Assembly: GCA_905182815.1 (NCBI GenBank)
Contig: CAJJCX010000004.1
Span: forward strand, 310,001-374,000
Direction of reading: 5' to 3'
DNA: 64,000 bases
Source of the DNA: an uncultured Candidatus Thioglobus sp.
Lineage (GTDB): Bacteria; Pseudomonadota; Gammaproteobacteria; PS1; Pseudothioglobaceae
In this document: piece by piece, positions 1 to 64,000 of the stretch
Layout of the letters: the number at the start of each line of letters is the position of its first letter
How positions within the stretch are numbered: position 1 is the stretch's first letter
Position numbers and translations under genes: made by a program
Notes under the pieces: model-generated
The model's database searches: none
What the model was told of the DNA's origin: nothing
Seen by the model: only the letters and a program-made list of their open reading frames with translations

Positions 1-2
1 AG

Positions 3-410
3 CCAGATGATTTAATTAAATTTGGATTAATTCCTGAATTAGTTGGTCGTTTAGCTGTTCATACTTCTTTAGATGAGCTTGATGAAGAGGCATTGGTTCA
101 AATTCTTACGAAGCCCAAAAATTCTGTAGTCAAGCAGTTTCAGCAATTTTTTGCCATTGAGGGTGTTAAGCTGACGATAAGAAAAAATGCTCTTTTAGCG
201 ATTGCTAAACTTGCGCTGAAAAGGAAAACTGGTGCGAGGGGTTTAAGAGCTATTTTAGAAGATCTACTACTGGAGACTATGTATGAAATACCTTCTACTC
301 CAAGCGTTAAAGAGGTTGTTGTAGATAAAGAGGTTGTGGAAAGAAAAAAACAACCTATGATTGTTCATGTTTCTGATAAAAAACAAAGCAATATTCGTAA
401 AGCAAGTTGA
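3..410 (+). CDS. clpX: ClpX, ATP-binding subunit of ClpXP protease (3' part only)
   Basis: The reading frame is open from the window edge and encodes the C-terminal end of ClpX. It begins inside the AAA+ module with the conserved IPELVGR sensor-2 region, followed by [17 protein letters not shown], and ends with the small C-terminal domain containing the [10 protein letters not shown] segment. ClpX unfolds tagged substrates and feeds them to ClpP in the cytoplasm. The zinc-binding domain and Walker motifs lie upstream of the window. The last residues are basic and little conserved. The next gene, hflX, starts 40 bp downstream, then lon, so ATP-dependent proteolysis genes are grouped here. The identity is secure; only the beginning is missing. 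Confidence 0.95.
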
Positions 411-450
411 TTAATTTCATCTTATATATACTGGTCTCTTAAGAATATCT

Positions 451-1776
451 ATGGAGCTTTTTGATCGCCAAAAAGATGCAGTTGGTCAAGGTGAAAGAAC
501 TATATTGGTTCATATTGAGCTAACTTCAAATAGACAGGCATCAAGTAGTATTGGTGAATTCCAACAGTTGGCACTTTCCTCTGGCCTCAGTATTATTGAC
601 ACTATAACAGTTAAAAGAAGCATTACTAAAGCCCAGTTTTTTATTGGCACGGGCAAGGTTGATGAGCTAGCAACAATTGTGTGTGACAATGAAATCGATT
701 TAGTTATTTTTTCTCTACAGCTATCCCCCTCTCAAGAGCGTAATTTAGAGAAAGCATTAAAGTGTCAAGTGATGGATCGAACTGGCTTAATATTAGATAT
801 CTTTGCATTAAGAGCAAGCTCCTTTGAGGGAAAGTTGCAAGTAGAGCTAGCGCAGTTAAAGCATCTATCTACTAGACTTGTAAGAGGCTGGACACACCTT
901 GAAAGACAAAAAGGTGGTATTGGACTTCGTGGACCAGGTGAGACGCAGCTAGAAACTGATAAGCGATTAATTTCGGTACGTATAAAAAATATTAATAAGC
1001 GATTAGATAAGGTTCATAAGCAGCATGATTTGGGACGTAAATCCCGAATTAAGAATCAACTTCCTATGATTTCACTTGCAGGATATACCAATGCAGGAAA
1101 ATCAACACTCTTTAACCTTCTAACTAAGGCCAAAGTTTATGCAGATGACAAGTTATTTGCTACACTAGACTCAACTATTCGACGTGTTATCTTGCCAGCT
1201 TCTGGTGAGGCAGTTATAGCTGACACGGTTGGCTTTATTCAAGATCTACCTCATGAGCTGGTTGAGGCCTTTAAGTCGACTCTTGAAGAAACACGACAAG
1301 CTAACGTCCTACTTCATGTGGTCGATGCGTCAGATCCGAATAATAGGGATAAAATTGAGCAGGTAGAGGATATTATTGAGCAAATAGAGGCACAAGATAT
1401 TCCAAAAATTATTGTAATGAATAAGATTGATGGAATTGCTGATTTTAAACCTCGCCTTGATAAAGACCATGATGGTAATATTTATAGAGTTTGGATTTCA
1501 GCTCATACGGGAGAAGGAATAGATCTGCTTTATCAGGCACTTTCGCAGAGTTTAAGTGGAATGATGACTTTTGCAGGAATTAAGTTAGATGTTCAATCTG
1601 CTTACATTAGAAGTGAAATTCATAAAGTTGGATTTATTCAAAAAGAAATAATGAATGAATTTGGGCAATGGCTACTTGAAATTAATGTCACTCGACACTA
1701 TCTAGAAAGATTACTAGACAAGCAAGGCGTTTCATTATTATGGGAACAGAAATCATCACAGAGCCAAACGGCTTAA
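451..1776 (+). CDS. hflX: HflX, ribosome-associated GTPase
   Basis: This 441-residue protein is a full-length HflX, a GTPase that binds 50S subunits and splits stalled or heat-damaged ribosomes. The N-terminal nucleotide-binding-like domain contains the family signature GTGKVDEL (about residues 67-74) and the RQKGGIGLRGPGETQLE stretch before the G domain. The G domain shows G1 GYTNAGKST at residues 211-219, G3 DTVGF and G4 NKID. The C-terminal tail is the usual short domain. In enterobacteria hflX sits beside hfq and hflKC; here it lies between clpX and lon and its last 37 bp overlap the lon start, implying co-transcription with the protease genes. Confidence 0.95.
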   Translation: MELFDRQKDAVGQGERTILVHIELTSNRQASSSIGEFQQLALSSGLSIIDTITVKRSITKAQFFIGTGKVDELATIVCDNEIDLVIFSLQLSPSQERNLEKALKCQVMDRTGLILDIFALRASSFEGKLQVELAQLKHLSTRLVRGWTHLERQKGGIGLRGPGETQLETDKRLISVRIKNINKRLDKVHKQHDLGRKSRIKNQLPMISLAGYTNAGKSTLFNLLTKAKVYADDKLFATLDSTIRRVILPASGEAVIADTVGFIQDLPHELVEAFKSTLEETRQANVLLHVVDASDPNNRDKIEQVEDIIEQIEAQDIPKIIVMNKIDGIADFKPRLDKDHDGNIYRVWISAHTGEGIDLLYQALSQSLSGMMTFAGIKLDVQSAYIRSEIHKVGFIQKEIMNEFGQWLLEINVTRHYLERLLDKQGVSLLWEQKSSQSQTA

Positions 1777-4079
1777 GCAAGCAATCAATTCCACTACTTC
1801 CTCTTAGAGATGTAGTAGTTTTCCCGCACACGGTAATTCCTTTATTTATAGGAAGAAAATCTTCAGTTAATGCAGTTACTCAGGCTATGGAGGCTGATAA
1901 GAATATTTTTTTAGTTACCCAGAAAGATGAAACTATTGAAGAGCCAAATAATGAGCAGCTTCACAAGGTTGGAACCCTTGCAACAATTCTTCAATTACTG
2001 AAACTTCCAGATGGAACTATTAAAGTTTTAGTCGAAGGTGTTAAAAGAGCAAAAATCGAAGAATTTGTTGATTTAGGTGAGCATACAGAAGTAATTTTAA
2101 GTGACTGTAGTTTGACTCATGATGATGACACTGAGATAAAGGCTATGATGCGTTTAGCCCTTGAAAACTTTGAAAAATATATCAAGCTCAGTAAAAAAAT
2201 CCCTGAAGAAGTGTATAAAGTACTTAAAGAGATTACAGATATTGAGCGTTTCAGTGATGTCATTATTGCAAATCTTAATCTTAAAATTGAAGAAAAGCAG
2301 AACTTACTTGAGAGCAGTGAGGCAAGAGAAAGACTCGAGAAAATTCTATCAATCCTTGAAGGAGAGCTAGATGTTCTTGGCGCAGAGCAAAAAATTCAAA
2401 GTCGAGTGCGCAAACAGATGGAATCCAATCAAAGGGATTACTATTTGAATGAGCAAATGAAGTCCATTCAAAAAGAGCTTGGAACTGTCGATGATGAGAA
2501 TGAAATTGAAGAATTACAAAACAGTATTAATAAGGCAAAAATGCCTAAAGAAGCTAAGAAGAAGGCCCAAGGAGAGCTTAATAAGCTTCAAAGAATGTCA
2601 TCTCAATCATCAGATGCTTCAATCATTAGGACTTACATAGAAAATTTATGCTTAGTTCCCTGGAGTAAAAAAACGAAAACAAACCAAGATTTGGTAAAAG
2701 CTCAAAGAATTCTGGATGAAGATCACTATGGTTTGGATAAAGTTAAAGAGAGGATCATGGAGCACTTAGCAGTCCAAAGTCGAGTCACCCATAATAAAGC
2801 GAATATATTATGTTTGGTCGGACCACCAGGAGTTGGAAAAACTTCTCTTGGAGAGTCAATTGCAAAATCAGTCAATCGTAAATATGTTCGTATGGCTCTT
2901 GGAGGAGTTCGAGACGAAGCTGAAATTCGAGGCCATAGAAGAACTTATATTGGGGCAATGCCTGGTTCAATTGTCCAAAAAATGCAAAAAGTTAATGTAA
3001 AAAATCCATTATTTCTATTAGATGAGATTGATAAGATGGCATCTGATTTTAGAGGAGATCCTGGCTCTGCAATGCTAGAAGTTTTAGATCCAGAACAAAA
3101 TCATACTTTTAATGATCATTACCTAGAAGTTGATTATGATCTTTCCCAAGTCATGTTTGTTGCTACTGCAAACTCTTTAAATCTTCCTGAAGCATTAATA
3201 GATCGCATGGAAATTATTCACTTGTCTGGATATACTGAAGATGAGAAGCTTGAAATTGCTAAGCGCCATCTAATTTCTAAACAAATGAAAAATAATGGTG
3301 TTAAAAGCTCTGAAATTATTTTTAAAGACTCCGCAATAATGGATATTATTCGTTATTACACAAGAGAGGCAGGAGTTCGAAGCCTCGACCGCGAAATTGG
3401 AAGTATTTGTAGAAAGGTTATTAAAGATATCACTCTAAAAAAACGAAAAGCTAGAGCAATCATCAATTCAAAAAGCCTTCCAAAATTTTTGGGTATGAAG
3501 AAATATCGCTTTGGTCTTGCTGAAGAACACAACCAAATTGGTGAAGTGACTGGACTGGCATGGACATCTGTTGGTGGAGACTTGCTTACAATTGAAGCTT
3601 CTTCATACAAAGGTAAAGGAAAGCTCAATTACACAGGCCAGCTTGGTGATGTCATGAAGGAATCCATTCAGGCGGCAATGTCTGTAACAAGATTGCGCGC
3701 TGAATCACTTGGCATAGCGGATGACTTTCATGAAAAACTTGATATTCATATTCATGTGCCTGATGGATCAACTCCGAAGGATGGTCCAAGTGCTGGAGCT
3801 GCAATGTGCACCGCTCTTGTGTCGGTTTTAACAGGTCGAAAGGTAAAAGCTGCAGTGGCAATGACTGGAGAAATAACTCTAAGGGGCGAAATAACTCCAA
3901 TTGGTGGGCTAAAAGAAAAATTACTTGCGGCGATGCGGGGCGGGATTCAAACTGTCATTATTCCTGAAGATAATGAGCGTGAGTTATCTGAAGTGCCCGA
4001 AAAAATTAAAAGTAAACTTGAGATTATTAAAGTTAAGTGGATAGATCAGGTTTTAGACATTGCACTTGAGGAAAAATAA
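1740..4079 (+). CDS. lon: Lon, ATP-dependent serine protease
   Basis: Lon degrades misfolded and regulatory proteins in the cytoplasm. The 779-residue length is normal. In order it has the LonN substrate-binding domain (about 15-205), a coiled linker, an AAA+ module with Walker A GPPGVGKTS near residues 361-369, Walker B FLLDEIDK, and the Lon protease domain. The Ser-Lys dyad is visible: Ser684 in DGPSAGAAM and Lys727 in GGLKEKL, the same 43-residue spacing as E. coli S679/K722. The ATG at 1740 lies inside hflX (37 bp overlap), which suggests translational coupling; I see no better start. It converges on rsmB, leaving only 13 bp between the two genes. Confidence 0.97.
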   Translation: MGTEIITEPNGLSKQSIPLLPLRDVVVFPHTVIPLFIGRKSSVNAVTQAMEADKNIFLVTQKDETIEEPNNEQLHKVGTLATILQLLKLPDGTIKVLVEGVKRAKIEEFVDLGEHTEVILSDCSLTHDDDTEIKAMMRLALENFEKYIKLSKKIPEEVYKVLKEITDIERFSDVIIANLNLKIEEKQNLLESSEARERLEKILSILEGELDVLGAEQKIQSRVRKQMESNQRDYYLNEQMKSIQKELGTVDDENEIEELQNSINKAKMPKEAKKKAQGELNKLQRMSSQSSDASIIRTYIENLCLVPWSKKTKTNQDLVKAQRILDEDHYGLDKVKERIMEHLAVQSRVTHNKANILCLVGPPGVGKTSLGESIAKSVNRKYVRMALGGVRDEAEIRGHRRTYIGAMPGSIVQKMQKVNVKNPLFLLDEIDKMASDFRGDPGSAMLEVLDPEQNHTFNDHYLEVDYDLSQVMFVATANSLNLPEALIDRMEIIHLSGYTEDEKLEIAKRHLISKQMKNNGVKSSEIIFKDSAIMDIIRYYTREAGVRSLDREIGSICRKVIKDITLKKRKARAIINSKSLPKFLGMKKYRFGLAEEHNQIGEVTGLAWTSVGGDLLTIEASSYKGKGKLNYTGQLGDVMKESIQAAMSVTRLRAESLGIADDFHEKLDIHIHVPDGSTPKDGPSAGAAMCTALVSVLTGRKVKAAVAMTGEITLRGEITPIGGLKEKLLAAMRGGIQTVIIPEDNERELSEVPEKIKSKLEIIKVKWIDQVLDIALEEK

Positions 4080-4092
4080 AGGCAATTAACTT

Positions 4093-5362
4093 TTATAGCT
4101 TTTTTGTAAGTTTGGCATAATAAAAGCCGTCATATATTTTCTTAGGAAGTTGTTGTTTTCCAATGAACCCATCTCCCCATGAAAGGGATATTTCTTCGTT
4201 GAGTAGCATCTTTAAACCTTTCAAGAAAGCTAACAATTTGTCTCTCGTTTTCATCTGGAAGAACTGAGCAAGTAGCATATATAAGCTCCCCACCGGGCTT
4301 TAAGAGATGCCATAAATTATCAAGAATTAACGCTTGAATTTTAGTAATTTGATTGACATCTTTTAGTTTTCTTAATAGTTTAATATCTGGGTGTCTTCGA
4401 ATGACTCCTGTTCCTGAACAGGGGGCGTCAATTAAGATTTTATCAAACTGTTTTTGGTCCCACCAGTCTTGCCTTGTTGCGTCCCCAACAATCATTTCAA
4501 CATTCTTAGTTTTAAGGCGATCAATATTTTCTTTAACTTTTAGTAACCGTGTTTCATCATTATCTAGAGCAACTATATTTGCTTCAGGACATAGTTCAGC
4601 TATGTGAGTTGTTTTACCTCCAGGAGCACAACATGCATCAAGAATTAATTCCCCTTTTTTTGGTGAGACTAGATGAGCTGCAAGTTGAGCAGATACATCC
4701 TGCACGTAGCAAGACCCTTTTTCAAAATCTGGCAGGCTGCCTACTTTTACAGCACTCTCAAGAATAAGTGCTTGCGGGGCAATGTTTGATTTCTCAGAAC
4801 ATATATCTTGTTTTTTTAATTTTTCTTGAAAAGCGCTTAGATCAATTGATGGGTGAACTCGAATTGACATTGGGGCTTTTTTATTATTCTCAAAAAATAT
4901 TTCTTGGAAGTCTAACGGGTAATCTTTTTTTAATTTTTTTACAAGCCAGCTTGGATGAGAATGATGAGCTGTCTTCAAGATTGAGTCTTTATCTCGATCA
5001 ATTCCTCTAAGTATTGCATTAACAAAACCTTTGGCCCAGGTTTTTCCAATTTTTTCTGCAATTTCAACAGTTTCATTGATTGCTGCATGACTCGAAATAT
5101 CAGTGTACAGAAGCTGATATGCTCCAAGAATCAATAAACTATGGATATCAAGGTTTTTCCTTTCTAAGGGCTTCTTTATACGGGGCGTAATTATGTCATT
5201 AAGATGATGATAGAATCGGATTGAGCCATATACCAAGGATTTTGCAAAAGGAGATTCAGTACTTTCTGCTGGAAATAAGGCGTCCGATAAAGCTTGCTTC
5301 TCTAAAGCTACTAGGCAGATGGCTTTATGAGCTATAACCCTGGAGTTTTCGTTATTGAGCAA
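4093..5362 (-). CDS. rsmB: RsmB (Sun), 16S rRNA m5C967 methyltransferase, frameshifted near its C-terminus
   Basis: RsmB methylates C967 of 16S rRNA using S-adenosylmethionine. The N-terminal NusB-like RNA-binding domain (about 1-140) is followed by a Rossmann methyltransferase domain with the SAM loop LDACCAPGGKTTH, the DAPCSGTGV motif carrying one catalytic Cys, and ATCSVLPDENE carrying the other. As written the frame stops at 4142 after an atypical tail. In the neighbouring frame the expected RsmB ending continues (LSWGDGF..., then DGFYYAKL) to 4093. The switch maps to about 4205-4212 and equals one extra base. The catalytic domain is unaffected. It overlaps dsbC upstream by 11 bp and probably forms a dsbC-rsmB operon. 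Confidence 0.9.
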
Positions 5363-6071
5363 TTGCTTGTAAGATACTATTTAAAAGTTGATTGGGCTCT
5401 TGGTAGCCAGGAATATTTGAGCCATTTTCAAGGAAGATTGAAGGCGTTCCATTAACTCCTAATTGCTTAGAGATTGCAAGTTGATCTTCAACAGGATTTA
5501 TGCAATCAGGGCTATTAGGTAAATCACGATTAGTTTTATAGTTGTGCATTGCAATGGCTTTGTCTTCAGCACACCATATTTTTTCCATAGCGCTTTGTGC
5601 ATTTGGGTGAAGTTGTTCAATTGGAGCAGCTAAGTATTTAACTGTTATACCTAGAGAATTCATACCCTGCATATTTGAGTGAAGCTTTGCACAATAAGGA
5701 CAATCTACATCCGTAAAAACATGGAGAATGTATTGCTCATTTTCGGCCTTGAAAACTATTTTATTATTTTCATCAATACTATTTAAAATTTTAATTTTTT
5801 CTGAGTTTATTCTTTTAGTAGAAAGATTGGCCATTAACTCTATGTCGGTTACTGCACCTTGAATAACATAACGCCCATCAAGCGAAATATACAAAACCTC
5901 AATCTGAGGGTTGGTAAGAACTACCTCGTAAAATCCTTCCAATTCTGAGCTGCTTATATTCTCAGTTTTAATAGTTGGGAAGAATGGCTTTAAATTATCA
6001 AAAACCTTGTCAACATTTGCAGTTACGGAGTTAGTAATTATGATTAAAGATAAAAGAAGAAGCTTTTTCAT
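5352..6071 (-). CDS. dsbC: DsbC-type periplasmic disulfide isomerase
   Basis: This 239-residue protein carries a hydrophobic signal peptide (about residues 1-18), an N-terminal DsbC/G dimerisation domain and a thioredoxin-fold domain with the redox motif CPYC in DVDCPYCAKLH. A second cysteine pair and the cis-proline loop (NGTPSIFLENG) are present, as in DsbC. It should reshuffle wrong disulfides in periplasmic proteins, with DsbD as electron donor (known for the family; DsbD is not in this window). It is the first gene of a reverse-strand pair with rsmB, and is divergent from pepA across a 78-bp intergenic region. DsbG is the alternative, but the CPYC motif and length fit DsbC best. Confidence 0.9.
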   Translation of the reverse strand: MKKLLLLSLIIITNSVTANVDKVFDNLKPFFPTIKTENISSSELEGFYEVVLTNPQIEVLYISLDGRYVIQGAVTDIELMANLSTKRINSEKIKILNSIDENNKIVFKAENEQYILHVFTDVDCPYCAKLHSNMQGMNSLGITVKYLAAPIEQLHPNAQSAMEKIWCAEDKAIAMHNYKTNRDLPNSPDCINPVEDQLAISKQLGVNGTPSIFLENGSNIPGYQEPNQLLNSILQAIAQ

Positions 6072-6129
6072 ATTAAAAATTCAAGATTAAAGAAGTAAAT
6101 TTTACAGTTTTTTGGTAGAATACCGAGAT

Positions 6130-6135
6130 TATAAT
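6130..6135 (+). promoter_or_regulatory. Candidate -10 element for pepA
   Basis: A perfect TATAAT lies 14 bp before the pepA ATG in the 78-bp divergent dsbC-pepA gap. No convincing -35 is at 16-18 bp spacing (only a T-rich hexamer at 6108-6113), so any transcript would have a leader of only about 8 nt. Confidence 0.4.
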
Positions 6136-6149
6136 TTTCGGAAAAAGTC

Positions 6150-7577
6150 ATGGAATTTTTTGTTACTCATCAAGCAGCGGATCATTACAGTGGTGACTGC
6201 TCAGTCGCTTTTGTTTTTAAAGATACAACTAATGAAAATAGAATTCTTCAAGGGCTTCTTGAGCTCCATCGTTTTGAAGCAAATCTAGGCGAAACCCTAA
6301 TGCTTGGTAAGGTCGAGGGCTATAAATCAAAAAGGGTATTAGCAATTGGCTTAGGAGAGTCGCCATTAACTCAAAAAAAATATATTAAGGTGCTTAAGTC
6401 GCTTTCTTCAGCTATGGATGATACAAAAGTAAAAAATGTTGTAATACCTAGCCTTGAAGTAGAGGGACGTGACGATTCTTGGTTGCAAATTACAACGGCT
6501 CGAGTGTTAAAAAATGAAAGTTATCAGATAAAAAAAGTTGGCTTAGAAGTGGAAAAGAAAGCTACCGTTCTTGAGGCGGTAAATATTCATTCTGAAAATA
6601 ATGGTATTACAGAAATTAGTAAAGGAGTTGCAATTGCAAATGGAATGGCTCTGGCACGAGAGTTAGGTGACTTGCCGCCTAATATATGCACGCCAACTTA
6701 TATTGCTGAAAGAGCTCAATTATTAGCATCAACCTACAAACTGAAATGTGAGGTTTTAGAGGAGTCAGATATGGAGGCCTTGGGGATGAATTCATTGCTC
6801 TCAGTTTCTCTTGGATCGTCTCAACCTGCAAAGCTAATTAGTTTAAATTACTCTAATGGTGGAAAAGAAGACCCGATTGTTCTAGTTGGAAAAGGGGTAA
6901 CTTTTGATAGTGGAGGTATTTCGTTAAAGCCAGGATCTGGTATGGATGAGATGAAGTATGACATGTGTGGCGCTGCATCAGTCCTTGGAACCATGAGCGC
7001 GGTAGCGGAGATGGGCCTTAAAGTTAACTTAACAGTTGTAGTGCCTACTGTTGAAAATATGCCTGCTCACAACGCCTCTAGACCAGGTGATGTGGTAAAA
7101 AGCATGTCTGGCCAAACCATAGAGATTCTAAATACAGACGCAGAGGGCCGGTTGATTCTTTGTGATGCCCTAACTTACTGTGAAAAATTTAATCCTAAGG
7201 TTGTGATTGATGTTGCGACTCTTACTGGCGCTGTGATTGTTGCATTAGGTAAACATCACTCTGGCGTTATGTCTAATGACCAAAATCTTGCTGATAGCCT
7301 TAAAGCATCAGGGATTTCATCAATGGATACAGTTTGGCAGCTCCCTCTTGATGATGAGTATGACGAATTACTTAAGTCTAATTTTGCAGATATGGCAAAT
7401 ATTGGTGGGAGAGAAGCGGGTACTGTAACTGCTGCGTGTTTTCTAGCGCGTTATACTAAGAATTACTCTTGGGCACATATTGATATTGCAGGAACTGCTT
7501 GGCTTGGAGGTTCAAAAAAAGGCGCAACAGGAAGGCCAGTTCCTCTATTAACTCAGTATGTCATGGACCAAGTTTAG
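6150..7577 (+). CDS. pepA: PepA, leucyl aminopeptidase (M17)
   Basis: PepA removes N-terminal residues from peptides in the cytoplasm using two metal ions; in E. coli it is also a DNA-binding accessory factor for Xer recombination. The 475-residue protein has the variable N-terminal domain and the M17 catalytic domain with GKGVTFDSGG, MKYDMCGAASV and the signature NTDAEGR at residues 328-334, which carries metal-binding Asp and Glu. Length and motifs are normal. ppnP follows 9 bp downstream with a good TTAGGAG ribosome site, so the two are probably co-transcribed. Confidence 0.96.
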   Translation: MEFFVTHQAADHYSGDCSVAFVFKDTTNENRILQGLLELHRFEANLGETLMLGKVEGYKSKRVLAIGLGESPLTQKKYIKVLKSLSSAMDDTKVKNVVIPSLEVEGRDDSWLQITTARVLKNESYQIKKVGLEVEKKATVLEAVNIHSENNGITEISKGVAIANGMALARELGDLPPNICTPTYIAERAQLLASTYKLKCEVLEESDMEALGMNSLLSVSLGSSQPAKLISLNYSNGGKEDPIVLVGKGVTFDSGGISLKPGSGMDEMKYDMCGAASVLGTMSAVAEMGLKVNLTVVVPTVENMPAHNASRPGDVVKSMSGQTIEILNTDAEGRLILCDALTYCEKFNPKVVIDVATLTGAVIVALGKHHSGVMSNDQNLADSLKASGISSMDTVWQLPLDDEYDELLKSNFADMANIGGREAGTVTAACFLARYTKNYSWAHIDIAGTAWLGGSKKGATGRPVPLLTQYVMDQV

Positions 7578-7586
7578 GAGTACATT

Positions 7587-7898
7587 ATGTCAACATTTAA
7601 AAATGTAGAAATTAGTAAAGAGGCTAATATTTATTTTGATGGCAAGGTTACAAGTAGAAAGGTTAAATTTAGAGATGGAGTAGTTAAAACTCTTGGAATT
7701 ATGATGCCAGGCTCCTTTGAATTTGGCACTGAGCAGAATGAATTAATGGAAATCACGGCTGGTGAAATGAATGTATTGTTAGCTGGAAAAACTGAATGGC
7801 AAACGATTCAAGGCGGGGAATCGTTTGAGGTTCCTGCAAACAGCTCTTTTAAGTTGGAAGTAAAATCTGTAGTAGATTACTGCTGCTCTTACTCATAA
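7587..7898 (+). CDS. ppnP: PpnP-type pyrimidine/purine nucleoside phosphorylase (cupin)
   Basis: This 103-residue single-domain cupin matches the YaiE/PpnP (DUF1255) family, with the typical run from YFDGKVTSRKV through MMPGSFEFGT, AGEMNVLL and WQTIQGGESFEVPANS. Family members phosphorolyse several nucleosides to free base and ribose 1-phosphate, a salvage role. The gene follows pepA with only 9 bp between them and has a clear TAGGAG site. It is intact and of normal length. Confidence 0.9.
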   Translation: MSTFKNVEISKEANIYFDGKVTSRKVKFRDGVVKTLGIMMPGSFEFGTEQNELMEITAGEMNVLLAGKTEWQTIQGGESFEVPANSSFKLEVKSVVDYCCSYS

Positions 7899-7992
7899 AC
7901 AAGGCTATTCTTGATTCTTTCTTTATAGAGCTTTGTTTGGTTGACTCACATTCTCTCAATTAAGGTAGCTATAAGGTTTACTTTTCTTTCGC

Positions 7993-7998
7993 TATAAT
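7993..7998 (+). promoter_or_regulatory. Candidate -10 element upstream of pabC
   Basis: A perfect TATAAT lies 29 bp before the pabC ATG in the 129-bp gap after ppnP. No good -35 is at the expected distance; a TTGACT at about 7941-7946 is too far upstream to pair with it. This would drive the pabC-mltG-tmk-holB-hemL run. Confidence 0.4.
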
Positions 7999-8027
7999 TT
8001 ATTCTTACAAAAAGACAAAATCATGAT

Positions 8028-8861
8028 ATGAATCCAGTTGTATTGATTAATGGTGAAGAGCAGGACAAGATTTCAGTTTTTAACCGAAATATGCAGTATG
8101 GCGACGGTTTATTTGAAACTTGTGTTGCTAGGGATAATCAAATTTTATTTTGGCCACGTCATTATTCTCGCTTAGAAATAGGCTGCGTAAAACTCAACAT
8201 TAATAAGATAGATGAGGGGCTATGGCTGAGCGATATAAAGAAGGCATTTGAGTTATCTTCGAAGAAAAATTGCATTCTTAAGTTGATCTTGTCACGTGGT
8301 GATTCTCTTCGAGGGTATGGCTATAAAGATGACATTGAGCCTGTAAGAGTTGTTATTGTCTCTGAAATGTATCAACCTTTATTTAATAAAGAATTTTCTC
8401 TTGAATATGCAAAAAGTGGTTTTCATTCAAATCCACAATTAGCTGGCATAAAGCATTGTAATAGGCTTGAACAGATTTTAGCAAGGTCTAGCTTGTCAAG
8501 TAATGAGGCAATTATGCTGGATGAAAAAGAAAATATCATATCGGTAACTCAAGGCAATATTTACTTTATATTTGGAAATAAGTTATTAACTCCTAAATTA
8601 GATAGCTGCGGTGTTGTGGGTAGCAGAAGATCGCTTATTCTTGAGCTTGCAATGTCACTTAAAATGGAAGCTTTAGAAAGTAATATTTCTATTAATCAAG
8701 CTCAAAAGGCAGACGAGGTATTTATTTCAAATAGCGTGATAGGTATTCAACCTGTCCATTCAATTGAGAGTTATAAGCTTGGTCAAAACCCACTAACAGA
8801 AAAGATTCAAAAAGCATTTTTATCTAAAACAAAAGAAATTAGTTCGTGGACATGTCCATAA
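8028..8861 (+). CDS. pabC: PabC, 4-amino-4-deoxychorismate lyase
   Basis: PabC releases pyruvate from aminodeoxychorismate to give p-aminobenzoate for folate synthesis. The 277-residue protein is a fold-type IV PLP enzyme. The PLP-binding lysine is Lys142 in AGIKHCNRLEQ, the context seen in PabC (KHxNRLEQ), and YGDGLFET near the start is also typical. The gene order pabC-mltG-tmk-holB is widely conserved in gammaproteobacteria, which supports PabC rather than a branched-chain or D-amino-acid transaminase. The 3' end overlaps mltG by 10 bp. Confidence 0.93.
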   Translation: MNPVVLINGEEQDKISVFNRNMQYGDGLFETCVARDNQILFWPRHYSRLEIGCVKLNINKIDEGLWLSDIKKAFELSSKKNCILKLILSRGDSLRGYGYKDDIEPVRVVIVSEMYQPLFNKEFSLEYAKSGFHSNPQLAGIKHCNRLEQILARSSLSSNEAIMLDEKENIISVTQGNIYFIFGNKLLTPKLDSCGVVGSRRSLILELAMSLKMEALESNISINQAQKADEVFISNSVIGIQPVHSIESYKLGQNPLTEKIQKAFLSKTKEISSWTCP

Positions 8862-9835
8862 GCGATAAGAATAAAAAGTTTTCAAAATTAGCAGCTTTAT
8901 TTGTTCTGCTATTATTTGCCATCTGGTTCCTTTCATCGAAAGATATGATGGCTACTGAAAGCCATATATTTGAGGTTAAAAAAGGATCTTCAATGGGCTC
9001 TATTGCCAAAGAACTGAGTAATAAGGGACTCATAAAGTCTGAGTTATTTTTTACATCATTCAGTAAATTTCTTAATGCTAATAAGAAATTAAAGTCAGGT
9101 TATTATGAGATATTGCCAGGCACAAGTGTATGGACTTTTATAGATAAAATTTCAACAGGATCTGTTCTTTCGACTAAGGTGACCTTGATAGAAGGTAAGA
9201 CTATTAAATTTTATTTCAATCAATTAACTAATGACCCTTCTATTAAGCCTAGTGGCTCTCTTAAAGAGGTAATGACATCAATTGGTATTAATGAGCCATA
9301 TGATGGATGGTTTTTTCCTGAAACATATAGTTTTAATTATGGAGAGAGCCTTGAGAATGTATTGAAAAGGGCTCATCAAGAATTGATGAAAAATTTAATG
9401 GTATTGTGGGATCAAAGAGATAAAGGTTTGCCACTTAAGTCACCGTATGAAGCTATTATCCTAGCCTCTCTAATAGAAAATGAAACAGCACTAGATGAAG
9501 AAAAATCATTAATTGCAGGTGTATTTATACGTAGACTTAATGAAGGGATGCGGCTTCAAACTGACCCAACTGTTATTTATGCTTTAGGAGATGCTTACTC
9601 CCCTCCACTTAAGAAGAGTGATTTAAGGATAAACAGTTTATATAATACCTACCGCAATAAAGGGCTACCACCAGGAGCAATTTCTTCTGTAGGTTATCAG
9701 TCTCTGTTCGCCGCCCTTCATCCTTCAAGCAATACTGACTTATATTTTGTTTCAAAAAAAGATGGTAGCCATGCTTTTGCACCAAACTATGAGAAACATA
9801 AAGAAAATATCAAGAAATATTTAAATAATAACTAG
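8852..9835 (+). CDS. mltG: MltG (YceG), endolytic murein transglycosylase
   Basis: MltG cuts nascent peptidoglycan glycan strands at the inner membrane and is thought to terminate their elongation. The protein has a short cytoplasmic N-terminus, one membrane helix (about residues 12-30), a LysM-like region and the YceG catalytic domain with the conserved Glu in ASLIENETA and the motif RLNEGMRLQTDPTVIYALG. I chose the ATG at 8852; an in-frame GTG at 8846 is also possible and changes only two residues. It overlaps pabC by 10 bp and precedes tmk, the conserved order. Confidence 0.93.
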   Translation: MSISDKNKKFSKLAALFVLLLFAIWFLSSKDMMATESHIFEVKKGSSMGSIAKELSNKGLIKSELFFTSFSKFLNANKKLKSGYYEILPGTSVWTFIDKISTGSVLSTKVTLIEGKTIKFYFNQLTNDPSIKPSGSLKEVMTSIGINEPYDGWFFPETYSFNYGESLENVLKRAHQELMKNLMVLWDQRDKGLPLKSPYEAIILASLIENETALDEEKSLIAGVFIRRLNEGMRLQTDPTVIYALGDAYSPPLKKSDLRINSLYNTYRNKGLPPGAISSVGYQSLFAALHPSSNTDLYFVSKKDGSHAFAPNYEKHKENIKKYLNNN

Positions 9836-9851
9836 TCTAAAATTGAAAGTT

Positions 9852-10469
9852 ATGAATAAAGGAAAATTTATTACAATTGATGGTGTTGAAGGTTCTGGTA
9901 AAAGTACTCAAATTGATCTTATTTGTAGTTATTTGCAGCGAAAAGGTATAGATGTTGTAAGAACTCGTGAGCCAGGTGGTACTGATCTAGGTGAAAAAAT
10001 TCGCTCCCTATTGCTTGATGTTGATAATAAAGAAATGCATAGTGATACAGAGTTATTGCTAATGTTTAGCTCTCGTAATGAGTTAATACAGAATAAAATT
10101 ATCCCCGCTCTAAATAAGGGCTCTTGGGTTGTTAGTGATCGATTCACTGATGCTTCATTTGCTTATCAAGGTGGAGGTAGAATGCTTGACTTAAATCGTA
10201 TTTCTAAGCTTGAAAGCTGGGTATTAGGTGAATTTCAACCAAATTTAACGTTGTTTCTTGATGTGAGTGTTGATGTTGGAATGCAAAGAGTTGAAGCACG
10301 AGCTGCCAAAGATAGGATTGAGTTGGAGGAAAGAGCCTTTTTTGAGCGGGTACGCTCAGTTTTTATTGATAGATCTAAATCCTATCCAGAGAGAATAAAA
10401 TTAATTGATGCAAGCGGCTCAATAAGTGAAATTCATAACAACATAAAATTATTTTTAGACGTATTATGA
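9852..10469 (+). CDS. tmk: Tmk, thymidylate kinase
   Basis: Thymidylate kinase phosphorylates dTMP to dTDP. The P-loop DGVEGSGKST lies near the start, TREPGGTDLGEKIRSLLL follows, then DRFTDASFAYQGGGR, the family's DR signature. A lid region with Arg residues (EARAAKDRIE) is present. I prefer the ATG at 9852, giving MNKGKFITIDG; a TTG at 9843 in the same frame would add three residues. The stop codon overlaps the holB ATG (ATGA), which implies translational coupling of two DNA replication genes. Confidence 0.96.
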   Translation: MNKGKFITIDGVEGSGKSTQIDLICSYLQRKGIDVVRTREPGGTDLGEKIRSLLLDVDNKEMHSDTELLLMFSSRNELIQNKIIPALNKGSWVVSDRFTDASFAYQGGGRMLDLNRISKLESWVLGEFQPNLTLFLDVSVDVGMQRVEARAAKDRIELEERAFFERVRSVFIDRSKSYPERIKLIDASGSISEIHNNIKLFLDVL

Positions 10470-11506
10470 ATTTGCCTTGGCATAGTAGTGCTCATAAAAA
10501 GATAAATAAAATGATTGATCAGAATCATTTGCCGCATGCGCTTCTTATTACTGGAGTTCAAAAGATTGGTAAATTCGAATTTGCCCAAACCCTAATTCAA
10601 AAACTCCTTTGTAAAGATTCATCCTGTGGGAACTGTGCAGTCTGTTTATCTTTAACAAAAGATGAGCCAAATGCTAATTTAGAGCATAGTGTATTAATAC
10701 GACGATCGCATTATCCAAACTTAATTTATTGCCGAGCTGAACTAAATGACTCAGGCTCTATGTCTAAGGATATTCGTGTAGATCAGATTCGTGCTTTTTG
10801 TGAATCACTTGGAAAAACAGCTGACTCACTGCAAATTGGCATTATTTTTTACGCGGACCAAATGAATGTAAATGCTGCAAATGGTCTTTTAAAGACTCTA
10901 GAAGAGCCTAGAAAAAATACTCTTATTATTTTATTAGCTCACAATGCTCGCTCACTTCCGCAAACTGTTTTATCTAGATGCCAGACTATCCATATCAATC
11001 CCACATATGAGCAAGAAAGCGCAGATTGGCTCTCAAAAAATATTGACAAAGATTCAAAGGATGATTTTGATGCTTTGCAGCTATTAGAAAGTTCCCATGG
11101 AATACCTTATAAGGCCCTAGAGGATTTAAAGGGGGACTACTTTTTTCAGTATCAAAACTGGCAGAATTTACTATTGGAGATTGCAATAAGCCCTACTAAG
11201 ATTTACGATACTGAAATATTTGACGGAAATGAAATTGGGGTTTTGAAATGTTTACAACAGCTAATTAATGAAGGGATAAAAATAAAAATCTTAAATCATG
11301 AAGGGGCTAATCTAGAGCTAAATAAGGTTGTTGAGAGAACATCTAGTAATTATTTATTCAATTTGCAGGATGATATTAATTCTGCGATTTCTATGTCACA
11401 AACTACTGTCAATATGAAGTTATTATTGGATAATGTATTAATTGTCTGGTCACATATTTCTCATTTAAAAAAATACCCAGCTATTACTAATATTCAGGAA
11501 AACTAA
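10466..11506 (+). CDS. holB: HolB, DNA polymerase III delta' subunit
   Basis: HolB is the delta' subunit of the clamp loader. The 346-residue protein has the AAA+-like N-terminal domain with a degenerate P-loop (TGVQKIGK), as expected because delta' does not hydrolyse ATP. It also has a zinc-binding set CxxCxxC in CGNCAVC with an upstream Cys, and the sensor regions [10 protein letters not shown] and LSRCQTIHI. It overlaps tmk by 4 bp and hemL by 1 bp. The C-terminal domain is divergent but has the family's helical make-up. Context and motifs agree on the identity. Confidence 0.93.
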
Positions 11507-12789
11507 TGAATCGATCATCAGCATTATTTAAAGAGGCTCAAGACTATATGCCTGGAGGCGTTAATTCGCCTGTTCGTGCCTTTAATGGTGTCGGCGGAAC
11601 TCCAATATTTTTTGAGCGTGGAGAAGGCGCTTATCTTTATGATGTAGATGGCAATTCGTATATTGATTATGTAGGCTCTTGGGGCCCAATGATTTTAGGG
11701 CATGCTAATCCTATAATTATAGATTCAGTAAAAGCTGTTTTAAAGAAAGGATTGGGTTTTGGGGCGCCTACTGAAATTGAAACATCTCTTGCAAAGAAAG
11801 TTTGTAAGCTTGTTCCTTCAATTGATTTAGTTCGGATGGTGAGTTCAGGTACTGAAGCAACTATGAGCGCAATTCGCTTGGCTAGAGGGTATACAGGGCG
11901 AGATAAAATTTTAAAATTTGAGGGTTGTTATCATGGTCATTCTGACTCTTTATTGGTAAAAGCAGGTTCAGGTGCATTAACTTTAGGTGTGCCAACTTCG
12001 CCTGGAGTGCCAAAAGACCTGGCGAAACATACTCTGACACTTGAATATAATAATTTAGAGGTTGTGGAGGAATTATTTTCTGAGATGGGCGAAGAAATTG
12101 GATGCATTATTGTTGAGCCAGTTGCAGGAAATATGAACTGTATTCCTCCAAAAGAAGGATTTTTACAAGGTCTACGTAAGATTTGTGATGAATATGGTGC
12201 TGTGCTTATTTTTGATGAGGTGATGACAGGTTTCCGGGTGGCTTTAGGTGGTGCTCAAGAGTTTTATAATGTTAAACCTGATCTTACTGCCTTAGGAAAA
12301 GTGATTGGAGGTGGCCTTCCTTGTGCTGCGTTTGGAGGGAAGAAAGAAATTATGAATCAAATTGCCCCTCTTGGACCTATTTATCAAGCTGGAACACTCT
12401 CTGGAAATCCTCTTTCAATGGCTTCTGGACTTGCCATGTTGAGCGCTTTGGAATCTGATAAATCTTTTTATGAAAACCTTGGTAAGCGCTCTCAGTATTT
12501 AGTTAATGGAATAGTTTCTGAAGCTAAAGCACAAAATATTCCGATGACAAGTAATAGTGTTGGAGGAATGTTTGGTTTATTTTTCAGTTCTGAAAAAAAG
12601 GTTAGTAACTTTTCTCAAGCATCAAGCTGTAATATAGAACTATTTAAGAAATTTTATAATGCGATGCTGAAGCAAGGAATCTATTTAGCGCCATCTGCAT
12701 ATGAAGCGGGCTTTCTATCAAATGCTCACACAGATGATGACCTTGATAAAACTATCAATGCAGCTGCAACTGCATTTTCTTTGATATGA
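11506..12789 (+). CDS. hemL: HemL, glutamate-1-semialdehyde 2,1-aminomutase
   Basis: HemL converts glutamate 1-semialdehyde to 5-aminolevulinate, the C5 entry to haem. The 427-residue length is standard. Typical motifs are [12 protein letters not shown] at the start, the PLP phosphate-binding region [19 protein letters not shown], and the Schiff-base lysine at Lys265 in [11 protein letters not shown], the same number as in E. coli. It follows holB with a TAATG overlap and overlaps the LOG gene by 4 bp, so it is part of the same run. Confidence 0.97.
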
Positions 12790-13388
12790 GCTTAGTAACG
12801 GTTGGCGCTGAATTATTGGCTGCAAAACAGCGACTTCAGATATTTAAAAATAATGTTACTGTTTTTGGCTCCGCTAGAATTAAGCCGACAGACCCTTTGT
12901 ATAATGATGCTTATGAGCTAGGAAAAAGTTTATCTAATAGTGGCTATAACGTATTTACCGGTGGCGGTCCTGGCATCATGAGTGCTGCAAATAAGGGGGC
13001 GTATGAGGGGAAATCAAAAAGTATAGGCCTGAATATTGAACTACCACAAGAGCAATCTAGTAACCCTTATCTTGATGAGAATATTACATTTGACTACTTC
13101 TTTTCTCGAAAGGTTATGCTTGTCAAATACTCTAGTGCTTGTGTGTACTTTCCCGGAGGTTATGGAACTGCAGATGAGTTAATGGAGGTTTTGACTCTAA
13201 TGCAAACTAACAAAATGAAAAAAGTTCCAATAATTTTGTACGATTCAAAATTTTGGGCATCATTACTCTTATGGATTGAGCAGTCAGTCGAAAAATCTTA
13301 TGTAAGTAAAGAAAATTTTGAATTAATAAGAGTGGTTGACTCAGTTGAAGAAATTATTAATATTGTGGAAACAGAAGTATGTCTTTAG
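12786..13388 (+). CDS. LOG-family protein (TIGR00730-like), possible nucleotide 5'-monophosphate phosphoribohydrolase
   Basis: This 200-residue protein carries the LOG-family glycine-rich nucleotide-binding regions: [14 protein letters not shown] near residue 60 and [16 protein letters not shown], which matches PGGxGTxxE. Family members hydrolyse AMP-like nucleotides to base plus ribose 5-phosphate (plant LOG makes cytokinin; the bacterial PpnN relative is larger). The physiological substrate here is unknown. The ATG overlaps the hemL stop by 4 bp and the gene overlaps the following HAD gene by 10 bp, so the trio is probably one transcript. Confidence 0.85.
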
Positions 13389-14035
13389 CAATTTTTGATC
13401 TTGATAATACTCTGATCGGCGGCGATAGTGACCACTTATGGGGTGAGTTTTTATGCGATGAAGGCATCATTGTTGATCGCCAATCATTTCAAAAAAAGAA
13501 TGATTATTTTTATCAACAATACGAATTAGGCTTATTAGATATATATGCATGGGCAGAGTTTAGTTTTGAGATACTGGCGCGACACTCCATGAAAGAGTTA
13601 GGCGAGCTCCATCATAAATTTATGATTGCAAAAATTGAACCAATTATTTTAGATAAGGCTCAAAATTGTATAGATAACCATAAAAAAAATGGAGACACAG
13701 TTCTCGTCATAACAGCCTCAAATACCTTTGTCACTTCTCCAATTGTCAAGAGGTATGGGATCGACCATTTACTGGCAACTGAGCCTGAAATAAAGTCAGG
13801 ACGTTATTCTGGAAAAATTTCTGGGACTCCATGCTTTCAGTCAGGAAAAATAGATAATTTAATGCCATGGATGGCTAAAAATAATGAAACATTAGAAGGT
13901 TCTTCTTTTTATTCAGACTCGCATAATGATCTTCCACTCTTGGAGTTAGTTGATCACCCAGTTACAATAAATGCTGACAAAATTTTAACCTTAGAGGCTA
14001 AGAAAAGGGGCTGGTTGAATCTAGACTGGCGTTAG
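13379..14035 (+). CDS. HAD-superfamily IB phosphatase (TIGR01490-like, SerB-related)
   Basis: The 218-residue protein begins with the HAD motif I FDLDNTL (Asp7 and Asp9), has motif II in VLVITASNTF, and motif III/IV in YSDSHNDLPLLELV. The subfamily IB arrangement and length resemble TIGR01490 hydrolases, related to phosphoserine phosphatase and to histidinol-phosphate phosphatase-like enzymes. The substrate cannot be read from sequence. It overlaps the LOG gene by 10 bp. Its 3' end lies inside an inverted repeat shared with the convergent dsrE2 gene. Confidence 0.85.
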   Translation: MSLAIFDLDNTLIGGDSDHLWGEFLCDEGIIVDRQSFQKKNDYFYQQYELGLLDIYAWAEFSFEILARHSMKELGELHHKFMIAKIEPIILDKAQNCIDNHKKNGDTVLVITASNTFVTSPIVKRYGIDHLLATEPEIKSGRYSGKISGTPCFQSGKIDNLMPWMAKNNETLEGSSFYSDSHNDLPLLELVDHPVTINADKILTLEAKKRGWLNLDWR

Positions 14036-14042
14036 TCTAGAT
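14019..14042. terminator. Inverted repeat across the convergent HAD/dsrE2 gene ends
   Basis: Arms ATCTAGACT (14019-14027) and AGTCTAGAT (14034-14042) are perfect complements with a 6-nt loop. The hairpin spans both stop codons of two convergent genes that are 1 bp apart. No T-run follows on either strand, so it is a candidate bidirectional 3'-end structure rather than a classic intrinsic terminator. Confidence 0.5.
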
Positions 14043-14552
14043 AAACAAATCTTGGCTAGATTTATCGGCAACATCAAGATAAGTTGCGGCTCCAGCAAAT
14101 TCTATTCCTTCAATAAAGTCATCTCTTGAAAATCCAAACATACCCATTGTCATTTCGCAGGCAATAAATTTAACACCCATTTCAACACAAATAGATCTCA
14201 GCTCTTCAATTGAAGCCATACCATTATTTTTAAAGGTTTTTAGCATCATTCGAGTTGCAAAAAGTTCCATACCAGGGATGTTCCAAAAAATATTTGGAAT
14301 TTTTTGGCTAAAATCTATAGCTTGAAACCACTTTGGGCCAAATGGCATTTTCATTGGCATATCTGGATTTCCTTGAGGTGATATACGAAGATGTGACAAA
14401 TCCTTAAGGAGAAGGTTTAAGCCATAAAAAGTGCAAAAAACTGTCACTTCTTTGCCCATCGCAATACCTGTTGAAGCTAGTATAAAGGGCGGATATGCCC
14501 AGTCAAGAGTGCCTTTAGAGGCAATAACAGTCATTTCTTTTGAGTTAGGCAT
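14037..14552 (-). CDS. DsrE2-type sulfur-carrier protein (DsrE/DsrF/DrsH-like)
   Basis: This 171-residue protein belongs to the DsrE-like group often called DsrE2, found next to TusA and rhodanese genes in sulfur oxidisers. Cysteines at residues 40 and 132 are visible; Cys132 sits in ACEMTMGMFGF, the conserved CxMTxxxM-like motif. Known relatives bind persulfide sulfur and pass it on to TusA. A hydrophobic N-terminal segment suggests a membrane-associated form. It lies 14 bp downstream of tusA, and the YeeE pair is just upstream, so the four genes plausibly import and hand over sulfane sulfur. Its function here is inferred from family and neighbours. Confidence 0.85.
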   Translation of the reverse strand: MPNSKEMTVIASKGTLDWAYPPFILASTGIAMGKEVTVFCTFYGLNLLLKDLSHLRISPQGNPDMPMKMPFGPKWFQAIDFSQKIPNIFWNIPGMELFATRMMLKTFKNNGMASIEELRSICVEMGVKFIACEMTMGMFGFSRDDFIEGIEFAGAATYLDVADKSSQDLFI

Positions 14553-14566
14553 TTTTGTTTGGTAAA

Positions 14567-14791
14567 TTAATTTTTTTGAATATTAAAGATGATTTTATTT
14601 CCATCATTTTTTTGTGACAATAACTTATGACCAAGTTGGTTGCAGAAGGCTTCAAAGTCTTTTTTTGAACCTTGGTCTGTGCACGTTACTTCAATTACCT
14701 CATCCGTGTTCATTTTGGCTAATGCCTGCTTAGTTTTTAAAATAGGCATTGGACATGCATAGCCGCACATATCTAGAGTTTGATCTGCCAT
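14567..14791 (-). CDS. tusA: TusA-family sulfurtransferase
   Basis: A 74-residue TusA with the hallmark CPMP (CPxP) motif at Cys13 in DMCGYACPMPILKTKQAL. TusA proteins carry sulfur as a cysteine persulfide. They serve tRNA thiolation in E. coli and cytoplasmic sulfur oxidation (with DsrE and Dsr/Hdr systems) in sulfur oxidisers. An extra Cys9 precedes the motif. Placement between dsrE2 and two YeeE transporters favours the dissimilatory sulfur-delivery role. It has an AAGG-like ribosome site. Confidence 0.92.
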   Translation of the reverse strand: MADQTLDMCGYACPMPILKTKQALAKMNTDEVIEVTCTDQGSKKDFEAFCNQLGHKLLSQKNDGNKIIFNIQKN

Positions 14792-14838
14792 AATGTACCT
14801 TAAGGATTAAGTAAGAGTATTTTAGTTGCTAATTAACT

Positions 14839-15249
14839 CTATTTTATCGTATTTTTTTTAACTAAAACACCTGCAGCCATTGAAATTAGGAAGACTAGGG
14901 TAATTGGATCAAAGGTTGCTAATGCTGAGATTGCGGGTCCAGGACAAAGACCAACAAGCCCCCAACCAATTCCAAATAGTGATGAACCTATAATTAGTTT
15001 TTTATCTATATTTTGTTTAATAGGCAAATTAATTTTATCACCTAGGGCTGAAAGTTCTTTATTTTTTAAGAAGTAAAAGAATGGGCCTGCAGTAATAATA
15101 GCCCCGCCCATAACAAATATTAAAGAGGCATCCCAGTTGTGGGTAATACTTAAAAAACCTATGACTTTTTCGGGATTTGTCATTCCTGAAATAACTAAAC
15201 CAATACCAAATATAATCCCGCAAATTAAAGAGATAATTTTATCGTTCAT
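14839..15249 (-). CDS. YeeE/YedE-family sulfur transporter half (PmpB-like)
   Basis: This 136-residue membrane protein has about four hydrophobic helices and the conserved motif GWGLVGLCPGPA with its Cys, typical of YeeE/YedE (PmpA/PmpB) thiosulfate or sulfur-compound channels. I place the start at the ATG at 15249 (MNDKIISL), which overlaps the upstream gene's stop by 4 bp; the longer open frame to 15354 reads antisense-like junk and has no ribosome site. Together with the upstream half it forms the two-gene version of a YeeE transporter. The transported compound is not known for this subtype. Confidence 0.85.
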   Translation of the reverse strand: MNDKIISLICGIIFGIGLVISGMTNPEKVIGFLSITHNWDASLIFVMGGAIITAGPFFYFLKNKELSALGDKINLPIKQNIDKKLIIGSSLFGIGWGLVGLCPGPAISALATFDPITLVFLISMAAGVLVKKNTIK

Positions 15250-15677
15250 AAGTAAATCCCAAACTGCTGAAGAACAGCAACAGTAAGCATTCCAATTGCT
15301 ACAAAAATGCCAGTAGCGATTATAGAGCTTGTTGATAGCCTTCCAATTCCACAAATCCCATGCCCAGAAGTACAGCCCCCTCCAAGTCTTGTTCCAAAAC
15401 CAACTAAAAAACCACCTGGAATAATTAAAAGATAAGAGTGGGTTATGTTGAATGCTACAGGAGCACTGGAGGCAATAAAATTGAAGTAAATTAAAGGCCC
15501 AATTACTAAGCCAAGTAAAAATGCAAGATTTGAAAGCCTTTGAGAGGCTTTAGTTATGGCATTTTCAAAAATTCCACTAATTCCTGCCAGCCGGCCTGTC
15601 ATATAGAAATAAAAAACTACAGAGAGTCCAATGATTACGCCTCCTAAAAGAGCGCTAAAAGGTGTAAAGTTGTTCAT
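15246..15677 (-). CDS. YeeE/YedE-family sulfur transporter half (PmpA-like)
   Basis: This 143-residue integral membrane protein carries the family signature GGGCTSGHGICG with two cysteines, followed by a helix, and has four or so hydrophobic segments in all. In single-chain YeeE the conserved Cys residues line a thiosulfate path; here the protein is split in two, with this gene translated first and coupled (ATGA) to the second half. With TusA and DsrE2 downstream on the same strand it suggests uptake of a sulfur compound directly into the carrier chain. The split form is common among sulfur bacteria. Confidence 0.87.
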   Translation of the reverse strand: MNNFTPFSALLGGVIIGLSVVFYFYMTGRLAGISGIFENAITKASQRLSNLAFLLGLVIGPLIYFNFIASSAPVAFNITHSYLLIIPGGFLVGFGTRLGGGCTSGHGICGIGRLSTSSIIATGIFVAIGMLTVAVLQQFGIYL

Positions 15678-15759
15678 TAATATAAAGCTAAAACAAAATC
15701 TAATTTAATTACTTTAATCATAACAGAATTATTCAATTGTTTAAAGGACGGTAAATAAG

Positions 15760-16425
15760 TTAATCTGAAACTATTGTTTTTACGCCACTCTCAGACCCCA
15801 AAAGAAGAATATCGGCACCTCGATTTGCAAATAGTCCATTAGTAACAACCCCAACAATATTATTTAATCTATTTTCAAGAGTTTTAGGGTCATCTATAGT
15901 TAGATCATGTATGTCAAGTATTAAGTTACCATTATCTGTTGTTAGCTCTTCTCTTAAGATTGGATTGCCTCCAATAGATTTAATAATTTCACGTTTTACA
16001 TAGTTTGCAGCCATAGGAATCACTTCAATTGGCAAAGGAAATTTACCCATCACATCAACAAGTTTAGATTCATCAGCTATACAAATAAATTGGTTAGAAA
16101 CTGCAGCAACTATCTTTTCACGTGTCAGTGCTCCACCACCACCCTTTAATAAATTGAGCTGATGATCTGATTCATCAGCACCATCAACATACACTGAAAT
16201 TTCTTTAATTTCATTCAAATTAACAACATCTATTCCGTGGCCCCTAAGACGATTTTCAGTATCAATTGAGCTCGCTACAGCTCCTTGAACTGAATCTTTA
16301 ATTGTAGCAAGTTGATCAATGAAAAAATTTGCTGTTGAGCCTGTTCCAACGCCTATAATAGTCCCTGGAATAACATACTTAAGCGCTGCTTTTGCAACCT
16401 CATTTTTTAATTCGTCTTGGGTCAT
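15760..16425 (-). CDS. rpiA: RpiA, ribose-5-phosphate isomerase A
   Basis: RpiA interconverts ribose 5-phosphate and ribulose 5-phosphate in the pentose phosphate and Calvin pathways. The 221-residue protein shows [13 protein letters not shown] near the N-terminus, the active-site region VDGADESD, and [14 protein letters not shown] with the catalytic Glu and Lys context. Length is normal. It is divergent from rdgB across a 37-bp gap and precedes the sulfur-carrier genes on the same strand with an 82-bp spacer. Confidence 0.96.
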
Positions 16426-16462
16426 TTTCTCTTAATTTTTTTGTTCAAAATTATTATACACT

Positions 16463-17050
16463 ATGAAAAAAATAATCCTTGCAACAGGCAATGAAGGCAA
16501 AGTTAGAGAACTTAATGACATGCTTAAGGGCCACTATAACGTAATTTCTCAGAATGATATGCAAGTCAAAGAAGTTCCTGAAACTGGAACTACATTTATT
16601 GAAAATGCATTAATTAAAGCTAGAAATGCATCTCTCCAATCGAAATTACCAGCCCTAGCAGATGATTCTGGTCTTCAAGTTGAAGCTCTTAATGGTGATC
16701 CAGGTATTTATTCTGCGAGGTATGCTGGAGTGGATGCAACGGATAAAGATAACATTGAAAAGCTTATTTTAAATATGGATCAGCATAGTAATCGTAAAGC
16801 TCATTTTTGTTGTGCGATGGTCTTTATACATAGTGCTAATGATCCAAGCCCAATCATTATTGAAAAGCATTGGGAAGGAGAGTTGTTGAGAGAGCCAATA
16901 GGCGTTAATGGTTTTGGCTATGACCCTATTTTTTATTTGCCAGATCATGATTGTAGCTCAGCTCAGCTTCAGCCCCAGGTAAAAAATGAGATATCACATC
17001 GAGGACAGGCTTTAAGTGAACTCTTAAAGCAACTATTATCTTTTGAATAA
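16463..17050 (+). CDS. rdgB: RdgB (HAM1), XTP/dITP pyrophosphatase
   Basis: This 195-residue enzyme hydrolyses non-canonical purine nucleoside triphosphates (XTP, dITP) to monophosphates and keeps them out of DNA. Family motifs are ATGNEGKVREL at the start, LADDSGLQVEALNG, GVNGFGYDPIFY and SHRGQAL. It is a complete, normal-length protein. The hemW coding region begins 8 bp before its stop, the conserved rdgB-hemW order. Confidence 0.96.
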   Translation: MKKIILATGNEGKVRELNDMLKGHYNVISQNDMQVKEVPETGTTFIENALIKARNASLQSKLPALADDSGLQVEALNGDPGIYSARYAGVDATDKDNIEKLILNMDQHSNRKAHFCCAMVFIHSANDPSPIIIEKHWEGELLREPIGVNGFGYDPIFYLPDHDCSSAQLQPQVKNEISHRGQALSELLKQLLSFE

Positions 17051-18177
17051 TTTTCTGGAACTGCCACCACTCGCTCTCTATATCCACTATCCATGGTGCG
17101 TCAAGAAATGTCCATATTGTGATTTTAACTCGCATGAGGGGTCAATTCATAATGGCTATATTAAGGCTTTACTTAAAGACTTAGATGATGATTTAAAGTT
17201 TATTCAAAACCGAAAAATCCATTCAATTTTTATTGGTGGTGGAACACCAAGTTTGATGAGCATAGAGGATGCTTATGAGTTGTTTGATGGTTTAAATGAA
17301 AGGCTATCAATATCAAAAAATATTGAAATCACGCTTGAGGCGAACCCTGGAACATTTGAAGTAGAAAAATTTTCTGAATTTCGAAAGGTAGGCATTAATC
17401 GCCTTTCAGTGGGAGTGCAATCATTTAAAGACAATCAGCTTAAATTTTTAGGAAGAATTCATAGTGGAGGCGATGCCTTGAGGGCAATTTCTGAAGCTAA
17501 AAAAGTAGGCTTTGATAATTTGAATATTGATCTAATGTATGGCCTAAAAGATCAAACTATTGATATGTGTCTTGAAGATGTGATGCAAGCAATTGAATTA
17601 AAGCCGAGTCATATTTCTTTTTATCAGCTAACCCTTGAGCCAAATACATTGTTTGCAAAATACCCACCAAAACTTCCAATTGATGAAAAGATATGGGATA
17701 TGGGTGAGCAAGGTGCTGCCCTTTTAAATCAGAATGGGTTCAGACAATATGAAGTATCAGCTTATAGCGAGAGGCCTTCAGAACATAATATAAATTATTG
17801 GAAATTTGGAGATTACATTGGCATTGGCGCTGGAGCGCATGGAAAGATAACAGATGTTGAGTCTCAACAAATATTTAGAACACTTAAGCCTAAATCACCA
17901 AAGGAATACTTATCTAAAATGCAAGCTGGAGTAGATATTTCAACTAAAAAAGAAGTGGATAATGTAGCTTTTGAATTTATGCTTAATAGTCTTAGATTAA
18001 AAGATGGTTTTAGCTCTTCATTGTTTGAATCAAGAACAGGATTATTAATCAAATCTTTTGAGTTCTGAGTTAGGAAGAGCAGAAAATCTTGGTTTATTAG
18101 AAAATAAGAATAATTGGATAAAGCCCACATCGAAAGGTTTTAATTTTCTTAATGAGCTGCAAGAAATTTTTTTATAA
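17043..18177 (+). CDS. hemW: HemW, radical-SAM haem chaperone, frameshifted near its C-terminus
   Basis: HemW is a coproporphyrinogen-III-oxidase-like radical SAM protein that binds haem and is proposed to deliver it to respiratory proteins. The 4Fe-4S motif CVKKCPYC (CxxxCxxC) lies in YIHYPWCVKKCPYCDFN, and the GGGTPS motif follows. It lacks the extra N-terminal region of the true oxidase HemN. The only sensible start is a TTG at 17043 overlapping rdgB. As written the frame stops at 18068; removing one T at 18063-18064 restores the expected end (...SELGRAENLGLLE...) to the TAA at 18177. The core is intact, so sequencing error is likely. Confidence 0.88.
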
Positions 18178-18265
18178 AACTCCTTTTAATTAATTCTATT
18201 AAAAAAAATAGGTAAAGCCTGACACTAGGGTTTATGGCTGTTAAAATACTTTTTAGTTTTTATAA

Positions 18266-20004
<1,739 letters not shown>

Positions 20005-20005
<1 letters not shown>

Positions 20006-20644
20006 TGATTGCTGATAATTTAAAGCGGGTAACTTCACGTATAAATTCAATTGAATGCAATCATGAAGTGCAGTTAATTGCAGTTAGTAAAACTCGATCT
20101 ACTGCTGAAATCCAAGAGGCGATAAATGCTGGCCAAGTTCATTTTGGAGAAAACTATTTACAAGAATCCCTAGATAAAATTTCTTTTTTTAAAGAAAGTA
20201 AACTAATTTGGCATTTTATTGGTCCAATTCAATCAAATAAAACAGCCTCAATAGCAGAAAATTTTGATTGGGTCCATAGCGTTGATAGGCTTAAAATTGC
20301 AAAAAGACTCAGTGATCAAAGAGACCCTAGCCTAGGAAAAGCTCAACATTCTTATTCAGATAAATATTGACGAAGAGCAGACTAAGTCTGGCTTACTTCT
20401 TAAAGATGTAAATGAAATTATTTCAGAAGTGAGTGATCTGCCTAATATATCTTTGAGGGGCTTTATGTGTATTCCAAGTCCAAAAAACTCAGCTATGAGC
20501 TTTAAAGAGATGGCAAATTTAATATCAAAATACCCTTTTCTTGACTCACTTTCGATGGGCATGTCCTCAGACTTAGAGCTTGCGATAAAAAATGGTGCAA
20601 CCTTTGTCCGAGTAGGAACGGATATTTTTGGACCAAGAAGTTAA
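20005..20644 (+). CDS. yggS: YggS/PLPBP, PLP-homeostasis protein, with one frameshift
   Basis: YggS is a single-domain fold-type III PLP protein that buffers pyridoxal phosphate; no enzyme activity is established. The N-terminal VSKTRSTAEIQEAI contains the PLP lysine, HFGENYLQE follows, then WHFIGPIQSNK, and at the C-terminus LSMGMSSDLELAI and VRVGTDIFG. The two parts lie in different frames: the first stops at 20370. Taking one A from the run 20337-20340 gives GKLNILIQINIDEEQTKSG, which matches the family's LNVLIQIN pattern. Full length would be about 213 residues, slightly short of E. coli (234). It begins one base inside the pyrK-like stop. Confidence 0.88.
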
Positions 20645-20676
20645 TTATTAATGCATTTTTTTGGGATGATAATGTT

Positions 20677-21168
20677 ATGAAAGTAAGACTACTTATTACG
20701 GGCGGAACAATTGATAAGGTTTATAACCAATCAAATGGTGAGCTTGAGTTTGATAAAACACACTTTCCAGAAATGATTTCTAGATCAAGAATTGAGGTGG
20801 ACTTGACGCTTGAACAAGTTCTTCTAATTGATAGTTTAGATATGGTTGATGCAGATCGAGATTTAATAATAGATAGGTGTGTTAGCTGTGAGGAGAAATT
20901 TGTTTTAATTACTCATGGAACAGATACCATGTGTGACACAGCAAAACTTTTAGGTGAGGCCTCAATTGACAAAACAATTATTTTATTTGGTTCGATGGTG
21001 CCTTATGCAGTGAATAACTCGGATGCTTTGTTTAATTTTGGGTGTGCTTTAGGGTCTCTTCAGTTGCTAGAATGCGGCGTTTATGTTGCAATGAATGGAA
21101 GGGTTTTACCCTGGACTGATGTTGAAAAAAATAGGAGTTTAGGCGTTTTTCAGGCCTTGAACTCCTAA
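20677..21168 (+). CDS. One-domain asparaginase-like protein
   Basis: The 163-residue protein has the two threonine motifs of bacterial asparaginases: TGGTID at the start and HGTDTM near residue 87, each with the conserved catalytic Thr. Normal type I/II L-asparaginases are about 330 residues with a C-terminal domain; this one ends after the first domain with no frame continuing downstream, so it is the short stand-alone form rather than a broken gene. Whether it hydrolyses asparagine is unknown. It is convergent with the cytochrome c5 gene, 17 bp apart. Confidence 0.75.
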   Translation: MKVRLLITGGTIDKVYNQSNGELEFDKTHFPEMISRSRIEVDLTLEQVLLIDSLDMVDADRDLIIDRCVSCEEKFVLITHGTDTMCDTAKLLGEASIDKTIILFGSMVPYAVNNSDALFNFGCALGSLQLLECGVYVAMNGRVLPWTDVEKNRSLGVFQALNS

Positions 21169-21185
21169 GTTTGAATCATAGCTCT

Positions 21186-21647
21186 TTACTCTAGGCTATC
21201 AAGCATATACTGAACTGATAGTTTGATTTCGTTATCTGAGCAATCCATACAGGTTCCTCTTGCAGGCATACCGCCCTTTCCTGCAATAGCTGATAAAGTA
21301 AGTTTTTCAAGACCCAAATCAATTCTTGGAGCCCAATCTTCTAAAGAGGCATACTTAGGCGCACCCATCACTCCAGAGCTATGACAGCCTTGGCAGTTGG
21401 CACTATAAATTTCTTCTCCAGTGCGCTCAGCTTTTTCTGAGCTTTCAGATGAGGCAACAACAATGCTACTATCAATCCGAACTTCGCCTATAGGTTTTAT
21501 TCTTTCAAGTAAGGCGCTATCAATCATAACATCACTATTAGATGCCTCTTCACTTGATGAGTTGAGAGCTTTGTAGCCAATAAAAAGCATAGCAAGCACC
21601 CAAACGATAATCATTAGTTTTGTAGAACCTTTAGAACCCTGACTCAT
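21186..21647 (-). CDS. Cytochrome c5-type monohaem protein, membrane anchored
   Basis: This 153-residue protein has an N-terminal membrane anchor or signal helix (about residues 11-27), a Ser/Glu-rich linker and a c-type haem domain with CQGCH at residues 86-90. The sixth-ligand methionine is in GGMPARG, and the extra Cys pair in CMDCSDNEI is the hallmark of cytochrome c5. Such proteins carry electrons in the periplasm between respiratory complexes and terminal oxidases. It is monocistronic and divergent from yhdP. Confidence 0.88.
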   Translation of the reverse strand: MSQGSKGSTKLMIIVWVLAMLFIGYKALNSSSEEASNSDVMIDSALLERIKPIGEVRIDSSIVVASSESSEKAERTGEEIYSANCQGCHSSGVMGAPKYASLEDWAPRIDLGLEKLTLSAIAGKGGMPARGTCMDCSDNEIKLSVQYMLDSLE

Positions 21648-21682
21648 TGCGCCTTTCCTTAGATTATATTAAATTCCGGAAT

Positions 21683-21702
21683 ATTATACATTTGGTTATA
21701 AT
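21683..21702. promoter_or_regulatory. Divergent -10 elements between cytochrome c5 and yhdP
   Basis: Two perfect -10 hexamers face in opposite directions inside the 81-bp gap: TATAAT at 21697-21702 on the plus strand toward yhdP, and TATAAT on the minus strand at 21688-21683 toward the cytochrome gene. No strong -35 is recognisable for either, so these are candidates only. Confidence 0.4.
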
Positions 21703-21728
21703 AACTTGCAGTTTAATGCAATAAAAAT

Positions 21729-24247
21729 ATGCTTAAAAAAACTCTATTACGAAGCTTCAATGTTTTAAAGATTAGCACATGGTTAGCTGCATTTATTGCT
21801 TTTGCTTTATTGGTTGTTGTTGCTTTTTTTATATTGTTCCCTCAGACGATTAAAGGATCAATTGAAGATCGCCTCTCTCAAGTGAGTGGGTTGAGCGTTG
21901 GTATCGATAAAATTTCTCTAGAATTCCAAGATAATGAGCTTATATTGGCAGTTAGAAATGTTGAAATTTATGCTGAAGGGCTTGAGCCGATTGCCTCAAT
22001 AGATGTCCTGAGATGGGATGCTAATTTAATTGCTCTATATAGAGGGATTGAAATACCTGGCCATATTGATGTGAATGAATTATTAATTGACACTTCGTCA
22101 ATTGATGAGTATGTTTCGATTATAAATACAGATTCAGTTTTATCTAGCCTTGGGTTGTCTGGCCTTTTGGCTCTTAAATCGCTTTCTATCAATCGAACGA
22201 AGTTAATCGGAGATCAGTCAGTTGAACTAGCGCCTATAGAAATAACAAGAAATAAACAAAAGGTAAGTTTGTCAATGAGAGACCAGACTATTTTTACTAG
22301 CCCCAAAGTTCCTAAGCTTGGGAGTGCTAGTAAATATAAGTAGCACTATTGATGTTTCAAAAGCAAGAGAGGATAGAATTGCAGTCATTCCTTTTTCACT
22401 AAAAAATGAGGACTTTAGTCTCTCAGCTCAGCTTAAAATTTTTACTCAACAAGACAAAGTTTACCTTGAGTTTGAGAGTTATATTGATCAGATTGAAGTT
22501 TCAAAAATTAATCAGAATATACCTGATATTCTTGCTAATACTGAGGGTGCTCGATGGATAAATGATGTTTTAACTGAAGGTGTTTTGACTGATATAAAGC
22601 TGACAACTCGTTTTAATATGTCGGGCGATCTTGAGTCACCAAATACAAAATTTTCTGCAAATCTGTTGGGAGCGAAAATAAATGTTAGCTCTGATTGGCC
22701 TTCTATTGAAGAATTAGATGCAAAAGTTACTTTTTCAAATGATTATCTAAAGATAGTTGGAAATAAAGCAAGCATAGAAGGTATTGATTTAAGTTACCTG
22801 AGCATCACTACAAGGGATTTTAATCAACCTAATGCTGTATTGTCATTAAATGGAAGATTTAGCTCACAAAGTAAGAAGATTGCTAAATTTATAACTCAGT
22901 CCCAAGTCCCTGTAAAAATTAAAAGTTATTTTGATGAGTTTGAGCTTAATGGAAAGTTGTGGGGTAATGTTAATTTAATAGTACCACTTCAAAAAACTAG
23001 CGGTCAAAAAACTAAAATTGCTTTTGATATGTTCGCATCTGAAAATTCATTAACACTTCTTTCTGGAAAATTAAAAGTTGATGAATTTAGTTCACAACTT
23101 TCTTTTAGTGATGGGTTGATAAGAACAAAAGGCAAAGGCCTTATTGGCGGTGAACTTTTTCAAATATCTTTAAATCCTAAAGAATGGATTGATGACCAAG
23201 ATAATAACTTTAGAGTTAAGTTAAGTCACTTGGCTAGCATTACTGATTTTTATGTCACTAAGAATTAGCTAATCAATGGATAGCATAATTGAGTCAGATA
23301 ATTTGCAAGGTGATATTAGCCTAAAAATTGATGAAAACGGTAATTATTTTGTTAACTTGAAAGATTTAAATGTTGAGAATTTTGAGAATGTAGATGCTTG
23401 GAAGTTAACGCCTAATATGTTTCCTAGTTTTCATTTATCCTCAAAGAATGCTAAGTTCAATGGAAAAACTATCCCTAATCTTGAGGTTGATCTAGTTAAT
23501 AATGAAGATGTGATGGAAATTAAAAATCTGATTTTTGAAAATATTGGTCTTAGTAATGAGGATTTAATTTTTAATGGAAATTGGCTTAATGGTAAGACTG
23601 TGCTTAGGGCAAAAGCATCGAATGATAACTTGTCAAACTTTTTAACCAAATTTGGAGTTGATGAGCCAGTTATTGGAGGCAGTTTTAATGTCGATTTGAG
23701 ACTATATTGCGACTGTGAGCCGTGGCAAGTTTCTACGAAAAAAGTTAGTGGCTTCATGAAAGCGGATGTTGAAAAAGGAGTCTTTACGAATCAAGACCCA
23801 AGCCTCATAAAGCTTCTTTCTTTTATTAACTTAGAATCTATTGCAAATAGATTGAGGCTTTCAAGAAGTGAGCTGAGAGAGCAGGGCTATGTATATGATC
23901 AAATAAATGCCAAGTTATTATTTGAAGATGGTGTTGCTAAGGTGGATTATTTTCTAGTTGAAAGTGAAGAAAGTGATATTGAACTTACTGGCTCTGTTGA
24001 CCTAATTAAAAGAGACTATAATTTAGCAGCAAATGTGCAGCCTTCAATCGCTGATACTATTCCACTTGCTACTTATTTTGCTGGAGGTGGACTGGCTGGA
24101 TTGGGAGTTTGGGCTGCAGACAAAGTACTTTTTGGGGGTAAGGTGATTGGCGAACTATTAGACAATGTTGTTGAAATAACCTTTATGATTTCTGGCCCAT
24201 GGTCTGATCCAATTATTGAAAAACTAGATGGAGTTAAAGTTTTATGA
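21729..24247 (+). CDS. yhdP: YhdP-like AsmA-family outer-membrane lipid transport protein, with three frameshifts
   Basis: A large AsmA/YhdP-type protein: one N-terminal membrane helix (about residues 15-38) followed by a beta-rich periplasmic body and the AsmA C-terminal region ending in GLGVWAADKVLFGG...ISGPWSDP. YhdP, TamB and YdbH share transport of phospholipids to the outer membrane. As written it is in three frames: 21729-22343, 22318-23268 and 23276-24247. The first break (near 22312-22322) looks like one extra base. The second and third (near 23262 and 23279) each look like one missing G: restored, the text reads ...VTKELANQW, then DSIIESDNLQG. At about 840 residues it is shorter than E. 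coli YhdP. It is coupled to tldD by a 4-bp overlap. Confidence 0.8.
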
Positions 24248-25662
24248 TTAAGCAATTACTCGGTGAACACAAGATTAATGAGAATGAAGTATTTAATTTA
24301 CTTAGTTCGTTATCTGAGACAGGAGCGGAATATTCTGATTTATATTTTCAACACTCTGTTGCAGAGTCATGGGTTCTTGATGAAGGGATAGTAAAAGATG
24401 GTTCATACAATATTAGTCATGGAGTAGGTGCTCGATGCGTATCAGGTGATAAAACTGGCTTTTCTTATTCTGACGATCTTAATATTAAAGCTATTAAGGG
24501 GGCTGTAGATTTTGCAAAAGGTATATCTAATAGTAACTCCAGCAAAGATCCAGAGATTTTAAAGACTATTAATTATCCCACTAAGTATGCCGCTTTAAGT
24601 CCACTTGATAGTTTAACTTCAAAGGAAAAAGTTGATCTACTGAGGGAAATTAATTCGATTGCAAGAAAAGAGCCAAAGGTTGTCCAGGTTAGTGCTTCTC
24701 TATCTGGAGCCTATACAGAGGTATTAATTGCTTCAACAGACGGCGTATATCAAATAGATTGTAGGCCAATGGTCAGAGTAAGTGTAACGGTTATTGTGGA
24801 GCATAATGGAAGGATAGAGCAAGCCTCAAGCGGCGGCGGCGGTCGTTATGATTATGGCTATTTTGCAAGTAATTCGCTTGCTGAAACTTACACTAAAGAA
24901 GCCCTTCGCTTGGCCTTTGTTGCGCTTGAATCTAAAGATGCGCCAGCTGGCAAAATGCCTGTTATTTTAGGCTCTGGATGGCCGGGTGTCTTATTGCATG
25001 AAGCTATTGGACATGGCCTAGAAGGAGACTTTAATCGAAAGGGGAGCTCTGTTTTTAGTGGAAAAATTGGTGAAAAGATTGCGAGTGATAAATGCACTAT
25101 TGTAGATAATGGAACAATCGCTAATCGTCGTGGAAGCCTTACAATTGATGATGAAGGAACACCAACTCAAGAGACAACACTGATAGAGAATGGAATATTA
25201 AAGGGCTACATGATGGATAAGATGAATGGTCGCCTAATGAATAAGCCTAGCACTGGAAATGGGAGGCGAGAATCTTATGCTCATATTCCAATGCCAAGAA
25301 TGACTAATACTTATATGCTAAATGGAAAGGATCATTTTGAAGACATGGTTTCCTCGGTTGAGGATGGAATTTATGCCAAGAATTTCGATGGTGGTCAGGT
25401 TGACATTACTTCTGGAAAATTTGTTTTTTCAGCTAATGAAGCCTATTTAATAAAAAATGGAAAAATAACAACTCCTATAAAAGGAGCGACTCTTATTGGC
25501 GCTGGAGATGAGGTTCTCCATCAAATTTCAATGGTTGGCGATGATTTAAAACTCGATCCAGGGGTGGGCGTTTGCGGAAAAGATGGTCAAAGTGTTCCAG
25601 TTGGAGTGGGGCAGCCCAGTTTAAAAATCGACATGTTAACTGTTGGCGGAACTCAGCTATAG
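24244..25662 (+). CDS. tldD: TldD, metalloprotease subunit
   Basis: TldD pairs with TldE (PmbA) to process small peptides such as microcin precursors. The 472-residue protein carries the catalytic zinc motif HEAIGH at residues 252-257, in LLHEAIGHGLEGD, and the downstream region GMGKDGQ-like VGVCGKDGQSVPVGVGQPSL. Length is normal. It starts 4 bp before the yhdP stop, the conserved yhdP-tldD order in gammaproteobacteria. The partner gene pmbA is not in this window, as is common. Confidence 0.95.
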   Translation: MIKQLLGEHKINENEVFNLLSSLSETGAEYSDLYFQHSVAESWVLDEGIVKDGSYNISHGVGARCVSGDKTGFSYSDDLNIKAIKGAVDFAKGISNSNSSKDPEILKTINYPTKYAALSPLDSLTSKEKVDLLREINSIARKEPKVVQVSASLSGAYTEVLIASTDGVYQIDCRPMVRVSVTVIVEHNGRIEQASSGGGGRYDYGYFASNSLAETYTKEALRLAFVALESKDAPAGKMPVILGSGWPGVLLHEAIGHGLEGDFNRKGSSVFSGKIGEKIASDKCTIVDNGTIANRRGSLTIDDEGTPTQETTLIENGILKGYMMDKMNGRLMNKPSTGNGRRESYAHIPMPRMTNTYMLNGKDHFEDMVSSVEDGIYAKNFDGGQVDITSGKFVFSANEAYLIKNGKITTPIKGATLIGAGDEVLHQISMVGDDLKLDPGVGVCGKDGQSVPVGVGQPSLKIDMLTVGGTQL

Positions 25663-25723
25663 TTTGCTGTCTTTTTTGCAATTATTTGAAGGCTAATAAC
25701 TAGCTGTTTTCCAATAATCTTGT

Positions 25724-25729
25724 TATAAT
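25724..25729 (+). promoter_or_regulatory. Candidate -10 element for the nuo operon
   Basis: A perfect TATAAT lies 27 bp upstream of the nuoA ATG in the 94-bp tldD-nuoA gap. The -35 position (near 25701) carries only a weak match. It is the single visible promoter for the 14-gene block. Confidence 0.45.
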
Positions 25730-25756
25730 ATCTCGTTGTTTAATTTAGGATAAACA

Positions 25757-26113
25757 ATGCTCGAAAATTATTTGCCAATTATCGTATTTATATTCCTTGG
25801 AATAGCCTTTGGAGTTGGGCTTACGCTTGTTGGCTATCTTCTCGGTCCAAGCAATCCTGGTGAGGAAAAAAACTCACAGTTTGAGTGTGGATTCCCTGCA
25901 TTTGATGACTCGCGGATGCACTTTAATATCCGCTACTATCTTGTTGCTATTTTGTTTGTTCTTTTTGATTTAGAAGTTGCATTTTTCATCCCTTGGGCAG
26001 TAGTCCAGGCAAAACTTGGATGGTTTGGATTTGTGGCTATGTCTATTTTCTTACTACTACTGGTAGTTGGTTTTATTTTTGAATGGAAGAAAGGCGCATT
26101 AGAGTGGGAATAA
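25757..26113 (+). CDS. nuoA: NuoA, complex I subunit A
   Basis: First gene of a full nuoA-N operon encoding proton-pumping NADH:quinone oxidoreductase. The 118-residue protein has three membrane helices and the conserved loop NPGEEKNSQFECGF between helices 1 and 2, which carries the Cys and acidic residues near the quinone site. The middle helix contains FVLFDLEVAFFIPW, the NuoA signature. A TAGGATAA ribosome site precedes the ATG. The next gene, nuoB, begins 12 bp downstream. Confidence 0.96.
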   Translation: MLENYLPIIVFIFLGIAFGVGLTLVGYLLGPSNPGEEKNSQFECGFPAFDDSRMHFNIRYYLVAILFVLFDLEVAFFIPWAVVQAKLGWFGFVAMSIFLLLLVVGFIFEWKKGALEWE

Positions 26114-26125
26114 TGAGGATTAAAT

Positions 26126-26605
26126 ATGGCTATTGAAGGTTTAATGAAGGAAGGCTTTGTTACTACATCACTTGATAAGGTTATTAACTGGGCAAGGACT
26201 GGATCGCTATGGCCAATGACTTTTGGTCTTGCATGTTGTGCAGTTGAAATGATGGAAGCGGGTTCAGCTCGTTATGATCTTGATCGTTTTGGGATTGTTT
26301 TTCGTCCAACTCCACGCCAGTCTGACCTGATGATTGTTGCTGGAACCCTAACCAATAAGATGGCGCCAGCATTGCGTAAAGTTTATGATCAAATGCCGGA
26401 TCCAAAATATGTTCTTTCAATGGGCTCTTGTGCAAATGGTGGTGGCTATTACCATTATTCTTATGCTGTTGTTAGAGGCTGTGATCGCATTGTGCCGGTT
26501 GACGTTTACGTTCCTGGATGCCCACCAACAGCGGAAGCTCTTCTCTATGGAATTCTTCAGCTTCAAGATAAAATTCGAAGAACTAACACGATTGCTCGCA
26601 CTTAA
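26126..26605 (+). CDS. nuoB: NuoB, complex I subunit B
   Basis: NuoB holds iron-sulfur cluster N2, the last electron carrier before quinone. The four ligand cysteines are visible: the adjacent pair in [10 protein letters not shown], one in [10 protein letters not shown] and one in [10 protein letters not shown]. The 159-residue protein is cytoplasmic and lies in the connecting module with NuoCD and NuoI. It is followed after 3 bp by nuoC. Confidence 0.96.
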
Positions 26606-26608
26606 GTT

Positions 26609-27223
26609 ATGAATGAATTTAAGAAAAATTTAGCTAAAGCTTTTGGCAAGAAAAATCTAAGCGAGTCTTTTGACGAGTTAACGCTTGTTATTAATAGTGA
26701 TGATGTAATTGAGGTTTGCACGCAATTACGCGATGATTTTAATTTTGATATTTTGATTGACCTTTGCGGAATTGACTACTTGACCTATGGTGAGTCAGAT
26801 TGGAATGGAAATGCCAGCTCTTCAGGTTTTGGAAGAGCGCGCCAAGCACAAAAATCATCAAATAAAAAGGACCAACGTTTTGGAGTTGTTTACCATCTCC
26901 TTTCAGTCTCAGACAATCAGAGGTTAAGAGTCAAAGCAGTTCTCTCTTCAGAAAACTTAATGATTAAATCTGTAACGAAAATTTGGAATTGTGCGGACTG
27001 GTATGAAAGGGAAGCATTTGATTTGTTTGGAATCTTGTTTGAAAACCATAATGATCTGAGAAGAATACTGACAGACTATGGCTTTGTTGGCCACCCTCTA
27101 AGAAAAGATTTTCCAATGATCGGTGAAGTTGAGATGAGATATGACGAAGAGCTAGGCAGGGTAGTTTATGAGCCTGTAAGTATTGAGCCAAATATAAATG
27201 TCCCTCGAGTCATAAGGAAATAA
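26609..27223 (+). CDS. nuoC: NuoC, complex I subunit C (30 kDa)
   Basis: NuoC is a peripheral-arm subunit; it is a separate gene here, not fused to NuoD as in E. coli. The 204-residue protein has the signature [12 protein letters not shown] and [13 protein letters not shown], then the GHPLRKDFP motif that leads into the C-terminus. A Ser/Gly/Lys-rich loop around residues 65-88 separates the N-terminal strand from [10 protein letters not shown], as in other gamma- and betaproteobacterial forms. Only 2 bp separate it from nuoD. Confidence 0.95.
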
Positions 27224-27225
27224 CT

Positions 27226-28479
27226 ATGTCTGAGATGAAAAACTACACGCTTAATTTTGGACCGCAGCACCCTGCTGCTCATGGAGTTCTTAGATTGATT
27301 CTTGAGCTCGATGGTGAGGTTGTAGAGCGTGCTGATCCTCATATTGGACTTCTTCATAGAGGCACCGAGAAACTAGCAGAGTCTAAACCGTATAACCAGT
27401 CTATTGGATATATGGATCGCCTTGATTACGTCTCTATGATGTGCAATGAGCATGCCTATGTGATGGGTATAGAAAAGATGCTGGGTCTTAAAATTCCAGA
27501 GCGAGCTGAGTATATAAGGGTCATGTTTGATGAAATTACCCGAATCATGAACCACCTAATGTGGATTGGAACTCACGCACTAGATGTCGGCGCTATGAGT
27601 GTTTTCTTGTATGCTTTTCGAGAGCGAGAGGCTCTAATTGATTGTTATGAGGCAGTAAGTGGCTCAAGAATGCACGCAACTTACTATAGACCAGGTGGAG
27701 TCTATAGAGACTTGCCAGACAAGATGCCTCAATATCTAAAGTCTAAGTTAAGAAGTGATAAAAAGCTTGAAGAGATTAATAGAAATCGCCAAGGCTCGTT
27801 ACTAGACTTTATTGAAGATTTTGCGATTAATTTTCCAAAAAGTATTAAGCAATACTCTGATTTATTGACTGATAACAGGATTTGGAAGCAGAGGCTTGTA
27901 AACATTGCTATTGTATCTGCTGAGCGTGCAAAACAACTTGGATTTACTGGAGCAATGCTAAGAGGCTCTGGAGTTGAGTGGGATATTAGAAAAAATGAGC
28001 CCTATTCAGTTTATGAAAAATTAGAATTTGATGTTCCAGTTGGCGTAACTGGTGATTGCTATGATCGATACCTTGTCCGAATGGAAGAGATGCGCCAATC
28101 AACTAGAATTATAAATCAATGCGTTTCATGGCTTAAAGCTAACCCTGGACCAGTAATGTCAGATGATCATAAAGTTACTCCTCCAAACCGTGAAGCTATG
28201 AAGGATGATATGGAGTCATTGATCCATCACTTTAAATTATTTACTGAAGGGTTTTGTATTCCCGAAGGTGAGAGTTACACTGCGGTTGAAGCGCCCAAAG
28301 GTGAGTTTGGAGTTTATCTAGTTTCAGATGGAGCCAATAAGCCGTACAGAGTAAAAATTAGAGCACCTGGATTTCCTCATCTTGCATCAATGGACGAGAT
28401 GTCAAAGGGCCATATGCTTTCAGATGTAGTGACCATTATTGGTTCTCAAGATATTGTTTTTGGAGAGGTTGATAGATGA
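27226..28479 (+). CDS. nuoD: NuoD, complex I subunit D (49 kDa)
   Basis: NuoD forms the quinone-binding pocket with NuoB. The 417-residue protein begins with the conserved [15 protein letters not shown], has [12 protein letters not shown], and ends with DIVFGEVDR, the usual NuoD terminus. It lacks the [NiFe]-hydrogenase Cys ligands that its relatives carry, as expected for complex I. Its stop overlaps nuoE by 4 bp (ATGA). Confidence 0.97.
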
Positions 28480-28949
28480 TTTCTGATCAAGCAAAAAAAG
28501 AAATTGATTTTTGGGTAACAAAATATCCAGAGGGAAGGCAAAGTTCAGCCGTAATGCAGGCACTAACAATTGTTCAGAATGAAAATAATGGGAGCTTGAC
28601 GGGCGAATTAATGCAAGAGGTTGCTGATCACCTTCAAATGCCATCCATTAGCGTCCAAGAGGTTGCAACTTTTTATGAGAACTATAACCATAAACCAGTT
28701 GGCAAGCACATTATTCGATTCTGTCACAATATTTCTTGCATGCTTAATGGCTCAGATGAGCTAATCTCATATCTTGAACAAAAGTTAGAAGTAAAGACTG
28801 GTGAGGTAAGTAAGGATGGACTGGTAAGTGTTAAGAAAGTTGAGTGTTTGGGTGCCTGTGTTGGAGGTCCAATGTGTCAGATTGGTGATCAATACCATGA
28901 ACATTTAACGCCGAGTAAATTAGATAATATTTTGGATAATTTAAAATGA
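28476..28949 (+). CDS. nuoE: NuoE, complex I subunit E (24 kDa)
   Basis: NuoE binds the 2Fe-2S cluster N1a in the NADH-dehydrogenase module. The 157-residue protein shows the thioredoxin-like fold with cysteines in [10 protein letters not shown] and [10 protein letters not shown], the four cluster ligands. It is coupled to nuoD and to nuoF by 4-bp ATGA overlaps on both sides. Identity is secure. Confidence 0.95.
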
Positions 28950-30246
28950 ATGAAGTCTGCTTTAAAAACTTAGATAAAAAAAACCCAGCAAGTTTTGCAA
29001 CCTATGAATCAACAGGTGGTTATAAAGTTTGGAGAAAAATTCTTAATGGAGAGTTAACTCCTGAGGATATTCTTGCTGAATTAAAAACATCAGGATTAAG
29101 AGGACGAGGTGGAGCGGGTTTTCCAACTGGCTTGAAGTGGAGTTTTATGCCTCGCAATCAAGAAGGACAAAAATATGTAGTTTGTAATTCTGATGAAGGT
29201 GAGCCGGGCACTTGTCATGATCGAGATATTCTTAGATACAATCCTCATTCTGTAATTGAGGGGATGGCTATTGCAGGCTTCGTAATGAATGCAACTGTTG
29301 GCTATAATTATATTCGTGGTGAGTTCATGGAGCCCTATTACCGTTTTGAAGAAGCTTTAAAAGATGCTTATGATGCAGGGTTACTTGGTAAGAGTATTCA
29401 GGGGAGTGCGGTTAGTTTTGATTTATATACTCATTTAGGTGCTGGAGCTTATATATGCGGAGAAGAAACTGCATTATTAGAGTCTCTTGAAGGCAAAAAA
29501 GGTCAGCCAAGATTTAAGCCTCCTTTTCCAGCAAATGTTGGGTTATATGGTAAGCCAACAACCATTAATAATACTGAGACATTTGCTAATGTTCCAGAAA
29601 TTTTAACTCGAGGTGGCAGTGGTTTGCTGATTTAGGAGTTGAAAATTCGGGTGGCACAAAATGTTTCTCAGTTACAGGTAATGTAAAGAATCCTGCTAAT
29701 TTTGAAGTTCCAATGGGTACGCCTTTTAGTAAGCTGTTAGAGTTAGCTGGTGGCCTTAAAGAAGGAAGAACTCTCAAAGCAGTTATTCCAGGTGGCTCGT
29801 CGACTCCACTTTTGTCAGCAGATACTGCAATGAATATGACAATGGATTATGACAGTATTGCAAATGCCGGCTCAATGCTTGGTGCAGGCTCAGTAATCAT
29901 AATGGATGACACTACATGCATGGTTAAAACCCTAACACGATTAGCTCACTTTTATTATGATGAGTCTTGTGGACAGTGCACTCCTTGTCGAGAAGGTACG
30001 GGTTGGCTCTATAGAGTATTGCAACGCATTTTAGATGGTAATGGAAAAAATGAAGATTTAGACTTGCTTGTTTCAGTTGGAGAGAAAATAAGTGGCAACA
30101 CTATTTGCGCCCTTGGTGACGCAGCGGCAACCCCAGTTGAGAGCTTTATAAGACATTTTAGACATGAGTTTGAATACTATATTAAGCATGGTAGAAGTAT
30201 TGTAGAAAGTGAGCATCATTTAATTGAGGAAGAGGCAATTGTCTGA
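28946..30246 (+). CDS. nuoF: NuoF, NADH-binding complex I subunit, with one frameshift
   Basis: NuoF binds NADH, FMN and cluster N3. FMN/NADH-site motifs [13 protein letters not shown] and [10 protein letters not shown] occur in the first part, and the 4Fe-4S ligands in [14 protein letters not shown] in the second. The frames differ: the first part stops at 29635, and the second is open from before 29713. Around 29615-29617 one missing G would give [16 protein letters not shown], the standard NuoF text, so the gene is really one of about 433 residues, a normal length. Because the rest of the complex I operon is intact, I read this as sequence error. It overlaps nuoG by 8 bp. Confidence 0.92.
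30226..30235 (+). promoter_or_regulatory. Ribosome site deciding the nuoG TTG start
   Basis: A purine stretch GAGGAAGAGG lies inside the nuoF 3' end just before TTG 30239. It supports that codon as the nuoG start rather than the TTG at 30224, which lies at its edge and would leave no ribosome site. Confidence 0.5.
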
Positions 30247-32482
30247 AATTGAATTTGAAATTGATGGCAAATTAGTTTTCGCTAATCAAGGCGACTCTAT
30301 TATTTCTATTGCGGATAGAGAAGGTATTGATGTGCCTCGTTTTTGCTACCATAAAAAGCTATCAGTTGCAGCAAACTGCAGGATGTGTTTAGTTGATGTT
30401 GAGGGTGTTCCAAAAGCTCAGCCAGCTTGCTCTACTCCTGTTGCAAATGGTATGAAAATTCATACTAGAAATGATAAAGCTAAGAGTGCACAAAAAGCGG
30501 TGATGGAATTCTTACTAATTAATCATCCTCTTGATTGTCCAATATGTGACCAAGGTGGTGAGTGCGAACTTCAAGATGTGGCAATGGAGTATGGGACAGA
30601 TGTTTCAAAATTTAACTTAGGAAAACGAATAGTTGCAGACAAAGGTATTGGTGCATTAATTCAAACTGACATGACTCGATGTATTCACTGTACTCGTTGC
30701 GTTCGTTTTGGCGCAGAAGTTGCAGGTATAGTTGAAATGGGTGGAACTGGAAGGGGTGAAGGCGTAAAAATCGAGCCATTTTTAACTGAAGGTATTCAGT
30801 CAGAGCTTTCTGGAAATATGATTGACGTTTGCCCAGTTGGCGCTCTAACTTCAAAGCCATTTAGGTATGAAGCCAGAACCTGGCAAATGAATGCCGTGGA
30901 AACGATTGCAAGGCATGACTTGATAGGGTCAAATATTTATACCCAAACCTATAGAGGTAAGGTTAAAAGAGTTGTTGCAAGAGATAATGAATTAGTAAAT
31001 GAAACTTGGATTTCTGATCGTGATCGCTTTTCATACGAAGGACTAAATCATGAAAGCCGAGCATTACACCCTAAAATTAAAAAGAATAACAAATGGCAGG
31101 AAGCCAGTTGGGAAGTTGCTCTTGATTTTGCGATTAGTGGCCTGAAAAAAAATGCGCAAAATCCAAATCAATTGGGCGTATTAGCTTCAAAAAACTCAAC
31201 ACTAGAAGAATATTATTTGATGCAAAAATTAGCTCGTAGTTTTGGCTCAGAAAATATTGATTATCGTTTAGATAAAGCAGACCTAAGCATTGGAAGTTCC
31301 ATGCTTTCAAATATTTCTTTATCTGAAATGGAGTCAATAGATCATGCTTTAATTGTTAATTCATACCTTCGATTAGAGCAACCAATGATCAATCATCGTA
31401 TTAGAAAGGCAACTTTAAATGGCGCCTCGGTTAATACGATTAATAATAAAAAGTTTGACTTTAACTATCGGACTAATTTGGAAGTTTTATCTTCTCCGCA
31501 AAAAACTGTATTAATGCTTCAGTCTGTCCTCAAGTCTCTTCATGACAAAACTAAGACTCCAGCTCCAAAGCACTTATCTAAGATCACAGTTGACGATAGT
31601 CAAAATAAAATTGCAGATGACTTAATTACTGCAGAAAGGCCAGTGATTGTTATAGGCGAGCACGTAAATAGCAATATATCTTCTTCAGATATTATGAATA
31701 TTATTTCTGAAATTGCAACGCTTGCGAATGCAAAAATTGCCAACTTAAGCCATAGTGGAAACTCATTATCTGCTGAAAAAGTTGGATTTAAGCCTTCTAA
31801 TAAAGGAAAAAATGCAACCTCAATGCTTTCTGAAAATACTAAAGCATTTTTACTGATGGACGTTGATTTGAACTATGACTTTATTAACCCAAAATTAGCT
31901 GCTGATACTTTTAATAAAGATGATGTCTTTGTTGTTTCACTTAATAGTTTTGAAGATGAGGCGTCTCAAATAAACTCTGATGTAATATTGCCGCTAGCTA
32001 GCTTTTATGAAAGTTCAGGTACGCATATAAATTTTGATGGCATTGCTCAATCATTTAGCGCCTCAGTTAAAGGTCCAGGAGACTCTAAACCAGGCTGGAA
32101 AATTATTAAAGTTCTTGCAGATTTATTTGAGTTCAAAGGTTTTGAATATACCGATTCAACTCAAGTAGCTGATGACGCGCTTGCTATTACTTCAATTGGA
32201 AATAATGATATTGTTGATAAGAATACTAAAGCAATTGATGATTCTAAGATTGCAATTCATTGGCAGTATTCGCCTTATGCAGTCGATGGAGTAACTCGCA
32301 AAGCTAAATCTCTCCAAGAAACACCAATTGGAAAAATGAATGCTGCATTTATTTCTTTAGTAACGGCCAAAGAGTTGAAGCTTTCAGGTGGTGATTTGTT
32401 TCATGGAGTTCCAGTTTCTATTAATGAAACTGTTGCTGATGGATGTGTCTTTGTTCATACTTATCAATCGAGAAAGGGATAG
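30239..32482 (+). CDS. nuoG: NuoG, complex I subunit G (75 kDa)
   Basis: NuoG carries several iron-sulfur clusters of the electron-input arm. Ligand motifs in order: CRMCLVDVEG (2Fe-2S, N1b), CPICDQGGECELQD and CIHCTRCVRF (4Fe-4S N4/N5 regions), then DVCPVGALTSKPF and a molybdopterin-oxidoreductase-like C-terminal domain without the cofactor. I chose the TTG at 30239, giving [11 protein letters not shown] and an 8-bp overlap with nuoF, because a strong purine-rich ribosome site lies directly before it and no ATG is available. The C-terminal half is less conserved. nuoH follows after a TAGGAGGT site. Confidence 0.92.
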   Translation: MSEIEFEIDGKLVFANQGDSIISIADREGIDVPRFCYHKKLSVAANCRMCLVDVEGVPKAQPACSTPVANGMKIHTRNDKAKSAQKAVMEFLLINHPLDCPICDQGGECELQDVAMEYGTDVSKFNLGKRIVADKGIGALIQTDMTRCIHCTRCVRFGAEVAGIVEMGGTGRGEGVKIEPFLTEGIQSELSGNMIDVCPVGALTSKPFRYEARTWQMNAVETIARHDLIGSNIYTQTYRGKVKRVVARDNELVNETWISDRDRFSYEGLNHESRALHPKIKKNNKWQEASWEVALDFAISGLKKNAQNPNQLGVLASKNSTLEEYYLMQKLARSFGSENIDYRLDKADLSIGSSMLSNISLSEMESIDHALIVNSYLRLEQPMINHRIRKATLNGASVNTINNKKFDFNYRTNLEVLSSPQKTVLMLQSVLKSLHDKTKTPAPKHLSKITVDDSQNKIADDLITAERPVIVIGEHVNSNISSSDIMNIISEIATLANAKIANLSHSGNSLSAEKVGFKPSNKGKNATSMLSENTKAFLLMDVDLNYDFINPKLAADTFNKDDVFVVSLNSFEDEASQINSDVILPLASFYESSGTHINFDGIAQSFSASVKGPGDSKPGWKIIKVLADLFEFKGFEYTDSTQVADDALAITSIGNNDIVDKNTKAIDDSKIAIHWQYSPYAVDGVTRKAKSLQETPIGKMNAAFISLVTAKELKLSGGDLFHGVPVSINETVADGCVFVHTYQSRKG

Positions 32483-32487
32483 GAGGT
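32481..32487 (+). promoter_or_regulatory. Consensus ribosome-binding site of nuoH
   Basis: AGGAGGT, a perfect anti-16S match, sits 7 nt before ATG 32495. This decides the start against the TTG at 32489, which is only 1 nt from the site. Confidence 0.7.
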
Positions 32488-32494
32488 ATTGACT

Positions 32495-33562
32495 ATGTGG
32501 CAATCATTAGTTGACAGTATCCATAATTTAATTCCTTGGTTTGATGGCGGACTTGCAGACGTAATAATTATCTTAATCAAGGGCCTTGCCCTAATCTTTC
32601 CATTAATAATTGCGATGGCATACATGACTTATGCTGAGCGCAAAGTTATTGGCTTCATGCAGCTTAGAATTGGTCCAAATAGGGTTGGGCCATTGGGGCT
32701 ATTACAACCATTTGCTGACGTTTTTAAAATGATGTTTAAGGAAATAATTTTTCCTACTAAGTCAAACATTTATCTATTTCTTTTAGCGCCTGTATTGGCC
32801 TTTGTTCCTGCAGTAGCAGTTTGGGCAGTTGTTCCATTTGGAGAAGGCTTTTATATTGCTAATCTTGATGTGAGCTTGCTGTATGTTATGGCAATCGGTT
32901 CAGTCGGTGTTTACGGAATTGTTCTTGCAGGCTGGGCATCTAACTCTAAGTACCCACTTCTTGGAGCTTTAAGAAGCACAGCTCTGCTGATTTCCTATGA
33001 ACTTGTAATTGGATTTGTTCTTGTAACAGTCGTAATGATTGCAAGCTCTGTTAATTTAAATACTGTTGTAGAAAAACAAGCTGGAGGAATACTTAATTGG
33101 TATTGGATTCCACTATTCCCAATGATGATAGTTTTTTGGATTGGGGCTTTAGTTGAAACAAATAGGGCACCATTTGATGTTGTAGAGGGCGAGTCGGAAA
33201 TTGTTGGTGGCACGCATGTTGAGTATTCTGGAATGCCTTTTGCATTGTTCTTTATGGCAGAATATTTCAACATGATTTTTATGGCTATGCTGGCAGTTTT
33301 ATTATTTTTTGGCGGATGGCATTCACCATTCGAAGGTATACCTCTTCTTGAGGGTTGGTTTGAGTTTGTTCCTGATTTATTCTGGCTACTCTTTAAGATG
33401 AGTTTCTTTTTATTTTTATATTTTTGGATTCGTGCTTCCTTTCCAAGGTTTAGGTACGATCAGATTATGCGTTTATGTTGGAAAATTTTCTTACCCTTAA
33501 CGATTGTGTGGATCTTTGTGGTTGCATTGATGACACAGCTTCATATAGGACCTTGGTTTTAA
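32495..33562 (+). CDS. nuoH: NuoH, complex I subunit H
   Basis: NuoH anchors the hydrophilic arm and helps form the quinone chamber. It has about eight membrane helices, with the conserved loops YAERKVIGFMQLRIGPNRVG and VETNRAPFDVVEGESE, both known to be important for quinone reaction. I place the start at the ATG at 32495 (MWQSLVD) because of the consensus ribosome site before it. The protein is about 355 residues, slightly longer than in E. coli. nuoI follows 12 bp downstream. Confidence 0.96.
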   Translation: MWQSLVDSIHNLIPWFDGGLADVIIILIKGLALIFPLIIAMAYMTYAERKVIGFMQLRIGPNRVGPLGLLQPFADVFKMMFKEIIFPTKSNIYLFLLAPVLAFVPAVAVWAVVPFGEGFYIANLDVSLLYVMAIGSVGVYGIVLAGWASNSKYPLLGALRSTALLISYELVIGFVLVTVVMIASSVNLNTVVEKQAGGILNWYWIPLFPMMIVFWIGALVETNRAPFDVVEGESEIVGGTHVEYSGMPFALFFMAEYFNMIFMAMLAVLLFFGGWHSPFEGIPLLEGWFEFVPDLFWLLFKMSFFLFLYFWIRASFPRFRYDQIMRLCWKIFLPLTIVWIFVVALMTQLHIGPWF

Positions 33563-33574
33563 GGAGAAAAAGAT

Positions 33575-34066
33575 ATGATAAAAAAAGTTAAAAAACTAGT
33601 AAAAGATTTTGGTTTAGGCGAGCTACGAACTGGCCTTAAAGTGACTGGTAAAGAATTTTTAAATAATAATATTACGGTTCAGTTCCCAGAAGAGCGAACG
33701 CCAATTTCACCCAGATTCAGAGGCCTTCATGCTCTTCGTCGCTACCCAAATGGAGAGGAAAGGTGTATCGCTTGTAAGCTTTGTGAGGCGGTATGTCCAG
33801 CAAATGCGATAACTATTGATTCTGAAATGAGAGAAGATGGTACTCGCCGAACAACTCAATATGATATTGATCTTTTTAAATGTATTTTTTGCGGCTTCTG
33901 TGAAGAAGCATGCCCCGTTGATGCCATTGTAGAGACTCATATTTTTGATTATGCGTTTGAGTCAAGAGAGGGAAGTATTATTGATAAAAAAGGGCTTTTG
34001 GCTATTGGCGATGAGAATGAAAAAGAGATTAGCAAAGCCAGACTTGAAGACTCTAAATATAAATAA
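33575..34066 (+). CDS. nuoI: NuoI, complex I subunit I
   Basis: NuoI is the 8Fe-ferredoxin-like subunit holding clusters N6a and N6b. Both 4Fe-4S motifs are intact: [12 protein letters not shown] and [16 protein letters not shown]. The 163-residue protein has the [15 protein letters not shown] lead-in common to the family. A strong AAGGAG site precedes the ATG. Length is normal. Confidence 0.96.
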
Positions 34067-34075
34067 TAGGTAGCT

Positions 34076-34690
34076 ATGGAATTTTCATCAATTTTATTTT
34101 ATGTCTTCTCCTTCTTCTTTATCGTTAGCTCGATAATGATGATTACATCAAGGAATACTGCAAAGGCTGCTTTATTCTTAATACTAACTTTTTTTAGTGC
34201 TGCTAGCTTATGGTTGCTTCTTGAAGCAGAGTTTCTAGCAATTACACTTATATTAATTTATGTCGGCGCCGTTATGGTGTTATTTATGTTCGTTATTAAG
34301 ATGCTTGATACCGATAAATCTACCCTTCGAGCTCAGTTCACGCGCTATCTGCCATTGGGAATTTTTGTATCTATAATTGTGATTGCGCAAATGGTGCTAG
34401 TCCTTAATGCTGGTCAGTTTGATCTAGCAATGACGGGTGTTCCAGAAAAGCATGACGCTTCATATAGCAATATTACTGCCATTGCAGAGCAGCTTTATAC
34501 AGTTTATGTGTACCCTTTTGAATTAGCAGCAATACTTCTTTTAATCGCAATTATTGCAGCAATTACTCTTGTTCATCGAAATGAATCTAGAAGCAAAAAG
34601 CAAGATATTTCAGAGCAAATTAATGTTCAGGCAAAAGATAGAATGAGAATGGCCTCTATTAAGCCAAAGTCAGCAAAGGAGTCAAAATGA
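34076..34690 (+). CDS. nuoJ: NuoJ, complex I subunit J
   Basis: NuoJ is a membrane subunit of complex I with about five helices and the conserved segment [20 protein letters not shown] in helix 3, a piece with a pi-bulge that takes part in coupling. The 204-residue protein has a charged, poorly conserved tail. The stop overlaps nuoK by 4 bp. Confidence 0.95.
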
Positions 34691-34992
34691 TAGCACTATC
34701 TGATTACCTAATTCTGAGCTCAATAGTTTTTTGTATCGGTCTAGCTGGAATCTTTATTAACAGAACTAATATCATTATGCTTTTGATGTGTGTCGAGTTA
34801 ATTTTGGCAGCAGTTAATACTAATTTTATTGCCTTTTCATATTATGGCGGCGATCTTGCTGGACAAATATTTGTATTCTTTATTTTGACAGTTGCTGCTG
34901 CTGAAGTGGCTATAGGTCTTGCAATCCTCACGCTGATGTTTAGAAGTCGTGGCTCGATTGATATTGATGCAACTAATACGTTGAAAGGGTAG
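34687..34992 (+). CDS. nuoK: NuoK, complex I subunit K
   Basis: NuoK has three membrane helices and the conserved glutamates in [14 protein letters not shown] and [13 protein letters not shown], which form part of the proton path. The 101-residue length is exactly that of the family. It overlaps nuoJ by 4 bp (ATGA) and is 2 bp from nuoL. Confidence 0.95.
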
Positions 34993-34994
34993 CT

Positions 34995-36956
34995 ATGCTT
35001 AATATTTATTCTACAATTGTACTAGCGCCCCTAATTGGTTCAATCATAGTTGGACTTGCTGGGAATAGACTCGGACGAAAAGCTTCGCATTCAATTACGA
35101 TTCTAGGGGTAGCAATCTCTACCGCACTATCACTTTATGTTTTTAATCATCACGTTCTAAATGATGGTGAAATTTTTAATCAGAACATCTATACATGGAT
35201 GCAAATTGGAGGACTCAATATTAGTGTCGGCTTTTTAGTTGATAACTTGACCGCTCTGATGTTGGTGGTGGTTTCATTTGTTTCACTAATGGTGCACATC
35301 TACACTATAGGCTATATGCATGATGATAAGGGATATACTAAATTTTTTAGCTACATATCCCTATTTACTTTTGCAATGTTTACACTTGTAATTTCAAATA
35401 ACTTTATGCAGCTATTCTTTGGCTGGGAGGCTGTTGGTCTGGTTTCATATCTTTTAATTGGATTTTGGCACCATAAGGAATCAGCAGTTCAGGCTAACTT
35501 AAAAGCTTTTCTCGTGAACCGGGTTGGTGACTTTGGTTTTCTTTTAGGAATTGCAATGGTCCTGATGTTTTTTGGTACTTTAGATTACGCCGAAACATTC
35601 AGTCAAAAAGATCAAATTATTGGACAAACTTTATTTGGAGGCGTCTCTGCTATAACGGTAGTCTGCCTTCTACTTTTTGTAGGAGCAATGGGCAAATCAG
35701 CACAGGTTCCTCTGCATGTTTGGCTGCCTGGCTCAATGGAAGGCCCTACTCCGATCTCTGCTTTGATTCATGCGGCAACAATGGTAACGGCTGGTATCTT
35801 TATGGTTTCCAGAATGTCACCCTTATTTGAGTTAAGTGATGTTGCACTAACAGTAGTCATGGTAATAGGAGCCATAACAGCCCTATTTATGGGCTTACTA
35901 GGTATTGTTCAAAATGATATAAAGAAAGTTGTTGCTTATTCCACACTCTCTCAGCTTGGTTATATGACTGTTGCTCTAGGAGTAAGCGCCTACTCAGTTG
36001 CAATTTTTCACTTAATGACTCACGCCTTCTTCAAAGCTTTGCTTTTTTTAGCAGCTGGATCAGTAATTGTTGCACTTCATCATGAACAAGATATTCGAAA
36101 AATGGGCGGCCTAAGAAAGAAAATGCCAATAACCTACGTTACTTCTCTTTTAGGTACTTTAGCTCTGATCGGCTTTCCTGGCTTCGCAGGGTTTTATTCA
36201 AAAGATATGATAATTGAGGCCGTTCATTATTCGGACCTACCTTTTGCTGGGTGGGTTTATTTTGCAGTTGTGCTGGGCGTATTCATTACTGCTTTTTATA
36301 GTTTACGACTATTATTTTTAGTGTTTCATGGTGAGTCAAGGCTTGATAGTCATACCGAAGAGCATGTTCATGAGACAGCTCCATCAATTACGGTTCCTTT
36401 AATATTACTAGCGATACCATCTGTATTGATTGGGTATTTTACAATTGAGCCGATGCTTTTTGGTGGGTGGCTAGAAAATGGAATATTTATTGATTCTTCT
36501 CATCTTGCCGTTTCAAAACTTGAGGATCACTTTCATTCAGCGTTCTCTTTAATAACGCATTCAGTCATGACACTTCCATTCTGGATGATGGTTGGTGGTG
36601 GTTTGACAGCATGGGTTTTCTGCATATATCGAACTGACTGGGCAGACCTAATTCAGAGTAAATTCAAACGTATTAATTATGTGTTGAATTCTTTGTATGG
36701 TTTTGATCGATTTAATGAAATTGTCTTTGTTCGTGGATCACTGAAAATTGGTAATCTGTTGTGGAAAATTTCAGATATGGCAATCATTGATCAGCTTTTG
36801 GTTAATGGGAGTGCTAGATTCGCTCGTTACGTAGGCGCTTTTATTCGACCAGTTCAAACTGGGTATGTCTATCACTATGCATTTTTTATGATCATTAGTT
36901 TGATGTTTGTTTTGGGGTGGGTTCTTATTGCCTCAGATTATTCATTTTTTAGTTAA
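34995..36956 (+). CDS. nuoL: NuoL, complex I antiporter-like subunit L
   Basis: NuoL is the distal proton-pumping subunit. The 653-residue protein has about 16 membrane helices, with FFGWEAVGLVSYLLIGFW, VPLHVWLPGSMEGPTPISAL and the conserved TM Lys region KVVAYSTLSQLGYM. The C-terminal long lateral helix region is present. All antiporter-like hallmarks are intact. Confidence 0.97.
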   Translation: MLNIYSTIVLAPLIGSIIVGLAGNRLGRKASHSITILGVAISTALSLYVFNHHVLNDGEIFNQNIYTWMQIGGLNISVGFLVDNLTALMLVVVSFVSLMVHIYTIGYMHDDKGYTKFFSYISLFTFAMFTLVISNNFMQLFFGWEAVGLVSYLLIGFWHHKESAVQANLKAFLVNRVGDFGFLLGIAMVLMFFGTLDYAETFSQKDQIIGQTLFGGVSAITVVCLLLFVGAMGKSAQVPLHVWLPGSMEGPTPISALIHAATMVTAGIFMVSRMSPLFELSDVALTVVMVIGAITALFMGLLGIVQNDIKKVVAYSTLSQLGYMTVALGVSAYSVAIFHLMTHAFFKALLFLAAGSVIVALHHEQDIRKMGGLRKKMPITYVTSLLGTLALIGFPGFAGFYSKDMIIEAVHYSDLPFAGWVYFAVVLGVFITAFYSLRLLFLVFHGESRLDSHTEEHVHETAPSITVPLILLAIPSVLIGYFTIEPMLFGGWLENGIFIDSSHLAVSKLEDHFHSAFSLITHSVMTLPFWMMVGGGLTAWVFCIYRTDWADLIQSKFKRINYVLNSLYGFDRFNEIVFVRGSLKIGNLLWKISDMAIIDQLLVNGSARFARYVGAFIRPVQTGYVYHYAFFMIISLMFVLGWVLIASDYSFFS

Positions 36957-36965
36957 GGTAATAGT

Positions 36966-38513
36966 ATGGATTCATTACTAAGTATTTTAATTTGGCTTCC
37001 TATATTAGGGGCTGGCTCAGTCCTATTTATAGGAAACAATAGAGCTCAACTTGCCCGCTGGGTAAGCGCTGGTATTTCTGTGATTGTTTTCGTCTTATCA
37101 ATAAATTTATTTTTAGATTTTGACACTTCAACCTCCTCAATGCAGTTTGTAGAAAAGGTCAGTTGGATTACTCAATTTAATATTTTTTACCATCTAGGTG
37201 TTGACGGAATATCAATGCCACTAATTATTCTTACCACCTTTTCAACAATATTAGTAATTGTTGCTGGGTGGGAAGTTATCAAGAATAGAGTGGCAGATTA
37301 TATGGCAGCTTTTTTAATCATGGAAGGCCTCATTATTGGTGTTTTTTCGTCAATGGACTCCATGTTGTTTTATGTTTTTTGGGAGTCATCACTAATACCA
37401 ATGCTTTTAATTATTGGTGTCTGGGGTGGTCAAAATCGTGTCTATGCCTCGATTAAATTCTTTTTATACACTTTTCTAGGGTCAGTATTTATGCTGGTTT
37501 CACTTATTTATATGTACAATTTAAGTGGCTCATTCGCAATTTCTGAAATGTACACCTTGCCGCTTACTATGGCTCAGCAGAGTTGGATATTTTGGGCTTT
37601 CTTCCTTGCTTTCGCGGTAAAGGTACCTATGTTTCCTGTCCATACATGGCTTCCAGATGCTCACGTCCAAGCACCAACAGGTGGCTCTGTAATCTTGGCA
37701 GCTATAATGTTAAAGATGGGTGGTTACGGATTTTTCCGCTTCTCACTGCCTATCACGCCGGATGCATCATCATCATTTGCAACTGTAGTAATCGTTCTCT
37801 CTTTGATCGCAATTGTTTATATTGGTTTTGTAGCGCTGGTTCAAAAAGATATGAAAAAATTGATTGCCTACTCGTCAATTTCCCATATGGGCTTTGTTAC
37901 TTTAGGTGTTTTTGCGTTATTTTCTATTATGAAAATGGGATCAAATGGTGAGCTAATTTCTATTAGTGGCGCAAGTATTGAGAGTGCTTATCTTGGCTTA
38001 GAAGGTGCAATGATTCAAATGATTTCTCATGGCTTTATTTCTGCAGCAATGTTCTTAGTTGTTGGCGTGCTTTATGACAGACTTCACTCAAGAGAAATAT
38101 CTACCTATGGAGGGGTTGTAAACTCAATGCCTAAATTTACAGGTTTTGCTGTTCTATTTGCAATGGCAAATGCTGGCCTTCCTGGAACTTCAGGTTTTGT
38201 CGGGGAGTTTATGGTTATTCTTGGAGCTTTACAAGCTAATTTTTGGTTTGCATTTTTGGCTTCAATGACTTTGATCATTGGCGCTGCCTATACATTGTGG
38301 ATGGTTAAGCGTGTTTTTTGGGGGGAGATAACTAACCCAGAGGTAAGCACTTTGAGCGATATCAATTCTAGGGAATTTGGAATCTTAGCTATTTTAGCTA
38401 TTGCTGTATTATGGATGGGTTTATACCCACAGCCAGTAATTGAGGTAATGCATGCTTCCATTGTTAATCTTCTTGAGCAAGCACTTACAACTAAACTACC
38501 AGTTTTATTATGA
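36966..38513 (+). CDS. nuoM: NuoM, complex I antiporter-like subunit M
   Basis: NuoM is the middle antiporter-like proton channel. The 515-residue protein shows FYVFWESSLIPMLLIIGVWG, VPMFPVHTWLPDAHVQAPT and MKKLIAYSSISHMGFV, the usual Glu/Lys/His relay positions. It has about 14 membrane helices. It overlaps nuoN by 4 bp. Confidence 0.97.
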   Translation: MDSLLSILIWLPILGAGSVLFIGNNRAQLARWVSAGISVIVFVLSINLFLDFDTSTSSMQFVEKVSWITQFNIFYHLGVDGISMPLIILTTFSTILVIVAGWEVIKNRVADYMAAFLIMEGLIIGVFSSMDSMLFYVFWESSLIPMLLIIGVWGGQNRVYASIKFFLYTFLGSVFMLVSLIYMYNLSGSFAISEMYTLPLTMAQQSWIFWAFFLAFAVKVPMFPVHTWLPDAHVQAPTGGSVILAAIMLKMGGYGFFRFSLPITPDASSSFATVVIVLSLIAIVYIGFVALVQKDMKKLIAYSSISHMGFVTLGVFALFSIMKMGSNGELISISGASIESAYLGLEGAMIQMISHGFISAAMFLVVGVLYDRLHSREISTYGGVVNSMPKFTGFAVLFAMANAGLPGTSGFVGEFMVILGALQANFWFAFLASMTLIIGAAYTLWMVKRVFWGEITNPEVSTLSDINSREFGILAILAIAVLWMGLYPQPVIEVMHASIVNLLEQALTTKLPVLL

Positions 38514-39958
38514 TGAACTTTAATTTTAATGTTGCAGAACTTCTCTTTGCTTTGCCAGAGTTGTTTTTATTATTTGCAATTTCACTTATATTATTATTTG
38601 ACCTTTTTGTAAGCCAACGTTTAAAGCAATTTACTTATTACTTGACGCAGTTAGCACTTCTAATAACAGGTTTCTTGGCGTTTAATTTAATTGGCGAGAA
38701 TGCAACGATTTTTTCTGGTACTTTTGTTCTTGATTCTTTAGGCTCAACTTTTAAAGTTTTCATACTTGGGTTTGCAATTATTGCCCTTGTCTATACTCGT
38801 CATTATCTTAAGGCGCATGAGCTTTTAAGAAATGAGTATTTTATTCTGGCAATGATGTCAATACTAGGAATGATGGTAATGGTTTCTGGACATAGCCTCC
38901 TTACTTTGTACTTGGGTTTAGAAATAATGTCACTATCGTTGTATGCACTTATTGCCACAGCAAGAGACAGAGCGAGTGCTATTGAGGCTGCCCTTAAATA
39001 CTTTGTTCTGGGCGCTATTGCTTCGGGATTATTGCTTTATGGAATGTCCATGATTTATGGAATAAGTGGAAGCCTGGATATTTCCCAGATATCAAGTTTT
39101 GCAAGTGCCTCAACTTTGGGCTCTCAGCAAACATTAATTCTTAATTTTGGTTTAGTTTTCTTAGTCATTGGCATTGCTTTCAAACTTGGAGCTGTGCCTT
39201 TTCATATGTGGGTTCCAGATGTATATCAAGGATCACCAACTTCAGTTACTATGTTTTTATCAACTGTACCAAAAATTGCCGCGATCGCATTACTGATTCG
39301 ATTGTTAATTGATGGTTTAGGAGAGCTTCAGCATTACTGGGCAGATTTATTTATGATCTTAGCTGTCCTCTCAATTGCAATAGGATCATTAGTTGCATTA
39401 ACTCAAACTAATATCAAACGAATGCTTGCTTACTCAACAATATCCCATATTGGTTTTGTGTTACTAGGTTTTGTTACAGGAGTGGTAGATGGTTATGGCG
39501 CTGCAGTCTTTTATGTGCTGGCTTATATCTTGATGAGTTTAGCGGCCTTTGGTTCAATTATTGTTCTAAATAGGAAGGGATTTGAGGCTGATCAAATTTC
39601 TGATTTTCAAGGTTTGAGTAAACATTCCCCATGGTTTGCATTAATTATGTTGGTGGTTATGCTTTCAATGGCCGGTGTTCCACCCTTTATTGGTTTTTAT
39701 TCTAAGTTATTTATTCTTCAGCAAGTGGTTGCAGAGGGCTATGTAATTCTTGCTATAACAGCGGTAATCTTTGCTGTAATAAGTGCTTACTATTATCTGC
39801 AAATTATTAAAACAATGTATTTTGATGATGTAGATAAAGAGATACTGGTTTCTGCTCCGTTAGATATGAAGGTTGTGCTTTCTATCAATGGTATTCTTAT
39901 TCTAGTCGTTGGCTTGATGCCAAGTTTCTGGATGGAGCTATCTGTTTCACTATTCTAA
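38510..39958 (+). CDS. nuoN: NuoN, complex I antiporter-like subunit N
   Basis: NuoN is the antiporter-like subunit next to NuoK and closes the operon. The 482-residue protein contains LGLEIMSLSLYALIA, VPFHMWVPDVYQGSPT and IKRMLAYSTISHIGFV. It starts at ATG 38510, overlapping the nuoM stop. Only 44 bp separate it from the next gene; I see no strong hairpin terminator there, only an A/T-rich run. Confidence 0.96.
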   Translation: MMNFNFNVAELLFALPELFLLFAISLILLFDLFVSQRLKQFTYYLTQLALLITGFLAFNLIGENATIFSGTFVLDSLGSTFKVFILGFAIIALVYTRHYLKAHELLRNEYFILAMMSILGMMVMVSGHSLLTLYLGLEIMSLSLYALIATARDRASAIEAALKYFVLGAIASGLLLYGMSMIYGISGSLDISQISSFASASTLGSQQTLILNFGLVFLVIGIAFKLGAVPFHMWVPDVYQGSPTSVTMFLSTVPKIAAIALLIRLLIDGLGELQHYWADLFMILAVLSIAIGSLVALTQTNIKRMLAYSTISHIGFVLLGFVTGVVDGYGAAVFYVLAYILMSLAAFGSIIVLNRKGFEADQISDFQGLSKHSPWFALIMLVVMLSMAGVPPFIGFYSKLFILQQVVAEGYVILAITAVIFAVISAYYYLQIIKTMYFDDVDKEILVSAPLDMKVVLSINGILILVVGLMPSFWMELSVSLF

Positions 39959-40002
39959 GTTTTTTAAAAAAAGACTGCTAAATTTTTATGTAGAATATCT
40001 CA

Positions 40003-40704
40003 ATGATTATTGCACATCGAGGTATTTCATTTGATCTACCAGAAAATTCTTTACCAGCTTTCAATGCCTCTTGGGATAAAGGAGTGGATGGAATAGAAGG
40101 TGATTTTCATCTTACCAAGGATGGCGCCATTGTTTGTATTCATGATGATGATACTCAAAGAGTCTGTAATCAAAAATTAATTGTTAAAGACTCAACCCTT
40201 GAAGAGTTAAAGCAACTCAACTTATCTCATAAAATTTCTAATAATTTAAAAGTAAAAATTCCTACTTTAGCTGAAGTGCTTAACGTGTTGCCTTCTGGTA
40301 AAAAAATATTTATAGAGATAAAGTGCGGTATTGAGATTATAAAGCCCCTAATTAAAGAGCTTTCTCAATCTGAAATACATACCGAGCAAGCTGTGATTAT
40401 TTCATTTGATGAGAGAGTTATTAAGACTTTTAAATCAGCAGCACCTAATTATAAGGCTTACTGGTTATATGCATATGAGCCGAACTATGACTTAAATAAA
40501 ATATTAGATGTACTGAATGATATTAAGGCCGATGGCCTCAGTTCAGATAATGAAAACTCAAAAACTTTAATTGACCGAATTATGGATGCTGGTTTTGAAT
40601 ACCACTCATGGACAATTGATGATATTGATATTGCTAATAAATTGATTAGCTGGAGAGTACAATCTATCACAACAGATAATCCAGGCCAAATCCAAAATGA
40701 GTAA
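40003..40704 (+). CDS. Glycerophosphodiester phosphodiesterase (UgpQ-like)
   Basis: This 233-residue cytoplasmic GDPD-family enzyme has the signature HRGISFDLPENSLPAF at the start and EGDFHLTKDG, then IHDDDTQR, matching the two-motif metal site (H, E, D). The family releases glycerol 3-phosphate from deacylated phospholipids. No signal peptide is present, so it acts on imported diesters (UgpQ-like rather than periplasmic GlpQ). It overlaps the EamA gene by 8 bp. Confidence 0.88.
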   Translation: MIIAHRGISFDLPENSLPAFNASWDKGVDGIEGDFHLTKDGAIVCIHDDDTQRVCNQKLIVKDSTLEELKQLNLSHKISNNLKVKIPTLAEVLNVLPSGKKIFIEIKCGIEIIKPLIKELSQSEIHTEQAVIISFDERVIKTFKSAAPNYKAYWLYAYEPNYDLNKILDVLNDIKADGLSSDNENSKTLIDRIMDAGFEYHSWTIDDIDIANKLISWRVQSITTDNPGQIQNE

Positions 40705-41563
40705 TAAGATATTTTCAAGTGTTTTTACAGCAATTTTATCTGCCTTCTTTTTCTCTCTTGCAGCCACTACTGCTCCCTATTTCTATGGTGTTGGAGGAGG
40801 CGTATTTCTTCTTCTTTCTGTTCGCTATGTTAGTACTTTTATTTTTGCAAGTATTTTAAATAAATCACCTAAGAAAATTAAAAGCAAGGCAACACACATT
40901 AGATTAATACTAATTAGTATTTTTCAAGCAATTTTTATTGCATCGTATATGTATTCAATAAGCTTGATTCCATTAAGTTTAGCCGTAGTAGTGATTTATA
41001 CTTTCCCAATTATTACCTTTTTTGTTAACTCAATACTTAAGAGTAGATCTATTGATTTTTTATCAGCTGCCGCACTTCTTGTGTCATTATTTGGCATTTG
41101 GATTTTAGTTCAAGGAGATTCAAGTGATTGGAATTTATGGGGCGTTTTTTGGGGCCTTATTGCTTCTCTTGCCCAGGTTACTGTAAATATTTTATCTCGC
41201 CATAAAAGTGTAGAATCAGGATGGGGCCTAATTCAATATATTATGGTATTGCCTTCAGTAGTTTTTGTGTTGATATATTTTATAGTCACTTTAGAACCTA
41301 TAGCTTCAGTATCTTCAGAGATGTTACTTTGGAGTATTCTTTCAGCAATGGGGATGACTGGAGGTATTTACTTTTTCTTTAGGTCAATATCAATTATTGG
41401 ACCCGTGCGAACCTCAAATGTGATGTACTTAGAGCCTATTTTTACTATTATTTTAGGTGTAATTCTTCTTCAAGATATGCTGGGCATGAATCAGTGGCTT
41501 GGTATGTTTATTATTTTTACTGCAACAATCTCACTTGAGAGGTGGGGTAAAAAATATAATTAA
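40697..41563 (+). CDS. EamA/DMT-family transporter
   Basis: A 288-residue integral membrane protein with ten predicted helices in two EamA repeats. The second repeat includes the typical DVS-like region PVRTSNVMYLEPIFTIILG near the end. These drug/metabolite transporters export or import small metabolites; the substrate is unknown. It overlaps the upstream phosphodiesterase by 8 bp and is followed by glycerate kinase after 16 bp, suggesting a three-gene unit. Confidence 0.85.
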   Translation: MSNKIFSSVFTAILSAFFFSLAATTAPYFYGVGGGVFLLLSVRYVSTFIFASILNKSPKKIKSKATHIRLILISIFQAIFIASYMYSISLIPLSLAVVVIYTFPIITFFVNSILKSRSIDFLSAAALLVSLFGIWILVQGDSSDWNLWGVFWGLIASLAQVTVNILSRHKSVESGWGLIQYIMVLPSVVFVLIYFIVTLEPIASVSSEMLLWSILSAMGMTGGIYFFFRSISIIGPVRTSNVMYLEPIFTIILGVILLQDMLGMNQWLGMFIIFTATISLERWGKKYN

Positions 41564-41579
41564 GTTAAAGAAGTAAAAT

Positions 41580-42722
41580 ATGAAGATATTAATTGCACCT
41601 GATTCTTTTAAAGAAACCTTAACAGCTTCTGATGCAGCAAATGCAATTGAGGAAGGTTTTTTAGGTATTTTTCCAGATGCTAATATTTTAAAATTACCGA
41701 TTGCTGATGGTGGAGAGGGAACAGTTGATGTCTTAGTTACTGCAACTCAAGGCAAGTATTTTTCAACGAAAGTGTCAGGTCCTCTAGGAGAATATATCAA
41801 TGCCAAGTGGGGTATGCTCGGCAATTCAAAAACAGCAGTAATCGAAATTGCTGAAGCTTGTGGCTTGCACCTAGTTCCACTTAAAAAAAGAAATCCAATG
41901 AATACCTCTAGTTTTGGAGTTGGTGAGCTCATACTTGCTGCAATTGATGAAGGTGCTGAGCATATTATTATTGGTTTAGGAGGAAGTGCAACAAATGATG
42001 GAGGAATGGGTTTTTTAGAGGCAATTGGAATCCAATTTTTAGATTCTTTTGGTAAGGAACTCACTGGAGGTGTAGAAAGTTTAAATACACTTTCAGATAT
42101 TAATATTACTTCTATCGACTCACGCCTCAAAGGAGTCAGTTTTGAGATTGCATGCGATGTGGACAATCCTCTCATTGGACAGCAAGGCGCATCAGTTATT
42201 TTTGGATCTCAAAAAGGTGCTGATGAAAAGATGATTAATCAATTAGATAATCTATTGAGTCATTACTCCAGAATCGCTTCCAGTAAATTAAATAATAACC
42301 TCTCAATGCAGCCAGGGGCAGGTTCAGCAGGCGGCATAGGTTATGGTTTTCTTGCTTTTTTAAAGGCGGATCAAAAAAGTGGGGTACAAATTATTCTTGA
42401 AAAACTTAATTTTGAGCAACATCTATCAACTACAGATCTTGTAATAACAGGCGAAGGTAGGTTTGATAGTCAAAGTCTTAGAGGTAAAGCTCCAATGGGA
42501 GTAATTGATTATGCAAGAAAGCATAAATGCAGTATCTTTGTCATTGCAGGTAGTGCAGAGAATGATGAAATACTGGAAAATAAATATGATATCGACAAGG
42601 TATTTAGTATTATTTCTAATGACCTATCATTTGAACAGTCAATTGCAAATCCCAATGATAGTCTAATGGCTACTGCAAAAAAAGCAGCCCAGCACTATAA
42701 AAAATATTATTTAAATCTTTAA
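41580..42722 (+). CDS. Glycerate kinase (GlxK/GarK type)
   Basis: The 380-residue protein matches type II bacterial glycerate kinase: IAPDSFKETLTASDAANAIE at the start, PIADGGEGTVDVL, IGLGGSATNDGGMG and VITGEGRFDSQSL. The family phosphorylates D-glycerate to 2-phosphoglycerate (GarK/GlxK). Its stop overlaps that of the convergent D-2-hydroxyacid dehydrogenase by 4 bp. Because that enzyme could make glycerate from hydroxypyruvate, the two may act in sequence (inference). Confidence 0.9.
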   Translation: MKILIAPDSFKETLTASDAANAIEEGFLGIFPDANILKLPIADGGEGTVDVLVTATQGKYFSTKVSGPLGEYINAKWGMLGNSKTAVIEIAEACGLHLVPLKKRNPMNTSSFGVGELILAAIDEGAEHIIIGLGGSATNDGGMGFLEAIGIQFLDSFGKELTGGVESLNTLSDINITSIDSRLKGVSFEIACDVDNPLIGQQGASVIFGSQKGADEKMINQLDNLLSHYSRIASSKLNNNLSMQPGAGSAGGIGYGFLAFLKADQKSGVQIILEKLNFEQHLSTTDLVITGEGRFDSQSLRGKAPMGVIDYARKHKCSIFVIAGSAENDEILENKYDIDKVFSIISNDLSFEQSIANPNDSLMATAKKAAQHYKKYYLNL

Positions 42723-43747
42723 TATCCTAGATCAGGGTTTATTAAATTATTTAATTTTTCATCAGCAATGTATCTTTGCATATTCATTAGAACGAGCTCA
42801 AGTGTTAGAGGAATATATGTATCACCATCATCAGCAGATATATGCGGCATAACCATTAAGTTCGGTGTGTCCCATAATATTGAATTTGAAGGGAGTGGCT
42901 CAGGATCAAAAACATCAATAATAGCAGCCTTGATGTGACCAGAATTTAAGTTCTCTACAAGAGCATCATAGTCCATTGTGGCAGCCCTTCCAACATTAAC
43001 AATACCTACTCCTGGCTTCATTAATGATTGACGCCTTTTATCTAATAAATTAAATGTTTCAGTTGTATTCGGTGTAGACATAAAAATGTAATCAGCTGCA
43101 GGGAGTACTTCATCTAATTTATCTACCTTAACCATTTGATCGACGCCTTCTAAAGGCATCCCATGACGACTTACCCCAATTACTTTCATGCCCAATAATT
43201 TGCATTTTTTTGCAGCAGCATGTCCTATATTGCCTGTACCTATAACCAGCAATGTCTTACCTAATATTGGAGATGAATAGAGAGATTCCCAATGCTTGTT
43301 TTGTTGATTTTGAATGATTTCAGGGATATGCGTATGCAGCATTAGCACACTCATTAGACCAAACTCCCCTGCTTTTGCTGAGTGCACGCCCCGATTATTA
43401 ACAACTGAAACGTGTTCTGGCACCCAGTCCATTGGACATAAATGTTCTACCCCTGCACCAATAATATGAATCCATCGAAGTTTAGGCGCAATTTCAGCAA
43501 GATTCTCAGTAGGAAAATCCCAGCACACAAGAACCTCAGCAGTCTTCATGGATTCATAAAAGTTCTCTAAATCCCAATCAAAAATTGGCTCAATTTTGTT
43601 TTTTAAATCAGGGTAGCTTTCAATTGCATTATCAAACCTTTCTTTGGTAATAGCAAAAACACTTTCCCCTTCAATAGTTGGTGGGAATGAATCAGGGTCA
43701 GCATGATTACTCTTAAAATGAACTCTTATTTTATTATCACTTGCCAT
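42719..43747 (-). CDS. D-2-hydroxyacid dehydrogenase (NAD(P)-dependent)
   Basis: A 342-residue member of the D-isomer 2-hydroxyacid dehydrogenase family. The Rossmann motif is VIGTGNIGHAAAKK. The catalytic trio is visible: Arg in NVGRAAT, Glu in VFDPEPLP and His in MPHISADD. Relatives reduce glyoxylate/hydroxypyruvate or interconvert D-lactate and pyruvate; the substrate cannot be told from sequence. It is the second gene after the reverse-strand Rieske oxygenase, with only 6 bp between, so the two are likely a unit. A role downstream of glyoxalase (D-lactate-like product) or upstream of glycerate kinase is possible. Confidence 0.85.
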   Translation of the reverse strand: MASDNKIRVHFKSNHADPDSFPPTIEGESVFAITKERFDNAIESYPDLKNKIEPIFDWDLENFYESMKTAEVLVCWDFPTENLAEIAPKLRWIHIIGAGVEHLCPMDWVPEHVSVVNNRGVHSAKAGEFGLMSVLMLHTHIPEIIQNQQNKHWESLYSSPILGKTLLVIGTGNIGHAAAKKCKLLGMKVIGVSRHGMPLEGVDQMVKVDKLDEVLPAADYIFMSTPNTTETFNLLDKRRQSLMKPGVGIVNVGRAATMDYDALVENLNSGHIKAAIIDVFDPEPLPSNSILWDTPNLMVMPHISADDGDTYIPLTLELVLMNMQRYIADEKLNNLINPDLGY

Positions 43748-43753
43748 AGGTAT

Positions 43754-45124
43754 TTATTTATTGGTATTTGAAGTTTCTCTTGATTGTATTTCTTTTAATT
43801 TTTTCGTAACTATTTTAACTCTCTCTTCTTCAACCTTTCCATCGACTTCAAATTGAATTTGAACGAATTCATGTGCAAGTTTACTTAAGAAGGAATTGTC
43901 TTCCAAATTACTCGCTGGAATATTAAGGACAGAATCACCTCCATAAGTTGGAACTGGCAATCCATTAATGCCACTTGCTAGATATGGTTTTTTGCCAGAG
44001 GCAACAGTTTTTATTTGCTCTCTAATTCTCTGACGCATCATTGCAACTCCTTGATCACTGGGTAATAAATTTTCATTTTTATGGATATTTATTGGACCCA
44101 TACCTTCGCATGCTTCTCGGTCTGCAGGAAATCTTTGACGTTCTTTGTAGGGGCGATCAAAAATTTCACCCTGTTCAATTAGTTCAGGACCCTCTGGAGT
44201 GTTAAATTCCTGTGGATCTCCTCTCTCCCCAAAATTAGCCCAGGCATAGCAGATAGTTGTTTCATCGTCGATTGGAACAACCCATCGTGTAAATGAACTT
44301 CTGCCATAGTGTATTTGCTTTGTTCCATCTGCAGCAAAAGCTGCACCTGCTTGAGTAAAGTTTGGCAAAACAACTTCGTTAATCCTAAACCAAATATTGT
44401 CACCAACTCTCCTGGTATTGCAGCCTAAAATCCAACTATCACGCTCAAAAAAATCAATCTGTCCAACTTCTCCAAAGCCTTCTGAAAACTGTTGTCGACT
44501 CATATTTGAATGAAGGAAAGAGGTGTGAATTGGATCAACTATAGCATCCAAAACCTGAAGCCAGTTGCAATTGAAGGGTGCCTTATAGGGCACCATTTCC
44601 ATATCTTTAAAATTTAGGCTGTCATACATTGGGAATTCAGGTTTTTCATCAATTGGCCCAAGATAGGCAAAAATTAAACCTTTAAATTCATAAGTTGGAT
44701 AGGCGCCAAGTCGAACCCTTTGTTTAATAATGTCAGCTATATGTGCAGGCTGGCCAGGAACATCTAATAATGTTCCATCAATGCCAAAGTGCCATCCATG
44801 GTAGCAACATTGAATTCCTGTTTCTTGACAAATACCAAATTCAAGAGAAGCTTGCCTATGAGGGCATTGTTTATGAACCAATCCTAATTGATTGCTTTTG
44901 TCTCGAAATAGAACAAGTTCTTCACCCAGAATTTTTATTGATACAGGAAGATCATCGAGTTCAGAAGAGATAAAAACTGGCTGCCAGTATCTTCTAAGGT
45001 ATTCACCTGCTGGCGATCCAGGACCAATACGTGTAATTTCATCATCAACATCTTTTGAGTGGATTAATCCATGCCCTGAATATCCTTTCAATTCAACCTC
45101 GAAGTCACTTCCTTTAATGCCCAT
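43754..45124 (-). CDS. Rieske non-haem iron oxygenase alpha subunit (phthalate-dioxygenase-like)
   Basis: This 456-residue protein has a Rieske 2Fe-2S domain with Cys87-x-His89 and Cys106-x-x-His109 (CPHRQA and CCYHGWHF), then a catalytic domain with the non-haem iron motif DAIVDPIHTSFLH. The N-terminal GPGSPAGEYLRRYWQPV is typical of the phthalate 4,5-dioxygenase / O- and N-demethylase group that works without a beta subunit. Its substrate is unknown. The strong AGGAGAGG ribosome site and a 242-bp divergent promoter region lie upstream. No reductase gene is nearby, so electrons must come from elsewhere. Confidence 0.87.
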   Translation of the reverse strand: MGIKGSDFEVELKGYSGHGLIHSKDVDDEITRIGPGSPAGEYLRRYWQPVFISSELDDLPVSIKILGEELVLFRDKSNQLGLVHKQCPHRQASLEFGICQETGIQCCYHGWHFGIDGTLLDVPGQPAHIADIIKQRVRLGAYPTYEFKGLIFAYLGPIDEKPEFPMYDSLNFKDMEMVPYKAPFNCNWLQVLDAIVDPIHTSFLHSNMSRQQFSEGFGEVGQIDFFERDSWILGCNTRRVGDNIWFRINEVVLPNFTQAGAAFAADGTKQIHYGRSSFTRWVVPIDDETTICYAWANFGERGDPQEFNTPEGPELIEQGEIFDRPYKERQRFPADREACEGMGPINIHKNENLLPSDQGVAMMRQRIREQIKTVASGKKPYLASGINGLPVPTYGGDSVLNIPASNLEDNSFLSKLAHEFVQIQFEVDGKVEEERVKIVTKKLKEIQSRETSNTNK

Positions 45125-45212
45125 ATTGCATCCTCTCCTGATTAAAAGTGTTAATGAAAGTTACAAATCATACCAAATTAATACGAATGTTAACAGTAAA
45201 TAATTTTTATGA

Positions 45213-45221
45213 TTATTACAT
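45213..45221. repeat. Half-site copy of the palindrome arm
   Basis: TTATTACAT, identical to the left arm of the palindrome at 45274, begins 61 bp upstream of it, about six helical turns. It could be an auxiliary binding half-site; it could also be chance in AT-rich DNA. Confidence 0.35.
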
Positions 45222-45273
45222 ATTAATTATTTTTAATCGAATAAATAGCTGTATTGGTAACTTATTCTTTAAT

Positions 45274-45294
45274 TTATTACATTTAATGTAATAA
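45274..45294. promoter_or_regulatory. Palindromic operator candidate at the Rieske promoter
   Basis: Perfect 9-bp inverted arms TTATTACAT (45274-45282) and ATGTAATAA (45286-45294) flank a TTA centre. The site overlaps the expected -35 region of the TATAAT at 45302-45307, so a bound regulator would block or recruit polymerase. The Lrp/AsnC gene in the downstream operon is the obvious candidate binder (inference). Confidence 0.6.
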
Positions 45295-45301
45295 TTAGGT
45301 T

Positions 45302-45307
45302 TATAAT
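45302..45307 (+). promoter_or_regulatory. Candidate -10 for the Rieske-gloA-cupin-lrp operon
   Basis: A perfect TATAAT 60 bp upstream of the ATG at 45367. The -35 region coincides with the palindrome at 45274-45294 and has no good consensus match, which fits a regulated promoter. Confidence 0.5.
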
Positions 45308-45366
45308 TTTTCTCATTATCATTTGTTTCATTTATTTTTTGAGGTATTACAATTAATAAACTTGAC

Positions 45367-46458
45367 ATGTCATCTTTTTTTGAGAAAGGCAAGCTTAAGC
45401 ATGGACTGCCCTCATCTGCCTATACTAGTGCTGATTTTTTTCGCACTGAGTGCGATACCGTGTTTACCGATAATTGGGTTTTTGTAGGTTTTGCCCATGA
45501 GCTAAATGAGCCAGGGGATGCAAGACCAATTATGGTTGCTGGTCAGCCAGTAGTCTTAATTAAAAATAATGAAGGAAAAATTTCAGCTTTCCATAATGCA
45601 TGCTCTCATCGATGTTTGAAGTTAGTTGATGAGCCAATGAATGTTGGCAAGATGTTATCTTGCCCCTATCATGCATGGACGTACAGTCTTGATGGTGATC
45701 TTTGTGCTACGCCGTTCTTTGGTGGCAAAGAGCATCAGCCAGAAGGCTTTGAAATGTCAAATCATAATCTTAAATCAATAAAAATAGCTATTTGGCAAGA
45801 TTGGATTTTTATTAATTTAAGTGGCAATGCTGCCAATTTTGAGGATTATGCAGCTCCTCTTATTCAAAATTTTAGTGATATAGATTTTCAAAAAGTGAAG
45901 CCTGTAGCTACTTTGGATTTTGGTGAGATTTCTACGAACTGGAAATTTCTTATGGAAAATTTTATAGAGCCTTACCATGTTCAATTTGTCCATCGAACAA
46001 CAACAAATCAGCCTCTTGAGGATCATTACACAATTGTTGATGGCGTTTGCCTAGGAAGCGCTATTGATCTAGATGATGATGATAAGGTAAAGGGGAGTTT
46101 GTCTGTAAGTTCAAGATACTTAACTCTTTTTCCAAATTTTATAATTGGTCGTTATGCTCCGGATCAAATTGGAGTCTATTTGAATGTTCCAGTTGATGAA
46201 GGTCATACGCACCAAAAAAGGGTTATCTACACCACAGAAGGCGAGAGCGTTTCAATTAAAGAGGTTGATGAAATGAAAAAGCTATGGTGGGATGTCCACA
46301 AAGAAGATCATGCAATTTGTGAAAGGATGCAGCTTGGGAGAGCGTCTCCAGTTTCAAAAGATGGTGGTATGTTGTCACCTCACTGGGAAGATAGTGTTCG
46401 CGCTTTTCAAGAAATGATTGCAGAAGCCGTTACTAACCCACCAAAAAATAATACATAA
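45367..46458 (+). CDS. Rieske non-haem iron oxygenase alpha subunit (choline/betaine-monooxygenase-like)
   Basis: The 363-residue protein has the Rieske motif Cys79-x-His81 and Cys99-x-x-His102 (CSHRC, CPYHAWTYS) and a catalytic iron site with His204 and His209 in ENFIEPYHVQFVH. Size and layout resemble choline monooxygenase / glycine-betaine demethylase (GbcA) relatives, which oxidise N-methyl groups or aromatic rings. The sequence is only distantly like the reverse-strand Rieske protein, so the two are not a duplicate pair. It is first in an operon with gloA, a cupin, an Lrp gene and a GS-like ligase. No reductase (GbcB-like) is adjacent. Substrate unknown. Confidence 0.87.
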   Translation: MSSFFEKGKLKHGLPSSAYTSADFFRTECDTVFTDNWVFVGFAHELNEPGDARPIMVAGQPVVLIKNNEGKISAFHNACSHRCLKLVDEPMNVGKMLSCPYHAWTYSLDGDLCATPFFGGKEHQPEGFEMSNHNLKSIKIAIWQDWIFINLSGNAANFEDYAAPLIQNFSDIDFQKVKPVATLDFGEISTNWKFLMENFIEPYHVQFVHRTTTNQPLEDHYTIVDGVCLGSAIDLDDDDKVKGSLSVSSRYLTLFPNFIIGRYAPDQIGVYLNVPVDEGHTHQKRVIYTTEGESVSIKEVDEMKKLWWDVHKEDHAICERMQLGRASPVSKDGGMLSPHWEDSVRAFQEMIAEAVTNPPKNNT

Positions 46459-46469
46459 AGGAGAATTTA

Positions 46470-46892
46470 ATGACCGATACAAGTTTTAATAGTGACTTTA
46501 GATTAGCACATACGATGATGAGAGTTCTTGACTTAGAAAAGTCACTTCATTTTTATTGTGACATTTTAGGTATGCAAGTGCTAAGGCGAACTGATTACCC
46601 GGGGGGAAGATTTACAAATGCATTTGTAGGTTATGGTCCTGAAATTGAATTTCCTGCACTGGAGCTAACCCATAACTGGGATCAAGAAGAGCACTATGAC
46701 AAAGGTAATGGATGGGGGCACATTTGTATTGAAACGCCAGATGTATACAAAGCTGTTGAAGACCTAGAAGCTGGAGGTGCCAAAATCATTAGTCCAGCTA
46801 AACCTATGAATGCTGGAACTCGAATACTTGCATTTATTGAAGATCCAGATGGATATGTCGTAGAACTTAATGAAAAACTTAACTTAACTTAA
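46470..46892 (+). CDS. gloA: GloA, glyoxalase I (lactoylglutathione lyase)
   Basis: A 140-residue VOC-fold protein closely following GloA: HTMMRVLDLEKSLHFY, LGMQVLR, AFVGYGPE, ELTHNW, GWGHICI and FIEDPDGYVVELNE. The four metal ligands (His, Glu, His, Glu) are all in place. GloA isomerises the hemithioacetal of glutathione with methylglyoxal or another 2-oxoaldehyde. Its position 11 bp after a Rieske oxygenase suggests that a 2-oxoaldehyde is made in this pathway, though a dedicated VOC isomerase with another substrate cannot be ruled out. AAAGGAG site present. Confidence 0.85.
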   Translation: MTDTSFNSDFRLAHTMMRVLDLEKSLHFYCDILGMQVLRRTDYPGGRFTNAFVGYGPEIEFPALELTHNWDQEEHYDKGNGWGHICIETPDVYKAVEDLEAGGAKIISPAKPMNAGTRILAFIEDPDGYVVELNEKLNLT

Positions 46893-46904
46893 AAAGGGAT
46901 AAAA

Positions 46905-47303
46905 ATGAGTAATAAACCACAACTATATAAATTTGGTGACATTGAGCACCGTTTACACACTTTAGAGCCAGGACAAAGCTATATCAAGCCTTTTGTTACT
47001 AGTGCAGTTAGTGATACGATGTGCGGCGGTTTGAATTTTTTAAACCAAGTATCTGTGCCATGGGAGTTAACATGCGATGAGATTATTTATTGTATGGAGG
47101 GGACGTTTAGATTAACGTGTGATGGCGAGTCTTATAACTGCAATCCAGGTGATGTCCTTTATATCCCTAAAGATAACTCTATAGCTTATGAGTGTGATGA
47201 AAAATGCGTAATATTCTATGCTGCTTATCCTCATGACTGGAAGCAACAAGCAGGAATTACTTTTGTGCCTGGAATAGATCCAGAAGACATGCCTCAAAAC
47301 TAG
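46905..47303 (+). CDS. EutQ-like cupin protein
   Basis: This 132-residue single cupin has the layout of EutQ/ethanolamine-associated cupins: GLNFLNQVSVPWELTCDEIIYCMEG, then CNPGDVLYIPKDNSIAYE. The classic metal histidines of cupin motif 1 are replaced (Glu/Asp/Cys), so a metal-dependent enzymatic role is uncertain. EutQ is an acetate kinase-like protein, but many stand-alone homologues have no known function. No other ethanolamine genes are here. It sits between gloA and the Lrp gene, 12 and 7 bp away. Confidence 0.75.
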   Translation: MSNKPQLYKFGDIEHRLHTLEPGQSYIKPFVTSAVSDTMCGGLNFLNQVSVPWELTCDEIIYCMEGTFRLTCDGESYNCNPGDVLYIPKDNSIAYECDEKCVIFYAAYPHDWKQQAGITFVPGIDPEDMPQN

Positions 47304-47310
47304 GATTTAA

Positions 47311-47862
47311 ATGAGTAATTCAAGTAATCGTATAGTGCACCTAAGTCAATCTAATGATAGTAATGATAGCGATCAACTTCCGCGTGTTCCAACTAGGGAT
47401 ACGCTAAAAGATAAATTGAATCAACGAATCATTGATATGCTTGAGATTGATGGACGAAAGCCATTTAACGAAATTGCTAAGTCACTGGAAATCTCTGAAG
47501 GGACTGTTAGGAATCGTGTGAATCGCATGAAAGATGCAGGTGTCTTGCAAATCAAAGCATTGGTAGATCGCTCTGCTATAAATTATGCAACAGATTCGAT
47601 GCTTGGAATAAAAGTTGCTTCAACTTCTAGCCCTACTGAGGTTGCTAAACGTCTTCAAGATTGCAATGAAATAGTCTTTATTATCTGGGTCACAGGTCGA
47701 TATGATCTTTTAGTAGAAATTGCCTCTGAAGGAGATGAGACCCTTACTAGGTTTCTAGATGAACATTGTTTTAATAACGGTGATATAAAGGATGTTGAGG
47801 TAATGAAAGGCCTGGCAACATATAAAAATCAATTTTTATTAAAATCGCAAGAAAAATTATAA
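47311..47862 (+). CDS. Lrp/AsnC-family transcriptional regulator
   Basis: This 183-residue regulator has a Ser/Asn/Asp-rich N-terminal extension (about 30 residues), a winged helix DNA-binding domain (IIDMLEIDGRKPFNEIAKSL, then SEGTVRNRVNRMKDAG) and a C-terminal RAM ligand-binding domain (VASTSSPTEVAKRL...IIWVTGRYDLLVEI). Lrp/AsnC members often sense an amino acid or amine and control neighbouring genes. Here it is embedded in the oxygenase operon, so it is a plausible binder of the palindromes at 45274 and 49388 (inference). Confidence 0.9.
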   Translation: MSNSSNRIVHLSQSNDSNDSDQLPRVPTRDTLKDKLNQRIIDMLEIDGRKPFNEIAKSLEISEGTVRNRVNRMKDAGVLQIKALVDRSAINYATDSMLGIKVASTSSPTEVAKRLQDCNEIVFIIWVTGRYDLLVEIASEGDETLTRFLDEHCFNNGDIKDVEVMKGLATYKNQFLLKSQEKL

Positions 47863-47895
47863 ATATTTAATAAATTCATAAATAAGGAGAAGAAT

Positions 47896-49314
47896 ATGGC
47901 AAAGATTTATCACACAACAATGGCAGATGCCCTGCCATCAAAGAAACGTGTTGCAGAGGAAAAAGCTCGATTAGAAAAAGCAGGCGTAAAGTACATTCTG
48001 TCGTGTTGGATTGACATGCTTGGCCTTCCTAAAACAAAGCCAATTCCTATGAAGGAGTTTGAGGCATTGTGTGCAGGAAAGGGCCCTCAATTTGCGGTTC
48101 ATTCAGTTTCTTTTGTTCCTGAATTAGGGCCTAATGACTCAGATCAAATCCCTGTACCTGATTTAGATAGCTTGGTAATTTGTCCATGGGATAAGACGTG
48201 TGTATGGGTTTTTTCAGATTTATGGTGGGAAGGTAAGCCTTATAACTTGTGCCCTCGTCAAACTCTTAAAAGAGCAGTACAAAAAGCAGATGACGCTGGA
48301 TATAAAGCTTTTTGTGGTATTGAGCCAGAATTTATTGCGATGCGATGGGAAGATGGTCAGCCTGTTAAGGCTTTTGATGATGATCCATTACCAGGTGACG
48401 GCTTACGTCCTCGCAGACAAGCTTTTGGATACGATGTTGAGTATTCAATTGATTCAATGGAATTCCTCAAAGAATTAATTGATACTGTTAATGATTTAGG
48501 CTGGGATATGAAGGATGTGGTTTGTGAGGGCGCCTACTCACAGTTTGAGCTTGACTTCACTTATACAGATATTCTTCAGATGGCAGATCGATTAGTTTTC
48601 TTAAGGGTTCTTCTTAAAGAGGTTGCTAAAAAGTATGGGATGTTTATTACCTTTATGCCAAAGCCAACGATTGGTGATTGGAGGTCTGGAGCGCATATTA
48701 ATTTTAGTATGACGAGTAACTCGGATAACAAAAATGTTTTTGAAGGTAAGGATGGAAAATTCTCTGATACAGCTTATCATGTAGTTGGTGGATTGCTAAA
48801 GCATGCAACAGAAATTACTGCTATTGCTTGTTCAACGGTAAACTCATATAACGGTTTGGTTCCAATAGTTGGTGGATTTGAAGGAGGAGTCTATACATGG
48901 GCGCCGACAACAATGGCCTATGGAGATAATAATCGATCTTGCATGATTCGACTCCCTCAAAACCGGTTTTGTATCGAGAATCGTGCTGCTGACATGTGCA
49001 TGAATCCATACCTATCCTTAGCACTTACAACAGCTGCAGCTTTGGATGGAATTAAGAATAAGATTGATCCAGGTGATCCTTTAAATATAAACTTATATAC
49101 ATTAAGTCCTGAAGAAATGAAGGAAGCAAACATTAAATCTTTACCTCGTAATCTTTTAGAGGCAATTGAGGCTTTAAATGAGGATGATTTTGCAAGAGAA
49201 GTTTTAGGTGATTCAATGCTCCTTCAATTTTTCTCTTATAAGAAAGATGAGTGGGATCGATATCATCAGGCTGTTACAAACTGGGAAGTTGAGGAGTTTT
49301 TAAGGCTCTATTAA
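47896..49314 (+). CDS. Glutamine-synthetase-like ligase, atypical (possible gamma-glutamylamide or other amide ligase)
   Basis: A 472-residue member of the glutamine synthetase superfamily. Visible parts are GIEPEFI and EGAYSQFELDF (metal ligands), GAHINFSM (the GS HxH-like region), NRSCMIRLP (ATP site) and an ENRAADMCMNPY pattern like PuuA/IpuC-type ligases. Oddly, the usual NSYKR motif, whose Arg holds the substrate glutamate, reads NSYNG (Asn319-Gly320). So the acid substrate may not be glutamate, or it may be bound differently. Similar stand-alone ligases accompany Rieske enzymes in aniline (TdnQ/AtdA1) and isopropylamine (IpuC) pathways. It closes the plus-strand oxygenase operon and has an AAGGAG site. 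Confidence 0.8.
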   Translation: MAKIYHTTMADALPSKKRVAEEKARLEKAGVKYILSCWIDMLGLPKTKPIPMKEFEALCAGKGPQFAVHSVSFVPELGPNDSDQIPVPDLDSLVICPWDKTCVWVFSDLWWEGKPYNLCPRQTLKRAVQKADDAGYKAFCGIEPEFIAMRWEDGQPVKAFDDDPLPGDGLRPRRQAFGYDVEYSIDSMEFLKELIDTVNDLGWDMKDVVCEGAYSQFELDFTYTDILQMADRLVFLRVLLKEVAKKYGMFITFMPKPTIGDWRSGAHINFSMTSNSDNKNVFEGKDGKFSDTAYHVVGGLLKHATEITAIACSTVNSYNGLVPIVGGFEGGVYTWAPTTMAYGDNNRSCMIRLPQNRFCIENRAADMCMNPYLSLALTTAAALDGIKNKIDPGDPLNINLYTLSPEEMKEANIKSLPRNLLEAIEALNEDDFAREVLGDSMLLQFFSYKKDEWDRYHQAVTNWEVEEFLRLY

Positions 49315-49387
49315 GCCAGATTTTTTATCAAAAGATAATAGATAAAAGCGTTAATCGTTTTTTTTCATTTAAACTATTGCCCTTGAG

Positions 49388-49404
49388 TTCATGTCATGCA
49401 TGAA
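49388..49404. promoter_or_regulatory. Palindromic operator candidate before mgsA
   Basis: Arms TTCATG (49388-49393) and CATGAA (49399-49404) flank a 5-nt centre, immediately upstream of a perfect -10 at 49414-49419, so they lie over the -35 region. The motif differs from the AT-rich palindrome at 45274, so a different regulator could be involved. Confidence 0.5.
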
Positions 49405-49413
49405 TACAGGGGC

Positions 49414-49419
49414 TATAAT
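49414..49419 (+). promoter_or_regulatory. Candidate -10 element for the mgsABC-gmaS operon
   Basis: A perfect TATAAT in the 122-bp gap after the GS-like gene, 18 bp before ATG 49437. No consensus -35 exists at 17 bp; the palindrome at 49388-49404 occupies that place. This indicates that mgsABC can be transcribed independently of the upstream operon. Confidence 0.5.
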
Positions 49420-49436
49420 AATTTTTTGGAGTTTTT

Positions 49437-50330
49437 ATGTGTGGAATTGTAGGACTTTTTATTAAAAATCAAGCTCTAGAGTCTCAATTAGGTGCGCTTG
49501 TAGCACCAATGCTCAGTGAGATGACTGAGAGAGGGCCAGATAGCGCAGGTATTGCCGTTTATCGTAATCCTCAAGAGAATGGCTGTAAGATTACTGTCCT
49601 TGCTCAGCACCAAGACTTTGATTGGGGTGCTTTAGAGGCTGCAATAAGTAATCATTTTTCTTTAAGAGATATTACAGTAACCCGCAATCATGCAGTTTTA
49701 AGTCTAGATTCTGAAATTGATGATGTTCAAGTTTGGATGAGAGATAACTGGAGTGATCTTAGTATTACAAGTGCAGGAACAAATATTGAGATCTTTAAAG
49801 GTAAAGGTAACCCAGCTGAGTTTATTGATCAGTTTGATATTAAAAGTATGACTGGCACTCACGCACTTGGTCATACCAGAATGGCAACAGAAAGTGCAAT
49901 TACAACAGAGCACTCCCACCCTTTCTCAACAGGCCAAGATTTATGTCTTGTGCATAATGGCTCTTTATCAAACCATAACAGATTACGTGAAACTTTACGA
50001 AAAAAAGGTGTTCATTTCAAAACCGATAATGATAGCGAAGTTGCTGCTGGATATTTGAGCTGGCGCTTAAGTGAGGGGGATGATCTAGATCAAGCCTTGA
50101 ATCATGCCATAGAGGATTTAGATGGATTCTATACCTTTGCAATTGGAACCAGGGATGGTTTTGCAGTTATGCGTGATCCAATTGGTTGTAAGCCAGCAAT
50201 TATGGCAGAAACTGATGATTGGGCTGCGATGTCTTCTGAATATCGTGCTATTGCAACTTTGCCAGGCGCTGAAAATGCGCGCATTTGGGAGCCTGAACCA
50301 ACTCAGATTTATAGCTGGAAAAGGAGTTAA
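49437..50330 (+). CDS. MgsA/GlxB-like class II glutamine amidotransferase subunit
   Basis: The 297-residue protein is a class II (Ntn) glutamine amidotransferase: Cys2 after Met removal (MCGIVGLF) is the nucleophile, with ERGPDSAG, GHTRMAT and LVHNGSLSNH as further site residues. As a stand-alone subunit with the two following genes it matches the three-part N-methylglutamate synthase MgsABC (or the GlxBCD family). In that enzyme it releases methylamine from gamma-glutamylmethylamide, or ammonia from glutamine. It starts the second operon, with its own promoter and palindrome, and mgsB follows by 2 bp. Confidence 0.82.
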   Translation: MCGIVGLFIKNQALESQLGALVAPMLSEMTERGPDSAGIAVYRNPQENGCKITVLAQHQDFDWGALEAAISNHFSLRDITVTRNHAVLSLDSEIDDVQVWMRDNWSDLSITSAGTNIEIFKGKGNPAEFIDQFDIKSMTGTHALGHTRMATESAITTEHSHPFSTGQDLCLVHNGSLSNHNRLRETLRKKGVHFKTDNDSEVAAGYLSWRLSEGDDLDQALNHAIEDLDGFYTFAIGTRDGFAVMRDPIGCKPAIMAETDDWAAMSSEYRAIATLPGAENARIWEPEPTQIYSWKRS

Positions 50331-50332
50331 TA

Positions 50333-51007
50333 ATGACTGAAATTAATTTAGAAAAAAGCACTATTAGAGAGCTTAATGAAGCATTGCAGGCAGGGTCTTC
50401 TGGTGATAAATTTTCTGTAAATAATACTGTTGGAAAGCATGCTCTTTCAGTTGGTCTTACAACAAAGGTAGATGTTGAAATTAATGGACATGTTGGCTAC
50501 TATTGCGCTGGTATGAATCAACAGGCCAATATAATAATTAATGGAAATGCTGGGCCAGGTTTAGCTGAAAATATGATGTCTGGTCAGGTACGTGTTACTG
50601 GAAATGCCTCTCAATATGCTGCTGCAACAGCACATGGTGGACTATTAGTTATTGAGGGAGATTCAAGTTCACGATGTGGAATTTCGATGAAAGGTGTAAA
50701 TATTGTTGTTGGCGGTAATATTGGACATATGAGTGCATTTATGGCGCAATCTGGATGCTTAGTCGTTTGTGGAGATGCTGGAGATGCTCTAGGTGATTCA
50801 ATTTATGAAGCCAAAATTTATGTTCGAGGTAAAGTCAAAAGCCTAGGTACAGATTGTATCGAAAAAGAGATGCGAGATGAGCATAAGAAAGAGCTTCAGC
50901 AATTACTAAGCCAATCAAAAATGAGTCATGGGGTTGAAGAATTTCGACGTTATGGTTCTGCGCGCAAATTATATAATTTTGACATTGACCAAGTCGATGA
51001 CTACTAA
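50333..51007 (+). CDS. MgsB/GlxC-like glutamate synthase alpha C-terminal (GXGXG) subunit
   Basis: This 224-residue protein is a beta-helix of the glutamate synthase C-terminal type, with repeated glycine-rich turns (VEINGHVGYYCAGMN, INGNAGPGLAENMMSG, VTGNASQYAAAT, VGGNIGHMS). In GltB this GXGXG domain is structural, linking the amidotransferase and synthase domains. As a separate chain it corresponds to MgsB (GlxC). It has no catalytic residues of its own. It sits between mgsA and mgsC with 2 and 12 bp spacers. Confidence 0.82.
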   Translation: MTEINLEKSTIRELNEALQAGSSGDKFSVNNTVGKHALSVGLTTKVDVEINGHVGYYCAGMNQQANIIINGNAGPGLAENMMSGQVRVTGNASQYAAATAHGGLLVIEGDSSSRCGISMKGVNIVVGGNIGHMSAFMAQSGCLVVCGDAGDALGDSIYEAKIYVRGKVKSLGTDCIEKEMRDEHKKELQQLLSQSKMSHGVEEFRRYGSARKLYNFDIDQVDDY

Positions 51008-51019
51008 GGAGATCAGATT

Positions 51020-52342
51020 ATGAGCAAAGATAATCCAACATTAATAGAGTCTGCAACTTTTCCTCGGCATGTGATTGCGGAAATTCAGCGTGCAGCTAAA
51101 ACAGGAATTTATGATATTCGTGGATTTGGTGCTAAAAGAGATATTCCTACATTTGACGATTTAGTATTTCTTGGTGCTTCAACTTCTCGCTATCCATTAG
51201 AGGGCTATAGAGAAAAATGCACAACTGAGGTCATTTTAGGTAATAGGTTTGCAAAAAATCCTATTCATTTAAAAACACCAATCACAATTGCAGGCATGAG
51301 CTTTGGCTCCCTTTCAGCTCAAGCCAAAGAATCGCTTGGAAGAGGCGCGACTATAGCAGGCACTAGCACAACTACAGGGGATGGCGGAATGACTCCAGAA
51401 GAAAGAGGGCATTCTAAAACTTTAGTTTACCAATACTTGCCTTCAAGATATGGGATGAATCCAGATGACTTAAGGAAGGCTGATGCAATCGAAATTGTTT
51501 TGGGTCAGGGTGCAAAACCGGGAGGCGGAGGCATGCTATTGGGGCAAAAAATTTCTCCTAGAGTAGCACAAATGCGAAACCTTCCAGAAGGAATAGATCA
51601 GAGATCTGCTTGTCGTCATCCAGATTGGACGGGTCCAGATGATCTTGAAATCAAGATACAGGAATTACGTGAAATAACAAACTGGGAAAAACCGATCTAT
51701 GTCAAAGTTGGAGCGACGCGAGTTTTTTATGATGTCACCCTTGCTGTAAAGGCAGGCGCTGACGTTGTTGTTGTTGATGGCATGCAAGGAGGAACTGCAG
51801 CAACACAAGATGTTTTCATTGAGCACGTTGGAATACCGACGCTTCCAGCAGTTCGAATGGCTGTTGAAGCTCTCCAAGAAATGGATATGCATCGTAAGGT
51901 ACAGCTGATCGTTTCTGGTGGTATTCGAAGTGGGGCAGATGTTGCAAAGGCCTTAGCTTTGGGTGCGGATGCAGTTTCAATAGGTACTGCTGCATTAATT
52001 GCTCTGGGCGACCAAAGCCCTGAATTTGATGATGAATATAAAGAGATAGGTTCAGCAGCAGGTTTTTGGGATGACTATCAGGCGGGAAATGATCCAGCTG
52101 GCATTACGACTCAAGACCCTGAGCTTGCAAAGAGATTAGATCCAATTCTAGGTGGCCGCAGACTTGCGAATTATATAAATGTTCTTACGCTTGAATTGCA
52201 AACATTGGCCCGGGCATGCGGTAAGAGTCATGTGCATAATTTAGAGCCAGAGGATATGGTAGCATTAACTATGGAGGCAGCTGCGATGGCTGGCGTTCCC
52301 CTAGCTGGTACTAATTGGATTCCAGGTAAGGGCGGAATATAA
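51020..52342 (+). CDS. MgsC/GlxD-like FMN-dependent glutamate synthase domain
   Basis: The 440-residue protein is the FMN- and iron-sulfur-type synthase domain of glutamate synthase: ITIAGMSFGSLSAQAKESLG, GDGGMTPEERGHS, GAKPGGGGMLLG and VDGMQGGTAATQD, then SGGIRSGADVAKALALGADAVSIG. In N-methylglutamate synthase it condenses the amine with 2-oxoglutarate and reduces the imine. In the GlxBCD interpretation it would give glutamate. It follows mgsB by 12 bp with a GGAGAT site. Confidence 0.83.
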   Translation: MSKDNPTLIESATFPRHVIAEIQRAAKTGIYDIRGFGAKRDIPTFDDLVFLGASTSRYPLEGYREKCTTEVILGNRFAKNPIHLKTPITIAGMSFGSLSAQAKESLGRGATIAGTSTTTGDGGMTPEERGHSKTLVYQYLPSRYGMNPDDLRKADAIEIVLGQGAKPGGGGMLLGQKISPRVAQMRNLPEGIDQRSACRHPDWTGPDDLEIKIQELREITNWEKPIYVKVGATRVFYDVTLAVKAGADVVVVDGMQGGTAATQDVFIEHVGIPTLPAVRMAVEALQEMDMHRKVQLIVSGGIRSGADVAKALALGADAVSIGTAALIALGDQSPEFDDEYKEIGSAAGFWDDYQAGNDPAGITTQDPELAKRLDPILGGRRLANYINVLTLELQTLARACGKSHVHNLEPEDMVALTMEAAAMAGVPLAGTNWIPGKGGI

Positions 52343-52385
52343 TTACTAATTTAATAAAAATAATAACGAATAAATAGGAGAAATT

Positions 52386-53699
52386 ATGGCCACTAAACTT
52401 AGTAAAGTAGCTGCAGATAAAGGTATTGAATATTTTCTTATTAGCTTTGTAGATCTTTTTGGAAGTTTGCGTTCTAAGTTGGTTCCTGCAAGGGCCATTG
52501 ATGGAATGCAAAAAGATGGAGCGGGTTTTGCAGGATTTGCAGCCTGGTTAGATATGACGCCTGCACATCCCGATATGTTTGCTATTCCAGATCCTGATAG
52601 TCTTATCCAGTTGCCTTGGAAGCCAGAAATTGCTTGGTTAGCCTCAGATTTATGGATGGATGGTAAGCCTGTTGAGGCTTCTCCGCGAGTTGCATTAAAG
52701 AAGCAATTGGCAGAGGCTGAAAAGCAGGGTTTTAGAATGAAAACAGGTGTTGAGTGTGAATATCATCTCATCAATGAAGATGGAACTGATATTGCTGATG
52801 AGAAAGATACTCAAAGTAAACCTTGTTATGATCAGCAAGCCTTAATGCGCCAATATCCAGTTATTAAGCAAATTTGTGACAGCATGATTGAGTTAGGTTG
52901 GGGTCCATATCAAAATGATCACGAAGATGCTAATGGTCAATTTGAAATGAACTGGGATTTTGATGATGCTCTAAAAACTGCTGATCGCCAAGTATTTTTT
53001 AAATTTATGGTGAAATCAATCGCCGAGCTTCATGGCATGCGCGCAACATTTATGCCAAAACCTTTTAGTCATCTTACGGGTAATGGCTGCCACTCTCATG
53101 TCTCAATATGGAATCTAGATGGTTCTCAAAATTTATTTAATGGTGAAAATGATAGCCGAGGTTTAGGATTGTCACCTCTTGCGTATCAGTTTTTAGGTGG
53201 GATTATGCATAGCGCAGACCGCTTAACTGCCATCTTTAACCCAACTGTAAATAGTTATAAACGTATTAATGCTCCAAGAACAGTTTCTGGTGCAACGTGG
53301 TCTCCTAGCTCAATCACTTATGGTGGAAATAATCGTACTCATATGATTCGAGTTCCAGACTCAGGTCGTTTTGAATTACGATTAATGGATGGCGCAGCAA
53401 ATGCTTATTTAATGCAGGCAGCAATACTTGCTTGCGGTCTTGATGGCATTGCTGGCAACCGTGACCCAGGGGATCCACTTGATATAAATATGTATGAGCT
53501 TGGAAAAGACATCGAGGGCTATAAGCAACTGCCGCGTAATTTACTTGATGCGCTTAGATTACTTGAAGATTCAGATGTTCTTAGAGAAAGACTTGGAGAC
53601 AGCATAATTGATGCTTACATAAAATTAAAGCATACAGAGTGGAGTGGTTATGCCTCCCATCTGACTCAATGGGAGAGGGATAATACTTTAGATTGTTAG
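52386..53699 (+). CDS. GmaS/GlnT-type glutamine-synthetase-like ligase
   Basis: A 437-residue GS-superfamily protein, close in length to gamma-glutamylmethylamide synthetase GmaS and to GlnT. Conserved residues are GVECEYH, DANGQFEMNW, GNGCHSHVSIW, NSYKR (Lys292-Arg293), GNNRTHMIRVP and GRFELRLMDGAANAY. The intact NSYKR distinguishes it from the upstream ligase. Directly after mgsABC it would make gamma-glutamylmethylamide from glutamate and methylamine, feeding N-methylglutamate synthase; if the three partners are GlxBCD-like, it could be GlnT. The third component, N-methylglutamate dehydrogenase, is not in this window. A clear AGGAGAAA site lies in the 43-bp gap. Confidence 0.82.
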   Translation: MATKLSKVAADKGIEYFLISFVDLFGSLRSKLVPARAIDGMQKDGAGFAGFAAWLDMTPAHPDMFAIPDPDSLIQLPWKPEIAWLASDLWMDGKPVEASPRVALKKQLAEAEKQGFRMKTGVECEYHLINEDGTDIADEKDTQSKPCYDQQALMRQYPVIKQICDSMIELGWGPYQNDHEDANGQFEMNWDFDDALKTADRQVFFKFMVKSIAELHGMRATFMPKPFSHLTGNGCHSHVSIWNLDGSQNLFNGENDSRGLGLSPLAYQFLGGIMHSADRLTAIFNPTVNSYKRINAPRTVSGATWSPSSITYGGNNRTHMIRVPDSGRFELRLMDGAANAYLMQAAILACGLDGIAGNRDPGDPLDINMYELGKDIEGYKQLPRNLLDALRLLEDSDVLRERLGDSIIDAYIKLKHTEWSGYASHLTQWERDNTLDC

Positions 53700-53727
53700 G
53701 CGCAAAATTTAATGATTTTCTTATAAC

Positions 53728-53733
53728 TATAAT
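53728..53733 (+). promoter_or_regulatory. Candidate -10 element before the MetX-like gene
   Basis: TATAAT lies 11 bp before ATG 53745, which would leave a leader of only a few nucleotides. No good -35 is present. Low-confidence candidate for separate transcription of the acyltransferase-like gene and csaA. Confidence 0.3.
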
Positions 53734-53744
53734 GAAACTTTGTG

Positions 53745-54755
53745 ATGGATTATGAAAAGTTTGAGCTAGGTGATGTTTCTCTTTTATCAGGAGAGGAGTT
53801 AAATTCAGCCTTTTTAATTTACAAAACTTATGGAAAGCTGAATAAAGGTAAAGATAATGTTGTTGTTATGCCTACTTTTTACACTGGCTCACATCAAAGA
53901 AATGAGGGCTTTTTTGGTGAAGGTAGGGCAATTGATCCGGCAAAACATTTTATTGTTTCAATTAACTTATTTGGAAACGGACTCTCCTCTTCACCGAGTA
54001 ATTCAAAATCGCCTCAAGATGGCCCAAGATTCCCGCGTATTTCTCTTTGGGATAATATTGCTTGTCAGTACAAGCTATTAAAAGAGCATTTAGGTGTCGA
54101 GAAAATTGCGCTAGTTACTGGCTGGTCAATGGCAGGTTGTCAGGCTTATCAATGGGCTGCACAGTACCCTGATTTTGTTAAAGCAATCTTGCCTTTTTGT
54201 GCTTCAGCTAAAACATCCCCTCATAATCATGTATTCCTGGAAGGGGTAAAGGCGGCACTTTGTGCGGACCAAAATTGGAATAATGGTGATTATTCTTCTC
54301 CTCCAGTTGCTGGCCTTAAGGCATTTGCAAGAGTTTACGCAGGTTGGGCATTTTCACAAACTTTTTATCGTAACTCTCTATATAAAGAGATTGGATACGA
54401 CTCCTTAGAAGATTTACTTATCGATTGGGAGGAAGATCATTCTAAGAATTGGGATGCCAATAATCTCCTTTGTAAGCTTGATACTTGGCAGACTAGTGAT
54501 ATCAGTGTTGGCCCAATATATAACGGAAACATAGAGATGGCGTTAAATGCTATTAAGGCCAAAACTATCTTGATGCCCTGTATGCATGATCTTTACTTCC
54601 CACCTGAAGATAATGAAATTGAAGCAGGCTATATAAATGGTGCTGATTTTCGACCATTTAATTCTCCATGGGGACACTGTGCAGCAAACCCTGGAAATGA
54701 TCCTGACTTCACAGCTGAACTTGAGCGTGCCATTAATGAATTACTCGAAGAATAA
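53745..54755 (+). CDS. MetX-like alpha/beta hydrolase (homoserine acetyltransferase family)
   Basis: The 336-residue protein is of the MetX (homoserine O-acetyltransferase) type: YKTYGKLN and FYTGSHQRNEGFFGEG at the N-terminus, a nucleophile Ser128 in GWSMAGCQAYQ, Asp in MHDLYFPP and His in PWGHCAAN. The typical MetX nucleophile loop is GGSMGGMQ; here GWSMAGCQ departs from it, so the acyl acceptor may not be homoserine. I chose the ATG at 53745 over the GTG at 53742. It is 45 bp after gmaS and 8 bp before csaA. The link to amine metabolism is unknown. Confidence 0.78.
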   Translation: MDYEKFELGDVSLLSGEELNSAFLIYKTYGKLNKGKDNVVVMPTFYTGSHQRNEGFFGEGRAIDPAKHFIVSINLFGNGLSSSPSNSKSPQDGPRFPRISLWDNIACQYKLLKEHLGVEKIALVTGWSMAGCQAYQWAAQYPDFVKAILPFCASAKTSPHNHVFLEGVKAALCADQNWNNGDYSSPPVAGLKAFARVYAGWAFSQTFYRNSLYKEIGYDSLEDLLIDWEEDHSKNWDANNLLCKLDTWQTSDISVGPIYNGNIEMALNAIKAKTILMPCMHDLYFPPEDNEIEAGYINGADFRPFNSPWGHCAANPGNDPDFTAELERAINELLEE

Positions 54756-54763
54756 AGGTTGAG

Positions 54764-55099
54764 ATGACAATTACATGGAAAGATTTCGAAAAAGTTGATA
54801 TACGGATTGGCACTATTGTTGAGGTTGAGGATTTTCCCGAAGCAAGAAATCCAGCCTTCATATTGCATGTTGATTTTGGAGTAGAAATTGGATTAAAAAA
54901 ATCAAGCTCTCAAATTACAGATCTTTATACCAAGAATCAATTGCAAGGTAAACAAGTTATGGCAGTTGTAAATTTTGAACCAAAACAAGTGGGACCTATT
55001 ATGAGTGAATGTTTGGTGCTAGGATTTTATCGCCAAGATAACTCAGTTGTTTTGGCCACAAATGACCTACCTATTAATAATGGTTCTCGACTTTTATAA
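54764..55099 (+). CDS. csaA: CsaA-like tRNA-binding domain protein
   Basis: This 111-residue protein is a stand-alone EMAP/tRNA-binding OB-fold like CsaA: DIRIGTIVEVEDFPEARNPAF, KKSSSQITDLY and QVMAVVNFEPKQVGPIMSECLVLGF. CsaA is a small chaperone/tRNA-binding protein with a poorly defined role. The match over the whole length is clear. It follows the MetX-like gene by 8 bp and ends the region before the polyol system. Confidence 0.88.
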   Translation: MTITWKDFEKVDIRIGTIVEVEDFPEARNPAFILHVDFGVEIGLKKSSSQITDLYTKNQLQGKQVMAVVNFEPKQVGPIMSECLVLGFYRQDNSVVLATNDLPINNGSRLL

Positions 55100-55242
55100 T
55101 AGACTTACGATCTAATTCTTTACTGATACTAATCCAACCAATAAATATAGAAATATTCAGTATTGAATCTAATTTGTATCATAATGGTTTTAAACTATAA
55201 TCTATTAGAAAGTAATTGTTTTTTGTATCACTTTGAGCCATA

Positions 55243-55270
55243 ATAGTATTATATAAACAATATAGTATTA
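55243..55270 (+). repeat. Tandem ATAGTATTA direct repeats before the binding-protein gene
   Basis: Two identical 9-bp copies (55243-55251 and 55262-55270), 19 bp start to start, lie 28-55 bp upstream of the candidate -10. Direct repeats near this spacing are typical of AraC-family sites. TTTGTATCA copies at 55173 and 55222 are a second pair. Confidence 0.4.
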
Positions 55271-55297
55271 GTTTTAGGCTTTTTTACATTAGATTTG

Positions 55298-55303
55298 TAT
55301 AAT
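55298..55303 (+). promoter_or_regulatory. Candidate -10 for the polyol operon
   Basis: A perfect TATAAT (part of GTATAATATTG) 70 bp upstream of the ATG at 55373. The -35 place (near 55274) lacks a consensus match, as in activator-dependent promoters. Confidence 0.45.
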
Positions 55304-55372
55304 ATTGAGGTGTATATTCCTAATTTCATAACTGGGTTTTCAGCTATGTTAAATAATGGAAGGGAGAAATAA

Positions 55373-56683
55373 ATGAAGAAAAATATAAAAATCTTGGCCG
55401 GTAGTGCGATTCTTGCTGTTGCAAGTTCTGCTGCTGTTCAAGCTGGCGAGTTAACAGTCGCTACAGTGAATAATGGTCATATGATCACTATGCAAAGTCT
55501 AACAGGACACTTTGAAAAAGATAATCCAGGAATTAAAGTTAACTGGGTGACTTTAGATGAGGGTACGTTGCGTCAACGCGTAACAACAGACATTGCTACT
55601 AAAGGTGGTCAGTTTGATGTTATGACAATTGGTATGTATGAAGCTCCAATGTGGGGTGCAAAAGGTTGGTTACATTCTTTAGAGTTTGGCTCTAGTTATG
55701 ATGTAGACGATCTTCTACCTGCAATGCGAAATGGATTATCAGCTAATGGTAACTTATATGCAGCACCATTTTATGGTGAGAGCTCTATGATTATGTATCG
55801 TAAGGACTTGTTAGATGCAGCTGGTATGAGTATGCCTGATAACCCTACTTGGGGTCACGTCCAAGACGCAGCAGCAGCAATGACTGACAAAGCTAATGGT
55901 GTTTATGGTATCTGTCTTCGTGGTAAGCCAGGTTGGGGTGACAATATGGCATTCTTAACTACAATGGCTAACTCGTTTGGTGCGAGATGGTTTGATGAAG
56001 AGTGGAAGCCTCAGCTTGATTCACCAGCTTGGAATCATGCAGTTAATTTCTATGTTGATTTATTAACTCATTATGGTCCTCCAGGATCATCAGGTAACAG
56101 CTTTAATGAGATCCTAGCTTTGATTAACGAAGGTAAGTGTGGTATGTGGATTGATGCAACTATTGCGGCTTCTTTTGTATCAGACCCAAGTCAATCTAAA
56201 GTTGCTGATGTAATTGCTTATGCACAAAGTCCAGTAGCTGTAACCCATCGTGGTGCTAACTGGTTATGGGCATGGGCTCTAGCTGTTCCAGCTGGAACAC
56301 AGCAATCTGATGATGCTCTTAAGTTTGTTGAGTGGGCTACTTCTAAAGAATACATTAATCTTGTAGGCGAAGAGAAGGGCTGGGGAAGTGTTCCTACAGG
56401 CACACGTTCAAGCACTTACCAAAATATGAAATTCCTAGCTGCAGCAAATTTTGCTGAAGCGGAAATGAAAGCTATTTTGTCGGCTGATCCTTCAAACAGT
56501 ACGCAAGAGCCAACACCATACCAAGGTGTTCAGTTTGCATCAATTCCTGAGTTTCAGGCTATTGGTACTGCTGTAGGCCAACAAATGAGTGCTGCTTTGG
56601 CAGGTACGATTTCTGTTGAAGATGCTCTTGCTGCATCGCAAAAAGCGGCAGAAAGAGAAATGATTAAGGCCGGTTACTACTAG
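55373..56683 (+). CDS. Periplasmic polyol-binding protein of an ABC transporter (SmoE-like)
   Basis: This 436-residue extracellular binding protein (family 1) has a signal peptide with a cleavage site after VQA (Ala24). The mature protein resembles sorbitol/mannitol-binding SmoE/MtlE: NNGHMITMQSLTGHF, GQFDVMTIGMYEAPMWG and GVYGICLRGKPGWGDNM. It captures polyol in the periplasm for the two permeases downstream. A strong hairpin terminator follows the stop, so this gene is probably transcribed at a higher level than the rest, as is common for binding proteins. A GGGAG site is present. Confidence 0.9.
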   Translation: MKKNIKILAGSAILAVASSAAVQAGELTVATVNNGHMITMQSLTGHFEKDNPGIKVNWVTLDEGTLRQRVTTDIATKGGQFDVMTIGMYEAPMWGAKGWLHSLEFGSSYDVDDLLPAMRNGLSANGNLYAAPFYGESSMIMYRKDLLDAAGMSMPDNPTWGHVQDAAAAMTDKANGVYGICLRGKPGWGDNMAFLTTMANSFGARWFDEEWKPQLDSPAWNHAVNFYVDLLTHYGPPGSSGNSFNEILALINEGKCGMWIDATIAASFVSDPSQSKVADVIAYAQSPVAVTHRGANWLWAWALAVPAGTQQSDDALKFVEWATSKEYINLVGEEKGWGSVPTGTRSSTYQNMKFLAAANFAEAEMKAILSADPSNSTQEPTPYQGVQFASIPEFQAIGTAVGQQMSAALAGTISVEDALAASQKAAEREMIKAGYY

Positions 56684-56700
56684 AGAGTAATAACCATTTA

Positions 56701-56739
56701 AACGGGTCAGTTTTGCTATAAAACTGGCCCGTTTTTTTT
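56701..56739 (+). terminator. Hairpin terminator/attenuator between binding protein and permeases
   Basis: Stem arms AACGGGTCAGTTTT (56701-56714) and AAAACTGGCCCGTT (56720-56733) pair over 14 bp with one G-U, around loop GCTAT, followed by eight T's (56732-56739). It is a textbook intrinsic terminator. Read-through would supply the lower-level permease transcript. Confidence 0.9.
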
Positions 56740-56762
56740 AATATCTACTGGGGTTTTTTTTG

Positions 56763-57623
56763 ATGAAGTTCAGCGTTTCAAAAGCATTACAAGCTCCAAG
56801 TGTCATTCTTCTTCTTCTGTGGATGATTGTCCCACTAAGCATGACAATATATTTTTCATTCATGCGTTACAACTTGCTTTATCCAGAGCGCTATGGCTTT
56901 AATGGGCTTTCGAATTACGATTTCTTTTTAACAGATCCAGCATTATTTAGCGCAGTCACAAACAGTATTACTTTGGTTGGAAGTATTATTGCAATATCAG
57001 TCATTTTAGGCCTGGGAATTGCTTTGTTATTACAAGAAACCTTTAAAGGCCGAGGGATTGTAAGGGTTTTACTAATATCTCCTTTTTTCATAATGCCGAC
57101 AGTCAATGCGTTGATTTGGAAGAACATGTTTATGAATCCGGTTTATGGCCTTTTTGCATTCGTCAGTGGAATTTTTGGCTGGCCAGTTGTTGACTTCTTA
57201 TCAGACTTTCCTTTATTGTCAATTATTATTATGTTGAGCTGGCAATGGACTCCATTTGCTTTACTTATTTTTATGACTTCACTCCAATCTATGGATACAG
57301 AGCAGGTTGAAGCTGCTGAACTGGAAGGTGCTGGCTTTTGGTCAAAGTTTCGTTATCTAACCTTGCCACATTTGGGCAGAGCTATTGGTGTTGTTGTAAT
57401 GATTCAGGCTATTTTTCATCTCTCAATTTTTGCAGAAATTTTTGTGACAACCGGTGGTGGACCCGGTTATGACAGTACAAATACAACTTTTTTAATTTTT
57501 ACTCAAGCACTTCTTCAATTTGATGTTGGCGTTGCTTCCGCAGGAGGCGTTTTTGCAATTGTGGTTGCTAACATTATTGCTTATTTCTTAATTAAGACAG
57601 TTGCTAAGGGAATGGCTAAATGA
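56763..57623 (+). CDS. Polyol ABC transporter permease (SmoF-like)
   Basis: The 286-residue inner-membrane protein has six helices and the family EAA loop EAAELEGAGFWSKFRYLTLPHL, which docks the ATPase. It matches the first permease of sorbitol/mannitol (SmoF/MtlF) transporters. I start at the ATG at 56763; the TTG at 56760 is in frame but lies next to a T-run. It is 79 bp after the binding protein, behind the terminator, and overlaps the second permease by 4 bp. Confidence 0.92.
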   Translation: MKFSVSKALQAPSVILLLLWMIVPLSMTIYFSFMRYNLLYPERYGFNGLSNYDFFLTDPALFSAVTNSITLVGSIIAISVILGLGIALLLQETFKGRGIVRVLLISPFFIMPTVNALIWKNMFMNPVYGLFAFVSGIFGWPVVDFLSDFPLLSIIIMLSWQWTPFALLIFMTSLQSMDTEQVEAAELEGAGFWSKFRYLTLPHLGRAIGVVVMIQAIFHLSIFAEIFVTTGGGPGYDSTNTTFLIFTQALLQFDVGVASAGGVFAIVVANIIAYFLIKTVAKGMAK

Positions 57624-58456
57624 ACATAAGTTATAGAAATATGAAAAAAATAAAGCACCAATCGAGGATATTGGCTTGCTGGACTTTAGCTATAATTTTC
57701 TTTTTTCCTATTTTTTGGATGGTTCTAACGAGTTTTAAAACTGAGCTTCAAGCAATCTCCATTCCACCACTTTTCATTTTTGAGCCAACTTTTGAAAATT
57801 TTTCAATTGTCCAGGAAAGAAGTGATTATTTTAAGTATGCCACTAACTCGCTAATTACTTCTTTTGGTGCAACAATTTTTGCGCTAATTATCGCTGTGCC
57901 TAGCGCATATTCAATGGCATTTTTCCCTGGAAAATATACGAAAGATATTTTACTTTGGATGCTATCTACCAAGATGCTTCCAGCTGTTGGTGTTCTTATG
58001 CCTATTTACTTACTAGCTGATGCAGCTGGCTTGCTAGATACCAAAACTGTTTTAATAATTATCTTTGCAATGATGAATTTACCAATTATTATGTGGCTAT
58101 TATTTTCATATTTTAAGGAAATACCAAGTGAAATTCTTGAGGCTAGTAGGATGGATGGGTGTAGCACATTTGATGAATTAAGACATATTGTATTACCTCT
58201 TTCTTGGGGTGGTGTTGCTTCAGCTGGTCTTCTAAGTATTGTTTTATGTTGGAATGAGGCATTTTGGGCAATTAATCTAACTGCTGGAGATGCTGGCACC
58301 TTGACAGCGTTGATTGCTTCATATTCAAGCCCAGAAGGATTATTTTGGGCAAAACTTTCTGCCGCTTCAACACTTGCATGTGCACCTATTATTGTATTTG
58401 GGTGGTTTTGTCAAAAACAGCTAGTTCAGGGCTTAACATTTGGAGCTGTGAAATGA
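57620..58456 (+). CDS. Polyol ABC transporter permease (SmoG-like)
   Basis: The second permease, 278 residues with six helices and an EAA loop EASRMDGCSTFDELRHIVLPL. It corresponds to SmoG/MtlG and pairs with the preceding gene to form the membrane channel. Its start is coupled to smoF by ATGA and its stop overlaps the SDR start by 4 bp. Length and motifs are normal. Confidence 0.92.
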   Translation: MNISYRNMKKIKHQSRILACWTLAIIFFFPIFWMVLTSFKTELQAISIPPLFIFEPTFENFSIVQERSDYFKYATNSLITSFGATIFALIIAVPSAYSMAFFPGKYTKDILLWMLSTKMLPAVGVLMPIYLLADAAGLLDTKTVLIIIFAMMNLPIIMWLLFSYFKEIPSEILEASRMDGCSTFDELRHIVLPLSWGGVASAGLLSIVLCWNEAFWAINLTAGDAGTLTALIASYSSPEGLFWAKLSAASTLACAPIIVFGWFCQKQLVQGLTFGAVK

Positions 58457-59241
58457 TGAATAAAAAACAATACTCAGGGCCTAATTTATCAGAAGCCATT
58501 ATTCTTGTTACAGGTGCTAATGGAGGCATTGGATTTGACATTGTAAAGTCTGCATTAAAATCTGGAGCTACAGTTCTAGGAACTGATGTAGTAATTAGCA
58601 AAGACCTTGAAGAATTACACCCAAATGCTAGCTTGGAATTAAGAGCTTATGACCTTTCTAAAGATAATCATCTTGAAGAGTGCCTTTTATGGGCAGATTC
58701 ACTGGGAGTCAATGTACTCATTAATAATGCTGCAATTTTTGATATGGCTCCTTTATTGGAGGCAGATCTTGAGCAGTTTGATAAGTTATTTGCGGTGAAT
58801 GTTAGGGCTATGTTTGCGATGATGCAGGGTGTTGCTAAGAGCTTAGTTTCGCGAAATGAAAAAGGTGTGATTATTAATTTTTCAAGTCAAGCGGGTAGGC
58901 GTGGGGAAGCTTTGGTTTCTCATTATTGCGCTACAAAGGCAGCAGTAATAAGTTACACGCAATCTGCCGCATTGGCTTTAGCGCAGAAAGGAATTAGGGT
59001 GAATGCAGTAGCGCCAGGCGTTATTGATACTCCAATGTGGGATAAAGTTGATGCATTATTTGCTAAATATGAGGATCTTGATATTGGAGAAAAGAAAAAA
59101 AAGATTGGAAAATCTGTCCCACTAGGTCGGTTTGGGACTCCATCAGATGTAACTGGAGTTGTATTATTTCTAGCCTCTAACCAATCTAAATATATTACAG
59201 GTCAAACTATCAATGTTGATGGTGGCAATGTTTTAAGTTAA
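58453..59241 (+). CDS. Short-chain dehydrogenase/reductase, probable polyol dehydrogenase (SmoS-like)
   Basis: A 262-residue SDR with the NAD(P) motif TGANGGIGFD near residue 22, the NNAA motif, and the catalytic Ser and Tyr-x-x-x-Lys in INFSSQAG and HYCATKAAV. The C-terminal GQTINVDGG is classic. Behind the permeases, the likely job is oxidising an imported polyol (sorbitol to fructose or galactitol to tagatose); this is inference. I chose ATG 58453, with a 4-bp ATGA overlap with smoG; 58456 is equally possible. AraC follows by 8 bp. Confidence 0.85.
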   Translation: MMNKKQYSGPNLSEAIILVTGANGGIGFDIVKSALKSGATVLGTDVVISKDLEELHPNASLELRAYDLSKDNHLEECLLWADSLGVNVLINNAAIFDMAPLLEADLEQFDKLFAVNVRAMFAMMQGVAKSLVSRNEKGVIINFSSQAGRRGEALVSHYCATKAAVISYTQSAALALAQKGIRVNAVAPGVIDTPMWDKVDALFAKYEDLDIGEKKKKIGKSVPLGRFGTPSDVTGVVLFLASNQSKYITGQTINVDGGNVLS

Positions 59242-59249
59242 GGAAAAGT

Positions 59250-60134
59250 ATGTCAATAATAGATAGAATAAAACCAGAGTTTGAAATCGTTGATAAAGTA
59301 GAGACGATTCGGTATTTAGAGCATGGCTGGCCCACAGCGCTTTGCCGCTGGCATGCGCATGAAGAGTATGAGCTGCATTTAGTTGTAAAAACTTCAGGTA
59401 AGGTTTTTGTAGGTGATTATGTTGGACAATTTTCACCTGGATCTTTATTTTTGACTGGACCTAACTTGCCACATAATTGGGTCACTGAAGAGAGTTCAAG
59501 TAATCTAGTCCCATTAAGAGATATGTTGATTCAATTTAATCACGAAACATTGAAAAAGGCATTTACAGCGTTTCCTGAATTTGTGGAATTAGATCATCTT
59601 TTAGAGTCATCACGCTCTGGCATTGAATTCAAGAATTATGATCCAGAACTTGCCAAAAAACACTTAGAGTTAATACGTGATAGTCAGGGTATGAAAAGAC
59701 TGTTGTATTTTTTAAATTTTCTTCATGAACTTAATGAATGGTCAGAAAAAGTAACGTTATCACTAACTAAATTAAATCCTAGCTTATCTTCAAGTAGTCA
59801 ACATCGAATTAATGAAGTTGTGAATTATGTAATAGATAACTACAAAAATAACATTTCATTAGTCGAGGCGGCAAAAATTGCAAATATGAGTGAGAGTGCA
59901 TTCTCAAGATACTTTATGAAAACAACAGGAAATCGATTTTCAGAATTTGTCTCAAGAATTAGATTAGGAAGGGCATGCGTTATGCTCTATGAAACCGATA
60001 AAAATATTTCAACTATAGCCTTTGCATCTGGCTATAACAATCTTGCTAATTTTAATAGACAGTTTGTTAAATTAAAAGGTATGACGCCAAGAGAATACAG
60101 AAAGACAGCATATAAAGGATTAATAAGTGAATAA
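59250..60134 (+). CDS. AraC-family transcriptional regulator
   Basis: The 294-residue regulator has an N-terminal cupin-like sensing domain (WHAHEEYELHLVV, then LFLTGPNLPHNW) and a C-terminal double helix-turn-helix with NISLVEAAKIANMSESAFSRYF and IAFASGYNNLANFNRQFVKLKGMTPREYR. Such proteins usually activate uptake genes in response to sugar or polyol binding. Encoded inside the operon it probably regulates, it may bind the repeats at 55173-55270 (inference). It overlaps the polyol dehydrogenase gene by 8 bp. Confidence 0.9.
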   Translation: MSIIDRIKPEFEIVDKVETIRYLEHGWPTALCRWHAHEEYELHLVVKTSGKVFVGDYVGQFSPGSLFLTGPNLPHNWVTEESSSNLVPLRDMLIQFNHETLKKAFTAFPEFVELDHLLESSRSGIEFKNYDPELAKKHLELIRDSQGMKRLLYFLNFLHELNEWSEKVTLSLTKLNPSLSSSSQHRINEVVNYVIDNYKNNISLVEAAKIANMSESAFSRYFMKTTGNRFSEFVSRIRLGRACVMLYETDKNISTIAFASGYNNLANFNRQFVKLKGMTPREYRKTAYKGLISE

Positions 60135-61572
60135 AGGTATGACAAAAAACATAAATGAGAGTAATTCTCTAGTTAAAGCTAGTTTTGAACCTGCCAACTG
60201 CAAGGTTGGAGTAATTCATATTGGTGTGGGAAATTTTCATAGGGCGCATCAAGCAGTATATTTTAATAATATCTTAAAGAACGCAAGTTCAAACAATTGG
60301 GGTATTGCTGGAATCAATCTAAGGAAAGAGCAGAGTAAATTAATTATGGATTTGAAAAAATCTAATAATAACTATATCTTAAAGACTGTCTCTGCAGCTG
60401 GAGAAGCTAGGCATGAAGAGATAAAATCAATTATAGAGTTATATGATTGGGAGATTGATGATAGAGAAATTCAACATCTTTTTTCATCTAGTAATGTTCA
60501 GTTGGTAACAACTACGGTTACTGAAAGTGGTTATTATTTTGATAAAGACAAGCAATTAAAAATAACAACAAAAGATATTCAAAATGATCTAAATGGAGGT
60601 ACGCCATTAACTATTTTTGGGGCCCTTGCAAAAGGTTTGAGAGTAAGAATGGAAAGTAATGGTCTGCCAATAACTATTGCGTGCTGTGACAATATTCAAG
60701 AAAATGGCATTATGTTAAAACATTGCTTTAATCAGTATTTAAATGAATTAGGCGATGAAGTTTTATTAGATTGGGTTTCAAAAAATACCAGTTTTCCATC
60801 TAGTATGGTTGATAGAATTACACCTAAAGTTAACGCCAAAGAGCTACTAAAAATTCAAGAATCTTTTAGTCGAAGTGAAGACTGTTCAGTTATCTCTGAA
60901 GACTTCATTCAATGGGTAATTGAAGATAAATTTTCTGGAAAAAAACCCCCTCTAAGTTCTGTTGGAGTTGAAATTGTTGATGATATAGAGCCCTATGAAA
61001 ATACAAAAATTCGTATCTTGAATGGGGGGCATACTGCTCTTGCTTATCTTGGTGTTTTGCAAGGATATAAAACTTATGATCAAGCTTTAAGTGACCCTGA
61101 GTTGTCTAATTTTTTTGACTCAATACAAGTTAAAGAAATTATTTCATCTTTGCCAATAGAGCCTTCAATTAATTATTTAGATTACTTATCTACAACTAAG
61201 AGAAGGTTTGGAAATCAAAATTTACCTGACTCTTTGTCAAGAATTTGCATGGATGGAGGCTCTAAGTTCCCTATATTTTTATTGCCAGTCATCGAGTGGC
61301 ATTTATCAAAAGGAGAGACTCCTGAGTTCTCATTAAAGGCTATTGCAAGTTGGTATATTTTTCTATGTCAAGTGATTACTAATAAGGTAACTTTTGAATA
61401 TGTTGAGCCAAAATGGAGCATGTTAACTCCTTTTTTAGTCGAAGGTGGTGAGCTTGGCTTTGCAAAAGACTCAGAACTTTGGGGAGATATTCCACAAAAG
61501 TACCCAGACTTTGTTGATGGAGTCATTAAAGAAATTCAAGCAATGAAAGAACAATATCAGATTAATTTTTAA
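60127..61572 (+). CDS. Mannitol-dehydrogenase-family polyol dehydrogenase (MtlK-like)
   Basis: The 481-residue protein is a long-chain polyol dehydrogenase (mannitol 2-dehydrogenase / fructuronate reductase family). The NAD site is IGVGNFHRAHQAVYF, TVTESGYYFD follows, and the catalytic core is KIRILNGGHTALAYLG with its Lys, Asn and His. It should oxidise mannitol or D-arabitol to the ketose. I use the GTG at 60127, 7 nt after an AAAGGA site and overlapping araC; an ATG lies at 60139 but is 1 nt from its only purine run. Together with the SDR it gives two polyol oxidation routes. Confidence 0.9.
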   Translation: MNKGMTKNINESNSLVKASFEPANCKVGVIHIGVGNFHRAHQAVYFNNILKNASSNNWGIAGINLRKEQSKLIMDLKKSNNNYILKTVSAAGEARHEEIKSIIELYDWEIDDREIQHLFSSSNVQLVTTTVTESGYYFDKDKQLKITTKDIQNDLNGGTPLTIFGALAKGLRVRMESNGLPITIACCDNIQENGIMLKHCFNQYLNELGDEVLLDWVSKNTSFPSSMVDRITPKVNAKELLKIQESFSRSEDCSVISEDFIQWVIEDKFSGKKPPLSSVGVEIVDDIEPYENTKIRILNGGHTALAYLGVLQGYKTYDQALSDPELSNFFDSIQVKEIISSLPIEPSINYLDYLSTTKRRFGNQNLPDSLSRICMDGGSKFPIFLLPVIEWHLSKGETPEFSLKAIASWYIFLCQVITNKVTFEYVEPKWSMLTPFLVEGGELGFAKDSELWGDIPQKYPDFVDGVIKEIQAMKEQYQINF

Positions 61573-61604
61573 AATGTTATTAGGCGTATACGAGGAGAGT
61601 AATT

Positions 61605-62600
61605 TTGGCTGAAATTAAATTAGAATCAATACATAAAAATTTTGATGAAGTAAGTGTCATTAAGGGTGTTGATATTGAAATTCATGATGGAGAGTTTGTT
61701 GTTTTTGTGGGGCCATCTGGCTCAGGTAAATCTACTTTACTAAGAATGATTGCTGGTCTTGAGGATATAAGTTCAGGACTCTTAATGATTGATGGTGAAG
61801 AAATGAATGATGTGCCACCATCTAAAAGAGAGTTGGCTATGGTATTTCAATCCTATGCTTTGTATCCTCATATGAGTGTCTTTGATAACTTAGCTTTTGG
61901 ACTTAAATTGGCAAAGGTAAATAAAAGTGAAATTAAAGAGCGCGTTGAGAAGGTGGCTGAAGTCTTACAAATTCATGATTATTTAGAGAGGCTTCCTAAA
62001 CAATTATCTGGTGGGCAGCGACAACGAGTTGCTATTGGTAGGGCAATTATTAGGGAGCCTAAGGTTTTTTTATTTGATGAGCCTCTATCTAACTTAGATG
62101 CAGCTTTAAGGTCTGATATGAGAGTTGAGCTTGCAGAGCTTCATGAAAAGCTTAGTGCTACAATAATTTATGTAACGCATGATCAAATTGAAGCTATGAC
62201 TCTTGCTGATAAAATTGTTGTTCTGAATAATGGGTTGGTTGAGCAAATTGATACTCCCACTGAACTCTACAATAATCCAAAAACTGAATTTGTTGCAGGC
62301 TTTATTGGGTCTCCAACTATGAATTTTTTAAGAGGTGATATAGTTGATAAAAGTGGTGCAGAGGTTTATGGAGTAAGACCAGAACACATTTCACTTTCTC
62401 CTAATAAGGGCAAAATAAAGTGTACTTTGAAGCATCTAGAGAATCTAGGTGCAGATACCTTATATTATATGCAGTCAGAAGATTATCAGCAAATTACAGT
62501 TAGAGTCGAAGGTATGGGCTCCCATAAAAAAGGTGAAATATTGTTTTTAGATTATGATGAAGCCAATGTGCATATGTTTAAAGATGGAAAACGAGTTTAA
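61605..62600 (+). CDS. ABC transporter ATPase, polyol/sugar type (SmoK/MalK-like)
   Basis: The 331-residue protein powers the transporter: Walker A GPSGSGKST, Q-loop, signature LSGGQRQRVAIGRAI, Walker B FLFDEPLSNLD and a C-terminal OB/TOBE domain (YGVRPEHISLS). It is MalK/SmoK-like but shorter than the usual about 360-370 residues, so the regulatory end is trimmed. The start is TTG 61605, after GAGGAGAG. It is the last gene of the transport cluster. Confidence 0.92.
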   Translation: MAEIKLESIHKNFDEVSVIKGVDIEIHDGEFVVFVGPSGSGKSTLLRMIAGLEDISSGLLMIDGEEMNDVPPSKRELAMVFQSYALYPHMSVFDNLAFGLKLAKVNKSEIKERVEKVAEVLQIHDYLERLPKQLSGGQRQRVAIGRAIIREPKVFLFDEPLSNLDAALRSDMRVELAELHEKLSATIIYVTHDQIEAMTLADKIVVLNNGLVEQIDTPTELYNNPKTEFVAGFIGSPTMNFLRGDIVDKSGAEVYGVRPEHISLSPNKGKIKCTLKHLENLGADTLYYMQSEDYQQITVRVEGMGSHKKGEILFLDYDEANVHMFKDGKRV

Positions 62601-62654
62601 TTTAACTAATTAAAACCATCTAGATTGTTTGTATAAAATTAGTTGACTTACTTG

Positions 62655-62684
62655 TTGCTATATTTAGTATTCAATTTTTATAAT
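62655..62684 (+). promoter_or_regulatory. Candidate promoter of the PfkB kinase gene
   Basis: TTGCTA (62655-62660), an 18-bp spacer and a perfect TATAAT (62679-62684) lie 22 bp before the ATG at 62707. A second possibility, TTGACT (62643) with TAGTAT at 16 bp, overlaps it. The kinase therefore probably has its own promoter. Confidence 0.55.
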
Positions 62685-62706
62685 GTAACCTTTAAATAAG
62701 TTTCTC

Positions 62707-63630
62707 ATGATAATTTGTGCTGGTGAATCTTTAATTGATATGGTGTCTTTTTTAGGTGAGGTTGAATATACTCCTCATGTCGGTGGAAGTAACTTTAATT
62801 CTGCAATTGCTCTTGGTCGTTTAGGTGCCAATAGTTATTATTTTGGCGCTGTGTCAAATGATAACTATGGAAAGCTAATAGAAGACTCCCTTAAAAACTC
62901 TAATGTCAGAGAAGAATTCATTATAAAAACTAACCGGCCAACCACTCTTGCCTATGCAGATGTGGTTAATGGTATTGCAGAATATACATTTGTTGATGAA
63001 CATTCAGCTGGACGAATGCTAGATAAGGCTAGTTTAAAGCCTTTTTTGAGTAGAGTGATGAAGGCAAAAGCATTATTGGTTGGAGGGATTAGTCTTCAAG
63101 CGGAGCCTTGTGGATCAAGCTGGCAGTGGTTAGTTGAGCAAATCTCTGGCCATTTACCAATTTATTTTGATGCAAATATCAGGCCTGATTTTATTGAGGT
63201 TAAAAATGATTACGTAAACCGTTTCAAAAAACTTACTTCAAAAGTTGACATAATAAAAATTTCTGAAGACGATTATCGTTACCTTTTTGGTGCACAGGAT
63301 TTTAAAGAAGTTAGCAAAGAGTGGCTCAAGAATGGCGTTAAATTAGTTATCTTGACATTAGGTGGAGATGGATCAAAGGTAATTTTTAATGGTGGCAAAG
63401 AAGTATATGTCAAGAGTAACCAAGTTGAAGTTGTCGATACAATTGCTGCGGGCGATAGTTTTAATGGAGGTTTTCTGTTTAGTCTTGAACAACAAGGGCT
63501 TCTTAGTAGAGATAAATTGAGTTTGATGGAAGAAGCTTCTCTTAAAAAAACACTCACTTTTGCAAATCAAGTTGCAAGCTTAACTGTTATGAAGAAAGGT
63601 GCAAATCCGCCTTGGCTTAATGAGATTTAA
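62707..63630 (+). CDS. PfkB-family sugar kinase, probable fructokinase
   Basis: The 307-residue PfkB/ribokinase-type protein begins ICAGESLIDM, has the first signature GGSNFNSAIALGRLGA and the catalytic segment DTIAAGDSFNGGFL with Asp as base. Fructokinases such as ScrK/MtlZ have this arrangement. Following the sorbitol/mannitol genes, it should phosphorylate the fructose made by the polyol dehydrogenases to fructose 6-phosphate. Substrate is inferred from context; ribokinase or 2-keto-3-deoxygluconate kinase are alternatives. It has its own candidate promoter. Confidence 0.85.
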   Translation: MIICAGESLIDMVSFLGEVEYTPHVGGSNFNSAIALGRLGANSYYFGAVSNDNYGKLIEDSLKNSNVREEFIIKTNRPTTLAYADVVNGIAEYTFVDEHSAGRMLDKASLKPFLSRVMKAKALLVGGISLQAEPCGSSWQWLVEQISGHLPIYFDANIRPDFIEVKNDYVNRFKKLTSKVDIIKISEDDYRYLFGAQDFKEVSKEWLKNGVKLVILTLGGDGSKVIFNGGKEVYVKSNQVEVVDTIAAGDSFNGGFLFSLEQQGLLSRDKLSLMEEASLKKTLTFANQVASLTVMKKGANPPWLNEI

Positions 63631-63751
63631 ATAGCCTTGTAGATTAGATCTATTTATGACAATTTATCAAGAGTCTGTTTTCAATATTTAAGACAATACA
63701 TTCTTAGTGAAAGGTTAAAATACTTTTTTCGATTCCCCCGATTAGATATCA

Positions 63752-64000
63752 ATGCAAACAATTATTTCAATTAAGAATTTATCAAAAGTTTATGATTCTG
63801 GCTTTAATGCTTTGAAAAGTATTAATCTAGACATTAATACAGGCGAAATATTGGGACTCTTGGGTCCAAATGGAGCTGGCAAAACAACTTTAATTTCAAC
63901 AATATGTGGAATTGTTTCTCCAACCTCTGGTGAAGTCACTGTTGATGGCTTTGATATTATTAAGGATTTTAGAAAAACACGATCAATAATTGGCCTTGTG
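63752..64000 (+). CDS. ABC transporter ATPase, truncated by the window end
   Basis: The open frame from ATG 63752 runs off the window after 83 codons. It begins [14 protein letters not shown] and contains Walker [10 protein letters not shown], followed by [20 protein letters not shown], the pattern of ABC-2 exporter ATPases (YadG/CcmA-like). The Q-loop, signature and Walker B lie beyond the edge. The sequence differs from the polyol ATPase, so it belongs to another transporter. A 121-bp AT-rich gap precedes it. Confidence 0.85.

Follow-up and report, generated by a model that had tools for sequence, protein, structure and literature searches.

A Rieske-glyoxalase gene set of SUP05-type bacteria and part of SAR11 with a probable role in the degradation of carnitine-like quaternary amines

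A closely packed set of genes carried by a marine SUP05-type bacterium, and also found in part of SAR11, in SAR324 and in a few other bacteria, very probably serves to degrade carnitine-like quaternary amines by means of a Rieske oxygenase and a glyoxalase. The set was studied in a 64,000-nucleotide stretch of DNA, here called the window, from the genome of a SUP05-type marine bacterium that is 76.8% complete. Synteny resolves the cluster into layers. The core consists of Rieske A (RieA), glyoxalase I (GloA), an EutQ-like cupin, a GS-superfamily ligase (GS472) and a MetX-like hydrolase, and recurs in SUP05, SAR11, SAR324 and a Leisingera plasmid. A cassette of Rieske B (RieB) and a D-2-hydroxyacid dehydrogenase (D2HDH) is missing from some loci, and gmaS with mgsABC forms a SUP05 addition.

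The link of the core to quaternary amines and carnitine is considered likely because of the gene content, the conserved gene order, the linkage in SAR11 to a carnitine-dehydrogenase-like gene and a BKACE gene, and the group Va signatures of RieA. The explanation as a whole, which sees in the core an operon for the catabolism of quaternary ammonium compounds with a tie to carnitine degradation, has about an even chance of being correct. The specific reaction on an aminoketone that is assigned to RieA below is proposed more tentatively.

Layout and layers of the cluster

A preliminary description of the window reported two Rieske proteins, D2HDH, GloA, a cupin, an Lrp regulator, two GS ligases and mgsABC-like genes packed together. 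All of these were confirmed, every gene named for 42719-53699 being an open frame at the position below with a match to a named family. The genes are as follows:

40003..40704, +, glycerophosphodiester phosphodiesterase (GDPD), PF03009 122.3 bits; SUP05-level neighbour, syntenic in SUP05 loci
40697..41563, +, EamA/DMT transporter, PF00892 64.1 bits; SUP05-level neighbour
41580..42722, +, glycerate kinase, PF02595 474.5 bits; SUP05-level neighbour
42719..43747, -, D2HDH, PF02826 161.5 bits
43754..45124, -, RieB, 456 aa, LigXa/phthalate type, PF00355 63.2; LigXa_C (PF19301) 33.1 over a cut-off of 27
45367..46458, +, RieA, 363 aa, quaternary-ammonium group Va type, PF00355 63.3, PF00848 86.9
46470..46892, +, GloA, TIGR00068 137.4 over a cut-off of 120
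46905..47303, +, EutQ-like cupin, core gene, PF06249 62.5 bits
47311..47862, +, Lrp/AsnC regulator, PF13404 and PF01037
47896..49314, +, GS472, GS-superfamily ligase without Arg288, Asp177 and Asp50, PF00120 308 bits
49437..50330, +, mgsA-like class II amidotransferase, SUP05-only insert, PF13522 72.5 bits
50333..51007, +, mgsB-like GXGXG protein, SUP05-only insert, PF01493 47.5 bits
51020..52342, +, mgsC-like FMN glutamate-synthase domain, SUP05-only insert, PF01645 307.8 bits
52386..53699, +, gmaS, gamma-glutamylmethylamide synthetase, TIGR03105 675 over 469.6
53742..54755, +, MetX-like alpha/beta hydrolase, core gene, NF005757 443.5 over 332
54764..55099, +, tRNA-binding-domain (CsaA-like) protein, PF01588 52.7 bits; SUP05-level neighbour

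Eleven genes from 45367 to 55099 are co-directional and spaced 2 to 122 bases apart. The cluster extends past 53699, as the MetX-like gene belongs to the core. To its left, many SUP05 loci have GDPD, EamA and glycerate kinase (40003-42722 in the window); GDPD may supply choline by acting on glycerophosphocholine. In L048, L050, L051 and L060 an EamA/DMT transporter gene lies immediately 5' of RieA. The packing is non-random, since RieA, GloA and cupin are adjacent in 19/19 SUP05-type loci and RieA and GloA in 12/16 non-SUP05 loci (six loci at 27-31% identity were left out of these counts). No GloA match was found beside RieA in L053, L064 and L065. The cupin is 89-100% identical in SUP05 and SAR11 loci.

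RieA was found in 19 of 397 sampled SAR11-order genomes (the centre genome counted) and in 23 of 29 genomes of the window's genus. A neighbourhood check proposed in the preliminary description was run: RieA and GS472 stay linked in SUP05, in 15 of the 17 fetched SAR11 loci, in a SAR324 MAG (L062), on the Leisingera plasmid, in a gammaproteobacterial MAG (L064) and in a Deltaproteobacteria MAG with a similar neighbourhood (L063), and hence are not unrelated modules. The MetX-like gene begins 3 bases past GS472 in 14 of the 15 SAR11 loci that have both, and overlaps it by 1 base in the remaining one.

D2HDH adjoins RieB where both were seen, and the pair is missing in L156, L157, L159 and L168, which marks it as a removable cassette; it would act on a related compound. 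Two Rhodobacteraceae plasmids carry the pair with GS472 and the hydrolase, without RieA in the stretches fetched, and with a gene annotated as 2-hydroxy-3-oxopropionate reductase 3' of D2HDH. Guanidine-type genes were seen among the neighbours on three Rhodobacteraceae plasmids.

The SUP05 addition is less constant. The window's gmaS is by score and residues a true GmaS: its best solved relative is RhGmaS (7cql, 637 bits), and Asp177, Glu186, Arg288 and Arg312 are retained. The class II amidotransferase, GXGXG and Glu_synthase proteins adjoin it in the order known for MgsABC, and N-methylglutamate synthesis is their predicted function. However, mgsC occurs in 9/19 SUP05-type loci, and of the 17 that allow judgement 8 have no mgsABC, whereas gmaS is retained in 15/19, even beside the core where mgsABC is gone. 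Neither gmaS nor mgsC was found in any of the 16 non-SUP05 loci at an identity of at least 44%, and the window's genome has another mgsABC set at a different place, with a GS gene and a Tdm-type gene (DUF1989 + GCV_T). The N-methylglutamate part of the single-pathway proposal is thus not supported.

The oxygenase, the glyoxalases and the ligase

RieA is predicted to be an oxygenase of the group Va type (CntA, Cmo and OxyBAC), whose members oxidize quaternary ammonium compounds, based on the residue that bridges the Rieske and mononuclear iron centres and on a neighbouring aromatic. In an alignment of 24 sequences, the bridging residue is Glu201 in 24/24 (the position of E205 in CntA) and the position of CntA Tyr203 (199 in RieA) is aromatic in 24/24, with 22 Phe and 2 Tyr. 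According to an excerpt of PMC7948474, an aromatic residue here marks group Va and Asn marks group Vb. The Cys-X-X-Cys pair of CntA is missing, with Pro202 and Val205 in 24/24 RieA sequences; this pair is confined to some group V members (PMC10952381) and therefore does not define the group. A Foldseek search with RieA gave CntA at all of ranks 1-13 (9.1e-26 vs 1.1e-22 for the best other family), and the Z-score for CntA, 36.0, is little above that for naphthalene dioxygenase, 34.6. RieA is about 25% identical to YeaW, and against the glycine-betaine monooxygenase model it scored 140, far under the cut-off of 670. RieB has a bridging Asp197 by alignment and 7fhr as its nearest solved chain. 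The two Rieske proteins, earlier called unrelated, thus differ at the subfamily level.

All four Oceanospirillales loci (L055, L056, L057 and L069) contain a BCCT transporter and the run RieA-GloA-cupin-CntB-like reductase-GloB, with GloB over its cut-off in each; in L069, RieA, BCCT and the reductase are each fragmented. Over 322 columns, the reductase of L055 shares 42% identity with E. coli YeaX. In the window's genome (76.8% complete), the best GloB match scored 120.5, below the cut-off of 200.8, and no CntB-like reductase was found at 1e-15. The Leisingera GloA is over its cut-off (TIGR00068 147.8).

GS472 was considered as a GmaS and rejected, since it scores 379.9 on TIGR03105, below the cut-off of 469.6, and Val replaces Asp177, the residue that deprotonates methylamine in GmaS, in 42/42 GS472 sequences; Asp is present in the window's gmaS and 15/15 others. 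Loss of Asp177 and Asp50 is no argument against glutamate, because E. coli PuuA, a glutamate ligase, likewise lacks both. The position of the glutamate-binding Arg288 is Gly in 42/42 GS472 sequences and Arg in all controls (E. coli GlnA, PuuA, GS491 and all 16 gmaS). The ATP, Mg and substrate residues E122, E124, E179, E186, H235, R312, R317, E325 and R327 are kept in 42/42, and Asn188 is replaced by Asp in 42/42. GS472 is thus probably not a gamma-glutamyl ligase. A gamma-glutamyl conjugate made by a second ligase, as put forward in the preliminary description, is an unlikely product because Arg288 is lost throughout. The acid that GS472 activates would probably not be glutamate, and an ester, thioester or amide within the core pathway would be cleaved by the MetX-like hydrolase.

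Carnitine genes, proposed reactions and rival explanations

In 8 of the 17 SAR11 loci, RieA, GloA, cupin, GS472, MetX and a carnitine-dehydrogenase-like gene lie on one strand, with BKACE upstream on the same strand and gaps mostly of -8 to 23 bases (extremes -38 and 186). The carnitine-dehydrogenase-like gene follows MetX by 1-2 bases in all 8 of these loci. Both carnitine genes are also present on a further SAR11 contig (L052), whose dehydrogenase, the only SAR11 copy scored, fits L-carnitine dehydrogenase NF005471 best, at 346.9 against a cut-off of 414; the other SAR11 copies are 81-86% identical to it. No NCBIfam substrate model exceeded its cut-off for the BKACE proteins, that of L052 matching the Pfam BKACE family alone. 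A carnitine dehydrogenase homologue occurs in 10/10 SUP05 genomes tested. That of the window's genome (NF005716, 703.8 over 592) sits with BKACE. Against the link, in the 20 genomes of the order with both RieA and carnitine dehydrogenase, the two never lie within 280 kb of each other on one contig, and carnitine dehydrogenase also exists without RieA (G012). Likewise, the other 9 of the 17 fetched SAR11 loci have neither carnitine gene, and neither was found among the genes adjacent to RieA in 18 other loci (L034, L053-L069), though in Leisingera one such gene is annotated at a distance of about 14 kb.

Loss of CO2 converts 3-dehydrocarnitine to trimethylaminoacetone. In the reaction tentatively assigned to it, RieA would hydroxylate the N-CH2 carbon of a carnitine-derived aminoketone, for which trimethylaminoacetone is the best candidate and 3-dehydrocarnitine itself is possible. 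The product would split into trimethylamine and a 2-oxoaldehyde, methylglyoxal, which GloA with GloB would convert to a D-2-hydroxyacid, D-lactate, to be oxidized by D2HDH or a respiratory dehydrogenase. Trimethylamine would pass to methylamine by a Tdm-type pathway whose genes lie in another part of the genome, and gmaS and mgsABC would then process methylamine. We propose that SUP05 retains gmaS beside the core because the trimethylamine route ends in methylamine. Trimethylaminoacetone increases on carnitine in Citrobacter, as reported in an excerpt of PMC12482172, which also cites work in which it is converted to glycine betaine, not trimethylamine. The scheme assigns no defined step to GS472 and the cupin, and this counts against it, as do the RieA loci without a GloA match, the lack of a CntB-like reductase match and of a GloB over its cut-off in the window's genome, and the guanidine-type neighbours on the Rhodobacteraceae plasmids. 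An unlikely extension makes GS472 a new GS-superfamily branch that activates a GABA-shaped betaine carboxylate with ATP, the MetX-like hydrolase freeing the product and RieA providing a further route from carnitine to trimethylamine via a glyoxalase shunt in SAR11, SUP05 and SAR324. Carnitine, gamma-butyrobetaine and 3-dehydrocarnitine have this shape, that of glutamate minus the alpha-carboxylate plus a quaternary nitrogen.

Instead of a carnitine product, the substrate of RieA might be an imported quaternary amine such as choline or betaine aldehyde. A BCCT stands beside RieA in the four Oceanospirillales loci, two of whose genomes (those of L055 and L056) yielded no match to carnitine dehydrogenase at 1e-20; the SUP05 cluster is bordered by GDPD and glycerate kinase; and L157, the one SAR11 locus annotated more widely, has a betaine/choline ABC transporter and a choline dehydrogenase (740.9 over 605), together with a TauD-family dioxygenase, a class II aldolase and a thioesterase. 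Betaine aldehyde would then yield trimethylamine and glyoxal, and the glyoxalases would form glycolate that feeds the glycerate kinase side; the 2-hydroxy-3-oxopropionate reductase annotation on two plasmids also fits. However, the gene joined to the SAR11 run is carnitine-dehydrogenase-like, and cells normally dispose of betaine aldehyde with a dedicated dehydrogenase, so that this rival appears improbable. Still less probable is an N-substituted amine pathway in which two GS-like ligases form gamma-glutamyl conjugates for oxidation by the two Rieske proteins and further processing by MgsABC. The intact gmaS and mgsABC, co-directional with the core, the retention of gmaS in most SUP05-type loci and the losses that PuuA shares with GS472 favour it, and amide hydrolysis would suit the MetX-like family, which lies at most 7 kb from amidases or formamidases on 5/5 plasmids looked at. 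The missing Arg288, the absence of gmaS and mgsC outside SUP05 and the dispensability of mgsABC within it, where a second set exists, speak against it.

A less doubtful alternative, still short of an even chance, is that the SUP05 locus unites a quaternary-amine core with an independent methylamine module simply because both handle methylated amines; it is compatible with the best explanation of the core. The restriction of gmaS and mgsABC to SUP05-type loci here and the second set with Tdm, which shows that such modules occur as units, agree with it, but gmaS stays by the core even without mgsABC, and the core is itself one unit, so that only the SUP05 insert would be covered. It is very improbable that the cluster encodes the homarine (N-methylpicolinate) pathway or one akin to it: RieB is an aromatic-type oxygenase, and an excerpt of PMC13390433 describes an N-methylglutamate dehydrogenase, Mgd, in that pathway, but the carnitine and BCCT linkage and the group Va signature of RieA are unsuited to an aromatic ring. 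Overall, the single-pathway idea is supported for the RieA-GS472 linkage and the amine theme and not supported for the gamma-glutamyl/N-methylglutamate logic and the removable RieB cassette. Its N-methylated amine gives way to quaternary ammonium compounds, to which the carnitine-dehydrogenase-like protein, BKACE, BCCT, the CntB-like reductase and the choline genes of L157 point.

Known systems and implications

The core resembles CntAB (YeaWX) in its group V Rieske protein with a bridging Glu and an aromatic at 203, in the CntB-type reductase and BCCT of the Oceanospirillales version (YeaV, beside CntAB, is presumably also a BCCT) and in nearby enzymes for the non-amine half (DmlA, D-malate dehydrogenase, in CntAB). 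It differs in the low identity of RieA to YeaW, the missing Cys pair, and the GloA, cupin and GloB that follow RieA and imply a 2-oxoaldehyde, not malic semialdehyde. The Pseudomonas-type route from carnitine to glycine betaine shares carnitine dehydrogenase and BKACE, present in the window's genome and with relatives joined to the core in the 8 SAR11 loci, but has no Rieske, glyoxalase or GS-like enzyme in the part of its literature covered. The GmaS/MgsABC methylamine pathway is matched by a true GmaS and the known mgsABC domain layout, but here it is an insert beside the core, and GS472 is not a GmaS. Aniline-type systems (TdnQ/TdnT) combine a GS-like ligase and a class II amidotransferase with a Rieske dioxygenase. 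All three occur in the present cluster, but the signatures of RieA are not of the ring-hydroxylating type and the amidotransferase belongs to mgsABC, outside the conserved core; judged by mgsC, found in none of the 16 non-SUP05 loci, it is not conserved with the ligase and the Rieske protein.

An Arctic SAR11 glycine betaine island, as covered in an excerpt of PMC12421898, likewise has carnitine dehydrogenase, BKACE, gamma-butyrobetaine dioxygenase, choline dehydrogenase, class II aldolase, thioesterase, GDPD and a DMT transporter. The island also has a lactoylglutathione lyase, in a paper with no mention of a Rieske protein anywhere in its main text, and this counts against our explanation. 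Neither a GS-like ligase nor a MetX-like hydrolase is named in the excerpt.

If correct, our explanation would give some abundant ocean bacteria a new aerobic route by which osmolytes of the carnitine type become methylamines, a group of climate-relevant gases, by way of a glyoxalase step. The GS superfamily would also gain a ligase that works without glutamate, and with it would come a testable claim on how this fold switches substrate. Oxygenase, reductase and glyoxalases come together in the four Oceanospirillales operons, of which one is from Neptunomonas marina, so that the chemistry may be tried outside hard-to-grow hosts.

Layout and distribution of the cluster

All of the genes named in the preliminary description were found at the coordinates given there, each matching the family to which it had been assigned. 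The features are as follows:

45367 (RieA, i.e. Rieske A) to 55099 (a tRNA-binding-domain gene): eleven co-directional genes, separated by gaps of 2 to 122 bases
Divergent from RieA, across an intergenic region of about 240 bases: RieB (Rieske B) and a D-2-hydroxyacid dehydrogenase (D2HDH)
53742: MetX-like alpha/beta hydrolase, just beyond the interval originally described, yet a core gene
55373-63630: by eye, a polyol/sugar uptake cluster (ABC transporter, short-chain dehydrogenase, AraC regulator, mannitol-dehydrogenase-like protein and sugar kinase)

The genome carrying the cluster amounts to 1.32 Mb. Relatives of RieA with 72-98% identity belong, where named, mostly to the SUP05 cluster, Candidatus Thioglobus and uncultured gammaproteobacteria. 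Within the order, RieA (at least 72% identity) is present in 24 of 83 genomes, including 23 of the 29 from the window's genus, one of two from a second genus and none of the remaining 52.

Synteny was compared across 35 loci with RieA of at least 48% identity; L070-L075, at 27-31%, were dropped. Adjacency of RieA, the glyoxalase I gene (GloA) and an EutQ-like cupin gene is found in all 19 SUP05-type loci, and the GS-superfamily ligase GS472 in 18 of them, L048 being rearranged. RieB and the MetX-like hydrolase each occur in 16 of the 19, D2HDH and gmaS (gamma-glutamylmethylamide synthetase) in 15 each, and mgsC, the marker used for the N-methylglutamate-synthase-like genes mgsABC, in nine, some of the absences being due to contig ends; mgsABC is truly missing from L040, L045, L046, L048-L051 and L060. 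Among the 16 non-SUP05 loci, RieA adjoins GloA in 12 and GloA adjoins the cupin gene in eight; GS472 is present in four, RieB, D2HDH and MetX-like in three each, and gmaS and mgsC (at least 44% identity) in none. RieA is linked to GS472 in L062 (a SAR324 MAG), L063 (a MAG titled Deltaproteobacteria), L064 (a MAG of a gammaproteobacterium) and L052 (a contig from Pelagibacteraceae). The same neighbours surround L063 as L062, from which L063 is probably SAR324 as well. The initial view of the cluster as one amine-related unit is borne out.

A Leisingera plasmid carries RieA-GloA-cupin-GS472 with an ABC transporter and the MetX-like hydrolase; its annotation also shows a gene of the glutamate synthase family at a greater distance. 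Two Rhodobacteraceae plasmids have RieB, D2HDH, GS472 and the hydrolase, with RieA absent from the stretches fetched. On three Rhodobacteraceae plasmids (L034, L076 and L077), agmatinase-type genes are found close to GS472 and the hydrolase; two of these plasmids have a guanidino-oxoacid decarboxylase gene, and all three have an NMT1-type ABC transporter, with about 80% identity between plasmids. A phylum-wide search for GS472 at 1e-150 across 398 genomes returned the window's own copy only.

The gmaS gene of the window encodes a true GmaS by both score and residues. A second GS-like ligase, GS491, is encoded on another contig of the genome (C1); it is 29% identical to the window's GmaS and keeps Asp177 and Arg288. 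The stretch around it (about 177-201 kb; L107, L093 and L108) has its own mgsABC, a Tdm-type protein (DUF1989 plus GCV_T) and a Rieske paralogue; inspection by eye adds a betaine-type ABC transporter and a sarcosine-oxidase-like set. The FAD subunit of this set (L093:10762-13376) lies in broken frames, so that either the gene is disrupted or the assembly is wrong here; the relative L109 has a single frame of 448 aa. Given this second set and the loss of mgsABC from SUP05 relatives, the window's mgsABC is dispensable, and it was rejected as a core component.

Rieske oxygenases, ligase and hydrolase

The RieA alignment comprised 24 of 36 sequences (the window and L035-L069); L039 (internal stop) and L069 (broken frame) were left out, and the remaining omissions limited near-copies. 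The 24 show no variation at the bridging Glu or at the 2-His-1-Asp ligands. At the position of CntA Tyr203, 22 sequences have Phe and two have Tyr; an aromatic residue here is reported to divide group Va (carnitine, choline and benzalkonium) from the demethylating group Vb (PMC7948474). None of the 24 aligned RieA sequences has the Cys pair of CntA. A predicted structure of RieA (pLDDT 86.9) retrieved CntA at Foldseek ranks 1-13, with a small lead in Z. The aromatic residue is shared by two paralogues of RieA encoded at other places in the genome; therefore, this marker alone cannot name the substrate of RieA. RieB has a bridging Asp and is of the LigXa/phthalate type. In the SUP05 relatives L039 and L040, an in-frame TAA falls within the aligned RieA stretch, the frame stopping 12 bases short of the end of the match.

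GS472 was aligned as 42 sequences, including the window's own (L080 repeats L052), with E. coli GlnA, E. coli PuuA, 16 GmaS and GS491 as controls. Nine ATP, Mg and substrate residues are kept in all 42. In all 42, Val replaces Asp177 (the methylamine base), Asp replaces Asn188, Ala replaces the GlnA ammonium residue Asp50 and Gly replaces Arg288. Every control sequence keeps Arg288, which, going by GS structures, presumably binds the alpha-carboxylate. In RhGmaS, this residue is among those holding the glutamate analogue (PMC7948447). Loss of Asp177 and Asp50 was rejected as an argument against glutamate, as E. coli PuuA, a glutamate ligase, also lacks both; the case against glutamate thus rests on Arg288. 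With the nine residues kept and Arg288 lost, GS472 looks active but not glutamate-using. Retention of the Glu-flap glutamate in GS472 was rejected because it depends on the alignment. The residue comparison led us to reject the window's two ligases as a pair of gamma-glutamyl ligases. The gamma-glutamyl/N-methylglutamate mechanism first proposed is accordingly unsupported for the core, GS472 lacking Arg288 and the 16 non-SUP05 loci having no gmaS or mgsC at 44% identity or more. It is suggestive only that carnitine and gamma-butyrobetaine have the shape of glutamate minus the alpha-carboxylate, which fits the other genes of the operon.

The MetX-like protein belongs to family NF005757 (443.5 over 332). 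Relatives with 50-52% identity have amidase or formamidase genes within 7 kb on all five plasmids examined, of 72 records matched.

Carnitine-related genes in SAR11 and in the host genome

RieA was found by search in 19 of 397 SAR11-order genomes, the centre genome being counted, and 17 loci were fetched. RieA-GloA-cupin is contiguous in all 17 and RieA-GloA-cupin-GS472-MetX in 15; L169 and L170 have RieA-GloA-cupin only. In eight of the 17, the run ends with a gene, 1-2 bases past MetX, whose product is 81-86% identical to a carnitine-dehydrogenase-like protein of L052, and a BKACE gene lies upstream on the same strand. The best family of the L052 protein is L-carnitine dehydrogenase, at a score (346.9) below the cut-off of 414. 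Three of these eight loci (L156, L157 and L159) lack RieB and D2HDH, and BKACE lies 461-463 bases from RieA; RieB and D2HDH thus form a removable cassette. L157 further encodes a choline dehydrogenase, a TauD-family dioxygenase, a class II aldolase, a thioesterase and a betaine/choline ABC transporter, a content much like that of the Arctic SAR11 glycine betaine island described in PMC12421898. A 102-aa ABM-domain (antibiotic-biosynthesis-monooxygenase-like) protein is encoded between BKACE and RieA (L157:8910-9218), and frames of the same length occupy that position in several other SAR11 loci.

The carnitine-dehydrogenase-like and BKACE genes are not found in the seven core-bearing loci L162-L168. 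In one of these, L163 (13986-19689), the core is followed by genes for a luciferase-like monooxygenase, a TPP enzyme, an AA_synth protein, an alpha/beta hydrolase and an aldehyde dehydrogenase. On Rhodobacteraceae plasmids, too, GS472 has genes for a TPP enzyme and an aldehyde dehydrogenase nearby.

The window's genome encodes a full-length carnitine 3-dehydrogenase (492 aa; NF005716, 703.8 over 592), located together with BKACE some 280 kb from the cluster. Carnitine dehydrogenase is present in 26 of the 83 genomes of the order and is confined to the two RieA-bearing genera, a co-occurrence that is weak evidence alone because a single clade is concerned. None of the 20 genomes of the order having both genes has them within 280 kb on one contig. 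A 3-hydroxyacyl-CoA dehydrogenase gene beside RieA in L061 was rejected as a carnitine dehydrogenase, being FadB-like.

A proposed aminoketone step

The window's GloA scores above its curated cut-off. All four Oceanospirillales loci (L055, L056 from Neptunomonas marina, L057 and L069) have a BCCT transporter gene followed by divergent RieA-GloA-cupin-reductase-GloB, GloB being a second glyoxalase that is above cut-off in all four; three of these genes are fragmented in L069. The reductase of L055 shares 42% identity with E. coli YeaX, the carnitine monooxygenase reductase. In E. coli, neighbouring genes encode the transporter YeaV, which we take to be of the BCCT type, the oxygenase YeaW, the reductase YeaX and D-malate dehydrogenase. 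Neither a CntB-like reductase nor a GloB above cut-off was found in the window's own genome, which is 76.8% complete.

Judged from gene content, the simplest reading is that the non-amine product of RieA would be a 2-oxoaldehyde, suggesting that its substrate is a quaternary alpha-aminoketone. Trimethylaminoacetone is reported as a product of carnitine (PMC12482172; PMC5979481) and, as a substrate of RieA, would yield trimethylamine and methylglyoxal; the former source also cites work in which trimethylaminoacetone is converted to glycine betaine instead.

Among the matches listed from open-licence PMC literature, titles and abstract starts gave no description of this gene set for a Rieske-glyoxalase-carnitine link, for SUP05 with carnitine or methylated amines, or for Rieske enzymes with gamma-glutamyl ligases; within these limits, the gene set remains undescribed, as was originally supposed. 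The cluster is real and widely spread, and in SUP05 it is accompanied by methylamine genes specific to that group. It is probably a quaternary-amine operon with links to carnitine and, as read from its sequence, one that couples a distinct group Va-like Rieske enzyme with glyoxalases and with an unusual ligase of the GS fold.

Follow-up and report, generated by a model that had tools for sequence, protein, structure and literature searches.

Work on the glutamine synthetase (GS) superfamily has documented specialization at the amine end of the active site and has regarded the acid end as constant. In Salmonella GS, glutamate is contacted by E131, N264, G265, R321, and R359, with counterparts in PauA7 and GlnA4 (PMC6529630), while in RhGmaS methionine sulfoximine (MetSox) is contacted by Glu124, Glu179, Gly231, His235, Arg288, and Arg327 (PMC7948447). 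The glutamate site of NpaA1 is reported to be highly conserved (PMC11335346). Three groups of described enzymes are of relevance here: the type III GS proteins GmaS/GlnT (RhGmaS, 7CQL; MmGmaS, 9QUR); the aromatic-amine gamma-glutamyl synthetases NpaA1, TdnQ, AtdA1, and DcaQ, which keep the glutamate Arg and whose genes lie beside a Rieske oxygenase gene, followed by a class-I GATase; and the catabolic gamma-glutamyl polyamine or ethanolamine synthetases PuuA, PauA, and GlnA2 to GlnA4, in which the amine sites are changed and the glutamate contacts are conserved (PMC6529630).

The window, the whole 64,000-nucleotide stretch of DNA analyzed here, belongs to a genome of 1.32 Mb in four contigs whose nearest relatives are SUP05/Thioglobus records. 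It encodes a GS-like ligase, designated GSX (Table 1), whose frame begins at an ATG (47896) with an AGGAG-type site on its 5' side and is open for 472 residues. GSX scores 308.2 bits against PF00120 (gathering score, 24) and is thus a member of the GS superfamily, and its AlphaFold2 model has the full GS fold (pTM, 0.87; TM scores of approximately 0.8 to 0.84 to GS and GmaS structures), with pLDDT values below 50 at residues 256 to 260 and 325 to 332, that is, in the acid-site loops. The original prediction had read NSYNG at residues 316 to 320, where the neighboring GmaS/GlnT-type ligase has an NSYKR motif ending at R293, and had noted that the metal/ATP motifs GIEPEF and NRSCMIRLP are kept; both motifs are present, and its coordinates, frame, and start were correct.

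Table 1. Features of the GSX locus in the window, with one feature from related plasmids. Counts refer to the fetched flanks of 83 ortholog loci and are lower bounds, because many contigs are short.
Feature	Position	Strand	Remarks
D-2-hydroxyacid dehydrogenase-like protein	42719..43747	-	40/83 loci
RieskeB, LigXa-like Rieske oxygenase	43754..45124	-	36/83 loci
RieskeA, GbcA-like Rieske oxygenase alpha subunit	45367..46458	+	52/83 loci
VOC/glyoxalase-I-like protein	46470..46892	+	40/83 loci
EutQ-like cupin	46905..47303	+	34/83 loci
Lrp/AsnC-family regulator	47311..47862	+	53/83 loci
GSX, GS-like ligase, 472 aa	47896..49314	+	ORF; Pfam PF00120, E 9e-92
E143-P-E145 (E129/E131)	48322..48330	+	Kept; metal and substrate
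WRSGAH, GSX residues 262-267	48679..48696	+	Arg263 at Gly265 (RhGmaS Gly231) position; His267 = His269
NSYNG, GSX residues 316-320	48841..48855	+	Gly320 at Salmonella GS Arg321/RhGmaS Arg288 position
R347 (R339), R352 (R344), E361 (E357), R363 (R359)	48934..48984	+	Kept
Three genes matching N-methylglutamate synthase set MgsA, MgsB, MgsC	49437..52342	+	Named from gene order and family
GmaS/GlnT-type ligase with NSYKR (Lys292-Arg293)	52386..53699	+	Internal control; TIGR03105, 675 bits
MetX-like alpha/beta hydrolase (PRK07581)	53742..54755	+	Ser-Asp-His triad intact; 70/83 loci; usual GSX partner
Tandem ureohydrolase genes directly 5' of GSX, Roseobacter plasmids	L095:9110-11064 and L096

One of the closest described systems is GmaS, the best PDB sequence match (approximately 34% identity), with which GSX shares the fold and the metal/ATP residues. 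The metal/ATP set E129, E131, E212, E220, H269, R339, R344, and E357 corresponds to E143, E145, E211, E218, H267, R347, R352, and E361 of GSX, and the Arg for the second carboxylate (R359 type) is kept as R363. The flap is also GmaS-like, with Trp335 at the position of GmaS Trp300; the loop is longer, with an invariant Glu329, and has an insertion (VGGFEGG) after the motif. As in GmaS, Ala takes the place of the ammonium Asp50', and QFAVHS stands where the FDGSS loop is expected. GSX is not a misannotated GmaS or GlnA, as both assignments are ruled out by the curated cutoffs together with the site residues. TIGR03105 (GlnT/GmaS), the best NCBIfam for GSX, gives 379.9 bits, below a cutoff of 469.6 that the neighboring ligase exceeds, and its site residues, GmaS Asp177 and Arg288 (PMC7948447), are absent (Val209 and Gly320). 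Scores against TIGR00653 (GlnA type I; 314.7 bits, cutoff 429.15, with Asp50' absent) and NF045547 (PuuA; 196.7 bits, cutoff 650) are likewise below the cutoffs.

Replacement of the GmaS amine base Asp177 by Val209, together with the Ala in the Asp50' loop, favors a reading in which GSX no longer joins an acid to an amine and has turned the GS fold to a kinase-like reaction, to phosphoamidate formation, or to regulation. A precedent would be phenylphosphoamidate formation from aniline by a GS-like enzyme. Formation of that product from aniline is reported in Desulfatiglans (PMC7500099). We nevertheless consider such a function unlikely for GSX, given that GSX has all of the ATP/metal residues and, in Arg363, the Arg for the second carboxylate, that the protein is strongly conserved, and that its gene is placed in an operon with catabolic genes.

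What distinguishes GSX is its acid site. In MAFFT and profile-profile (hhalign) alignments, which pair the NSYNG and NSYKR columns identically, the Salmonella contact set falls on GSX E145, W262, R263, G320, and R363, and two further GmaS contacts fall on E211 and H267. The E131 and R359 equivalents are therefore kept, but G265 has become R263 (Gly231 in GmaS) and R321 has become G320 (Arg288 in GmaS; codons AAC GGT for Asn-Gly at 48850-48855), so that GSX does not have the conserved set of glutamate contacts, the superfamily standard at the NSYNG site being NSY(K/R)R. Because the change of R321 to Gly is accompanied by a new Arg at the Gly265 position, it is probably a relocation of the arginine rather than a simple loss, leaving one Arg in the pocket at another place, and the pocket looks rebuilt rather than merely deprived of its Arg. 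The original prediction, that GSX lacks the glutamate-binding Arg, thus stood in recognizing an altered acid site at which glutamate is perhaps bound otherwise or replaced, but it missed the Arg gained at Gly265. It had also proposed that another Arg in the carboxylate position would count against it, and Arg263, at a glutamate/MetSox contact position, goes part of the way toward this. As position 264 (N264) is variable across the superfamily, Trp262 of GSX is weak evidence and not diagnostic; it was dropped as a mark of specificity, since a Rhodococcus protein has Trp262 too.

The swap is strictly conserved. Each of the 83 orthologous loci has both NS(Y/F)NG and WRSGAH (82 with NSYNG and 1 with NSFNG). 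Of these loci, 80 came from a genome scan (51 to 99% identity) and three are on Roseobacter plasmids (60 to 61%). One cultured bacterium with an ortholog is Leisingera thetidis (OKQ63_RS21530). The hosts are Gammaproteobacteria, Alphaproteobacteria, and SAR324, and the orthologs form one clade at 100/100 in the tree. Two genome samples (299 and 369 genomes) showed a gap: clear orthologs, with NSYNG, began at about 60% identity, and all other matches had NSYKR and at most about 39% identity. The gene is common in its genus, being present in 23 of the 29 Thioglobus-like genomes sampled, and is part of a conserved gene set in abundant marine bacteria. At locus L024, a single contig carries a pair of GSX-like matches (85% and 76%) that face opposite ways, a duplication or an assembly artifact. 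It is very improbable that the motif reflects an artifact of alignment or annotation, with the real Arg elsewhere in the loop or the sequence itself wrong. The VGGFEGG insertion could shift the alignment of the loop; however, the TVNSYxx block is gap-free in both MAFFT and hhalign, and 83 contigs agree. A sequence error behind NSYNG was rejected because every one of the loci carries the motif.

The two changes are also coupled. Five genomes together encode 38 GS paralogs with a length of at least 250 residues, and all were aligned. In 35 of them column 320 is Arg and residue 263 is G, A, S, or T; the remaining three have Gly320, and all three have Arg263, as opposed to none of the 35 Arg320 paralogs (Fisher P = 1e-4, a value that ignores relatedness). 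Of the Gly320 proteins, two are orthologs and one, L141 (L176:8382-9803, G582:C187), is a divergent gammaproteobacterial paralog with FRSGAH and NSYQG that shares the Arg263/Gly320 swap at 38 to 39% identity and has other neighbors than the GSX loci (a TPP enzyme and a class-V aminotransferase). A single clade of L141 and the orthologs was not rejected in a tree with the motif columns removed (p-AU = 0.127), and one or two origins of the swap both fit. In a panel of clear non-GSX proteins (GlnA, GmaS, GlnT, PuuA, DcaQ/TdnQ-like, IpuC-like, halophile, and Rhodococcus), from which two unalignable rows were left out, every member has Arg320 and either Gly or Ala at 263. L141 is the sole exception among the other GS-superfamily proteins placed in column 320. 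Even the Rhodococcus opacus protein (L097, R1CP_RS35690), which is among the nearest relatives of GSX (38%) and shares Trp262 and Asn269, keeps Gly at 263 and NSYRR and adjoins a gamma-glutamyl-GABA hydrolase gene.

GSX thus probably holds its acid in another way or takes another acid. With two glutamate contacts changed in concert, a single purified protein and a pair of point mutants would allow a direct test of whether a GS-type ligase can change its acid. That GSX acts on an acid other than glutamate (a different dicarboxylate, for instance, an oxo or hydroxy acid, or a carboxylate of the pathway), with the swapped Arg and W262 setting a new specificity, is a possibility to which we assign somewhat less than an even chance. 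Both altered columns contact the acid, hardly vary outside the clade, and are fixed without exception within it, although a relocated Arg would be equally compatible with glutamate. We find it just as plausible that GSX is a glutamate-dependent amine ligase in which the swap is a compensated rearrangement, R263 doing the work of R321, so that only the amine is new. This would agree with the one Arg that stays in the pocket, with the coupling of the change, with the kept E131, E212, and R359 equivalents, and with the standard site in the closest relatives of GSX. On the other hand, the site is unchanged in the other sampled families, whose amines range from ammonia to aromatic amines.

The gene neighborhood bears on the same question. 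Like NpaA1, TdnQ, AtdA1, and DcaQ (30% identity to DcaQ), GSX has a Rieske oxygenase gene beside it, and Rieske-linked members of the superfamily use glutamate (PMC11335346), which favors L-glutamate as the acid. Unlike those systems, GSX lacks both the conserved glutamate site (R263/G320) and the class-I GATase: a DcaQ-type class-I GATase was not found in 82 of the 83 ortholog loci, the sole match being L036:1355-1804 (32% identity to the DcaQ partner), and this speaks against L-glutamate. GSX is likewise comparable to PuuA (25% identity) and its relatives as a catabolic GS-like ligase, but not in their conserved glutamate contacts. The partner of GSX is instead a hydrolase of a different type, consistent with an acid other than glutamate. 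This MetX-like enzyme has a Ser-Asp-His triad that is conserved across loci. Of the 52 non-SUP05 loci having its gene, 47 have it 3' of GSX in the same orientation (median gap, 42 bp). In SUP05-like loci the MgsA, MgsB, MgsC, and GmaS-type genes lie between GSX and the hydrolase gene (49437-53699 in the window), with GmaS alone in L019-L022 and L082; MgsABC is found mostly at SUP05/Thioglobus-like loci and in SAR324 L027. The hydrolase is absent from L039, L054, L069, L071, L083, and L087, all with ample flank. A tie between the swap and the hydrolase was not supported by L141, which has the swap with no MetX-like hydrolase alongside. A conserved transporter was dropped as a substrate clue: only the Roseobacter plasmids have the SsuA-like binding protein, and the gammaproteobacterial loci have another type. 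Text searches of the literature found no paper on the GSX gene set.

Our preferred reading, which we hold with roughly even confidence from the residues and gene order, is that GSX, its acid pocket rebuilt, is catalytically active as a carboxylate-amine ligase that depends on ATP and metal and works in a catabolic module for a nitrogen compound. With the NSYKR-loop Arg, the normal holder of the glutamate alpha-carboxylate, gone, Arg263 at the Gly265 position would most likely take over the far end of the acid, a role that we infer. The reactive carboxylate would still be activated as an acyl-phosphate by the kept metal and Arg339/344/359 machinery, and the amine would then attack the acyl-phosphate to give an amide, probably an intermediate of the module. 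The Rieske oxygenase or oxygenases would act on the compound of the pathway. Cleavage of the amide would probably fall to the MetX-like serine hydrolase encoded nearby, a role filled by class-I GATase hydrolases in other gamma-glutamylation pathways. A new acid specificity of GSX is possible. More tentatively, the clade may consist of ligases that use a non-glutamate acid via the relocated Arg and serve as the entry or conjugation enzyme of a Rieske-dependent catabolic pathway for a marine nitrogen compound, possibly N-methylated or guanidino, in SUP05/Thioglobus, SAR324, sponge-symbiont, and Roseobacter bacteria.

Leads to the substrate come from a minority of GSX loci and only suggest that the pathway compound is N-methylated or guanidino. 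In addition to the tandem ureohydrolase genes (Table 1), the Roseobacter plasmids of M382 and Alisedimentitalea have a dimethylargininase-like gene and a gene for 5-guanidino-2-oxopentanoate decarboxylase. One member of the M382 ureohydrolase pair is without the standard DAHxD metal motif, which suggests that the pair forms a heteromer. Two tandem ureohydrolase genes also lie beside the GSX ortholog at L051:3585-7230 and L054:3587-7252, with a HypB-type nickel chaperone gene in L051 and a CobW/HypB-family gene in L054. The layout resembles that of the metformin/dimethylguanidine hydrolase operons, which combine HypAB with tandem ureohydrolases and are nickel dependent (PMC11399263). L046 and L062 have guanidino-oxopentanoate-decarboxylase-family genes, several gammaproteobacterial loci have a GABA transaminase gene, and other loci have carnitine-type or methylated-amine genes. 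Homarine catabolism is a further, tentative lead, as its product N-methylglutamate would fit the MgsABC/GmaS neighbors. Neither the window stretch nor seven related loci yielded a guanidine riboswitch.

Elsewhere in the window genome, another GS-like paralog (G000:C1:178270-179340; L005, L006) lies near sarcosine-oxidase-like genes at C1:184439-199616 that could be an N-methylglutamate dehydrogenase set. A further GS-like gene (G000:C4:474910-475919; L004, L007) spans two reading frames, has an internal TAG, and is a possible pseudogene or assembly error. At 55373-63630, the window holds a separate cluster of genes for a sugar-type ABC transporter, an SDR, an AraC regulator, a mannitol-dehydrogenase-like protein, and a PfkB kinase.
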